DNA from: Ptychodera flava
Taxonomy: Eukaryota; Hemichordata; Enteropneusta; Ptychoderidae
Length of the DNA: 64,000 bases
Assembly: GCF_041260155.1 (NCBI RefSeq)
Contig: NC_091935.1
Coordinates: forward strand, 7,493,501-7,557,500
Direction of reading: 5' to 3'
Under the pieces are notes generated by a model. That model was not told where the DNA came from. It searched no databases and was given only the letters and a program-made list of their open reading frames with translations. A program made the translations under genes and the position numbers. Positions 1 to 64,000 of the stretch are shown here, one piece after another. Every line of letters starts with the position of its first letter. The first letter of the stretch is position 1.

Positions 1-2807
1 ATATATATACACACACAGAATTATTCAATTTATATTCCACCTTTTGTTTTACCTTTGTTGCGCGGAGGGGGGGGGGTGTTACCGTGTTTTCGAAAGCTGG
101 AATAGGGGGGTTAGCCACTTTTTGACGTCTGCAAAAAATAATCCACCACCCCCCAGGCCGAAGAAACTGACCAGTCCCTAAGGCCAAATGTCACCTATAC
201 CATCAGGGATCATTTGTCGAATTAAGAGAGATATTGTATCTATTTACCAGCCTTTGATATGTCCAAAAAAGAGTTTGAATGTAGATACAAGCCTTTCTCT
301 AGTGTAACCTTAATTTACAAGTTTGTAAGAGAGTGGTGGCTATGTCTCTCCGAAAAGTCACCATATGAACTGCATGCTCTTGCATATCGAATAAGCTCGG
401 AACTCTATACGCTGGTGGGAGTAGAATATTACTAATGAGGTATAGGAAATTGATGATACTGAAGTTGAAATCAACCCTCTTGTTATATGGCCTAATAGAA
501 AGGTGACCATCAGAGTCAAATTCATGGAATATATCCAGATATGAAGCAGAAGAGGCCGTTTCTGTAGTTTCTTTAATCTCCAATTCTGGAGGATAAATCA
601 TAGCAAGATGTGCGATATGACTAGGATCATTTGTCCCAATTGGCGATGTCTCTGCAATACTTACTGATTCCTCAGGTATGCGTATGTTCAAAGAAAACGT
701 TGTGGCTATGATAAGACAAAACTATAAACCTCGTGTAATAATTGTTTTTCCGGGTTTCTAAGGACGAAAAAATGCGCAAAAACTTTAACACAGTGACCTA
801 GTCTCGCTTGCTAGGCTCTCTAAGAGTTTCTCTTGATCACCGAGGCACTAGCAGACAGCATAAGCCCTAGAGTGGGATAGACGATCATGATAAGCACGTG
901 ACAGGTCAAATATAATTGCTATTTATGTTTATTGGTCTGGAGATTCACGACTACCTCTGGAAGGTTGCGTATGCATCTTCGAGGCAGAGGAATACTGCTC
1001 TGCAAATAACAATGCGTCCAATAAAAATACAATGAATAATAAAAATACACGTAAGAGGTTCATCAAACATGACTGTTAACTAAACAAAGATGTATCATTA
1101 GTTTGTAAAGCAGCTGAAACATAAACGTGCAGTTGTCATATAGGTTAGGAAGGTTGTTAGAATTGGATAAATCAATTAAGCCTTGAATTGTAAGATGTTA
1201 ATGAGCTTTGAGACGACTCAACTGTAAGAACAGGTGAAAAACCAGTAGAATAAATGGTTTACATTTTGAGTGTCTTACTGTACAACAACAAGGAAATGTG
1301 ATCGTAGATTTTCAGTTGATTATCAGTCAGGTAATTATAATATTAGAAATCCGGGACGGGTCGTGCTGTGCCGTTCTCAATTCCTATGAAACAAGTTTGT
1401 TCTAGAAGCTTATAATGATGCATAGCGATTGACAGGTAACAGACGTCATAATACAAGTACAAATGCAAGTAGTAGGCATTTATGAGTGAAGTAAAATCTT
1501 AAATGAAAATCTCATAGGTGTGCATAAAGTATGAGATTTTCTGACACTTAATAGGCCACCTAACTTCAGTATGTGTGTTGTTGAATCATCGACGTTACAA
1601 TGAAAACTTTCTATCTCAAGTAAATGCTCAAGATGCTACATCAAAATACAATATTATTGTTTACAGAAACTCACATACTAAAATGTGAAATCAAAACTTA
1701 GGATACAAACAAAGACTCTTGAACTCATAGAGATATATTTGATAATTTGAATTTTCCACAGTACTTGCCTTTCCATGAGAACATACATACATGTAATTGT
1801 ACATTGTGAGGATGAAACACAGTATGTCAGTGGTAGAATTCAAAGGTTGAAACCTCGGGTGTATTCGCTTTTGCAAGATAATAGTGAAGATAGCAAGACT
1901 GTTACAGAAATATTGAAGAATATTCTCAGAAAATATAGATATACTATGGTGAAATCTTCCATAAAAATCGGACGTTCCATACTATGAAAAAAGTATTTGA
2001 AAAACATTGGACTAGCTGTTTTGACATTTCAAAAGTATCACTAGGCTGCTTGATAACAAAATATGTGCGCCTCTTGGCTATCATGACATTGTACAAAGTT
2101 GAAATTCAAAGCTGCTATACACAGTCGATATGACACATCATTATCTCGAGTCGTATGGTTATGCTATTCGTCAGTATGGGGATAAAATTGAACGCGTCGA
2201 AAAATTTGACAGACGTTTTGAAAAGGACTCCTGGTTAAAAGGGAGTTTTCCTACAAATATCTCACATAAATTGTCAATACTTTGCTCTAATTTTTAAAAA
2301 TAAGATTTGATGACAAAAGGTGTGTTATCAAAATTTCTCCATTCTTCTTAAAATATGTTGCTAAATCAGCTGGTTAAAAAGGTATAATTTGGAGAAGATT
2401 TACAAAGGTGAGTTTGTTTATCTATTTTCTGTACAGAACTGCTTATTTCTTTGTGCCCTAAGTGGTAAGAGAAACATAGTGCAATCATTGACACTGTAAA
2501 GTGGCCTATATCTAGTGTTAAGAAACTTGACCAACCTAATTTTGCACTTGCAGTTGTAGCTTCAACACTTGTCCCAATAAACAGATTCATTTACCAGGAT
2601 GGGTGGAGGATGACCAAAGTCTCTCTTACAACTGTCAATTTATCGTTTATGCCTCATAAATGTTGGCCGATTTTTTCAATCGCCACTACTTAATTGTACT
2701 TCGTAAAAAATTACATGTGTTGCTTTCCGGGACCTGTCATAGTCTTATCAATAAGGTCCGTTCATCTGCTGTTTAACTTTATCCAAATATCGTCAAAATC
2801 GCCAATT
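1..2807. other. Intergenic sequence 3' of gene A
   Basis: This stretch lies downstream of the minus-strand Roc-COR-Death gene. I see no recognisable protein domain, RNA gene or mobile element in it. The first 180 bases hold short G and C homopolymer runs and a short AT run. Several open frames of 60-130 codons occur on both strands; none shows a known motif, and only the one at 299-691 is listed separately. I found no convincing AATAAA on the minus strand close to the gene A stop, so its transcript end is not placed. Confidence 0.5.
299..691 (-). CDS. Unrecognised open frame, possible terminal exon
   Basis: A 130-codon open frame on the minus strand. Its translation has an acidic, serine- and threonine-rich first half and a second half with a hydrophobic stretch around residues 75-92 (FNFSIINFLYLISNILL). 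No family is recognised and no clear initiation context or acceptor defines its start. It lies about 2.1 kb downstream of gene A on the same strand, so it could be a 3' exon of another gene or chance coding. No equivalent frame was seen downstream of gene B, which argues against a part conserved with the gene family. Confidence 0.15.
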   Translation of the reverse strand: MNIRIPEESVSIAETSPIGTNDPSHIAHLAMIYPPELEIKETTETASSASYLDIFHEFDSDGHLSIRPYNKRVDFNFSIINFLYLISNILLPPAYRVPSLFDMQEHAVHMVTFRRDIATTLLQTCKLRLH

Positions 2808-5800
2808 TTATGACATTCCTTCTTGCGATACTTGGTTGATGTGTTCCCTAATGATACAAACGATGTCATACCGCTCAAGAGATGGCCTTTGTAGTAGTTC
2901 TAGAAGATTCTTGATCGTTGCATGATGATATCTTGACCATTCATTAAGGATTTCACCGGTTGGATTACTCTTCTGATTATATATCTGGACTTGCCCAGCC
3001 GAGTATCCAAGTTCACCTTTATAGGAAAAAAGATGACCACAATCACATTAAAGCGAGTTTTTTGAAAAAAAGACTATTGAAACGGGCTAAAATATAAGAA
3101 AGTTGAGCAAGAACTCATCATCAAATCTTCTGACATAAAGTCAATCGCTCGACCGGCGCGACTCCTTTGCAAACACATGTGTCACAGTGACGTTCCAATC
3201 GATGTAGCCATCACCATCATGAAACAATGCAACAGGTACTATCAGCTCCCCTTGCCCATTGCTCTCTAAACCATCACCAACCCCACCACTGTCTCTGACA
3301 ATAGCCCTCGGACAACAACATAAAACCATGAAATACTCACCAGCTAGAAATCTCCAATCACCTCTCATGTGTTCAACATTGAGATGATCACAGATGTCTT
3401 GGTACAGAGTTGGTGGCATATCAGATATGCGAGTCTCAAGCTTTATAGATACTTGACCTGGCAACCTTGGATCACTCTCTTCACGCTGGCACAAAACAAC
3501 AATAATCTTAAATTTGGCAACTTGGGCTTCTGTATGGAAAGGCCCTCTTTATGACCCTCATAAATTAAAACCACTTTGTTTATCTAAACATGGTATATTA
3601 TGTGATTGTGGTTTCCTTGACAAGAGGCGAGCAGTTTCGAGCCGCCAATTTCAAGTTGCTTTTATGAATCAGTAATTTTTATCCTAATATGGTTTATGCT
3701 TTAGCACGAACAAAATTGTAAAGGTGAAGTGTTTGCGGTTGACTGTACACCGATTTTGAAATATAAATGTTGAATTCGCTGAGCTACTTAAAATCAAAGG
3801 TAGATAGTAAAACGGGAAAACAATTGAGTAAAGGATTTCTCCAGCAGTTTCATTCTCTAATCCTACAATTTTACAACAATGGCAGATGGACAAAAACCTA
3901 GGTAACACTCATATATATGTAAACTCACCGACGTGAACACAGGGTACGGAGTTAGTATCTTGCGTCTACCTTCACATAAGAGTTTGAGCCTTGGATTATC
4001 TAGAAGTTTTCCACCGTGACTTGTTAGCTCTATGATATGGAGGTGTTTTGGGTTCTCATATTCTCCATGGATCTTGTACGGGCACGGCATTCCCAGCGTG
4101 AATTCCATAAACTTGAAATCTCGTCTTCGTATGATATTCAGTTGGTCTAAAAGCCACTGGAGCAAACGTTTAGAATCAACATCAGGGGCCTTTTGGACCG
4201 TGACTTTTATCAGATTCTGTTCCACAGGAATGTGATGGACAAGTTGGAGTATGTACGTGATGTGACGGTCAAAGGAAAATCTTGCGATGTCACTGTAGAC
4301 ATGTCTCTTCAGTGACGATTTCAAAACCGTTGGGGAACTCATGCAACGAGCCAACAAACGCCAAAAAACTACGTCAGGTAGGAAAGATCCAAAGTCAAAA
4401 TAATATACATCATCATCATTGTGAAAAGTCTGCCATCTTGGCATTGAGTCATATTGTCCACCAGTTTCGTAGGCAGGTAGAATACTCGGGACCATGTACA
4501 AGTCTTCATCGTCGCTGGACTCTCTTGGTATCAGACACACAAGATCATAGGCAAGTAGTAAGGCTATAGTTAGCTCTTTTGATAAACCAACTGAATTGGC
4601 AATGTGGTTTATGAGATTGGGGTCTGCAAGTCCTCGCTTGTCCATCATATCCCAAGATTTCGCCAAGTGACGGGATCTTTGATTTCTTGGAGGAATAGTT
4701 ATCAAGACTTTCATCAAACTGACAAGAACGTCGGGATCAAAAATAATGTATTTACTTAGGTGACAATCAAAAGGTTGATATATAATTTCGCCTGCTTTGT
4801 GAAAAAACGAGAGCATATTCCGAAGCTCAATTTCTTCAACTAAAAACTGATGTTTTACGAGGACTTTAACGTCATCATACAACGATATTGCTTGTTTGCC
4901 ACCGTTTTGAAATTTACGTTCATTGATTAGTTTGTAAAAGTTCATGAATGGTACAGGAAACTCTTCACGCACGTACATCATATCCTCTATTTCTTTCAAT
5001 ATACACCTCTGGAGATTATGAGAATCTTCGTCTAATGGAACTGAATTCTCAATTGCAAAAACAAGCATGCCGTCAGGGTTTTTCACAAAACGATCACAAA
5101 GCCTGTATATAGATAGCTTCTCCGTTAGATAGCAGGCCACTTCAGAACGTTGCCTAGAATCAATGCTATTTCGATGAGTACCAACTAAAAATATGGCAGT
5201 GTCCTGACTCTCCGTGTGGGTACAAATAGAATTTAGCCAAAACACAATTCTTTTGAGCTGTTTTTCTCTGTCGTTTATGGCATCTACAAGACTGAATACC
5301 AATACATAAACCGAATGTGCAGAAATGAAAATGTGATGCGTTGAATAATACAACTCTTGACCGGCAAAATCCCATAAACTGAGACGAGTTGCAAGGTGCT
5401 TGTCTCCTCGTATTTGCTGTCTTATTGCTTCACGCACGTGTACGATAGGAATTGGTTGTCGCTTGACTTTACAATAAATGTACAGATCTACGAAAGGCTG
5501 GGTTGAAACAGAAATTACATACACGATCAGAGACAATGTTGATAGGCTGCGCGATGGTAAGGTAAAGCCAAGTAAATAACCAATAGTTATTCCGATCAGT
5601 AAACCCCCAAATCTCTTTGGTAGGTATCCGAGACAAAGTGTAACGTTTGCTGTTCTTCCCCAGCCTATACCTGAAAAAGTGCCAACCCAGATAAAGATAC
5701 CGAACACAAAATAGATAGCTACATGTTGAATTGTAGGGATGCAAGCTAGAAGAGAAATACACAACAACAAAGGAGAAAGGACTTTTGTTGATGCAAAAGT

Positions 5801-6802
5801 CGCTTGTAATTTATACCTGTACGTGTAAATTAGGCAACCAAATGCTAATCCAAGAAAAATAAAGGGGAAACCTATTTGGTAAGACAAGACGTTGGTACTG
5901 TCAATATACCATAAACGCGGTTTATCAATTTGTAGGCTTATGTTTCTTGTGGGCACGAGCATACACAAACCCCAGGCAACACCGTTCCGAAAACCAATAC
6001 CATAGGATGCACCAGCAGCGTAGCCAATCAAATAAAATGTCCAGTGGTACATCATCATAGAGAGAACGTGGGGAAGTGATGATCTTTGGAAGTCATATGG
6101 CAAGACACCATTGACAACATCACGTATGAGAGCATATTTACTTGATGAATATGTTAAAGTTGCAACATATATCAATATGGCAAGACCAGTACCATAACGG
6201 TATGTGATTATGAAGTCATTACTCCATATTAGACAGCAAAAATAACAAGCTAATTGGAGAAGGCCGTAACCATATTCCACTGTAATTTTCTCAAGGAAAC
6301 AGACCAGCAATAGTCCAGGAAAGAAAAACTTTGTGACAACTTTAATAATTTTCCTCAATGGCCATTTTATGAAGTCCATGGATTCTTCGCCTCTGATATC
6401 ACATTTTGTTGATCGTTCCTGAAACGGTGTTTTCGACGCTTGAATTGCACTTTCAGCTGTACACCAAGACGCACACCTCTCAAACTCATCTGAAGTCGAC
6501 GTCTTACATTCTTTCCATCTGGAGTCTACATCTTTGGTCTCATACATCTTTGTTTCAATTCCTTCGGTACTTGGCTCGTCACTTTGAAACTTTTCGCCGG
6601 TCAAGAGACGCAACAGACTAGTTTTTCCAACCCTTGCATCACCGACAAACATAACTTTACTTCGATTGAATGGTAGTTTACTGCTTTGCTTGCAGTTCTC
6701 GTAGAGATTTTTCACTTCCTCGTCATGTGCTAGTGCTCCAAAGTTGTAGCATCTCCCATAGTTTGGAGATCCATACAGCATCGCTTGTAATTTATTCGAC
6801 AT
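2808..6802 (-). CDS. Gene A: Roc-COR-Death protein with membrane domain inside the Roc GTPase
   Basis: Three coding exons on the minus strand: 6802-3929, 3485-3341 and 3016-2808, with GT-AG introns in phases 0 and 1. They predict 1,075 residues. The start at MSNKLQ is chosen because gene B begins MTNELQ and a pyrimidine-tract acceptor (…CTCTCGTAG) lies just upstream, at 6826. Residues 54-62 (GDARVGKTS) are the P-loop and 78-83 (STEGIE) are switch I. Residues about 150-446 are 8-10 hydrophobic segments. WDFAGQE at 477-483 is G3. VGTHRNS at 540-546 is the G4 position, with Asn in place of the usual Asp. The COR region spans about 610-930, and a Death domain split over the last two exons spans about 977-1066 (DICDHLN, GDWRFLAG, EWSRY, REHI). 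Roc-COR proteins are Ras-like GTPases that dimerise through COR; Death domains recruit signalling partners. I infer a membrane-anchored signalling GTPase, possibly in innate immunity or cell death. The frame is intact. No leucine-rich repeats or kinase are visible. Confidence 0.87.
5465..6355 (-). other. Polytopic membrane domain inserted in the gene A Roc domain
   Basis: This part encodes residues about 150-446 of gene A. Hydrophobic segments by eye are at about 152-172, 177-196, 200-218, 247-267, 270-285, 308-328, 341-357, 359-382, 398-414 and 422-445. Short loops hold conserved motifs such as YRYGTG, GFRNGVAWGLC, TYRYKL and LCLGYL. In ordinary Roc domains switch I and the DxxG motif are a few tens of residues apart; here they are about 395 apart. 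Both GTPase halves must face the cytosol to fold together, so the number of true spans should be even. I do not recognise the domain as any named transporter or channel family. Confidence 0.8.
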
Positions 6803-6947
6803 TGTAGAATTGCTTTTTTCAAAACCTACGAGAGAGAATTGAAACAAATGTTGTATGTTCAGTAAAACGTAGATACAAAATGGCGGATGTACAACCATAG
6901 AAGGCACATCATGAGGAAAATGAACGGCATATATAGGATCTAGGGTT

Positions 6948-6950
<3 letters not shown>

Positions 6951-7030
<80 letters not shown>

Positions 7031-7040
7031 TATATATATA
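6951..7040. repeat. (AT)n microsatellite
   Basis: About 90 bases of nearly pure AT dinucleotide, immediately upstream of gene A. The long open frames of alternating Tyr and Ile on the minus strand here come only from this repeat. It may lie in the 5' intron or upstream region of gene A. Confidence 0.97.
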
Positions 7041-9034
7041 AGTTACGACTTTCGACACGAAGAATTGAATAAAAAATGGCCGTTCTGCGGCCATAAAGGG
7101 TCATATTGCAATACAAATCTTCGTGCGTATGTATGAGATAAGGTTGTTTATATTTCAACGAATTTTTAAAAGAATCAGTCCAGGCAGGCCTTGGCTATTA
7201 TAGCAGTTAATATGAAAATGGCTCCCTTCGACCATGTTGGATCGTATTACCAAATAAACCATAGCATTTGTATGACATAATTGTGTCTTTGTGCCAAATG
7301 TTCAACAAAAATGTCAAGACATGTACTTGTTATGATTCTTTACATATAAATTTTAACAATTGAAATCTTTCGCTCTCGTTCATTCAGTGGCTATGAGAAC
7401 ATTTAGCTTGGGCCTCCCTATTGTTAACAATACTCTATCCCGGGTATTATATTGTCGTTTGAAAACTGTCGCTGAATTTTAAAATCAACGTTCACCTTTA
7501 TTTGGTTGCTAAGACTACGGAGTAAAATTGGTGTAACGCCAGAAACAAACAACAACAACAACAAAAGGTTGATGTAAGCTGGTAGGAATATCCTTTCTGC
7601 AGGCGTTCATAAAATTGCGTACAACTAACTCCTTACAGCGATCGTCTAGCAGCTCATACCAGGGTCGGAGGGCTCCTGCTCAGGCTATAATTCGCACCAA
7701 ATTGTACGAAAATCACGCATGTATCCGCAGGCGACTTGGGTTTAATTTTTGAGTATACTGATTCATATTGTTCCGAACGTTTGAATAAGGTTTACTTCTT
7801 GGTTAAGGATCAACTTCACTTTGCATGTCTCTTTTAATAAGACCAACGGATACTTCTTGAGACACAATTGCGAACTTATGATTTATTTTTGTATCTGAAA
7901 GCAGGGTATCTTTGTTACATGGATGGGGCGGGGCGGGGGGTGTGAACCGTAGCTGCATCAGCAAGAACTCAAGCATTGCCTTAAATACAACAAGTGAAGG
8001 CTCAATGCTAATCATTACATTCTTTGTCACTTTTTTGCAGCTGTTCACGTTATGGTTCTAAATGTGAATATCAAGAATATATATCATACATTATATATAT
8101 TGTATATATTCGCCTCTCATATATTCTTTGCTCTCGAATTTAGGATTTGCTGTGCCCTAAAGCACCATTTTAGGTTATTTACTTCCATAAACGAGTCATT
8201 TTCATTTGTTTTACCTGTTTTGGCTCGTTTCCTGATACATTCTGCTTGAGTGTTTTCGTTGTGCGGTTTCCTCGGCCTTTTAGAAATGACATCAGCTAGC
8301 CCATTCCTGGTAAAGCCGATAAGTCAATGCCGCATACAAACATTTACTGTTCTAAGTTGAATCCGGAAGTGTTGTGTTTAAGAAAGTATTGTTGCAGGAA
8401 TGTTATTGTCCTTGTGTCACACCTGAATGAGTTACTGTCGTGGGCGTAGAACACGGGATGACCCTTTAAGCCATACGATTCCTACCTTGACGCTGCGCAT
8501 TATCGTTCTATTTATGTCTCGTTTATGGTAGGGCCCAAAGGTAAACATTTTTCCATTTACTCAGAGGGTTCATTCTATGATGTATTAGCAGTCATGGAGA
8601 CTATTTCTCCTGTTATCCGTGGACTTATCAGGGATTTTACGGGTTGGTCAACATCGCGAAAGATAGGAAAGGTTACTAAAATTTTTCATTTACATCTCTA
8701 TCTTTCCGATGTTGACCAACCTCTGATAAGTCCACGGATTAGCATAATTAGTTGTGTTGACTAATTAACTACAGCATGTGTGTATGAGAGATATACGTCC
8801 TTGTAATGGAGTGTAAAATAAATAAAGAGTCACAGAGGCTAGGTTAGGTTATATACCCATTTATTTTATTTACTCCGATCAGCCAGAGCATGAAGAAAGG
8901 AGAGAAAATGATAGAGAAAACAGTATGAAAAACTAATAATTTTTGGGTCGCCTGTGCAGTCACTAGTACTTTTGATTCGGTAAAACTGGCCTTCAATGTC
9001 ATATCATCGATACACATCAATCAGAAATATAACA
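7041..9034. other. Non-coding spacer between gene A and duplication block 1
   Basis: I see no gene in this stretch. It holds a short CAA run near 7545-7565, a G-rich tract near 7925-7940 and the hairpin element at 8628. The open frames at 7803-8048 and 8052-8249 show no family signature. The sequence has no visible counterpart in the matching position beside gene B, so it is a diverged or inserted part of the tandem duplication. Confidence 0.5.
8628..8745. repeat. Short hairpin (MITE-like) repeat
   Basis: Two inverted arms of about 40 bases, both ending in CCGTGGACTTATCAG and sharing GGTTGGTCAACATCG, flank a short AT-rich loop. The arms differ by a few bases and a small indel. The form is that of a small non-autonomous element. 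The target duplication is not clear. Confidence 0.7.
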
Positions 9035-9479
9035 CATCTCTCTGACAAGTTTTATGTATGTGTCTTTGTTAAAATCATCAAAAATGAGAACAAAGTTGTT
9101 CATAGTAGAAAAAGCGTAGGAGAGAGGGGACTGTCTAACGCGAAAAGAAGGACTGACCACTTTTCTGTCTACTTTGTTGTTACGATCAGAGAACAATATA
9201 TACAAACATTTGGAACCAGACATTTTCTCTAAATATAAACTTTTGCTACAAGTTTGAAAGTGTTATGATCAACATCTTAACATCAAGTAAAATATTCACC
9301 ACAAGTTAATTCCAAAGGTCATAAAATGTTAAAAAGTAATGAGCTAAAATAAAGATGCTAAATCTCCTTGATTGCTGTCATTTGGATTTCGAGCAGGAAA
9401 GAAACATTAAGTACAGTTTAATTCAAGTGAAAACACCTTGAGCAACTTTCAATAAAATCATTGTAGTTTAGCAATTCAT

Positions 9480-11870
9480 CGACAGAACAGTTGTTAATAT
9501 TTCTCAGTATATGTCGGATATCTGTCATGCATCTTCATATATGTAGCAAGTGTTATTAGATATGATACAGTAATTTTCACTCATTTTACTAATAACACCA
9601 GATGTGAACTGAATGTGCTCACGTGTTTTACAAAAGATTCACTGATAGCAGATTTCCTCAAATTTGGTGCATTTATTTCGGAGTTATATGACTAATTACA
9701 AAACTTCATAAAATATGCAAATGATCTATTTATTAACTTGACACTGCCGAATTCTTCTTAGTACAATTAGATATTTATCAGATCAATATCTTTAGAAGGT
9801 TTCACAAAGTTGTGTGACGTAATTTCAGAGTTAAATAGCTAATTACAAAGTTTATTAAATATGCAAATGAACCCTTAATTAACTTCACACTACTTAATGC
9901 TTTACACCACAGTTAGATATCTGTCGGATCAGTATCTGCACTGATTTCATGAAATTTGGTGCAGTTATTTCTGTGTTGTATGACTAATTACAAAAGTTCA
10001 TAAAATATGCAAATGAGCTATTTATTAACTTGACACTGCCTAATACTTCTAATTACAATTAGATCAATATTTGTTGCACGTATCATCAAATTTGGTGCAG
10101 GAATTTCAGAGTTATGTCCCTAATTACAAAAGTTTATTAAATATGCAAATGAGCAGATTATTGACATGACACTCACAGTATCATCATAATGTTTTGAGAT
10201 TGTCATCTGTGAAAAATTTCATGCAATTTTGTGCAGTATTTCTTAATATACGTCGACACTGTCATTACTGTCTCTATAGGGAAACCATGATATGAAAAAA
10301 TATGATATGTCATAACTTTGTAATATGCAAGCCACACTAACCAAAATCTAATCAGTTCTTGCAAGTAGCATATGGTACCCGTCTACCAAATCTGACTTGA
10401 ATCTGTTCAGGCGTTTTTGAGTTATCGTGTAAACAGACAGACAGACAGACACACTCACACACACGGAAAAACAGACATCGCTATGACATTAGCTCACGTG
10501 TGTGGGAGCTAAAAAGGGCATTCAATATGCAAAAAGCCGTTAATTGACACGGCTAATCGATTCTGAGAAGAGTAAGATATCTGTCAGATCAATATCTGAA
10601 GCAACTTCCATTGAGTTTGGTAAATTAATTTAGGAGTCAAATTATTAATTACAAAAATTCATGACATATGCAAATGAGACATTTCTCAATGTGACACTGT
10701 TCAATGCTTCACAGTACAATCAGACATCTACCATATCAATATCTGGAGCAACTTTCATCAAATTTGGTGTTGTAATTCCGTAGGTATATTACTATCATAA
10801 TTTATGTAATGGAACCATGAATTAAGTTGCCAAATGCTAACTGCTTCTCAGAACAGTCAGGTTTTATCGAATTTGGTGCTGTTATTTCCGAGGTATATTA
10901 ATAATGACAAAATTTATTATATATGCAAAGAGCCATTAATGAACTTGATACTGCTCAATGCTTCACAGAATAATCAGATATCTTTCAGATCAATATCTGT
11001 ATAAGTTTTTTTCAACTTTCGCACAGGACTTTCGGAGTTAAACCACAAATTACAAAACTTCATTTAATATGCAAGTGAGCTGTTTATTGACTCGACACCG
11101 CTCAATGCTTCTCAGTACAATTAGATATTTATCAGGTCAATATCTATAGCAGGTTTCACCAAATTTGTTGCCATTATTCCAGAGTTACATCACTAATTAC
11201 AAAGTTCATTAAATACGCAAATGAAGTCTTAATTAACTTCAGACTACTCAATGCTTCTCAAACACAGTCAGATATCTGTAGGATCAGTATCTGCAGCGGA
11301 TTTCCCAAATTTGGTGCAGTTATTTCGGAGTTATATGACTAATTACAAAACTTCATAAAATATGCAAATGAGCTATTTAGTAGCTTGACACTGATCAATG
11401 CTTCTCAGTACAATTAGATATTTATCACATCAATATTTGTAGCAGGTGTCATAAAATTTGGTGTAGGAATTTCGGAGTAATATCACTAATTAAAAAAATC
11501 ATTAAATATGCAAATGACCAGATTATTGACATGACACTTATAGTATAATCATAATGTTCAAAGATAGACATCTGTGAAATGTTTCATGAAATCTTGTGCA
11601 GTTTTTCTTAATGCGTCGACACTATCGTTACTGTCTCCATAGGAAACCATTATTTCACAACTTCATTAATATGTATGCCATACTAACCAAAGTCTAATTA
11701 GTTCTTTCCACTAGCATATGGTACCTGTCTACCAAATCTGACTTGAATCAATTCAGATGATTTTGAGTTATCGTGTAAACAGACAGACAGACAGACACAC
11801 TAACACACACACGGACAGACATCGCTACGACATTAGCTCACGTGTGTGAACACTTGAGCTAAGAATGACA
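9480..11870. repeat. Satellite-like array, about 146-bp monomers with ATGCAAAT octamer
   Basis: Diverged monomers each contain a version of ATATGCAAATGAGC, then CACTGCTCAATGCTTCTCAG, then GATATCTGTCAGATCAATAT, then AAATTTGGTGCAGTTATTTC. Perfect octamers start at 9715, 9861, 10007, 10143, 10668, 11362 and 11508, with several variants between them. Typical spacing is 146 bases. Two sub-arrays each end in a GTTATCGTGTAAACAGACAG tail followed by ACAC runs and TTAGCTCACGTGTG, near 10420-10515 and 11765-11860. Confidence 0.85.
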
Positions 11871-12110
11871 ATACCTTTTATAATTTTGAGTAGACCCGCC
11901 TTGAGGTTGCCCAAACATTCTGTAGCTGTGACGTAATATAGAAAGTGAATTCTGTAGCAATAATAGCTCATAAGAAACTAATGTATCATTCACTGAAAAT
12001 GTACTTAAGTAATGATTCAACAAGAATCTACTATAAATGAAAGCTTAACATTTGCGCAGGTTTTTTGTCAAAATAATTTGCATCAACTATCACGTCTAAT
12101 AGCACCTTTG

Positions 12111-12170
12111 ACATACATACATACATACATACATACATACATACATACATACATACATACATACATACAT
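12111..12170. repeat. (ACAT)n microsatellite
   Basis: Fifteen perfect tetranucleotide copies. The surrounding segment, about 11860-12228, is missing from duplication block 2, where the satellite tail joins the next sequence directly. Confidence 0.97.
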
Positions 12171-13408
12171 TACTTCATAATAAATTAATAAACACATTAA
12201 TTAATTAAGACATCTCTGTATGGTCTGTTGTCATTGAGTTCATCACACACCACTGACCGCTCACTGAAAACAATCCACTTCTCTTGCTGGTTTCACATCT
12301 AGTGTGGAAACTTCCGCTCACATATTGGCATAAAACACGTCATTGTCCTGTTATCGTTCACCCTTCGTACACCAGTTGCATTCATCGAGAGCCTAAAGTT
12401 ATGTTTTTCGGTATATTTGAAACTTGCCATGGTTTCTTGTCGCTCGTGAATCAACTTTGGATTGCAAGTTCTTCAGAAAACAAACTTTATGCAGTACAAA
12501 CATTTATCGTGGGTGAATCGAAGTGACTGGGATAGCTAATTTGGCGAATCCTATTTCAGTGTTTGGGAAAGGCAATAAGCGTGTGTAATAGAACGATTTA
12601 CAGGGAACAACATAAAAATACAAAAGGGTCAGTTGGAGATGTATTTATCCACCATGTATACATATACAGTCGAGGCCAATTGTCAGTGTCTGTTTAACGA
12701 AAAGTGGGAAAGTTTCAAGGCCGCTTAAGAACATTTTAAACATTTAACGATATTATATATTTATGCTGATAAAGGTCCTATCGTTTCTGAAACAGACACA
12801 GAGAACAGTCTCAGCACCAATAGTATGATATATAGCGCACACGTACATGGAAAAATATGCTAGTAAACACTCATTGAACGGAGAGGAAATTTGAACAGTC
12901 AATACTTGCCTGATGTTAGTCATGTACTTGCATTACATATAAAACCTTTGGGGTTTTGAAAATTTATCCTATACAATAGTCCCGCCGGTCATATTCGTGT
13001 CAGAAGGTCTCCAGGGTGAGATTTATTTTAGGAAATATAAGTGCCTGTGAGTCATTCACGCACGTTTGATGAACTTTCGTTTGTGTAGTAACTTATCAGC
13101 AGCAACCACTTGCGCGTTAAATACATCGGCATCGCTTTTAAGTTCTTATACTTTCACAAAAGCGGCTCTCATGGGTGGACTGTAGTTCAAAGATTTGTTT
13201 GAATACAAATAAAAGGTGCGACCGTGTGGTTACAGGGGCAGGCAATGACGTCAGTTTCGTGGTAGTATCACACTGACTGTACTCCTCGCTAAAGGTATTC
13301 TTTTGACAAGGGCTCGCTAAATCTGGCCAGGTTTTTTACACGAAAATGTAAAATATTGTTTTCATTAATGGTATTCCTGAACAGTATGGTCCTGATAAAC
13401 ACGTACTG

Positions 13409-13820
13409 CAGCAAAAAAACAGGATGGTTGGACAGTCTCATATACATTACGTTTACTTTTTTGTACGTGGCACACAAGTTTTGTAGATAACATTGTACAT
13501 AAGAAGAACCGACTCATTTGAGTGTCTGGATAGAACGCAAGGGAATTGCTAAATTAGTTATCAAGTTTATCGTCGAGACCGAAGTTAATTAGGACAGCAC
13601 TCTGGCTAAACAAACCATAAAACAATGTATACCTACTGATGCCAATCTGTTTTTATAGACACACAAGGATAAACAGTGGAGTGGAGTGTTACATGATTAG
13701 TATTCCACTCAAATGAGTCGGTTCTTTTTATCTACAATGTTATCTACAAAACTTGTGTGCCAGGTACAAAAAAGTAAACGTAATGTATATGAGACTGTCC
13801 AACCATCCTGTTTTTTGCTG
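13409..13820. mobile_element. Fold-back element inserted in block 1
   Basis: Inverted arms of about 113 bases begin CAGCAAAAAAACAGGATGG on the left and end in the complement, CCATCCTGTTTTTTGCTG, on the right. They surround about 190 bases of unrelated sequence. Block 2 lacks the whole element: at about 34920 the flanks are joined as GTACTGAAGCGTATAC. This shows insertion into block 1 (or loss from block 2) after duplication. The two arms each give a short open frame sharing VNVMYMRLSNHPVF; these are by-products of the repeat. Confidence 0.85.
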
Positions 13821-15899
13821 TAAAGCTTATACATTGGTATGCAGATTAGTCACCACTTTAGCATTTCTTGAACAAAAAATCAGATTTTGTTGTTTCGGTT
13901 GTACTGTCAAACTATCCTATAAAAGGCTTCATGGATTCTGCTTATACATGATGATTTTCTGGTCAGTTATTATGTTGCAAACCTGAAATCGTAGATTATC
14001 CGTATGGAAATTGCAACCTAAAAACAAAACAATACGACGTTTTGTAACGACATCAGTAGTTGAGGAGTACTTTTCTAGCAGTATTCCACACTCATCGTTG
14101 CTGTTTTAAATTTCAGTTTCCACTCGTGGACAGATCGTGTTCTAAGCGTTTCGTAGTATATAAATTCAGGTTAACAGCCGCAGTTTTCCCACACGACAGT
14201 GTCTCTACCGACTGTTTATGCTTTCAACACCATTAACCACCACAGCGCTTTGAATGTCTTTTTCACATCCTTGCAAGGTAACTGAAATATTCACACATGG
14301 GAAATGACATGCAGACGCAGAAGTGGTCTCGAAAGCCATAGGCCACTAGAGTCAGATAAAATTCCAACAGCAGGTCACAAAATACACCTGTTATCTTGAT
14401 ACCAACTACACCACAGGCATTTTTTTCGCAGGTCGGTCTAAAGGTTACGAAACCTTCAAGCTTTTAAAACCGAGTACCAAGTTATTGCTAATCAATAAAG
14501 AGCGAAACTCTTAACTGAGCCTAACGTTTCGTCACCAACATCACACCTAAAAACATTTGTATGCCGATATAAAAGTGTCACTGCCGCTGTATTTTTCAAA
14601 GTTTTGACCAAGACATTGCGCCTTCAATAATAGAAAATGGAGGAAATGATGTCCGAAGACATCGACTTTCTCACCTTTACTAAATGAAAATACCCTAATG
14701 ACAAAGATTGAGTTTGATTGGCCCATACCGACAATGTACAAGAAATCAACAGCAGCTGCATTGTCCACAACCTACCTCGAGGCCTTATGGGTCCATCCTA
14801 GCCGTGTTTTCGATGATCGCCAAACCGCGCTTGACATGCCATAATATCGCTTGAGACGACTGGACTTTATAGAGGGTTCTCGCCAGTATCAATATGTTTT
14901 CAATGACATGTCTCTGGGGAAATTCAACTGTGATACCAAACTGTTCTATTGAAGGAGGTGGTGGAATGAACGTCAACAAGCGAACCTTCCTCTGATATGT
15001 GCCACACACCTTTAGTTCCGCATTTCCGTTTCCGAAACTTGCGCAGGCTCTTATTAAATACCGCCAGGCACCGACAAATGCAAACGTAATCTAGAGATTG
15101 ACGATCTTTGGTTGATTAAAAACTGGGGGAGAATCCATAGCAATTGTTACAAATCAAAAATTATTTGACTGCCTACAGCTTTTGGGATAATATCAACGTG
15201 ACTGGAAACAGAAAAGATAAAATTCAGGGATAAGAATCTAAGCTATCCCTGCTCCTAAAGTGATTTACATTTATGATACGAACATGAAGTTATATTTCCT
15301 TAATCTGCTTAAACCCCCCATGTAATAATGAATTCCTTCGCGGTTGTAGTTCCAAATAGAGTCAAAACTACAGTGACGTCACCATAGTCTAAATACTCTC
15401 ATACTCTCACCATAGTCTACGCCCAAGTTGAATTATCTCAATTGTTTTCAGGTTACATTAACGCATAGTACTGGTGATAATCGAATTTTATTGGATGTAC
15501 ATTTTACGATTAACTTCAGATCGATTCAGCCAACGTGAAATACGCAGTTTATATTATAGTAAATTGTAGCTGATTTAAAGTGGGCCATTAACCGAGTAAA
15601 GAATGTTTTTTTTTGTGCACAAAGCCCGAATGAAAGATGAAGTTTTTCATCTGCTAGGGATAAAGCACTTGCAACCCTTGCACGTAAACGTGACAAAAAT
15701 GTTCGCCCACCAGCCAAGAAATTACAGGAGGGGAGGGCCCTTATTTTTTTTGGATTGGTTGCTGCTTTTCACACAGGCAGTTTTGTAGGGTAATGGAATT
15801 TCACGCCTGCCTTTGCAGGAGGGTGACCGTTTTTTGCGCAAATATAAGAAAGCAAGATGTGGCCGATATGGTTTAAATGACAGGCCAACAATATAAGAA

Positions 15900-16380
15900 A
15901 TGTTCAGTCTTTACTTCTAATAATAACTAATAATTTATAAAACTGTTATATGGAAATAATAATGCGAATAATAATAGGTCTGATTTTCATGAAACTTACA
16001 GTAGAGGGTAATTTTTGGGCGCTGATGTAAACATGGCCATCGTTTTCGGGGCAAATGTTACCATGGCAAGTAAAATTACAATTTTCTTAAAAACATGAGG
16101 GAACTTGCATGTTTGTCATAGTTGCATCATAAAAGGTATTTGATGTTTCTGACTACAAATAAGGCATCCTTCGGGAACTTTGGTTTCCGTGGCAACCAGT
16201 TTAAGCAATCCAAAGTACATTTTTGCTGCATTCATGATAAAAAGAAGTTTAATTTTCATCAAACTTACAGAATAGAGGTTTTTGATGTTTGTAATTACAA
16301 ATATGGGATCCATTTTATTATTACTTGTCTCCATGGCAAAGATTTCCGCCATCAAAAGTAAAATCCTCTTCAAATGATAC
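15900..16380. repeat. Internally repeated segment with GTTTCC-type tract
   Basis: Two or three diverged copies of about 170 bases share TTTTCATGAAACTTACAG, a TTTGATGTTT motif and CATGGCAA. The same segment is present in block 2 at about 37080-37540. No coding potential is recognised. Confidence 0.5.
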
Positions 16381-17218
16381 TATCAATGTTGTGTATAGCT
16401 AATTTTAGTTGATAGTCGTTGTGAAGTGGTTGATCTATTTTTGTCGAATTAATTGAAACCGTGCATAAAAGTAGTCATTTTGAAATGCAAAGGAGGCATC
16501 ATGGGCCAGTGGCTAGAGCAATGGACCTTCTTTGAAGGTCAAAGATCAAATGAGAAATAATTTCATTAAGATGACACTGGTATTGTGTGAGACACTCATG
16601 GGGAGAGTCGCCGTTTATCGAACATGAAAATTGGGGAGGGTCATTATTTTCGAGTGCACTTTTTGCAACGCTATTTGAAAATCGCTGGCCCTCCACCCTG
16701 TAATTTTTGTCTGTCCTAAGGCAAAACAGTTTTGTTGTCTAAACCTTACATTTCAATACACTCAGTGAATGGAAGCGTCTTCTGAATAAATACGACGATA
16801 ACAGCTCACGACCTTTCCCCTGGCCTTTTTGTGCTGATTCTCCCTTTGGGTTTCAAAAAGTGCATGATTAAAAACAAAACCATACTGGTATGTGGTCTAA
16901 GCAGCCCCACGCATGTTTGTAAAACTGTGAAACCATTATCACAGTATGAAATATTCCTACGTAATGACTTAATGTTAATGAGTAATTCAAGCATGAATGT
17001 TTCCGTCGTTTAATGAAGTTTACCGCCTGCTTCCTTACGGTATTTAAGCAAATCACTGGCCTACGCAAGAATTTTGAGCCAGCCCTTTCCTTAAAACATA
17101 ATTCAGCGCTCCTTCAAATGTTTATTGGCAACCTAGCGTTACTGCATACATATCTATCTATATATCTACAACACAGACACAGACAGACAGACACATGCAG
17201 ACATACGGGCACAAGCAC

Positions 17219-17291
<73 letters not shown>

Positions 17292-17295
17292 AGTG
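17219..17295. repeat. (GA)n microsatellite
   Basis: A run of GA dinucleotides with a few interruptions, preceded by GACA units. It creates the open frames of alternating Arg and Glu (plus strand) and Leu and Ser (minus strand) seen here, which are not genes. Confidence 0.97.
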
Positions 17296-18289
17296 AGAAA
17301 GGGAGAGAGGGATGTGTGTTTGTATGTGTGTGTTTACACATTTGTATTATACATAATGGGTATGAACCTAACTTCAAAAATACACCCTAACAACACGTTA
17401 CAAACCCAACATTGTACCAAATGAGACACACCACCCACCTAGAATTTTACAAACCAAGCAAAAAGACCAACCATTTCTTCTAGGTTACTGGCAAAGACAT
17501 CTAATTCCCTAGACCGAGTCTATGCCCCACCATGCACAGCTCCCATGCAGTGAGCCAGTGCTGCTTTTCAGTGCATTGTTGGCGATGACGGCAATCAATG
17601 AATTCCATCCGATTAGTCAACTGTCCGATGGGATGGAGGATCAAATCACGTGACTTACTTCGTGACCGGAATTACATGTATATATATGCTTATAATATGT
17701 TGATTATGAAAGAAACACATTTTTTACAACTTATCAGAGATGCAGTGGATTTATTGCACCACAGGTCATTTTCCAAAGAACACTGAGTCTACCAAATCAT
17801 AGTGCCAATAAACATTTGATTAGCCATCTTTATGCCTAAAATTTGGGGACCAACTATAGATTTTGATTTTAGCCACTTATACAACCAACCCCCCACCCCC
17901 CTCCGCCGTAAGTAATAACAGCTCCTTAAACGCACACTTTTTAAGGGAAAGGAGAGATAGCAAGGTCTCATACGTGCGTATGTCTTCATTAGCCCGGGAC
18001 AATTATTTTTTCACAGTTTATTTTCATATCTGGGCCATTAACCTAAACTGTACACAATCACTGTTTCATATATTTATGAAAGTTTTACTGTTTCTTTTAT
18101 AAATATTTCAACCTTACTGTTTCAGGCAAGACATGCTCTTGCCAGTTCCGGCGGGATAAAGCTATCAATAGACAAATTCGATCTTTGAAAGCTAATAAAA
18201 ATTACGGACATCATCACACACATATTTTCCTGGTCGAAGTGTCCAACTCTGCAGTAAAGTATTTGACTTACTATCATACCTTACTAAAG

Positions 18290-18470
18290 TGAACTGACTA
18301 CACGAGGTTACAAGTTCGCCGATGCTTCCACCATGACGTCAACGAGTTGGCACGCGTTCTGTCACACTATAAACGAGGAAGTACGGCGATAGACCCTGGG
18401 AAGTTTATTTGTTGTTTCCGAAGAGCACATATAATGTAGGTCAGTCATTAATTTTGTTTCGTTTTATGTT
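18290..18470. other. Conserved non-coding stretch shared by all three blocks
   Basis: The run around CACACTATAAACGAGGAAGTA is kept at about 18362 in block 1, about 40265 in block 2 and about 62327 in the older block 3, including the following GCGATAGACCC. The preceding CAAGTTCGCCGATG and ACCATG stretch is also shared. It could hold a TATA-like element and core promoter, but no gene start is recognised next to it. The function is inference only. Confidence 0.3.
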
Positions 18471-19397
18471 CGCAGTACCACCTTTATCAAGGCACAAACT
18501 AATCCCGTTATCTTAATTAGAAATCGGCGGTCGGATCCGCTTCACATCTCTAAATGCCACCATTGATAATTTCATGACTCAATATACCATGCAGTAAATA
18601 TGTCACAGTAATCTGAACGTAGAAGTTGTTGTCTGAAATGCTCACGAAGCTGTGAGACAAAATAACACCATTTATAATGCTAGATATTCAGTTATGATAC
18701 TGGTAATGTTTGCCAGCACGATCTGCTGGCGAACTCGTCACTGCGAACCAGTGATCTAACAAGACATTATTCTGTATAAACAGATAGCGTACTGTACTAA
18801 AATTGACATCTCTAGACATTCAGTTAATCTTTTCGAGAAAAAAGTTGTAAGCACTGATTATGATACGTTATACATATGAGTTGAATTTGCGGCTGTGACA
18901 TCCTTGTCAAGTCACGATTTACTGCATCATATGTAGCCATTGTGTTCCTCAATGCTGATCAATATCATAGTCCATTACGATTACGCGCACGAGATTGCAG
19001 TCGCAATGGATGGTTACTGCAGCTTGTGGTTGAATGCATTTCCAAGTAAAGCTTACAATTTAAATAAAAACATCCGTGGTAACGATTTACGAATTTCCAA
19101 TTTCTGACGGTAACTTTCCAAAAGACAGCAGGAAATTTCTGATAAATATTAATTTTCTTTTTGTTTGTTTGTGAAGGAACTTTGACCTGTCTAGGAATCG
19201 GTCCTATTATCAAATTTATACAATGCTACAAGTTTTGTTACTGCCGCAGATCCTACATGTACAAGAAATAGTCTTCAAAGTATTGGAACTCGCTAATGAT
19301 GTAAAATACCTTCCATGTAAATAACTAAGTAGCCAAACCGAAATAATCAACGACTTTGCTTTGTGTACTTGGCCGATCCGAAAAAAGTAAATTTATG

Positions 19398-19619
19398 TCA
19401 ATTCACACAGATTGAAGACTGTGTTAACACTGATGGAACGTACAAACCATCATAGTCCCAGGGGCCCCTGGATGTTGAAAAAGATACACCAAGGTCCCCT
19501 AAGTAAGCTCTGAGTTGTTCATGGTAGAGATCGGACCAAGTGTTCTTTAGGTGGGCCAAGATCGAAGTAAAAGTTTCCTCTGACAAAAACCAACTTCCTA
19601 TAGTTAATGAGAGTAACAC
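19398..19619 (-). CDS. Unrecognised open frame, possible terminal exon or decayed gene
   Basis: A 73-codon frame on the minus strand, with a hydrophobic start (MLLSLTIGSWF) followed by mixed polar sequence (YHEQLRAYLGDLGVSF). The sister sequence at about 41380-41600 carries indels that break this frame, so it is not under shared coding constraint. No family is recognised. Confidence 0.15.
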   Translation of the reverse strand: MLLSLTIGSWFLSEETFTSILAHLKNTWSDLYHEQLRAYLGDLGVSFSTSRGPWDYDGLYVPSVLTQSSICVN

Positions 19620-20610
19620 TATAGAAAATATTAGAAAGAGTAAGACTACAATGATAATGACCGAAGGAAAACACTCATTAAAAGATTTTAGTAAATCATT
19701 TTAAAGTTTACTTTTATTGCTACACCAAATACATACACTTTGGAGAAAAACGATAAAGTGATTATGCATTAGCACTATGAAAGATCAAAACTAGCTCGTT
19801 AGCATTAAAATCTGCAGATATTTATGACAGATATGAAATGTGAAATAATTATCTCGATGATAAAGAAACCAACTTCCTACCTCGAAATTGACCACTACAA
19901 ATATGTATTCTTAAGTTGTCAAAAATTAATGTGTAAATTACTTCAAGAAGAAAATACTGAAGATATATCAACATATACAAAATATCGCTTGAAGAATTGA
20001 TAGTTTTACGTGCAAAATAACAATTAAGAATAACTACAAGTTTTTTGAATCATACAGACATCTGATAGCTACCGGAGTCACCTTTTAATAATAACAAATG
20101 TACTAAACTCTTTAGAAAGTTTAAGGATAAAACATGAATTTCAGTAGTAGAATTCAAAGGTGCTAAAGTGCTTTATATGAAATACAACAATTAAAATACA
20201 AGACTGAGAAAGAATATTGACTAATGTTATCGAAAACTAAGGCATTAAAGTTGCAAGTTACAATGTTCAATTGTTTGTATCAGTGAAAAGTATCGGAAGT
20301 AAAACATTTGATAGGTAGCTTTAGCATGAATAAAATAACACCGAGCTGTTTTTATGAAGCTGTGTTTTGGCGTACTGCTATTATAAAATTCACAACTGAT
20401 GAATTTTTATGCCATGAATTCAAAGTCATAGTACAGCCTCGATGCTGGATCACTTTTACGCATCCGTTATCCACAACAGAATTTTGCAATCGCTGAAAAC
20501 CAAAGCAAAGCCATTTCAATAAAGCTAACCGTTTTCCAGCGTCTGAAGCACAGTGCCTTTTACAGGTGGCTCTCTTCGCGTTCACGTTTGAACTGTTGCA
20601 TGGCCAGCAT

Positions 20611-21059
20611 ATGCGAAGTTATAAGTGATACACGTTACGGTGCACAGGGTGTCAGAAGTTCAGGTACAACTATTACCATAACAAGTCTGTCTGTGTGTCT
20701 GTCTGTCCCCCCTCTCTCTGATAGCCTTTGATGTTGATAGATAAAGACATTAAACCACAGGAAGTAATCCATCCCCCGATTTGCTTTCATATCCTTCTTT
20801 CTGAAACAAGCTCATAGGTTTATGTAACCATTTCATGATTGCAAAAACAGACATAACATAACAAATGTAACATGGACGGTATATTATTATTATGAGATAT
20901 AACAGCGTTTACTTTCCAACCGTATTGATACCCGCACTGTGTAAAAAAGGTATTTAAATGGCCGTTATGAGAGGGCCTGTGGATCTTAATTTTAGCCGCT
21001 TTGATTTACATAGACAGTTCTTATACACTCATAGCCATACAAGTATTGGAAATTTCCTT
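20611..21059. other. Spacer between block 1 and gene B
   Basis: About 450 bases with a short GTCT run near 20685-20705. No coding sequence or recognisable repeat is seen. It is the region immediately 3' of gene B, and no clear minus-strand polyadenylation signal was found. Confidence 0.4.
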
Positions 21060-24000
21060 CTAGGGTGCCTGACTGATGTGTTCCCTGATGGTATCAACGA
21101 TGTCGTATCGCTCAAGAGATGGCCTTTGTAATATTTCAAGAAGATTGTTGACCGTCGCGTGATTATATCTTGACCATTCCTGAAGGATTTCACCAGTTGG
21201 ATTCCTCTTCTGACTGTATATTTGGACTTGCCCGGCCGTATGCCCAAGTTCACCTTGATAGACAAAAACATTGATAAAAATCATTTCAATGCGTTTTCTA
21301 TTCAGGGGAAACTGCAGAAGACGAGTCAATACTGCAAAGGTAAACATCAGCCTCCTACAGAATTTCAGAAGCAAAGTCTACTGCGCGACCGACGAGGCTG
21401 GTGTGCCACAACATTTTTAACGGGCGATTTAGCTCCATCGCCATCATAAAATAAGGTAACTGGTTCAGTCAACTGCACACCCACTGTCCCTAAAACAATC
21501 CCCGCCACAATCACCAACATCATGTGTGTCACTTACAAGAGCCTACCATCGTGGACAACTCACCGGCCAGAAATCTCCAATCACCTGCCATGAGGTCAAC
21601 ATTTAGATGATCACAGATGTCCTTGTAAAGGATTGCTGGCATTTTAGATATGTGAGTCTCAAGCCTTATAGATACTTGTCCAGGTGACTTTAAATCGATC
21701 TTGGTACCCTGTTATCACAATAAGAATAATATTAAAAAAGTGTCCGAAATATTGAAAATTTTTTGTTTATGTACAGAAGATATAATTATTATTCTATGGA
21801 GTTTTCTTGCCTTAAGAACAGAAATAGTAACGTTTGCTATTTGTTTACGCGACAGCAGTGTTCTCTCTTGATTTGCGACTTTAAGACCTAGTCATTTTAA
21901 GTACACATCACTGAAAAGAAACATGTACTTAAAACAAATGTTTTGACCATCAAACAGCCGGCAGGGACACACTATTTAAGTAAAGAGAAAATTGTAATGA
22001 AGGAATATTTGTGGTTGATTTTTCAAGTTTTTTAAAACACCAAATCAAAGCAGGCAAAGTAGAAGGTTCTATTTTGAGATACAATTCGATGAGCTGCTCT
22101 AAATGGATACAACTTCATAAATAATCTTTACATCGTCGTTCGAGAAACATATTTCAGTAGTATATTTATTCTCCACTGTTTAAAATATAGTCTAAAAATA
22201 AAAGGATTCTAATAAGTATATGGACTCTTTTAGTAAAACCAAAGCTTAACAGAACTCACCAAAGTGGAGACTGGATACGGTTTTAATACATGGCTTCTAC
22301 CTTCACATAACAAATTCACCTTTGGATTATCATGAAGTTTGCCACCACGACTAGTAAGCTCTATGATATGCAGGCGTTCGGCGTTTTCAAATTCATCATG
22401 GGACTGGTAGGGACATGGCATTCCCAATGTGAATTCCATAAACTTGAAATCTCGTCTTCGTATGATATTCAGCTGTTTCAGAAGCCACTTGAGCAGACAT
22501 TTAGAGTCAATACCTGGGGCCTTTTGGACCATGACTTTTATCAGATTCTGTTCCATGGGAATGTGACGAACAAGTTGTAGTATGTACGTAATTTGGCCGT
22601 CGAAGGAAAACCTTGCGATGTCACTGTAGACATGTCTCTTCAGGGATGATTTCAAAACTGTTGGAGAACTCATACAACGAGCCAACAAACGCCAAAATAC
22701 AACATCAGGTAGGAAAGATCCAAAATCGAAATAGTACACGTCATCGTCATTTTGAAAAGTCTGCCATCTTGGCATAGAGTCATATCGGCCATCAATTTCG
22801 TACGCAGGTAGAATACTTGGGACGATGTACAACTGTTCATCATCTTTGGACTCTCTAGGTATCAGGCAAACGAGATCATAGGCGAGCAGTAGGGAAAGGG
22901 TCAGCTGTGTAGATATACCGACTGACTTTGTAACGTGGTTTATTAGTTTGATGTCTGCAAGTCCTCGTTTGTCCATCATGTCCCAAGATTTTGCCAAGTG
23001 ACGGGATCTTTGATTTCTTGGAGGAATAGTTATCAAGATTTTCATCAAACTGACAAGAACGTTGGGATCAAAGATTACGTACTTACTCAGATGATCATCG
23101 TCAGGTTGATATATAATTTCACCGGCCTTGTGGTAAAAAGAGAGCATTTCCTGAAACACGGGCTCTTCAACTGAAAACTGATGTTTTACACGGATTTTAA
23201 CATCATCATAAAGACAAATTGTTTGTTTGCCACCGTTTTGAAATTTACGTTCATTGATTAGTTTGTAAAAGTTCATGAATGGTACAGGAAACTCTTCACA
23301 CACGTACATCATATCTTCTATTTCTTTTAAAATGCACATCTGAAGGAAGGAAGAGTCGTTATCTAATGTGATCGAATTCTCAACTTGAAAAACGAGCATG
23401 CCCTCAGGAGTGTTGACAAAGCGATCACAGAGACTATTTACATTCAGTTTTTCTGTGAGATAGCCAACAACTTCGGAACGTTGAATAGAGCTAATGCTAT
23501 TTCGATGTGTCCCAACTAAAAATATGGCAGTGTCCTGACTTTCCGTGTGGATACAAATAGAATTTAGCCAAAACACAATTCTTTCGAGCTGTTTCTTTCT
23601 GTCGTTTATGGCGTCTACAAGACTGAATACCAATACATAAACTGAATGTGAAAACATGAAAATATGATGCGTTGAATAATACAACTCTTGACCGGCAAAA
23701 TCCCACAAACTGAGACGCGTTGCAAGGTGTTTGTCTCCTCGTATTTGCTGTCTTATTGCTTCCCGCACGTGTACGATAGGAATGGGTTGTCGCTTCACTT
23801 TACAATAAATGTACAGATCTGTAATTGGCTGCATTAAAACAGAATCACATACACAAACAAAGCTGGGATAGGCAGGTCACGAGATGGAAAGCCTAAGCCA
23901 AGAAAATGACCGATCATTATCCCGATCACTAATCCTCCTAGTCTTTTTTGCAGATATCCGAGACAAAGCGTAAGACTTTTTGCTCTACCAATACCCATGC

Positions 24001-25129
24001 CAGAAAAAATACCGATCCATATGAAGGCACCGAACACGACATACATAGCTAGATGTTGAATCCTAGGGATGCATGCCACAAGAGAAATGAAGATCAATAA
24101 AAGTCGTAGGTCTTTTGTTAATGCAAAGGTCACTTCTAGTTTATACCTATATGTGTACAATAGGCATCCAAATGTTACCCCAAGGAAAATCAAGGGAAAC
24201 CCAAGTTTGCAAGATGAGACGTTAGCGCTGTCACTGTACAATACAGGCATTGTATCTAAGGTAACGTTTCTTGCGGGTACAAGCATACATAAACCCCATG
24301 CAACACCATTTCTAAAACCGACACCATAGGATACGCCAATAATGAGGCCGACCCCATAAAATGTCCAGTGATATATCATAGTGGAGAGAACGTGTGTAAG
24401 AGATGATGATCGGAAGTATGATTGCAAGACACGACAGAAAACATCATTCAAAAATGCACGTTCCCATGAAGAATACATAAAATAAGTTGCAACATATGTC
24501 GATATGGCAAGACCAGTACCATAACGGTATGTGATCATGAAGTCATTACTCCATATTAGACAGCAAAAATAGCAAGCTAGTTGGAGGAGGCCGTAACCAT
24601 ATTCCACCGTAATTTTCTCAAGGAAAGAGAACAATAGCAGTCCGAGAATGAAAAACTTTGTAACAACTCTGATAATTTTCCAAAATGGCCATTTTATGAA
24701 GTCCATTGAGTCTCCGCCTCTGATATCATATTTTGCTGATCGTTCCTTGAACGGTGTTTTCGACGCTTGAATTGCACTTTCAGCTGTACACCACGATACA
24801 CATCTTTCAAACTCATCTGAAGTCGATATCTTACATTCTTTCCATCTGGAGTCTACATCTTTGGTCTCATACATCTTTGTTTCAATTCCTTCAGTACTGG
24901 GCTCGTCACTTTGAAACTTTTCGCCGGTCAAGAGACGCAACAGACTAGTTTTCCCAACCCTTGCATCACCGACAAACATAACTTTACTTCGATTGAATGG
25001 TAGTTTTCCACTTTGTTTGCACTTCTCGTAGAGATTTTTCACTTCACCGTCATGTGCTAGTGCTCCGAAGTTGTAAGATCTTCCATAGTTTTGCAATCCA
25101 AAGATTGTCTTTTGTAATTCGTTCGTCAT
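21060..25129 (-). CDS. Gene B: paralog of gene A, Roc-membrane-Roc-COR-Death, with one frameshift
   Basis: Exons on the minus strand are 25129-22260, 21708-21564 and 21253-21060, with the same phases and the same 145-base middle exon as gene A. The reading starts MTNELQ behind an acceptor (TTCTCTTTTCTACAG) at 25161. All landmarks match gene A: GDARVGKTS, STEGIE, the membrane domain, WDFAGQE, VGTHRNS, COR, and the Death domain (DICDHLN, GDWRFLAG, EWSRY, REHI). Next to the end of the membrane domain, near 23843, one base is missing compared with gene A (ATT-CTGTT against ATTTCTGTT). As read, the protein stops after 431 residues and the second half reopens at MQPITDLYIY. The rest is open. The shift may be a young loss-of-function change, an allele, or an assembly error in a T run. 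Residues about 45-100 and the block around WDFAGQE are identical to gene A, while the membrane segments differ much more. Confidence 0.85.
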
Positions 25130-25360
25130 CGTAGAATTGTTGTTAACTCAAACTCTATAGCTGTAGAAAAGAGAATGAACAAAATAATATATCCGTAAAA
25201 AATACATTAAGTCACGCCTCTTTACATCATTGAGACCTGTTCTCCCAAAAGTTGTCATGTTAATGTTTGCTACTGTGACAGGGCCTCAAGGGTGTATCAC
25301 ACTATAGAGTATTAAAAATGCGCAATCGATTGAGTACACATAATGGGATCAATGCTAATA

Positions 25361-26893
25361 GGGAGCGTTCAGTTATTATGGTCGTGGATGGGCCGGCAAA
25401 GTCTTTCTGTTCATCATTTAAAATGAGCGAGCCACCATTGCCAATTGCCCCAAAATTTTGTGACCCAAAAAGGCTATGAGTCTGATATTTTACTGTCGCT
25501 ATCTGTATTTTGAACACTCTCCAAATAATTATGATCTTTCTTTGATTTCCCATGTTTTTCTTTCTCTCCTGAGTATATCACAGATAACTGCTTTCATTTT
25601 GTCTCTTTTGTCCCTTTGGTTGACAGGTTGTGATGAATTAAGGATTTGTTCAGACAGGCCCCACGTCGGTTGGCTTTCCTCGGCAGCAGTTACTGCCTGG
25701 TGTCGGCCATCGCGTTCACCCCACTATCTATGCGATAGCATACTTCTAACATGATAGCCTGCTGTTCTGTTTTGATATTCATATGCTAATAGACTTGGAG
25801 CAAGTATGGTACAACTTCTTTAATTCCTGTACATATAATGTACATATCGTGTATTTCTCAAATGGAATTGAACCAAAACCTACATGGCCATTTCCATGAT
25901 CCCTTTTTCGACCACTCATCCTGGTATTTCTGTTCATATACCTCTACCAGGTTCATTGAAATTTCTGTAACATTCGAGCAAATTTCCACGGGGCCTCACT
26001 TCCAAGGAAAATTATGCATGTTCACTTAGTTGCATTTTTCAGAGGAAAGTGTTGTATTTAGAATGCCCTGATATCACCAAAATCCCAGGATATAAGGTCA
26101 TGAAGGGGTCAAATAGCCAATTTACCGGCCTAGGTACCCACGCTCCTGCGGTAAGGTAAAGCAAAGTAAACTATGGTAACAGTGCTTGATCAAGGACATA
26201 CTCCCTAATTGAATACTCTGACCACAATACCATAACGCTACCTGAAGGCTGATGATAATTTACTACATAAATGTATATAGTATATGCACATATTGTATAT
26301 TTCTTTTAAGCATTATAATGCAAAAATGCATTTCTTCCTTATCGCTAATTGACATAAAAAACAAAGCCATTGAAACTTTTCATGCATATCCCAGCCTTTC
26401 TGTTTAATTTTCAGATACGTTTTGTACAGTTCTTTCATAAAAACTGGTCAGATATAAACAATGGTGCTGTGCAACAGACAGGGGAACATTTGAATGTGTG
26501 CCAGATTTCAGTTTAACATATACTGTAGCTTGCATTTAATCATTGCTTTGCCTCGGCTAAAGGCTGATAGGAATTGTTCATTACCCTCAGCGAATCAATT
26601 TACAAGAAGACAACCCTGTATAGCTTTGCCAAGGAAAGATGTTCATGTAACAGATAATACATATGATTTTATTCAGATTTACAGTGAAATGACTTTGGAG
26701 AATAAAATCATTTTTATTTTTAAGGATATTTTCGAACATTGGGACTGATTTTAGACTGGATGGATACTTATGAAAATGAAGTAAGCCCCCCCTGTGCTGT
26801 TTCAAAAACGCATAACCCCCGTGAAGTTTTCAAATTTATGGTGACACCCTGAATTTTGTCTGCCTTAACTGGCGGTAATAATGGAGCGCTCCC
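25361..26893. repeat. Possible TIR element of about 1.5 kb
   Basis: The left end GGGAGCGTTCAGTTATTA and the right end, complement of GGGAGCGCTCCATTATTA, resemble each other as terminal inverted repeats of about 18 bases. Related left parts occur at 59218-60120 (start GGGAGCATTCAGTT) and related right parts at about 49665-50297. No transposase is seen inside and the target duplication is unclear. Homology with the 49.7-kb copy continues past the right end to about 27550, so a segmental duplication also covers part of it. Confidence 0.35.
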
Positions 26894-27551
26894 TTAATTA
26901 GTATAAAGTTGTTAATATTCTGCCTTAACCAGAAACATTTATTTGTTTGTGTTTTTGTAAAAGTTTAGAAACATGATAAATATCAAACTGGAAAAAATAG
27001 GTAAAGCAAAAGCGATTTTCAGTTATATCACATGTATATGTCATTACATCAAGTACTCTCTTCTGTTTTAAATAATTTAGAAAATAAGCATTGGCTGGTG
27101 TTCAAAGGGTATAAATGCATTTGAATGTCAGCAGCACATTTCTGAATATGCTGTAGATTACTTTTTCCTCGATGCGAAAGAATCCAACGGGTGATGTCGT
27201 ACATACATCAGTGCCTTCTGCAACTGTAGCGGCTAACATCGTTGGTGGCGCACTTTGCCAGGGTATAGACAATTAGTCATAGCGACACTGTCGAGACAAA
27301 CGTTTTCTTTTACCAAAACTGGGTAAAATTGCCCCTGACATATTGGTATGCAAGTTTTTTAATAAAGTGAATAAATCTGAGTCAGGTCAACCCAATGAAC
27401 CACATAAATAAGCTTTCAGACGATGAACTTCTTAGCAGAAGATTTTGTAATACCTTTTCCCCGAAACAGCAAAGCTTGCCCCAAAATTACAAATACATCC
27501 AAATTTCAACACGATTAGAAAACCTGACGTCAAGGCCAATCCTACTAAACG
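25490..27551. repeat. Dispersed duplicated segment (copies at about 49.7 kb and 59.6 kb)
   Basis: The part 26270-27551 matches 49665-50980 in the same orientation, and 25490-26040 matches 59600-60120. Shared runs include CCAGATTTCAGTTTAACATATACTG-type sequence and the ATTACTTTTTCCTCGATGCG tract. No gene is recognised. At about 27552 the match to the 50.9-kb copy ends where LINE sequence begins. Confidence 0.75.
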
Positions 27552-30480
27552 AAAACGGTATAACATCTTGTCTTCGTTTAAGTCCAATCATTACGGTGAT
27601 TTTTATTTTCTTCAAGAAACTCATTCTACAGTGGCTAATCAGGCACCAGTGGCAAGTTGTTTGGCGCGCACGTATTTTCTTCTCTAATGGTACGAGTAAT
27701 TCTGCTGGTGTTGCAGTGCTGTTTCCGCGAAACAAAAATGTTGATGTTGTTTCTGTCAAAAGTGTTATCTAGGGTCATTTACTGCATCTGCATGTTAAGA
27801 TGAATGATGTTTCCTATCTTTTGCTTAATGTTTATGCTTCTTCCAATGGAGATGATCGTTGTATTTTCTTTCAAAGTCTTCGTAAATTTCTCCTTGATTT
27901 TGATCTTGTTTATGAAAATATTGTCATAGAGGAGACTTTAATTGTACTCTTTTTCCTGACTGAGACAGGTCGTCTCATATTGAACCACATTTGAAGTCTT
28001 CGCAAGTCTTTTCTTTGCTTGTCCATCGTTGTAAGCTTTCTAACACCTGGCGTCATTTCATAAGCAGTCTCTACTGACTCTCCTACTGATTTATCTGATC
28101 ACTATCTTGTTTCTCTTGTTATAACTATGAATCCATGTGTCAGCAAAAATTGAGTTTGTTGTCTCAATACTAGTCTTCTTAATGTTGAAGATTACTGTAC
28201 TATAATTAAGGAATTCTGGGAAGGTTGGCGTAATGAGAAGGATAGATTTTCTTTTCTTCAGCTTGATGGGATATAGGAAAACAAAAGATTAAAGAATTAT
28301 GTCGGCAGTACAGCGTTAAACGAGTTCATCACTTTAAACATTACCACCACGAACTATCAGTGGTTCAGGATGGTCCTACTTAAATTTGTAAATCTCAAAT
28401 GTCCCATGGACCTGGTAATGTATTACTTTGAATGGAAATGATTATTGGGCAAGTTTAATGTCATATTTAAACGTTCAAAACAAAAGCTAATTGAAGAAAT
28501 TCATACTTTGGAATCTTTGATTCATACACAGCCTTCTCTGGAAACAAGATATAATCAGCAAAAGACCTGTTAGACAGTTTTCAGGAACTTGATACCAGAG
28601 GTGCAATTATTCGTTCTCGTTTTCAACAGCTTAATGATTCTGATACTAATTGAGTGTTTCTTATCTCTCGAAAAATACAAAGAAAGTCGTCAGTCCATTA
28701 GTCATCTCCAACGTGAAGATCAGACAACTGCAGAAAATCAGAGTGAAATTCGTCAACTTACTCGCCAGTTTTATCAAAATCTTTTTACTGCTGAGCCAGA
28801 TTCACCTGAAGCACAAAATATATTGCTTCATGATTTCCCTCAATTATCAGGTGACAAAATTACTTAACTTGATGACCCCATTAGTCTTGATGAGTACACC
28901 TTTGCACTCAAGAACATTGCAAATGGTAAAACGCCTGGTGTTGATGGCATACCTTGTGAATTTTATAAAAAAATTCTGGTCTTTTCTAGGAAGAGATTTC
29001 CACCAGGTTTTTTCAAAAGTCAATTTCCGATGGCCTTCTTTCAACGTCCTGTCGTAGAGCTGTTACTACACTCCTTCCGAAACAAGGTGATAACTCTCTT
29101 CGGAAGAACTGGAAACCTATCAGTTTGATTGGCTCTGATTTTAAAATTTTAACTAAAGCTTTATCGCTTAGCTTGAAACAAGTTTTGCAAGATATCATTC
29201 ATGTAGATCAAAGTTATACTGTTCCAGGCAGACAGATTTTTGATAATATTCAATTAAGCAGAGATTAATAATCAAATGAATTTTCCGATTTTCCATCAGC
29301 ATACAATTTAGCAAAAGATTCCTGTTTTTCTATCATCTGTTCTCCCAGACTTCTGTGTAAATGTACTGAATGCCTGGTATGCGGTGAAACAAAATGCTTC
29401 TCATGTAGGTAACCGTACACTTCTTAACTGGTCTTCTAAATTCAGGTATTTCTATGCCGCTAAGTCTGCACGTAATGACTATGGTGTCATACTTAGCGAC
29501 TCTAGGACTTTAGTCTACAAATTAACTTGCAAGGTGTTGTATGCTCATCTCATACAAAGGCATTTATTACATGCAAGTGATAAACTCTCGAAATGGTTTT
29601 CTAGTTTAAACATTTTTCCTGTAAAGTCAGAGAGTGACTGTAACAAAATTTGGTTGAGAGTGTACAATCTGACAAAAGAAACTAAGTTAAAAGAGTTTCA
29701 GTAGAAACTTTTACTACGATTAATACCATGTAACAAGTATTTATTCTTTTGGAAGCTAAAAGATTCAATGTTCTGTCCACTTTGTCAGCAGATTGACTCT
29801 TTGGAACATAAGATTTATTTATTGTCATATCGCTGTGAGATGTTGGAATAAGCTAAATACGTCATCTCCAGATATTTGGATTTATATATTGAAATAACGC
29901 CATCAGACATATTTTCAGAAGCTTGTGAGAAAGTCACACCTAAAGGAAAACGTTATGTCCTTCAACTTCTAATTATCCTTGGTAAATGGAGCATCCATAA
30001 GTATTGGGTGACCTATGAAAATACACCGATTGAAGTTGTAATTAAAAATGAGTTTACTTTAAGGTACAACATAGAGAAGCAGCTGGGTGCAAAGGCTGAC
30101 GTATTAGAAAGTTTTGAGACGATAACGAGTTAAATGTAAATTTAACCTCTTACAACTTGTCCATTTTCCTTTGTTTAACTGCCACTAGGATACTTGCGTA
30201 TCCATGTCACTGTAATATTTACATATCCATGTATTTGATATGAAGTTTCAACTAAAATATAAAAAAAAATAAAATGAATTTTCCTCTTGGTATTCTTTCT
30301 TTGGATCAGGAAAAGGCTTTTGATCGTGTCAGTCATCATTATTATCTTCAAACTCTGCATACGTTGGGGTTGGTGAAAATTTCATCAATTTTATAAAACT
30401 TAGTTTCTAGCAAGAGCAGGATCTTGTTATACGGATTAGGACAGAGAGAAGGTCATATTTTGGAAGTTCTTTTGGGAAGT
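27552..30480 (+). mobile_element. Tx1/L1-type LINE, 5'-truncated and decayed
   Basis: Pieces of one ORF2 are read in order on the plus strand. An endonuclease segment (FYFLQETHS at about 27600, then a GVAVLFPRNK stretch) is followed by an RT segment with NGKTPGVDGIPCEFYKK (about 28922-28975), LPKQGDN and NWKPISLIGSDFKILTKAL (about 29075-29160), and YTVPGRQIFDNI. After an inserted LINE copy the frame resumes with LDQEKAFDRVSH at about 30300, which holds the catalytic Asp of RT motif A. Many stops and frame changes are present. The start coincides with the end of homology to the 50.9-kb duplicate, so it inserted there after that duplication. The 3' end is not clearly defined. Confidence 0.8.
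29287..30271 (+). mobile_element. Second, 5'-truncated LINE copy nested in the first
   Basis: An insert of 985 bases is bounded by a perfect 13-base direct repeat, AAATGAATTTTCC, at 29274-29286 and 30272-30284. It ends in an A-rich tail. It encodes only the C-terminal part of a Tx1/L1-type ORF2 (for example WYAVKQNASHVGN and a CPLC-x-EH-x-C zinc-knuckle-like remnant near 29775-29835), with a stop splitting it and a last frame at 29876-30133. The older copy's reading breaks exactly at this point and resumes after it. Confidence 0.85.
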
Positions 30481-31554
30481 GCGATTGATTAAATGATACC
30501 TTTCAAAATTACGTCCAGCCACCCCTCATTCTTACTATTGAAAGCTCTGTTATGTCCTACTTTTTTTAGTTGTGGTGCCAAACCGAAACAAAATGGGTGT
30601 GGCCTGAGATATGACAAGGAGATCAGTCAGTTACCAATACTACTGGTCTCCATGAGCGTTCATTGGTGCAGGGAAATTCCACTCTCACCAGTTATACTTA
30701 ACGCTAGAAACGTCTTCATTCTTTATTGTCCCTAAAAGTTGCTTTACCAAAACGATTTTAAACATGTTTTGAACATGATTTCGAAGCTTGTTGAATTAAT
30801 TTTTTTCGTATTATTAAGCATTGATGAGGATTTCTCGACATTGTAAATTAGTGTGTTGAATTAAATATTGTTATATATACTTATATTTTTTTCGAAAGCT
30901 TTATCACTCGGAAAAATTGTAAAAATAGCTGTATATACTTAAATCATCATGTAAATCACTAGGGAGAGATGTATACCCGGAAATATTTTGGTAAACAATT
31001 TACATTTAGCGAATATTTGCTATAGGCAGATATCTGTTAAAATGCCTGACTACATATCCTGCGAATTAAGAATTCAATGGGTCGCATTATTTACTGATGG
31101 CACCATACACCGTAGAGAAAGTCGCCACTCGCAACTGAACCGCATTTACAGTGTGTGATCAGTACATAAATTTTTATACATAGTATATGTCTGAAATGGC
31201 TTTTTCAGGACTTTGGGAATTTTTTTCGCAGTTTGTTGATCGCAGATGAAGGAGTAAAGCTTTTATATATACAATAACAGAACGAAACGGGGTTCATGTA
31301 CTCTCCTTGCCCTAGGCTACTTTACGTGTATGTCCAACATCAGTCATCGTCAATGAAAGCGGTTTTGTCCACACGCTGTTGTTCGACGGACCAATATACA
31401 TTTAGATCATAACCACAGACCAAGATCTTTGGTCTCTCCTATTTTACATAAAAAGTCTTTGATCTCAAAAGAAAAGTAAGCTTGATTTTACCTATTTGGA
31501 ATTGACATTATGATCAAAGTGTCATCATTCTCGGTATTGAAACTCTTTTCACAC
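30481..31554. other. AT-rich spacer between LINE and block 2
   Basis: The first 250 bases may still be LINE-derived: an open frame at 30493-30735 contains SCGAKPKQNGCGLRYDKE, which faintly resembles the region after RT in Tx1/L1 elements. From about 30740 on the sequence is AT-rich, with no recognisable coding region or repeat. Confidence 0.35.
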
Positions 31555-31879
31555 AATTCTCTGACAAGTTTTATGTGTGTCTTTGTTAAAATCATCAAAA
31601 AAATGAGAACGAACCTGTTTATAGTAGAACAAGCATGGGAGAGGGGTACCTGAGGACTGTCTAACCCAAAAAGGGCGGGTGCCCTTTTCTGTCTACTGTG
31701 TTGCTACTATCAGAGAACAATATATACAAACATTCAGAACAAGATATTGCCTCTAAATTTAAACTTTTGCCACAAGTTTGCCGCATGAAAGTTTTATGAT
31801 CAACTTCTCAACATCATGAAAAATATTCACCATAAGTTAATTCCAAAGGTCATTAACTATAAAAACATGTAATTAGCTG

Positions 31880-33745
31880 AAATAAAGATATTAAATCTCT
31901 TTGACGGCAGTCATTTCGATTTCAAGCAGGAAAAAGCAGGAAAAAGCAGGAAAAAACATAGTAAGATATCTGTCAGATCAATATATGTAGCATTAAGTGC
32001 AGTTTAATTCAGGTGAAAACATCTTCATCAACTTTCAATAAAATCACCGCAGTTTAGCAATTCATCGACAGGACAGTTGTTAATATTTGTCAGTATAGGT
32101 CAGATATCTGTCATCTTCATATATGTAGCAAGTGTTATAAGATCTGATACAGTAATTTCGACTCATATTACTAATTACAATAGACCATGAAATATGCAAA
32201 TAAGCCGTTAATTGACACGGCTGAACGCTTCTGAGAGGAGTAAGATATCTGTCAGATCAATATCTGTAGCAGCTTCTATTGAGTTTGGTAAATTAGTTTT
32301 GGAGTCAAATTATTAATTAAAAAAAATCATGACATATGCAAATGAGACATTTCTCAATATGACACTGCTCAATGCTTCACAGTACAATCATACATCTACC
32401 AGATTAATATCTGTAGCAACTTTTATCAATTTGGTGTTGTAACTTCATAAATATGTTACTACTATAATGAATGTAATGGAACCATGAATTAAGTTGCCAA
32501 TTACTGACTGCTTCTCAGAACAGTTAATATCTGTAGCAGGTTCATCAAAGTTGGTGCTCTTATTTCCGAGGTATATTGATAATCACAAAGTTTATAATAT
32601 GCCAAAGAGCCATTAATGAACATGACACTGCTAAATGCTTAACAGAATAATCGGATATCTGTCAGATAAATATCTGTATCAGGTTTCATAAACCTTCGCA
32701 CAGGACTTTCGGAGTTAAATCACAAATTAGGAAACGTCATTTAATATGCAAGTGAGCTGTTTATTGACACGACACCGCTCAATGCTTCTCAGTACAATTA
32801 GATATTTATCAGGTCAATATCTGTAGCAGGTTTCAACAAATTTGTTGCCGTAATTTCAGAGTTATATCACTTATTACAAAGTTCATTAAATACGCAAATG
32901 AAATCTTAATTAACTTCAGACTACTAAATGCTTCTCACACACAGTCAGATATCTGTCGGGTCAGTGTCTGCAGCAGATTTCATCAAATTTGGTGCAGTTA
33001 TTTCGGATTTATACGACTAATTACAAAACTTCATAAAATATGCGAATGAGCTATATAGTAACTTGACACTGCTCAATGCTTCATGGGACGATTAGATTTT
33101 TATCAGATCAATATCTGTAGCAGTTTTCGCCAAATTTGGTGTCATTATTTCAGAGTCATATCACTGAATACAAACGTCAATAAAATATGTAAATGAACCC
33201 TTTATTAACTGTACACTACTAAATGCTTTAAAACACAGTCAGATATATGTCAGATCAGTTTTGCAGCAGGTTTCACCAAATTTGGTAGAGTTATTTCAGA
33301 GTGATATCATTAATTACAAAACTTCATAAAATATGCAAATGAGCTATTTATTAGCCTGACACTGCTCAATGCTTCTCAGTACAATTAAATATCTATCACA
33401 TCAATATATGTAGCAGATATCATAAAATATGGTGAAAGAATTTCGAAGTTCATTAAATATACAAATGAGCAGATTATTAACATGACACTCATAGTATAAT
33501 CAAAATATTCTAAGATTGTCATCTGTGAAAAGTTTCATGAAATTTTGTGAAGTATTTCTTAATGTGTCGATACTGTCATTGCCGTCACCATAGGAAACCA
33601 TTATGTATTAAAAATAATATTTCATAACTTCATTAACGTGCAAGCCATACTGACCAAACTTGTGAACAGACATACAGACAGACAGACACACACACACTAA
33701 CACACACACGCGGACAGACATGGCTACGACCTTAGCTCACGTGTG
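31880..33745. repeat. Octamer satellite array of block 2
   Basis: The same diverged repeats of about 146 bases as at 9480-11870, with perfect ATGCAAAT octamers at about 32194, 32335 and 33333 and decayed versions near 32885, 33042 and 33188. It ends in the same GACAGACAGACA and ACAC tail and CTCACGTGTG. Confidence 0.8.
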
Positions 33746-36700
33746 TTGTCATTGAGTTCATCACACATCACAGACCGCTCACTGAAAGCAATCCACTTTC
33801 CTTGCTTGTTTCACATCTAGTGTGGAAATTCCCGCTCACACATTGGCATAACCACGTCATTGTCCTGTTGTCCTTCACACTTCGTACACCAGTTGCATTC
33901 ATCGAGAGCCTAAAGTTATGTGTTTTTCGGTATATTTGAAACTTGCCATGGTTTCTTGTAGCTCGAATAAACTTTGGAAAGCAATTTCTTCAGAAAACGA
34001 ACGTCAACTAGCCCAAACATTTATATTGGGTAAATCGAAATGACTGGAATAGCTAATTTGGCGAATCCTATGTCAGTGTTCGGGAAAGGCACTAAACTTG
34101 TGCGATAGCATGATTTACAGGGAACAACATCCAAAACAAAAGGACCAGCGCAAGATGTATTTATCCACCCTGTGCACATATACAGTCGAGGCCAATTGTC
34201 AGTGTCTGTTTAACGAAAATTTGGAAAGTTTGAAGGCCGCTTAAGAACATTTAAACATGGAACGACAATTTTATATTGGTGCTGATAAAAGGTCCTATCG
34301 TTTCTGAAACAGATACAGAGAACACTCTCAGCACCAATAGTATGATATATAGTGCACACGTACATGGAAAAATATGCAAGTTATCACTCATTGAACGGGG
34401 AGGAAATTTTGAATAGTCAATGCTTGCCTGATGTTAGTCATGTATTTCGATTACATATAAAACCTTTGGGGCTTTGAAAATTTATCCTTTACAACAATCC
34501 CGCCGGTAATACTCGTGTCAGAAGGTCTCCAAGGTGAGATTTGTTTTGACAAATATGAGTGCCTGTGAGTCATTTACGCACGTTTGATGAACTCTCGTTT
34601 GTATAGTAACTTATCAACAGCAACCACTTGCGCCTTAAATACATCGGCATCGCTTTTAAGTTCTTATACTTTCACAAAAGCAGCTCTCATGGGTGGACTG
34701 TAGTTCAAAGATTTGTTTGAATACAAATAAAAGGTGCGACCGTGTGGTTACAGGGGCAGGCAATGACGTCAGTTTCGTGGTGGTATCACACTGACTGTAC
34801 TCCTCGCTAAAGGTACTCTTTTGACAAGGGGTCGCTAAACCTGGCCAGGTTTTGCACAGGCAAACGTAAAATATTGTTTTCATTTATGGCATTCTTTAAC
34901 AGTATGGTCCTGATAAACACGTACTGAAGCGTATACATTGGTATGCAGATTAGTAACCACTTTGGCATCTCTTGAACAAAAAAACAAATTTTATTGTTTC
35001 GGTTGTAATGTCAAAGTATCCTATAAAAGGTTTCATGGAATATATTCTGCTTACATGTGATGATTTTCTGGTCAATTATTGTGTTACAAACCTGAAATCG
35101 TAGGTTATCCGTATGGAAATTACAGCCTAAAAACAAAACAATAGTACATGCCATCGATACGTCGTGTTTGTCTAGAGATATTTGTACCGACGGCAATGGT
35201 TGAGGGGTACTTTTGTAGCAGTATTCCACACTCATCAATGCTGTTTTAAATTTCAGTTCCCACTCGTGGACAGATCGTGTTCCAAGCATGTTCGTATACT
35301 ATAAAGTCAGGTTAACAGCTGCAGTTTCCGGACACAACGGTGTCTCTACCGACTATTTATGCTTTCAACATCATTCATCACCACAGCCCTTTGAATGCCT
35401 TTTTACTTGCAAGGTAACTGAAATACTCACACATGGGAAAATGACAGACAAAGAAGTGGTCTCGAAAGCCTGGGCAGTAGAGTCAGATAAAATTTCAACA
35501 GCAGGTCAAAAATACACCTGCTATCTTGGTACCACCTATTTCACAGGCATTTTTTCGCAGGTCGGTCTGAAAGTTTCGAAACCTTCAAGCTTTTACAACC
35601 AAGTATCAAGTTATTGTTAATAAATATAGAGCGTAACGCTGACCTGGGCCTAACGTTTCGTCACCAACATCACACCTAAAAAGCCATATAACGATATAAA
35701 AGTGACAAAATATACCTTATCCTGATTGCAAACGCTGCCGATGTCACTGCCACTGTATTTTTCAAAGTTCTGACCACGACATTGCACCTTCAATAATAGA
35801 AAATGGAGGAAATGATGTCCGAAGACATTGACTTTCCCACCTTGACTAAATAAAAATACCCTAATGACAAAGAATGAGTTTGATTGGCCCATACCAACAA
35901 TGTAAATAAATTATGGACAATAAATCAACAGCCGCTGCATTGTCAACAACCTACCTCATGGATCCATTCTAGCTGTGTGTCCGATGACTGCCAAACCGCG
36001 CTTGACATGCCATAATATCGCCTGAGACGACTGGACTTTACAGAGGGTTCTTGCCAGTAATTTGTTTTCACTGATATGTCTGTGGGTAAATTCAACCGTG
36101 ATACCAAACTGTTCTATTGGAGGAGGAGGTGGTGGAATTAACGCCCACTAGCGAACCTTCCTCTGATATGTGCCACACACCTTTAGTTCCGCATTTCCGT
36201 TTCCGAACCTTGCGCAGGCTCCAATTAAATACCACCAAGCACCGAAACATGCAAACGTATTCTAGAGATTGACGATCTTTGGTTGATTAAAAATAGGGGA
36301 GAATCCATAGCAATTGTTACCAATCAAAAAATATTTGACCGCCTACAGCCTTTGTGATAATATCAACGTGACTGGAAACAGAAAAGATAGAATTAAAGGA
36401 TAAGCGTTCAAGCTATCCCTGCTCCTAAAGTGATTTAAATTTATGAATACGAACACGAAGTTATATGACTTTATATATGACTTTCCTTAATCTGCTTAAA
36501 CCCCCATCTAATAATGCATTCCTTCGAGGTTGTAGATCCAAATAGAGTCAAAACTACAGTGACGTCACCGTACTTTGTATACTCTCATACTCTCACCATA
36601 CTCATACTCCCAAGTTGAATTATCTCAATTGTTTTCAGTTTACATTAACGCATAGTACTGGTGATGATCAAATTGGATTGGCTATACATTGTACGATTAA

Positions 36701-38149
36701 CTTCAGTTCGATTCAGCCAATGTGAAATACGCAGTTTATATTCCAGTAAATTGTAGCAGATTTAAAGTGGGCCATTAACCGATTAAAGAAAGAGTAAAAA
36801 ATGTTGTTTGTGCGCACAAAGCCCGAATGAAAGATGAAATTTTTCATCTGCTTGGGATAAAGCACTTGCATTCCTTGCACGTAAACGTGACAAAAATGTT
36901 CGCCCACCAGCCAAGAAATTACAGGAGGTGAGGGCCCTTATTTTCACACCAGCAGTTTTGTAGGATCATGGAATTTTACGCATGCCTTTGCAGGAAGCTG
37001 ACCGGTTTTCGCACAACAATAAGAAAGCAAGATGTGGCCGATATGGTTCAAATGACAGCAATTTCAAGGCCAACAATTTACAAAATGTTCCGCCTTTAGT
37101 TCTAGTAATAATTAATAATTTATAAAAATGTTATATGGAAATAATAATGCGAATAATAACAGGTCAGATTTTCATGAAACTTACAGTAAAGGGTAATTTT
37201 GGGCCGCTGATGTTAACATGGCCATCCGTTTTCTGGGCAAATGTTGCAGTGGCAACCAAAATTGCAATTTTCTTAAAATCATGAGGGAACTTGCATGTTT
37301 GTCAAAATTGATTCATAAAAGGTATTTTATGTTTCTGACTGCAAATAAGGCATCCATTTGGGAACGTAAGTTTCCGTGGCAACCAGTTTACGCCATCAAA
37401 TTTACATGTTTGCTGTATTCATGATAATTAGAACGTTAATTTTCATCAAACTTACAGCATAGAGGTATTTGATGTTTGTAAATGCAAATATAGGATCTAT
37501 TTTCTTATCACTTGTCTCCATGGCAATGGTTTGATCTATTTTTCATCGAATTAATTGAAACCGTACATAAAAGTGGTCATTTATAAATGCAGGAAAACGT
37601 ATTCTTCGAAGGTAAAAGGTCAAATGAGATATAGTTTCATAAAGATATTATTGATATGGGCTGAGACACGCACGGGGAGGGTAACCGTTTATCGAACATG
37701 AAAATTGGGGAAGGACATTATTTTCGAGCACACTTTTGAAGGGTTCCTGTTTTTGTACAACGCTATTTGAAAAACGCTGGCTCTCCACCCTGTAATTTTT
37801 GTCAGGGGTCATAAGACAAACAGTTTTGCTGGCTAAACCTTGCATTTCAATTCTGTCGGTGAATTGAAGCGTGCACGTCTTCAGAATAAAGACGATGATA
37901 AAAGCCCTTGACCTTTCCCCTTGCCTGTTTGTGCTGATTCTCCCTTTGGGTTCATGCGATCTGATTCCCACGCTTACAGCTTTGAATTCATCCGTTAGTC
38001 TAAGTTTTACCATGGGTATCAAAAAGTGCATAACGCAGCCTGACGCTGTGAAATAATTATCACGGTATGAAATATCCCTATGTAATTCCGCAATGTTAAT
38101 GAGTACTTCAAGCATGAATATTTCCGCCGTTTAATAATGTTTACCGCCT

Positions 38150-38380
38150 GCTTCTTTAGTTACAGTCATTACGATAGTTATATAGCGCACATATCCACAA
38201 GATGTGGTCAAGGCGCTTTACAATTATTATTACCCCTGGTCATTGGACATAATCTGATACCATTCAACTCCCCGGGAAGCAAACAGCAGCTCACATTATA
38301 TTTGCAGCCAATGAGCGCATCAGAGTTAAACAAACACATAACAACCACTGTCCTCCTAGGTACGCATCACTCCTAGGTAC
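38150..38380. repeat. Dispersed repeat with TATATAGCGCACATATCCAC motif
   Basis: This segment (TATATAGCGCACATATCCAC, then GGTCAAGGCGCTTTACAATT, then ACCCCTGGTCATTGGAC) is absent from block 1 at the matching point near 17035. It therefore looks like an insertion. Its class is not recognised; no A-box/B-box pair or tRNA-like head was identified. Confidence 0.45.
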
Positions 38381-38382
38381 GC

Positions 38383-38441
<59 letters not shown>

Positions 38442-38445
38442 ACGC

Positions 38446-38510
<65 letters not shown>
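38383..38510. repeat. (CT)n microsatellite in two runs
   Basis: Two long CT runs are separated by GGTACGCAC, a short sequence that also precedes the first run. The second run ends in a short AT run. It is at the place equivalent to the (GA)n tract of block 1 but reads as the opposite strand. Confidence 0.95.
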
Positions 38511-38517
<7 letters not shown>

Positions 38518-38823
38518 GTGTATATTTGGTGTGTGTCTACACATTTGTATCATACATAAATGCACAAATATATATGTCACCCGGAGCCACACACTGGCAA
38601 TGACCCCAACTTTAAAATATACACCATGAAAACACGTTACAAATCCGGCATAGTAGCAAATGTGAAGACCTACGTAGAATTTTACAAGCTAGGTTACTGG
38701 CAAAGACGTCTAATTCCCTAGATCGAGTATGTGCCCCTACCATGCACAGCTTACATGCAGTGAGTCGGTACTGCTTTTCAGTGCATTGTTGGCGATGACG
38801 GCAATCAATGAATTCCATCTGAT

Positions 38824-39509
38824 CACAGAGAAACATACACAGAGTGGCAACACTTGCATGCCTTCTGTTCCATGGTCGTCTCGGTAGACTATTGGCTTTT
38901 CATATTAAAATGAGCTTCAAAGGTGTTAAACTTTTTGGAGGCTTTGTTTGTGGTTGATAATTACACGAGATTATGCGAAAAATACGACGAGATGGCATCG
39001 TACTGCCAGTCGCGTAGCAACCATAGTTACTTTGTGAGCTCTCAGGCCAGAAACACTGCTTCACGCCAATCAAAACATAACACGCCAGCAGTTTCATAAA
39101 CATGTCCTTCCTTGACGCACGTGTAAAAGACGGTATTACTGACCGTAAACCAGACAGTATCGATAAAAGACTTTCAAATTTGGTTCAAACACACTCATTA
39201 TATATTCATAAAAATATGAGAGGAATTTTTAAAACGGTAAAACTCATTTTCCTGAAGCTCAAAACACTCCCGTTTTCGCCAGCACGTCAATTCTGCTCAG
39301 CACCACACGACAACAACAACACAAACTTTGCTGAACATACTTTCGCTTAACAATTGGCGAAAATCCGAAAATTACCGAAGGATTCATGGTCGGCACTCTT
39401 CGGAAAAGAGAGGCGAGAGCAACCTGAGGCGAGGCGAACATGGATGGGTTACGTAACCGCTTCACGCCTTAAACAATACGCGTTGCCACTCTATCTATGT
39501 TTCTCTATG
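38824..39509. mobile_element. Non-autonomous TIR element copy 1, 686 bp, 7-bp target duplication
   Basis: The ends begin CACAGAGAAACATA and CATAGAGAAACATA (opposite strand) and match over 28 bases with three differences. ATCTGAT is repeated exactly at 38817-38823 and 39510-39516. Block 1 shows the empty site at about 17605 (CCATCCGATTAGTC), and block 3 shows CATCTGATTACTC. Inside is a frame related to the second copy (MFMKLLACYVLIGVKQCFWP on the minus strand), but no transposase is recognised. Confidence 0.85.
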
Positions 39510-42500
39510 ATCTGATTAGTCAACTGTCAGATAGGATGAAGGACCAAATCACGTGACCTACTTCGTGACCGGGGTTACGTGTATGTACACTTGTAATATG
39601 TTGATTATGAATGAAACACATTTTTTACAACTTATCAGAGATGCAGAGGATTTATTGCACCACAGGTCATTTTCCAACGCACTCTGGGTCGACCAAATCG
39701 TTGTGCGAAAAGACATTTGATTAGACATGTTTAAGTCTAAAATTTGGGGACCCCATATAGATTTTTATTTTTAGCCACTTCTAGATCAGATTCCCCCTTG
39801 CCGAAAATAATGACAGCTCCTTAAACGTATACTTTCCAGTTTTAAGGGAAAGGAGAGGTGAGCTGGGTCTCATACGTGCGTATGTCTTCAATACCCCGGG
39901 ACAATTATTTTTTCACAGTTTAGCTTCATGTCGAGGCCTTTAACCTAAACTGTACACAGTTACTTTATCATATATTTATAAGAATTTTACGGTTTCTTTT
40001 ATAAATATTTCAACAGTACCGTTTCAGGCAAGACATGCTCTTGCCAGTTCCAGCGGGATAAAGCTAACAATAGACGAATTCGATCTTTGAACGCTAACAA
40101 AAGTTACGGACATCATCCTGCACATTTTTCCAGGTCGAAGTGTTCAACTCTGCAGTAAAGTATTTGACTCACTATCAAACGTTGCTAAACTGAACTCACT
40201 ACACGAGGTTACAAGTTCGCTGATGTTTCCACCATGACGTCAACGAGTTAGCAGGCGTTCTGTCACACTATAAACGAGGAAGTACGGCGATAGACCCGGG
40301 AAGTTTATTTGTTGTTTCCGAAGAGCAAATATAATGTAGGTCTGTCATTGATTTTGTTTCGTTTACTGCTCGCAGTACAACCTTTATCAAGGCACAAACT
40401 AATCCCGTCATCTTAATTAGAGACCTGCGGTCGGATCCGCTTCACATCTCTAAATGCCACCATTGATAATTTCATGACTCAATATACCATGCAGTAAATA
40501 TGTCACATTAATCTGTACGTAGAAGTTGTTGTCTGAAATGCTCACGAAGCAGTGAGATAAATAACACCATTTATAATGCTAGATATTCACTTGTGATACT
40601 TGTAATGTTTGCCAGTACGATCTACAGGCGAACTTGTCGCTGCGAACCAGTGATCTAACAAGGCATTTTTCTGTATAAGCATAAAGCATACTGTACTAAA
40701 ATTGACATATAGACATATTAAATCATTATCTCTCCGAGACAATAGTTGTAAGCATTCTTTATGATACATTTTACATATAAGTTGCATTGGCGACTGTGAC
40801 ATCCTTGTCAAGTCGCAATTTACAGCATCATATGTAGCCATTGTGTTCCTCAATGCTGATCAATATCATAGTTGATTACTATTACGCGCACGAGATTGCA
40901 GTCGCAATGGATGGTTACTGCAACTTGTGGTCGAATGCACTTCCAAGTAAAGCTTACAATTTAAATAAAAACGTCCGTAGTAACGATGTACGAATTTCCA
41001 ATTTCTGACGGTGTAAATTCCAAAAGATCGCAGAAAATTTTGGATAAAAATGCCTTTGTTAGTGAAGGAACTTTGAGCTTTCTAGGAATCGGTCCAATCA
41101 TCAAATTTATACTATGATACAAGTTTTGTTACTGACGCAGATCCTATATGTACTAGGAATAGAATGTTTTCAAAGTATTGGAACTCGCTACTTTCTGATA
41201 TATAGCCGTCGAAATTAAGGTATTAGTATGTTTTCGATGTTTTACAAAAGATAGAAGAAAACTTTGAAATTGGTAGTATGATGTAAAATACCTTCCATGT
41301 AAATAAATAAGTAGCCAAACCGAAATAATCAACGACTTTGCTTTGTGTACTTGGTCGATCCGAAAAGAGTAAATTTATGTCAATTCATATAGACTGAAGA
41401 CTGTGTTAAAACTAATAAAACGTAAAAACCATCATATTCCCAGGAACCCCTGGTTGTTGAAAAAGATACGCCGAGGCCCCTATAAAAGTAAGCTTCGATT
41501 TTTTCATGGTAGAGATCGGACCAAGTGTTCTACAGGTGAGCCAAGATCGAAGTAAAAATTTCCACTGACAAAAACTAACTTCCTATAGTTAATGAGAGTA
41601 TCACTATAGAAAATATTAGAAAGTGGAAGACTACAATGATAATGACCGAAGGAAAACACTTATTAGAAGATTTTAGTAAACCATTTTAAAGTTAACTTTT
41701 ATTGCTACACCAATTACATACACTGTTGGGGAAAAACGATAAAGCGATTATGCATTAGCACTATGAAAGATCAGAACTAGCTCGTTAGCATTAACATCTG
41801 CAGATATTTATGACAGATATGAAATGTGAAAAAATTATCTCGATGATAAAGAAACCAACTTCCTTCCTTGAAATTAACCACAACAAATATGTATCCTTAA
41901 TTTGTCAAAAATTTAATGAGTAAATTACTTCAAAAGAAAATACTAGTAAAGATATATGAACATACAAAAATATCGCTTGAAGAATTGATAGTTTAACGTG
42001 CAAAATAACAACTTAGAATACCTACAATTTTTTAGAGTCATACAGACATCTGATAGCTACATGAGTCACCTTTTTAATAATATAAAATGTACTAAAGTCT
42101 TTAGAAAGTTTAGGGGTAAAACATAATGAATTTCAGTAGTAGAATTCAAAGGTGCTAAAATGTTTTATTTGAATGACAACAAATAAAGTAGCAAGACTGA
42201 GGAAGAATATTGACTAATGTTGTCGAAAAATAAGGCACTAAAATTGCATGTTGCAATGTTCAATAGTTTGTATCAGTGAAAAGTATCTGAAGTGAAACAT
42301 TTGATTGGTAGCTTTAGCATGAATAAAATAACACCGAGCTGTTTTTTATGACACTGTGTTTTGGTGTAGGCCCCTACTGCTATCATAAAATTCACACCAG
42401 TTGATTTTTTTATGTCACGAATTCAAAGTCATAGTACAGCCTCGATGCTGGATTACATTTACGCATCCGTTATCCAGAACAGAATTTGTCATTGCTGAAA

Positions 42501-43517
42501 ACCAAAGCAAAGCCTGTTCAGTAACGCTAACACAGTGCCTTTTACAGGTGCCTTTTTTCCCGTTCACGTGTGAACTGTTTGATGGCCAGCAATTCCTGAT
42601 ATTCGAATTGCGAACTTTCGCGAGATTTAACATTGTGCGCAGGCGCATTGAATGTGATTTTCCTATTTGGAGCAGACGGTAGGACAATTTTTTACCGCGA
42701 ATCACGATTTACGTGCAGCAGTTGCTAGGGATATGCCAGAGTTCCAGTGCGCAGTACGGGATTGCAAATCGCATACCCATGAGCTCCGAAATGTGGAAAA
42801 GTATCCATGGATGAGTGGGGTGACTTTCCACGCCTTCCCTCTTCGAATATCGCAGAGAAATCTTCGCCGGAAATGGATTGATCTCTGTTATCGCGAGCCA
42901 TCGTGGTTCCCCAACAAGTTCTCCAGAGTTTGTTCAAGTCACTTTGATCCTGACAATTTACCCTCTGCCCGTAGCCGGAATCACTGTATCGTTCCCTGCA
43001 AATTCCCTTACAACAACTTGGGGAATTTGTGAAATCCATCCCATCCGAGAAACCAGTGGCAGCTAAACCGCAGTTTAGACACCGCTCGTGCACAACGAAC
43101 GGAGAATAACTTACAAGTTGATCATGGCATCGAGACTGACACTCAACTTACATCTCTTGACGTCACGATTTCGACGGATTCTAGAAATCGACAGAGTTAT
43201 CCGTCCGTATGCATGAAAAGTAAGTTTATTCTTGTTAATGTAATGCTTGCTAAAGTCTTATGTTGTTTGTATGTGTTTGTGTGTCTTTTTATATCTTTCC
43301 AAATTCATTTTCATTGTTCACGGTCGTGCATCGATGGCCATTTTACCCGGCCAGATGATCTTCTGCGCGGCTTTCACGTCTTGTAGCCGGCCGCCTTGCA
43401 TGAACGAAATTTTGATTGTATAAGGATTGGCTTCTCATATTTCTTGCTATCGAATATGAGTCACGATGCATTTTTTAATGTAAGTAACACAATTTTATTG
43501 ACCGATGTGATGTAAAC

Positions 43518-44168
43518 CATAGAGAAACAGGGTATTGTTTAAGGCGTGAAGCGGTTACGTAACCCATCCATGTTCGCCTCGCCTTAGGTTGCTCTCGCCT
43601 CTCTTTTCCGAAGAGTGCCGACCATGAATCCTTCGGTAATTTTCGGATTTTCGCAAATTGTTAAGCGAAAGTATGTTCGGCAAAGTTTGTGTTGTTGTTG
43701 TCGTGTGGTGCTGAGCAGAATTGACGTGCTGGCGAAAACGGGAGTGTTTTGATTCCTCTCATATGTTTTATGAATATATAATGAGTGTGTTTGAACCAAA
43801 TTTGAAAGTCTTTTATCGATACTGTCTGGTGTTACTCAATGGTTTACGGTCAGTAATACCGTCTTTTACACGTGCGTCAAGGAAGGACATGTTTATGAAA
43901 CTGCTGGCGTGTTATGTTTTGATTGACGTGAAGCAGTGTTTCTGGCCTGAGAGCTCACAAAGTAACTATGGTTGCTACGCGACTGGCAGTACGATGCCAT
44001 CTCGTCGTATTTTTCGCATAATCTCGTGTAATTATCAACCACAAACAAAGCCTCCAAAAAGTTTAACACCTTTGGAGCTCATTTTAATATGAAAAGCCAA
44101 TAGTCTATCGAGACGACCACGGAACAAAAGGCATGCAAGCGTTGCGACTCTGTCTATGTTACTCTGTG
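43518..44168. mobile_element. Non-autonomous TIR element copy 2, 651 bp, reversed, in transposase intron 1
   Basis: The same element as at 38824-39509 in the opposite orientation. The ends are CATAGAGAAACA and, on the other strand, CACAGAGTAACATA; the left inverted repeat has a short internal deletion. The 7-base sequence TGTAAAC is repeated exactly at 43511-43517 and 44169-44175. The plus-strand frame 43721-44092 contains MFMKLLACYVLIDVKQCFWP, shared with copy 1 (67 codons there), but it matches no known family. Confidence 0.88.
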
Positions 44169-45363
44169 TGTAAACATAATAATTTCTAGTACGCGTAAAA
44201 ACTTGCGCGTCGTACGCCCGCGTCTGTGATCATTCTAGTAATAGAATTTGGAATTTTTGTTCTTGCATGCATCTTTCCGTAACGTAACCTTAGTAGTGGT
44301 CTCGTCGAAAGTTTCAGTAGTCACTATATACAAATAGTACTACTCATGTAATTTATTTTGTTTCTTTCCTTGATAGACGCAGTAATTACCATCACCAACC
44401 CACCAAGTGATGACCATGTGTATTGCAAAATTGATCATGATGTAAATGAAGTATCAAGTGTGTGCGTTGCAACTCAGACTGACATTACAGGTATCACCAT
44501 TCTCATCGTAAAATGTACCTATAAGTAACTCAAAAGCTGCAATCATATTTTTATTTACTGCTGAATATAAGAAAGCCTCAAAAATTTGTTCATCTTTGTT
44601 TACTTTGTCAATAGTTTATCATAGCCACAATAGCATAAATACTCAAATGTGTTCAGAGTCTGAGTGTCATGTCATCATTGGAAATGATCAACCTCATTTG
44701 ATTAAAGTTTTGTGTATTTTGAGTAGACATTTATACCGGAAATACAATTTTAGGTATTTCAGTGTTTTTTCATAGGTTTGTGAAGATGGTATGGCAACCC
44801 AATACCAGTTCTGATGCCCTCTAATACATTTGTATTGGTATTTTCAAGGGAACCTAATCAAAATTTTTTAGGGTACTGACATACAAAAACCAGAAATATG
44901 GTTCCATTGATAGTGCTTTCAATACTATTTTTGTGTTGTTTATAGTGTGATTTTGATATTTTTTTATATACATACTAAATCTCACATAATATAATTATAA
45001 TGTAATATCATCTGATATTAGGTTAACAATCATTCATTGTTGTTAATTTATAATTAGGGTCATATATATCACGAATCTATGAAGTAAATTTGCTCTTACA
45101 AGGGAGGATTCATGAGTTGGAGAATGCTCTCACTGATGAAGAAACATTGTGGCGAGACCTGTCTGTAGACAGTGTTCTCAAAGATGATAAAAGCTGCATG
45201 AAATATACAGGTATGTTTAATTTTCTCATAAAATCATGCTTTTATAGTAAAAAGGACTCATGTTGGCTAGCCATATTTCGGTATCTAGCAGTATACAAGG
45301 ACAAATGACATTCATCTCTTTTGTAGTCATTTTCTCAGGAGACACCTTCTGTCTGATGTTTAA

Positions 45364-45448
45364 CCCTTTCACCCCAAGTTCCCTGTATACAGGTCCAACT
45401 TTATCATAGAAAACAATGGATTTGGAACAAACCATGGTGGTGAAAGGG
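45364..45448. mobile_element. 85-bp TTAA-flanked MITE (piggyBac-like ends), copy 1
   Basis: TTAA at 45360-45363 and 45449-45452 flanks ends CCCTTTCACC and GGTGAAAGGG, perfect inverted repeats of 10 bases. The centre shares CCCTGTATACAGGTCCA and AAAACAATGGATTTGG with the copy at 56532. TTAA target sites and CCCTTT-type ends are typical of piggyBac-like elements. It lies in intron 3 of the decayed transposase. Confidence 0.85.
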
Positions 45449-48364
45449 TTAAGTCTGGTCTTGATTTCAGTTTGCTAAAACAATGTTGATTTTACATTGG
45501 GATGCATTGAGAAGAGAGAAAATATAAAATGAAATAAAATTTGTTACACAATAAAAAAGACTGGACACTTTAGTCTCAAACCTGGAAATCAAGCAGTTTT
45601 CACAAAGAAAATGTAAGAGCTAAGAATTCTAAACATTTTTATTCTGTACAATTACAGTGTGTACATCCAATCAACTTACAAACAGTTAAAAGTACCTGGG
45701 TCTCTGATGAAAAGTTTTGTCACTTTGTATTTTTTCTCATCCAGGATCAATTCTTTCTTTTCAAAGTCATAATGTATGGCCCTGTATGACAACAGTATTG
45801 GTGGAAAGTGACTTGTCATAGATCTTGTGCTAATATATATTTTCAAGTGTTTTACAGCTGTTTTACTTATTTTTTCTGCACTGTGTATTTACGAATAGGT
45901 ATAAAATCAAGGAGCCAGCTAACGGATGTTTTCAATACAGTATCAACAGCAACAGCTGGTGGTAAAAATATTGGATACTGGTATGGCAAACATAGTGTCA
46001 GGTAATTTTGTAGGCTTGTGAATTGTTTTTGATCAAATCTAGAAATAAATGACAACATAACGATGTTTAAACAATTCAATTTGCTCAATGTACATGGTAG
46101 GTCTGTATATCATGTTCTTGTGATAGAAGTCTTCTTATTTGTCTAGTGTAGACTTAAGTATGTACCCAATATGTTCAATGATATGCAACTTAAAAGTGAG
46201 TAAAGTGCCAGTAATACTAACTTTTGGTGATTTTTTTCACTTTTTTATTTTATAAAACAATTTCAACTTCGTATTCTAATCCCTAAAGAATGTTAAAACA
46301 TCTACTGTTTAGCATATCAACATAGAGTCTATACGAGTAAATTGTACTGTTATTGACAACATGTGAAATCTAGTCCAGATCAGGGTTAACTTGCCAATGA
46401 TAACAGTTCAGTTTACACACATGCTGAGTTGACAAGCTGTATACTGTTTATCTAAATATTGCTTGAGGTGTATAATAATAAATTCAGTGAGCTGACATTG
46501 AAAACAAAAATAGTGAAAAAATCATCAAAAGTTATCATAACTGCCCCTTAGTATTCATAAATGAGTCTTTTGTAAAAATTATTTCATCTATAAACAGTGG
46601 TCATTACACATATGCTAGTTGTGTTGACAAACATTACTGTACATTTTAGCATACTGTAGAGAGTATGAAAATAATCGCAATCATACCAATCCATAATCCA
46701 ATGACACTAGGTCAGAATTTGTAAGACAATAGTTGTAAACATAGACACAAAACAGCACAGAACAGACAGTAAATAGATGGTACACAAACAAAGTCAAATT
46801 CATGAAAGAAAGATATATGGACCTCTCGCCAAAAGACCAAGAAGTGATGTCAGGTGTTTCGAAAATAGTAAGCGCATCCTGCCCCACATGTGGCACCAGC
46901 CACATATCAATCTGTAAGTCAGATAGGTAGTGGTCACTAACTACGTCAAGTAGAACATGAATATTTAAAGAGTGCTGGTAAGTAAAGCTAATGGATTAGT
47001 ATATTAAATATTAGGCCGAGGGTCAAGATAAAAGTTTCTCTGAAACTTCTCATTGGTTTGAAAATGTAATACACTCTCCATTTGGTGTTTAAACACTAAA
47101 TATATTGGCTTTGTTGACAAGCAGAACACTATATACTGTATTATGTTATGGTGAAGAAGATGAAAGTGTGCATGCGTGTTTGATGTCCGGATTAAAAAAT
47201 ATGCCAAATTACAGATAACATTAACATAATCAGTCTATAGAATGAAAATAATTAAAAATTCTAATCTTTCTGTTCAATTTTCAGTGACATGGACACCAGA
47301 AAACAACATCATAGCGAAAGATCCAATTCAAAACCTGGAAGGAAAAGGAAACTTAGTCCTATTCAAGAGTTGTTGATAACGCTTTTGAGGCTTCGACAGG
47401 GATTGTCATTATTTATTTTAGCTGATATGTTTGCTACGTCAGCTACTCGGGTGTCCCAGGTTTTCATCACCTGGATTACTGCTATGTCTCCGCTTTTGAA
47501 ATGGCCCTCGAAGAGACGAGTGTTAAAAACATGCCACATAGTTTTAAGCTGAAATATAGGGCCACTAGAGTTTTAATTGATTGTACAGAGTTTTACATTC
47601 AAAAGCCATCAATGCCCAAAGCACAGTATATTACATATTATAATTACAAATCAAGAAATACATGTAAGGCTCTTATAGGTATAACACCAGATGGCTACAT
47701 CAGTTTTTCTCAGAGTTGTGGGGAGGAAATGCATCCGATCGTTATATTACCAAGGAATGTGGTATCATTGATTTGCTTGAAAGGGGTGACCTGGTCATGG
47801 CAGATACAGGGTTTTTGATCAGAGACTTATGTTTAAAGAGGCATGCAGATCTTGCAATTCCACCTTTTACACGCAAGTGCTCATGGGCAAGGGGAAACAT
47901 TTGAGTCTAAAAGAAATCATTCAGACACGAAATATTGCTCGATTGAGAATTCATTTTGAGAGAGTCATCAAAAGAATATTTTTTTTCTCTTTTATCAAGT
48001 ACAATACCATTGTCTCTAAAACCTGTAGCCAATTAGATGTTGATAGTTGCAGCAGCACTGTGCAATCTTTATGAACCACTTGTGAAAAGGTAGCATGATT
48101 CAGAGACATGTCACGGAGTGTGTCACACACGTTTGCCAATTCTTGTGCTGATGAACAGGTTATAACTGTGAAAACAGGTCACATATTTTGAAGAATGCCT
48201 ATGGAAAGAATGTTTCTCATAATGTATAGCCATGCTAATGTCAATTGCCCTTAGTACTAGTATAAATTCAAATTAGGAGGAACAGCAAATTTTGATTGTT
48301 TTCCATTAAAGGGACAAGCTCGGCCACTTTTTCATGAATTTTGTTTGATATGATATACTACTCA

Positions 48365-48580
48365 TATTGTTTGACATGTTGAAAGATACTGAATGAATGG
48401 GTGACCATGCATATATTCGATCCCGCTTTTAGACATGATACATGAAACCATTACAAAAATGAATTAATGGTCATGACCATTAATTCATTTTCGTGATGGT
48501 TTCATTTGATTGATCCAAAACCAGGGTTGAATATATGCATGGTCACCTATTCATTATCTTTCAACGTGTCAAACAATATA
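48365..48580. repeat. Long hairpin between converging transposon genes
   Basis: Inverted arms of about 100 bases run from ATTGTTTGACATGTTGAAAG on the left to its complement CTTTCAACGTGTCAAACAAT on the right, with a near-perfect centre around ATTAATGGTCATGACCATTAAT. It lies between the transposase stop (48093) and the nuclease stop (48614). It may be a nested MITE, or part of the element's shared 3' end. Confidence 0.8.
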
Positions 48581-48613
48581 CTAACCAAACCACAGTTATG
48601 CAAAAGACAATGA

Positions 48614-49014
48614 TTAAAAGTAAGATTGCCTTTGAATATTTGGAAAAATCCATGACATGAACAAGTTAGTAAGCTTGGAGTGCCACACATCCCATAATGC
48701 TTGATCATGGTAAATTCTCTCCACATGAATGTTTGGATGTTTGCCTAAAAACAGTACAAAATCACAGTATTCCACTTTAGCCAATGCCATCTGCATCTGA
48801 ATTTGTGTCATCCATGGACCAGAACCAAGGTGAACACACTTGTTCTCATCTATACTTATATTATTGCTTTTGAGATTAGCAAACTCTTCCAAACTACAAT
48901 CAGCACCTGTACTTGGGCACTTTATTTCAACAACCCCTCTCCCATGACATTTACATTCAACCATGGCATCAGGGCTTGCTCCTAGATGGGGTTTATCAGG
49001 AACAACAATCAACC
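48614..49014 (-). CDS. YqaJ-like nuclease, last exon, of the ISL2EU-like element
   Basis: An open exon of 401 bases on the minus strand follows an acceptor (GGGAAACAG) at 49015. It reads GLIVVPDKPHLGASPDAMV, then CHGRGVVEIKCP, then QIQMQMALAKVEYCDFVLF. These are the core motifs of YqaJ-type exonucleases (PD-(D/E)xK fold: Asp in SPDA, Glu and Lys in EIK, Gln in the following helix). It ends at SYF. The preceding exon seems to end at 49201 with a GTAAGT donor in matching phase (…LIDFE-G). That exon contains FGERVPRSMTH and runs into the minisatellite, so the N-terminal part is unclear. In ISL2EU elements such a nuclease accompanies the transposase; its exact role is not established to my knowledge. 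Confidence 0.8.
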
Positions 49015-49334
49015 CTGTTTCCCAAATCTAGCCAAGGGGTATGCTGCTCACCAGTATGGACGCATTCTATGGGTCCCACATGAGCGTCCGAATGTAAAAC
49101 GGCAGCCCGTCCCACAGCTGCCAATACATCCAGGGCTAGACGGTGGCTAGATCATTAACCCCCATAAGCTTACAATACAATGAACAACGTTGTCACTTAC
49201 CTTCAAAATCAATGAGCTTTTCGAGATCACGGACACTGAAAGAGTGATACTTTTTCCGGATGCAATCATGGGTCATGGAGCGAGGGACACGCTCACCAAA
49301 ACTTGCCAGCGCCCTCATGTGTTGGTGACAAAAA

Positions 49335-49595
49335 TCATTGACTGCGACGCCCATGTAGGAGAGAAGCAATTGACTGCGACGCAGACTTTGAATGCGGACA
49401 CATATGTCAGAGAGAAACAATTGAATGCGACGCAGACATTGAACGCGGACACATATCTCGGAGAGAAACAGTTGACTGCGACGCAGACTTTGAATGCGGA
49501 CACATATATTTCGGAGAGAAACAATTAAATGCGAACACATATGTCGGAGAGAAACAATTGAATGCGACGCTAACATTGAATGCTGACACATAAGC
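49335..49595. repeat. 51-bp minisatellite
   Basis: About four and a half copies of a unit of 51 bases contain TTGACTGCGACGCAGAC, TTGAATGCGGACACATAT and a GAGAGAAACAA tail, diverging toward the right. Because 51 is divisible by three and the unit has few stops, open frames of 17-residue repeats appear on both strands. I treat these as by-products. Confidence 0.9.
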
Positions 49596-49664
49596 CGGAG
49601 AGAAATTCTAAGTCAGGGAGAAATTACTACATAGTATAACACGTAGTTTTGGGCCACCTTAACA

Positions 49665-50980
49665 TATGGTATATGCACATAGTGTATATTTCTTTTAAGA
49701 GTTATAATACAAAAAGGTATATTTATGTTTTTTTCCTTATTGCTAATTGACATAAAAACAGAGCCCTTGAAACTTTTCATGCATATTCCAGTTTTTTGTT
49801 TAATTATCCAGATAAGTTAAGTACAGCTCTTTCATGAAAACTGGCCAGATATCAACAATAGCGCTATGCAACAGCACAGGGGAACCTTTCATGTATGCCA
49901 AGTTTCAGTTTAACATATACTGTAGCTTGCATCTAATCATTGCTTTACCTCAGCCAAAGGCTGATAGGAATTGTCCATTGCCTAAGTGAATCAATTTACA
50001 AGAAGACAAACCTAGAGTTTCCAAGGAAAGATGTTCATGTAACAGATAATACATATGATTTTATTCAGATTTAGAGTGAAATGACTCCGGAGAATAAAAT
50101 CACGAAGAGAATCACTTTTATTTCCAAGGATATTTTCGAACACTGGGACTGATTTAAGACTGGATGGATACTTATGAAAATGAAGTAACCCCTCTGTGCT
50201 GTATCAAAAATACATAACCGCCATGAAGTTTTCAAATTTATGGTGACCCCTGGATTTTGCCTGCCTACCCAGGCAGTAATAACTGAGTGCTCTTTTAGTA
50301 TTATAAAGTTGTGAATTCTCTGCGTTAACCAGACATATTTATTCGTTTGTTTCTTGTAAAAGTTTTAAAAATTGTTAAATTCAAATAAAATGTTAAAATA
50401 ACCAATGATAAATATGAAACTGGAAAAAGATAGGTAGATAAGCAACAGCGATTTTCAGTCATATTACACGTGTATGTCATTTCATCAAGTAAGCTCTTCT
50501 ATTTAAGAAAAATTGGAAAATAAGCATTGGCTGGTTTGCCAAGGGAATAAAGGAATTTGAATGTTAGCAGCACATTTCTGAATATGCTGTAGATTACTTT
50601 TTCCTCGATGCGAAAGAGTCGAACGGGTGATGTCGTACATACATCAGTGCCTTCTGCGACTGTAGCGGGTAACATCGTTGGTGGCGCACTTTGCCAGGGT
50701 ATTCACAGTTAGTCATAGTTTTCTTTCACCAAAACTGGGTAAAATTGCCCCCATACATTTAGGTTTTCAAGTTGTTCTGATACTGTGAATAAATCTGAGT
50801 AAGGTTAACCCAATGAACCATATAAATAAGCAATCAGACGATGAGCTTCTTAGCAGAAGATTTTGTAATACCTTTTCCCGAAGACAGCAATGCCTGCCCC
50901 AAAATTACAAATACATCCAAATTTAAACACGATTAGAAAAAACCTTACCAAGACCAATCCAACGAAATTTCACACTGTGT
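49665..50980. repeat. Duplicate of segment 26270-27551
   Basis: Collinear with the copy near gene B from TATGCACATAGTGTATATTTC to CCAATCCAACGAAATTT-like sequence, with many small changes. It has no LINE at the point where the other copy has one. No gene is recognised. Confidence 0.8.
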
Positions 50981-51314
50981 TTAAATCAAACTGACAAGCG
51001 GTTTCAGGTAAGATTTTTTTTGACCAAAATCAGGAAAACATGCCCCAAATACAAATATGAAAGTTTACCAATATTTCAATAGACCTAACTAAAGCCACCC
51101 CTAACAATCAACAAACGTGAAGAGACAAACAATTTCAGAGAGGAAGACGTTTTTTAACGAAAATAGGAAAAAATGGCTCCAAAATACAAATATGCAACTT
51201 TTCATCATTTTCAAAACATACAGGTAAAATGACCCTAAAGAACCTGCAAACCAAAGCAATTCGACCAGTTGCTTTCGAGAAGTAGTTTCTAATGTGAATT
51301 ATACCACTCCAGGT

Positions 51315-51543
51315 CATGTGACCTATTGTTCTTGCCATCCATTTACCCCTGAAAACACGACTGACACCTATTGTTCTTATGCAAAATAAGTAATCAGTCA
51401 TACTTTTATTCATATGTAAATAAGTAATCACCACACTTTAATGAAAGAAAATTATTATCATATCAATAAAAGTGTAGTGATTACTTATTTAAATATGAAA
51501 AACGTATGACTGATTACTAATTTGCAAGAGAACAATAGGTCAA
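51315..51543. repeat. Long hairpin (MITE-like) repeat
   Basis: Inverted arms share GACCTATTGTTCTTGC, AAGTAATCAGTCATAC and ATAAGTAATCACCACACTTT. They run about 90-100 bases each with small indels, around an AT-rich loop. The left end is preceded by another partial CCTATTGTTCTTGCC copy. No transposase is seen. Confidence 0.75.
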
Positions 51544-51625
51544 GTCGAGATGTCTGAAGCATTCACACATATTCGATAACAAAATGAAGACAATTTGTTC
51601 AATTGATATGTTATAGCATCACATT

Positions 51626-51963
51626 TTATAATTCAATTTTAACTTTTTTTGGACCATGCTCAATGTAAGCAACATGATTTGTTGATGAAGACTGTCCATC
51701 TTTAGATTCGGCGTCTTCTTGGGTTGGACCAATCTTGTCTGTTTTGTTACATTGTTTTGTCGTAACTTGAGAAACTGGTTTACTCACAGATTCCTCTGAT
51801 TTAATACTAGATGGAGGTGGTAGTAATATATTCGACACATGCTTTTGTTGTGCAGTAGACATACATTTGAGGCGTGTAAACCGTCATCTGATCTATGACC
51901 TGTTTGTTCTTTGATAAGCTGCTCATCGAATCCCTGATGGTACAGAGATGTTGCCGCATTCAC
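51626..51963 (-). pseudogene. Tyrosine-recombinase-like C-terminal exon (Crypton/DUF3504 type), broken
   Basis: A minus-strand exon after an acceptor (GATAATTTCAG) at 51964. It begins VNAATSLYHQGFDEQLIKEQ followed by TGHRSDDG, the typical end of the tyrosine recombinase domain in Crypton-like elements and in the host DUF3504/ZMYM family. A Ser- and Pro-rich tail (STAQQKHVSNILLPPP … KKVKIEL) follows. It looks broken, with about one break. Upstream exons were not found. It could be a Crypton or other recombinase-bearing element fossil, or a host gene piece. Confidence 0.55.
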
Positions 51964-52906
51964 CTGAAATTATCAAACACAAGACATATGTGACAAATAT
52001 CATGGAAATAAGTACAGCCTTTTTGTAACGTTTGTGGAATAGTCGAAAGAAATTCTGTGATACTGCCGCACACACAACAAATTGTTTTGGTCAATGAATT
52101 TAATTTTATAACTTTACAGAATTCGTTTTGTGTATAAATATTTTAGTAAAAGAATAAATTACCTTGCCAGAATATCCAGTGTGCTGGCAGTCTGGCCAAG
52201 CCATCTTGCACATTTGCTTTGTGTAAAGACGTATATTTTCTGGCAGGAGAACTTGATTATCCCTTGGCAAGGGTCATTGATAGTACAATCCCGTCCGGTG
52301 TTATCATCGCCACGTACTTTTTTATAAGTTGAAGTACACATCGTGGATTTTATGCGCTCCGTAGTAGCGGCTGCTCTTATAGGGTAGTTTGCCCGTGTAA
52401 AATCCACTGTGGTTGTTTTTACATGGCCGTCCATGGAACTCTAGGAAGTCTCTTGGGTCATCAGATCAGACAAGTTGACAAGGTCCATCTTGACCAGTCG
52501 AAAACACCAAAATGGCATTGAAAGCCTGATGCATCCACGAGGCAATCACATGCATCTACAGATTGAATTCCTTCTCGCTAGCCAATAGCCAACAAGATAG
52601 AGTAAGGCAAGCCATTTTATTTAACCAATCAGATTAAAACAGTTTCCTTCTACACAGGTGCATTATACCACTCTGTAGCCCTTATTCAAATGCAGATTTG
52701 CAGTTGACCAGAGCCCTTGTCCTACTTGTCTGGGATAGGTCATTCTCCCAAACTCGCATGCCAGGTGCATAATGACCTCTGTGAACCTTTCGACGTGCAA
52801 TGGGTCACTCCATTCCATTGTGGGTATTCAAATCAAAAGTAGACGATTTATTGACAGTAATTTTCAAATTTTAGAGAAGATCGGCCTTTTTTTCGTGGTA
52901 TAAGTC

Positions 52907-53038
52907 GTTAATCGCACCTCGTAGGTGAGCTGTTACAGTTGTAATCACCACACTTATGGTCAGGAACTTGTAAACATCACGAGGCCTTATAAGTGTGGTG
53001 ATTACAACTGTAACAGCACACCTACTCGTGCAATTAAC
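52907..53038. repeat. Hairpin (MITE-like) repeat
   Basis: Inverted arms of about 50 bases (GTTAAT … TGTTACAGTTGTAATCACC … ACTTA) are nearly perfect around a centre of about 30 bases. Both outer ends carry GTTAAT-type sequence. No coding content. Confidence 0.8.
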
Positions 53039-53418
53039 TATGCAAATTGACGGACCAAGACGATGACAGACAACAGACGACGGCGGACAACCACCTATCT
53101 GATACATGTAATCTCCGCGTCTGTTCAAAGGTAAACCTTTACTTGTCTTCAGAGCAGAACAGCTTTATTCGATCATTTGGCTCGCGCTTCCCCATGCACG
53201 CATTGCCACGGTCTGTCATCTGCTTCCCTTCTACCGCAATAGCCAAGTATATACACAACGTAACGCTCTTGGTAACAATGCTTGATTCCTGGCGTTGAAT
53301 TTCCCTTCGACGACAGGGTCAAATTCCAAATCTACCTTCTTCTTTTGGTTTACCACAAATACGGGAAAACACTTGAACTGCAGGTACGAGGGAAATACAA
53401 TGCTAACGCTCGGTTCAG

Positions 53419-53630
53419 ATGTACTATCAGCGATTCGGATTTACACACGGATTTGAGATAACATTTGCCGAGAAAGTCACCCCAAGCCAAGTTCCGGTAT
53501 CGTTATTGAACGTATATCAACCGGATCTCTATGTCGAAGACACTGTCCGTCATTCTAGCCGGCCTCGGCAATGCTTTCAAAGTCCCACCCTTGGCCTGCT
53601 GCACACAAACACTAAAGACAACGTCACCAG
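53419..53630 (+). CDS. Possible orphan exon, unrecognised product
   Basis: An open stretch is preceded by TCGGTTCAG (acceptor-like) and followed by GTGAGT (donor-like). It encodes about 70 residues beginning MYYQRFGFTHGFEITFAEKV and ending DNVTSG. Composition looks protein-like, but no domain is recognised and no partner exon was found. Chance occurrence is quite possible. Confidence 0.2.
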
Positions 53631-53694
53631 CGGTGAGTCGCTTCTGTGAAAGATTCACTTGTTTAATAGTCACTGCTTTACATATTCTTTTCCC

Positions 53695-54700
53695 GTAATA
53701 TTATGGCCCAAGCCTACTGGGCGTAGACCTCAATTGGTTACGTTCGAATTCCATTTCTTCTTCTTCTCCTTTTCTTCTTCATCTTGTTAGGAGGCTATTT
53801 TTAGTAATAAACGTTTATTTGAAAATCAAAATCTTCTTCTTGTTTTGCTTTCCCCCTTTCAGTGGAGATTTTCATGCACCTCGCATCTTGCCTTTTGTCA
53901 TTAACAAAATTGTGTTTTTTTTCAGATTTAATTGGTTTCCTTCCCCATGTTGTAAGTGATATAGCTACCTGTTTGCCTTTTCACCAGTTCTCTCCGTCTC
54001 GCTCCAGCATCAGTGTCATAGCCATTTCGCAGTTTTTGCTGATTTTTTAAAGTCCAGCTTTGCCTAGAATTTTCAGTATTTGAACATCATTTGCCATTTC
54101 GCTTTTGTCTGATTTCATTTTTGCTTTTCGTCTCAAAATTTGAATTGTTTTGATATGTACTTTCCTGTACAAGAGATTAATTTTAGTAATAAACGTTCAT
54201 TTGAAAAATCAAAATCTTCATCTTGTTCTCCCTCTTTCATCTTAGCCTAATGAGCGTAGGCTACGTTACGTTCGAATTGCATTTCTTCTTCTTCTTCTTT
54301 AATTCTTCTTCCGTAATTTTTTGTCGCTCCTTATCTCAGAAGCTACTGCTCATGCCATTTTGAAACTTCACACCTTGTTCAAGGATAGGTAGTACTAGTG
54401 CATGGTACAATTGAACTTCAGTTGATCACATGATATTGGCGGCCATATTGAATTTTAATAAAATCAACATAATGACATATTCTCAAAACTATAGGGCAAA
54501 ACTACGTCAATTTATTGTAAAGAAGTCTTATTAATTAGGCTACTAAACTTTGGGAATCAAATTGTGAGCGGTCACGTGACCTTTGCGGCCATATTGATGT
54601 ATTGTAAAATACAGTGCAATCTATAAAAATCTACTTCTCCAGAACCAAGGGACCATTTTAATTTTAAGTGCATAGTTTACTGTTCTGATGATGGCGTCTA
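53695..54700. repeat. Two copies of a dispersed repeat with TTC runs
   Basis: TTTTTAGTAATAAACGTTTA followed by TTTGAAAATCAAAATCTTC occurs at about 53800 and again, slightly changed, at about 54180. Each is near a GTTACGTTCGAATT(C/G)CATTTC and TTC-rich tract (53740 and 54265). The unit is a few hundred bases; its class is unknown. Confidence 0.6.
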
Positions 54701-56194
54701 ATTACTTCGTAGAGTTTTACCTTTTACAATATCTCCAGCTTTTCATAGAACTTTTTGGATTTTGTTGCCACAGTACTTTACTTTATTCTCATGTCATTTG
54801 TATTTAAAGTTTGATTGTTGCAAACCTTTTCTTGACTTTCTTGATCCGTGTTTATGATCCTTACAATCTCTGTCAGACTATCTTTAACTACATTTACATA
54901 CACGCAATTTCATCTGTAAGAAATGCTGACAGTCTTAGCAGAAGAGACACGCGATATGTAAAGTCCCCACTGAAGTAGGCCACATAGCTTCCTTTTAGTT
55001 GCAATTGTCCAGGTTTCGAAGCATGTCCTTCTGCTAATGATATCAGTTTGGTGATTACCAAATATACCATTGTTTTTGCAACAAGAATGGAGGGGGTCAG
55101 TGTGGTCGCCATGGGGTTACTCCTGCCGATGTTACTGTCATGGTCTAGAAAAAGTCAAAATTTACAGTGGGCAAGGACGAAATTTCAGCTTTTACAGCGG
55201 GCGCAGAGAAAATCCCTGTAACACTAGATATATTTTCTTCATCTTGAAATGATATATGTAATCTAGTTAATAAAGGTAAGCGGAAGTTTCAGTTGTGGGG
55301 AGAGGGCTGTGATGAACTGTTGCGGGGAGTGGGGAGGGGGCAGACCATATATACTGGAGGGCACTCGACATCAAAATTCACTGAGAGGGCATATTCTCCG
55401 CCTTTGCAAGTGGGAGGGCAGTTACGAACAGCTCTACTTTCCCCTCCAAACTTTAGGTCAATGTCAAAAATATATAAAATCATTATATCAACATCCAAAT
55501 CATGTTTTGTGATGATTTTGTAAACTTGACGAAATTTACCAGTTGGCAGCACCTGACGGTCGTTGATGGCGGAATTATCTCATTTTCAACGATGTCTCAG
55601 CACCATCCCTCTCCATACTGGTAAGGTCTTTATTTGCTGTTGTTCTTGTCATGCCTCGTACGCATGGTTGAACACCCTGACATTGGTTTGCCTACGCCCA
55701 TTGACTCTACAGCTTTGTTCTGTTGTGTACCACTATCGGTGTCATATAGACTATTGCTACTTTTACCTGAAGTTTGCTGAACATAATTTCCTTGTATATG
55801 CAACGATCCTAGCTTCTATATAAATTCTGAAGTATCTGTGATGTACGTTCGGTTTGCTGTCTTGAAATAATCGGTTTCATCATCGTAAGTCGTCTAAACA
55901 TTTAATTGCTTGTTTAAAGGGATGTGTGGGCAGTCACTTGATATTTTACGTCATGAACCCTGGCAGCAAACGAATGAACAAAGAACTTGAAATCGACAGT
56001 GTTATTGAAAAATCTGAAATACTTCAAGTTCTACTTATAATCTCATAATCGACATTGCAAATCCGGCAAAACTGACCTACAAAATACGAAAATTCAAATT
56101 GGCATACGTAAGGAAATTTTGAGACAGTCGCGGTGGAAATCTCCAAACTAAAAGTGACACAGACCGTACCGTAGAAGTGAAAACAAGTTCTTCA
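54701..56194. other. Non-coding stretch
   Basis: No recognisable gene or repeat. The frames at 54894-55112 (minus) and 55289-55552 (minus, with two plus-strand shadows) show no motif. A G-rich tract lies near 55300-55345. Confidence 0.35.
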
Positions 56195-56715
56195 GGGGCG
56201 AGAGGTATCCAGGCGCCAGTGAGTCACTCATGCATTTCTGGCGAACTTTCGTTACATGCTTTAAATTTATCAGCACGCCTTTCAATTCTTAAGTATGATC
56301 AAATGTGGTTATCGCAGGTTGACTGTAGCTGAGTTCAATCTTGCTTGTAAACAAAGGGCACAAGCATATCTAGGGCACCAGCATACTAATACGAAAGTCT
56401 GACGTCACTGCCTTCCCCTATATATGCTTGTGCCCTCTGTTCAGGAGCTTGAACACATTTGAACTACAGTCAACCTGCGATAACCACATTTGATCATACT
56501 TAAGAATTGAAAGGCGTGCTGATAAGTTTAACCTTTTCACCCCCAGTTCCCTGTATACAGGTCCACTTTACCATAGAAAACAATGGATTTGGGACAAACC
56601 ATGGTGGTGAAAGGGTTAAAGCATGTAACGAAAGTTCGCCAGAAATGCATGAGTGACTCACTGGCGCCTGGATACCTCTCGGAGAAGGCAGTGACGTCAG
56701 ACTTTCGTATTAGTA
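56195..56715. repeat. Inverted duplication inside block 3
   Basis: The stretch from GAGAGGTATCCAGGCGCCAG through GTTATCGCAGGTTGACTGTAG is repeated in reverse at 56460-56715, with CTACAGTCAACCTGCGATAAC and CTGGCGCCTGGATACCTCTC. The sequence is related to about 13040-13200 of block 1. The right arm carries an 84-bp TTAA element that the left arm lacks. Confidence 0.85.
56532..56615. mobile_element. 84-bp TTAA-flanked MITE, copy 2
   Basis: TTAA at 56528-56531 and 56616-56619 flanks ends CCTTTTCACC and GGTGAAAGGG. The core matches the copy at 45364. The left arm of the surrounding inverted duplication shows the same site without the element and with a single TTAA-type site (GCTTTAAATTTATC, about 56260), so the insertion is directly visible. 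Confidence 0.88.
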
Positions 56716-59217
56716 TGCTGCTTGCACAGCTAAAAGTGTCCAAGTCAAATGGAGGATTGGGTATTGTAACTACCAAATGTGCTTGGGAATTCCATCCTCT
56801 TACATCATCAGGCGGAATTCGCTAATGTCGGTCCAGCGATCCAGGTGCAGAATTTGTACCGGAAAAACACACAAATTGCTTTGCCACCCTGAATCGCATG
56901 GTTCTAATAATACCTAATAAAGATTCGTCTGCCAACCGATAAGCGTGCGCATTGGTATGTAAATATGACCTCGACCACATTTATACTAGATCTTAGAGTC
57001 AGATTTTGCTTCCTTTGAAGGTCTTGCCACTGTTTGCTCCGACACACTTCAAGGAATGTTTCCTGCTTATTTGTGATGCACCTCTGGAAAATATTTTGCA
57101 GTAAATCCCAGCCGTAGTCAGGATAGACTATCGTGTGTGGACGTCAAGCGAAAAACAAAAATCACTTATGTTTCTAAAACATATGAGTGGCTTTCGATTT
57201 CACTCGTTGACGGGTTCATTTTCTAACAAGATCCGTTCCACCAATCCGTTCACCACTGATCCATAACTACTGCAGTTTCTAACGGTATTGAATGTGGGCC
57301 CCGTCGACTGTTTACGCTTCCAACATGATCACTTAATAACTACTGCCCTTTTTGCATCTTTATATAGTGACTGGCATATTCCGCTCTCTCAAAAATTACA
57401 GAATCTGAAATAGTCTCGAACAGTATCTGAGGCAGTATAGGTACTGCAAACAAAATGCCAACAGCAACGCAAAATGCACCTTTGATATTGGTACTCCATA
57501 TCCAAGAAGCATTAACTTTATCTACATATTACACCTTCCAGCTTTTCAAACCGTGCAAACAGCTTTCGCTTATCCATACAGCGTGATGCGTGAATATTAT
57601 CGATAATAACCATCGGCCTGGAAAGCCGCTTGATTGTTTGGAGCTGGACCTCAACAGACGACATCTCCGCGTTTTTCATGTAATACATGTAAGTTCTTAA
57701 CATTTATCACGACTTAAAATAATAATGAAATTAAGCATGATTGTACAAAAGAGCATCCCGCTCTTCGGGCTGTGCCTACTGTTAACGTTTGTAAGATAAG
57801 CTGTCAGCCGTTAGTATATTTTGTGCAGCCTAATGCGCTTGTTACGCCACATTTTTCGTAGTTCTGACGACGACATAAAACATGTCAAAAGTAGAGAATT
57901 GACGATCATAAAAATGTCCAAGACATTTACTGTATCACTGAACGAAGATATTTAAACAACTTACAGAGACACAGTTTTGCTCATACCAGCCGTGAAAATA
58001 TCTTATGAACTGGAAATCAATAGCGACAATGTCATTGACCTACTTTATGGGTCCCTCCTATCTGTGGGTGCGATGACCGTCAAACTGCAGTGAACGCGCT
58101 CTCTACAATTTCCAGTGACTCGTGTGACGGGAAACTCAATTATTATGTGAAATGTTTATTGGTGGAAGAAGGACGAACGCCCACCGGACAACCTTATAAA
58201 GACTGGTGCCGTATAGAGGCGCCTCACATGCAAGTGCACTATACAGAGATTGGCAATTTCTGGGTGGTGATAATTGGTGGAATAAGCCATAGAAAAAACT
58301 TCTAAGTAGAATAAAATGCTACCTTATGACTCTTGCACAAATACACATGTGACTAGAAACTGAAACAGTGTGGAATTATGGTGATAAGTATTCATGCTAT
58401 GCCTACTCTGGTAATTGTTTTAAATTTTGTTTACACGAATAAACATTTGAATGTCTTTAATCTGATGTGATTCCAAGTCTAATGGTGCATCCCTTAGTGA
58501 TTGCATGAAAGGAGAATCGAAGCTATAGTAAACTTGACCAAATGGACATTTGAATAATCTTGATTGCATGCAGATTGTGAACGTAAAGTACTTGTGATGA
58601 CCGGATAGCTAGAACCGCCCTTCAGATTTGCTGCACATTGTACGCCCTACGTGAAGTATGCAAGCATATGCCAAATCTACGGTATAGGTCCTCGATTCGC
58701 CATTCTCGCTGACATTCACCGAGTAATGAACTATTAAAGAATGTTTTCGTGCAATTTGCATGAGAAAACGATAATACAAATGTATGTCATCTGCTTATGG
58801 CAAACGTTAGCGATATAGCCTAACCCAACTAACGTATACGTGAAAAAAATGCAAGCTGAGAAATTACCAGCAAACACTCTCGTAGGCGGACAGATTTGAT
58901 AGCAACCATTGACCTTTCAATAAAGTAGGTAACGAGTGGTGAACTTTCACTGACCCTTTTTTCTTGTTTCAATATGACGGTCCAGTCATCTGATTTCCAC
59001 ACTTACAGCTTCTAATTCATCTATTTCATAATAATCCAGATTTGACAGTCAAATAGCCCGTCGGTAACGGGTTATGTAAACTCTCCAAATTTACATGTTG
59101 TTGTTCACTTTATATCATGAAAGACAGAAAAAAAAGATGTCCTCGTCATTCCAAGCATTGGTTATTTTATCATACGTTAGAGAATATAGTCGTAAGACAT
59201 GCCAAGTTATAGTTGTA

Positions 59218-60120
59218 GGGGAGCATTCAGTTCGTCAAATTCTTCCTGTGCATCAGTCAAAAGAAGTAAACCTCCTACCCATTTCTCTCAAAAATTGATG
59301 ACCCCTTTCAGAATGACAAACATATCATGAACCCCCCAATCGCTTGAGCAAGTATTGATCCAATTTCGAATGATAACTATGGTCATTACCGGTGCATCGA
59401 TACAATATAATATCAATGGAAAAGGGATTTTTCCAAGATCCTGCTCTTCTTCCAGAACTTATATACAATGTATGCTGTGTCTCGGAAGGTTCAAAAACTT
59501 CTTCACTTGGGCTGCTGAAAAATTCACCGATTACATAATCATCATCCTCTTCCTCGGCAAAAAGCTCTGAGTCCAGTATGTCACTGTCACCGTCACTTCT
59601 GTATTTTGAACACTTTCCAAATAATTTAAGATCTTTCTCTGAATTTCCATGTTTTTCTGTTCTCTCCTGAGTATATCACATGCAACTGCTTTGATTTTGT
59701 CTCCTTTGTTCCCTCTGGTTGGCAGATTGTGATCTACAAGTTATTTGTTTTGACTGGCCGCCAGTCGCTTTGCTTTCCTCGGCAGCAGTTACTGGCTGGT
59801 GTGGGCCATCGCGTTCAGCGATCTATGCGACAGCGTACATGTAACGTGGTAGTCTGCTGTTCTATTTTGATATTTATATATGTACACAGACTTGGAGGAA
59901 GTCTAGTATTTGTTCAGTTCTTGTACATATACTGTACATATTGTGTACTTCTCAACAGGCATTGAACCAAAACATACATGGCCATTTCCATGATCCCTTC
60001 TTGGACAACACATCCTGGTATTTCTGTTGATATATATCTGCCAGGTTGATTGGAAACTATGTAACATTTAACCACATTTCCATGGGGCCTCAAGTCCAAG
60101 GGAACTTGTGCATGTTCACA
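59218..60120. repeat. Partial copy of the 25361 element
   Basis: It starts GGGAGCATTCAGTT and shares with 25490-26040 the runs CTGTATTTTGAACACT and TCTCCTGAGTATATCAC, the GCAGCAGTTACTG tract and the CCATTTCCATGATCCC tract. The internal part at 59230-59600 is different. Confidence 0.65.
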
Positions 60121-60239
60121 TAAAGCGCCTCTTTTCGGATATTTTGGTCGAGTGATATTGATGGGGATATTTTACTGTACCCACAATTTTTTTAAGATAC
60201 AAGAATTCATCTTGTCGTGTGAGTTTCCTGAACGCAATG

Positions 60240-61160
60240 TGTCAATAACTGCTATATTTGAACATTTTCACTCTCAGATTTGTCAATGGTAAATTGGTTA
60301 CATGGGACGGATGCGGCCACAACCATTGAATTGAATTCAATTTCTTGCACACGCATGCACTTGTAACGCCCGATGTAATCGACTACATGAATATTAATTA
60401 TCAAGTGTCTATAATATACAGATTCAGCTAGTTTTGTATTGGAAAAAAATTTCATAGTTTCTTCATAGACTAAAATGTGTAGTGAATCAACATTCGGTGA
60501 AATTCCAAAAGAATATTTCTTGCACTCAGGTGCAAGTATCTACTAATACACAGAATTAGCTAGTTTTATAATACTATAATGTGTAGTGAATCAACATTTC
60601 AAGGAAATTCTACAATCAAATTTAGAAGCATCGACATTATCTCATCTTATACTGATATACAGTCACTGGCACACCATTGTCCTCCGACTGGTGAATGAAT
60701 AGTCATCGTCAAAGTGACTCATCAGAAGTGAGTAATACGAAAGACGCAGTTAACCTCTGTGAACTTGGCAGTTAAAGCGACTCGTCAGAAAAACTGAATA
60801 AAAGGCAGTTGTCCCATAGGTGTTCTTACTAATATTTGTTAATCCATGTTGTTTAAATGTATACAATTGTATTCAAAGTGTTATAAAAGTTATATCGTGA
60901 ACATAGCGTGAAACTTATTTCTCTTTGAAAACTTGAACATTTTATTTTGAGAACAAAAGTGCTCTTTTCAGCTTGTTATCACCTGTTCAGACAGAATAAA
61001 GCCATGTTCGAATTCTGTTTTATATACATTTTGGTCCATTTTTTTGCCATAACTCCATACAAACCTTCGTACAATTTTGATCCCCTAAATCATTGATTGT
61101 AAACTTTGAGCCCCCTAAAACAGTCAACCCCCTGATTTCCACCGACCCCCTCCTTGCAGG
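60240..61160. repeat. Diverged repeat copies with ACAGATT(T/C)AGCTAGTTTT motif
   Basis: Two copies at about 60240-60460 and 60520-60620 share TAGCTAGTTTTGTATTG, ATAGTTTCTTCATAGAC and GTGAATCAACATT with those at 63400-63900. A C-rich segment ending TTTCCACCGACCCCCTCC follows near 61135. No gene is seen. Confidence 0.6.
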
Positions 61161-62960
61161 GGTAGAGAGAGATTTTTGTATGTGTGTTTACAAATTTTTA
61201 TCATACATAAACGAACAAATATATATGTAATCCGGAGCCTCACACTGAGTACTGCCTCATCTTCAAATCCAGCGTAATTATTAACAAATTCAGCATTGTA
61301 ACAAATGTGCAGACCTACCTAGAATTGTACAAGCTGAGCAAAAAGACCGACCACGTCGTCTTAGTTACTGGCAAGGACATCTAATTCCCTAGACCGAGTC
61401 TATGCCCCCACTATGCACAGCTCAAATGCAGTGAGCCGGTACTGCTTTTCAGTGCATTATTAGTGATAACAGCAATCAATGAAGTACATCTGATTACTCA
61501 ACTGTCAGATAGGACGAATGATAAAATCACGTGACCTTCTTCGTGACCGGGTTACACTTCTATATATTAATAATACGTTATCATGAAAGAAACGCATTTT
61601 TTACAACTTATCAGATATGCAGGTCATTTTCCAACGAACACTGGGTCGACCAAATCATTGTGCGAAAAAGCATTTGAGTAGCCATCTTTAAGCCTAAGAT
61701 TTGGGGACCAAATATACATTTTGCTTTTTTGGCCACGTGTATTCCCGATTCCCTCCCGCCGTAAATAATGACAGCTCCTTAATTGCATACTTTCCAGTTT
61801 TAAGGGAAAGGCGAGTTGTAGCTGGGTGTCATACGCGTGTCTTTCAGAATCTTCGTCCTGTGCAGCTTCATCTGTGCTACAATAGATTTCATTCAAACTT
61901 ATTAGAGGGGCAGTTCACTGTGACTTTGATGTGTGCATCGATTTGTTACGCAAGGAAATACACTACCATACCCTTGGACAACAATTTTTTCACAGTTTGT
62001 TTTATGTCCAGGCCACTGAACTAAACTGTACACAATCTCTGTTTCATGTGTTTATAGGATTTCTACTGTTTCTTTTATAAATATTTCAACCGTTTTCAAG
62101 CAAAAATTGCTCTTGCCACTTCTGGCGGGATAAATCTCACAATAAACAAATTTGATCATCATTGACCTCATCCTGTTCATCTTTTCCTGGTCGAAGTGTC
62201 CAACTCTGCAGTAATCTACATGTATTTGACTCACTGCCAAACCTTGCCAGAGTGAACTCGCTACAGGAGGTCACAAGTTCGCCGATGTTTCTACCATGTC
62301 GTCAATGAGTTAGCGCGCGTTCTGTCACACTATAAACGCGGAAGTATGGCGATAGACCCCGGGTATATAATTTAGGTCAGTCATAAATTTTGTTTCGTAT
62401 TAAGATCACAGAGCAGTTGCTGTCCGGCAAAACACCCCATGATCTAAGTACCAGCGTACCGCCTAGCATGACAGTCTGCTGAAGTTCATTCCTTCAATTT
62501 ATTTTGTTTTGATATTAATATGTCCACAGACTTGGACCAAGTCTAAGTACCGTCTTTACCAAGGCACAAACTAATCCCGTTATCTTAATTAGGGACCAGC
62601 AGTCGGATCCGCTTCACATCTATAAATCATGAACAATTTCATTCCTCAATAAATCATGTAGTGAATATGTCACATTATTCTGTATATAGAAGTTGTTGTC
62701 GTAAATGCTCACGAAGCGGTGACCTGAAATGATGCTAGATTTTCAGTTATGACACTAGTAATGTTTCTCAGTAGGATCGACCAGCGAACTGGTTGCTGCG
62801 AACCAGTGATCTAACAGGGCATTTTTTGCATAAACAGAAAGCTTACTATAATAAAATTGACATATTAAGTTATCGCCTTTTCTCATTTTGGATGGCCTAT
62901 GCTGTTCGAGACGATAGTTGTAAGCATTGCCTATGATACGTTAGGGAGCATATTATTCGT

Positions 62961-64000
62961 TTTTTACGGGGAGGGGGTCGGTGGAACTTGAGCAACAAAT
63001 GAAATATAAAAAGCGAGCCCCCTCCAAATGAAATTTCTAAAATTTGACTCCCAATTCATCAATCGTAAGATGTAACCCCCCCCACACCAAAAAAATCATC
63101 AGATTTGATTCATTAACCCTTCGCACCCTGTGGCCCTGGGCTAGAAAATTAGGCCCTTCAAAAGTGTTTGCAAGAAACAGAGTTACCCATCCTAATTTTC
63201 ATGCTCAAAAAAAAGCGACCCTCCCCTCAGATGTCACAGTCCGTGTCAATAATATCTTAAATGACTTATTATTTCCCATTTGACCTTTGAACTTTCAAAG
63301 ACTCCTTTTTGAACTTTACAAATAATCACTGGCTGAAATTCCAATATCATATTGGTTTTTCAGATCTGCTCATTCAAATATAATATTATCGTCACGTACA
63401 TTTATCAATTGTCAAACTTTTTTAAAGCACAGATTTTAATAGCTAGTTTTGTATTGTAAAAATATATTCAAAGTTTCCTCACATACCACAATGTATAGAG
63501 AATCAACATCTTTGATGAAATTCCAAAATCAAATTTCTTGCACACACATGAACTTATATTCGCCCTAGTCTAATGAAGTACACTAATATCCATTATCAAG
63601 GGTCTATAAATACACAGATTTAGCTAGTTTTGTATTGGAAAAAAAATGTTCATAGTTTCTTCATAGACCAACATGTATAGTGAATGAACATTGCGGTGAA
63701 ATTCCAAAATCAAATTTCTTGCTCACACATGCACCGGCAACTACCCTAGTCTGATCAAGTACATTAATGTCAATAATTAAGAGTCTATAAATACACAGAT
63801 TTACCTAGTTTTGTATTTAAAAGAAATTATTCATATTTTCTTATAGACTACTCATAGATTATGTATGGAGGACCAAGCAACATTTTAGTGAAATTCCAAT
63901 TTCTGGTCAATTTTTTTTCCATAACTCCATACAAACCTTTATAAAATTTGACAACCTCCTTCCAATCATTGATTGTAAAATTTGACCCCCTTAAAAACGG
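62961..64000. repeat. Repeat cluster at the right end, about 183-bp period
   Basis: The G-rich segment GGAGGGGGTCGGTGGAA at about 62970 is the complement of the one at about 61135, giving an inverted pair around the end of block 3. Then three tandem-like copies (centres near 63440, 63625 and 63806) carry GTCTATAAATACACAGATTT and TTCCAAAATCAAATTTCTTG. The window ends in another CCCCC-rich segment. No gene is recognised; the frame at 63044-63283 has no motif. Confidence 0.6.

Follow-up and report, generated by a model that had tools for sequence, protein, structure and literature searches.

In G alpha, a whole soluble helical domain is nested in the Ras-like G domain, between G1 and G2, and Arf uses an N-terminal myristate and helix with, to our knowledge, nothing inserted in its beta2-beta3 hairpin. 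In Arf, this interswitch hairpin is where the nucleotide state is linked to engagement with the membrane, and the accessible text of the same source states that such a toggle is absent from Ras and G alpha (PMC12554972). Within the ROCO family, Trichoplax proteins carry CARD and Death domains (PMC4104024, PMC6337361), some algal Roc domains carry non-conserved inserted sequences (PMC11378527), and brown-algal proteins with C-terminal homology to membrane proteins are cited in PMC4104024; the accessible portions of these algal sources describe no membrane domain inside Roc (PMC11378527, PMC4104024). Putative Toll-like receptors of Aplysia have ROC and COR domains (PMC9334734), and TRADD-N proteins, often with Death-like domains, are expanded in marine invertebrates, including hemichordates (PMC8195603).

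The window, the whole 64,000-nucleotide stretch of Ptychodera flava DNA that was analyzed, holds two genes of the same kind, A and B, which sit within a large duplication and were identified by tblastn with P0004, a P. flava protein 93% identical to the gene A product. The sequence and the structural models strongly suggest that gene A encodes an integral-membrane ROCO protein with a membrane domain inside Roc, followed by COR and then a Death domain. The features of gene A, in the order of the protein, were as follows:

3929..6802, minus strand: exon 1, encoding the N-terminus, both Roc halves, the membrane insert and COR
6617..6643, minus strand: P-loop (G1) GDARVGKTS, residues 54-62; G54, G59, K60 and T61 are present in 52/52 aligned proteins
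6554..6571, minus strand: switch I STEGIE, residues 78-83; Thr79 is present in 50/52 aligned proteins
6527..6544, minus strand: strand beta2, residues 87-92, the first side of the split hairpin (AlphaFold2 secondary structure)
6359..6526, minus strand: pre-membrane segment, residues 93-148, with a conserved Trp, W96
5462..6358, minus strand: membrane domain, residues 149-447, with 8-10 segments by hydropathy and AlphaFold2
5387..5461, minus strand: return linker, residues 448-472, basic and predicted to be cytosolic
5354..5386, minus strand: strand beta3 and G3 (WDFAGQE), residues 473-483, with the model strand at 473-479
5168..5179, minus strand: G4 motif THRN, residues 542-545, where the usual Roc form is THxD
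3953..5092, minus strand: COR domain, residues 571-950, from the Roc-COR fold match
3341..3485, minus strand: exon 2, the start of the Death domain, with acceptor CCAG/CGT and donor CTG/GTGAGT, matching P0004
2808..3016, minus strand: exon 3, the remaining Death domain and the stop codon, with acceptor AAAG/GTG, matching P0004

Exon 1 is an open frame from the ATG at 6802, with a donor (TCG/GTGAGT) after 3929, and the predicted protein, which starts MSNKLQAML, comprises approximately 1075 residues over three exons with fitting splice sites. The Death exons of P0004 were located in gene A by tblastn, and the Pfam Death match on P0004 covered residues 986-1062 (E = 3e-8). COR sits directly after Roc, and the Roc-COR fold matched those of LRRK2, LRRK1 and the C. 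tepidum Roco; by its defining domains, the gene A product is a ROCO protein. The Pfam matches of gene A and P0004 included no kinase, and neither kinase nor repeat domains were found in gene A. The Roc-COR order and a Death-family domain are shared with the DAPK1 group, the Trichoplax ROCO proteins, and P0052 of the starfish Patiria, and the Death domain is C-terminal in both gene A and P0052. DAPK1-type ROCO proteins, however, have a kinase before Roc, whereas gene A has no kinase and carries a membrane domain inside Roc; P0052 has approximately 100 residues of soluble insert, with no hydrophobic segment between G1 and G3. The Aplysia proteins offer a candidate likeness, in that Roc-COR occurs there in putative invertebrate immune receptors, but they differ in having TIR and LRR domains, and the accessible text describes no membrane insert in their Roc (PMC9334734).

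The sequence-only reading had placed the span from the P-loop to G3 at 5354..6643, which proved exact, with G54 starting at 6643 and WDFAGQE (to residue 483) ending at 5354. Pfam Roc matched gene A in two stretches, the best covering residues 463-543. The main test proposed with that reading came out in its favor: both halves join in one Roc domain in the AlphaFold2 models, forming one GTPase fold. The models and the aligned sequences place the membrane domain in the beta2-beta3 turn of the G domain (the interswitch). Sequence and model thereby support GTPase motifs that bracket a membrane segment, as a statement of anatomy alone. The hairpin is the same as that used in Arf, but the membrane element of gene A is a covalent part of it; compared with G alpha, the nested domain is membrane-embedded and lies between G2 and G3.

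A typical Roc is contiguous, with approximately 45-60 residues between G1 and G3, a spacing that describes many members and does not define the family; in gene A, it is 424. In prokaryotic loci, 184 stretches fitted one P-loop pattern; 40 were Roco relatives, and the 31 with a readable G1-G3 pair all had spacings of 43-57 residues. The expectation that these motifs lie tens of residues apart in Roc agrees with the readable prokaryotic Rocos, but long soluble inserts are common at the same place in related ROCO proteins, and a wide separation of G1 and G3 does not by itself set this layout apart.

Gene B bears on the reading that the hydrophobic stretch is an artefact, whether an intron left unspliced, a chimeric join or part of a dead gene. 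Its parts were as follows:

23834..25129, minus strand: gene B 5' frame, with the P-loop half and the membrane domain as far as a one-base deletion near 23844
22233..23876, minus strand: gene B 3' frame, with the G3 half of Roc and COR
21541-21696 and 21048-21254 (within 21048..21696), minus strand: gene B 3' exons, Death domain (tblastn with P0004)

The lost base falls at codon 430, late in the membrane part, and splits the frame, such that Pfam Roc matches the P-loop half at 49-100 and the G3 half lies in the other frame. From its first Met, the 3' frame is the P. flava model P0009, identical for 525 residues; this public model begins after the deletion, and public gene models could be purely computational. 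The recurrence of the layout in gene B therefore stands as regards the layout, but not as an intact frame: the sequence indicates that either gene B is broken or its N-terminal half and the rest are not translated together. In gene A, by contrast, the frame is uninterrupted in one exon, as originally read, and open through all 299 membrane codons. The A-versus-B dN/dS in the membrane part was 0.34 (bootstrap 0.25-0.48), with differences commonest at third codon positions (61, 48, 95); homologous stretches occur in other phyla, and the insert was kept in 17 of the 19 named P. flava proteins among the matches listed (P0009 and P0027 lack the P-loop half). The codon-position bias, dN/dS, cross-phylum conservation and public gene models led us to reject an unspliced intron, a chimera or a random open frame and agree with the earlier view that the stretch is no assembly join, leaving the artefact reading largely refuted and extremely improbable. 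Outside the membrane part, A-versus-B dN/dS was 0.16-0.27, the values for the two Roc halves were 0.31 and 0.17, and these sequence comparisons support faster divergence of the membrane part than of the remaining protein.

The first protein search yielded 127 proteins at E<=0.001, of which the best 120 of 127 were examined, and 52 insert-bearing proteins were aligned, gene A included: at least 17 further proteins of P. flava, three of Glandiceps, four from two Branchiostoma species, two of the starfish Patiria, one of the brittle star Amphiura, one each of the snails Patella and Babylonia and the brachiopod Lingula, and 21 environmental proteins. The layout is thus present in other deuterostomes (Branchiostoma, Patiria, Amphiura), where the sequence-only reading had proposed to look for it, and beyond them, in molluscs and Lingula. 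Left out of this alignment (from P0003-P0058) were P0009 and P0027 (no P-loop), P0052 (soluble insert), and P0053, first judged to be without the layout and later scored as hydrophobic. The distance from the switch I Thr to the G3 Asp was 333-452 residues in 52/52 aligned proteins. Among 143 proteins (P0003-P0145) gathered, from the matches listed, by similarity to gene A and its relatives, whose proportions are no survey of ROCO proteins, 55 had 2-9 hydrophobic segments between G1 and G3, 84 had none, and four had no recognizable G1-G3 pair; the motif pattern behind this count assigned a wrong spacing to P0013, P0015 and P0053 at the least. In 50 relatives, Pfam identified a Death domain in 22, CARD in one, and COR-A in 34. 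A wider search with a diverse alignment added no members; one of its 23 matches was the first sequence of the alignment, and the others were without a membrane insert.

The original estimate of approximately 300 residues in 8-10 hydrophobic segments was borne out at residues 149-447, which contain eight hydropathy peaks (average over 37 aligned proteins) and, in the AlphaFold2 models, ten helices, seven long and three short (10-16 residues), the short ones possibly not crossing the membrane fully; the structure alignments comprised 50 and 49 rows. Sequons, in a test that left out three short loops, fitted ten crossings with both ends cytosolic. The charge pattern fitted the predicted topology in part, with K+R exceeding D+E in 4/6 predicted inner segments and not in the pre-membrane segment (7.4 vs 8.4) or the second inner loop (0.2 vs 0.7). 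Residues 446-470 had a mean of 4.8 K+R vs 2.3 D+E, and W96 was found in 97% of 37 animal-type proteins. Sequence and model together support a predicted topology that starts and finishes the membrane domain on the cytosolic side. The domain carries the conserved motifs YRxGTGxA, GxGxRxGxA and GxxxGR, and profile comparison of its parts detected no internal repeat.

Among 11 members scanned, the insert gave three weak Pfam matches, confined to single members (best E, 0.047); it had no match in NCBIfam and none at E<=10 in PDB sequences; Foldseek against PDB and viral folds gave none at E<=0.001 among the matches listed, with no clear PDB fold match. The Na+/H+ antiporter fold was also considered as a candidate for the insert as a whole. 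A further search at the length of the insert itself, which scored only the 7994 candidates sharing most words and can miss distant relatives, returned one match, a protein with the P-loop and part of the same membrane domain. The candidate origin of the insert as borrowed from a known transporter or a free-standing membrane protein found no support in Pfam, NCBIfam, PDB sequences or Foldseek. In line with the initial statement that no named family has this layout, none was found in Pfam, NCBIfam, PDB sequences and folds, or the open-licence literature searched, which likewise yielded no account of a membrane domain nested in Roc or in any other G domain.

Soluble inserts are common at the same turn, so the site may simply tolerate insertions. 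On this basis, the membrane domain would merely fix a ROCO-Death scaffold, using the interswitch turn as an insertion-tolerant position. The soluble relatives with inserts at this place (43 of the 84 membrane-free proteins have a G1-G3 spacing of 80-350) are compatible with such a passive anchor, as are nucleotide motifs that are degenerate in part of the family. Nevertheless, one helix would do as an anchor, and all 52 aligned proteins retain the Gly, Lys and Thr of the P-loop as well as the Asp and Gly of G3 (D478 and G481 in gene A). In addition, the 8-10 segments with Gly/Arg motifs, detectably common to hemichordates, amphioxus, starfish, molluscs and others, suggest that the domain has a function of its own, and we regard a passive anchor as improbable.

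The degenerate motifs also raise a pseudo-GTPase receptor, in which the membrane domain senses and Roc no longer switches, serving as a structural adaptor to COR-Death; this overlaps the sensor reading set out below. The last G4 residue is Asp in 26 of the 52 aligned proteins and is replaced in the other 26, by Gly in 15 (all 15 aligned proteins of one environmental clade), Asn in five (Asn545 in gene A included), and other residues in six, and the Gln after DxxG is missing in 35/52. With the Asn in gene A and the missing Gln, hydrolysis or the specificity for the nucleotide may have changed or disappeared. In LRRK2, however, Arg is aligned at the position of that Gln, and LRRK2 switches despite it. 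The invariant P-loop residues and G3 Asp and Gly, the nearly invariant switch I Thr, and the low dN/dS of both Roc halves likewise argue against a structural role alone, and we consider the pseudo-GTPase receptor unlikely. An output device, in which the membrane domain would be a channel, scramblase or pore gated by Roc according to its nucleotide state, with cell death or ion flux following and the signal running from GTP to the membrane, appears rather unlikely as well.

A tree of Roc and COR, built without the insert, separates 46 membrane-type proteins from 38 others by a single branch (SH-aLRT, 97), with one change of state; it came from a quick search and has a midpoint root and several long branches, including Lingula. 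The 46 rows exclude near-copies (P0044, P0047, P0048) and short or partial sequences (P0022, P0038, P0050) of the 52 aligned proteins, and the 38 others were hand-picked from 84. This is consistent with a layout gained once. A further 19 proteins fall on the same side of the midpoint root as the membrane type (fork support 86, drawn open) and have G1-G3 spacings of 136-334, i.e., long soluble inserts, the spacing of P0072 coming from a doubtful motif, and a Trp shortly after beta2 was seen by eye in 7/9 soluble-insert relatives, as in the membrane type. From these two observations, the hairpin probably lengthened first, and the membrane domain was received later by an ancestor with a longer soluble interswitch.

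Homology of the insert to that of hemichordates was detected at profile probabilities of 84-99 (reversed controls, <=2.2) for two amphioxus types, starfish, a second Glandiceps type, the mollusc type and the environmental group enaB (96). It was undetected by profile comparison, also with a merged profile, for the environmental clades micro1 and micro2, the environmental group enaA, the brittle star and Lingula, and the enaA insert matched enaB at a probability of 66. Three of three tested pairs (amphioxus A with enaB, amphioxus B with A, and the mollusc type with amphioxus A) were mutually unmatched though each member matches hemichordates, making non-detection weak evidence. The micro clades branch outside the remaining membrane-type proteins, and their sequences may represent an independent membrane insertion. 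A prokaryotic origin of the layout was rejected, with no hydrophobic segment between G1 and G3 in the 31 readable loci, and two scans of viral contigs found no relative that would point to a viral origin.

Our preferred reading, given a probability of roughly 0.45 with the anatomy included (the anatomy alone is far more certain) and drawn by analogy with Arf, is that the membrane domain is a sensor coupled to the Roc switch and a Death/CARD output. The membrane domain would sense a ligand, lipid or damage by changing shape; this change would pull the beta2-beta3 hairpin joining switch I to switch II and shift the nucleotide state of Roc; Roc-COR would then dimerize or rearrange, and the gathered Death (or CARD) domains would give a cell-death or immune signal. 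The Death and CARD domains among the relatives point to signaling of this kind. Coupling of membrane state and nucleotide state, proposed at the outset, is what we infer from the layout, tempered by the gene B frameshift and the G4 Asn of gene A; the AlphaFold2 models, which show one state each, are silent on it. As Ras and G alpha lack such a toggle according to the accessible text of PMC12554972, a Ras-like Roc need not toggle, and a toggle in Roc would be new. In its many P. flava paralogs and faster-changing membrane part, the family resembles immune receptors. The most variable loops differ between paralog clusters. In the first, one predicted inner loop was variable too (53%), and the second varied no less in the pre-membrane segment than in the outer loops. 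In the third, of three proteins, the two large outer loops were among the most conserved parts (93-95%), which contradicts the receptor-like reading. A receptor class with the sensor and G protein in one fold and a Death/CARD output, multiplied in acorn worms in an immune-receptor-like manner, can be proposed only tentatively.

Our analysis identified a ROCO protein whose layout was found described nowhere in the literature searched, with its anatomy supported by sequence and model and its function predicted. It adds a membrane domain without a detected relative in Pfam, NCBIfam, PDB sequences or folds, and a candidate membrane-protein family, spread over several invertebrate phyla and bearing Death or CARD domains, of which no description was found in the open-licence literature. 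If the layout works as it looks, the membrane and the nucleotide switch would be parts of one lever, and we know of no other GTPase in which they are; the family would then allow one to test directly how the nucleotide state is set by force or binding at the beta2-beta3 hairpin, which is relevant to Arf and LRRK2. If the sensor reading is true, one chain would do the work of a GPCR plus G alpha, with a conformational change in the membrane being a mechanical change in the GTPase switch.

Both minus-strand ROCO genes, in which a membrane domain is nested inside the Roc GTPase, lie within a large duplication, whose copies are offset mainly by about 18.3 and 21.9 kb. An incomplete third copy was found near 61.5 kb of the window, and no Roc gene was detected in this partial copy. 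Tandem repeats with a unit of 146-147 bases occur at two sites about 22 kb apart.
2800-63000: large duplication
9651-11517 and 32526-33434: tandem repeats, 146-147-base unit
49358-49534: tandem repeat, 51-base unit, 3.4 copies

The frame of gene B is split by a one-base deletion near the end of its membrane part. The start of P0009, the public gene model from P. flava, lies downstream of this deletion. In gene A, alignment revealed that the base-specificity Asp of the G4 motif (usually THxD in Roc) is replaced by Asn, and Gly occupies this position in all 15 aligned proteins of one environmental clade.
23834-23876, minus: one-base deletion in gene B
5168-5179, minus: G4 motif of gene A

Long inverted repeats (96-99%) enclose about 4 kb containing a THAP-domain frame, an arrangement that looks like a transposon. 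Transposase fragments and a weak reverse transcriptase match were also detected, and a YqaJ-like viral recombinase frame sits in this animal genome sequence.
38824-39479 and 43532-44168: long inverted repeats
42658-43032: THAP-domain frame (Pfam THAP, E=2e-11)
47265-47815, plus: DDE_Tnp_4 transposase fragments with HTH_Tnp_4 (Pfam)
28990-29268, plus: fragment weakly matching reverse transcriptase (RVT_1, E=5e-6, under the curated cut-off)
48614-49027, minus: YqaJ-like viral recombinase domain frame (E=2e-7)

Soluble inserts of about 90-250 residues were observed between G1 and G3, downstream of switch I, in nine proteins from the similarity searches (P0052 from Patiria, P0061, P0066-P0069, P0085, P0093, and P0101). 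The carriers are ROCO-like proteins of cnidarian, mollusc, starfish, Cymbomonas and other origin. The interswitch, the β2-β3 turn that also receives the membrane insert, looks like a hot spot for insertions.
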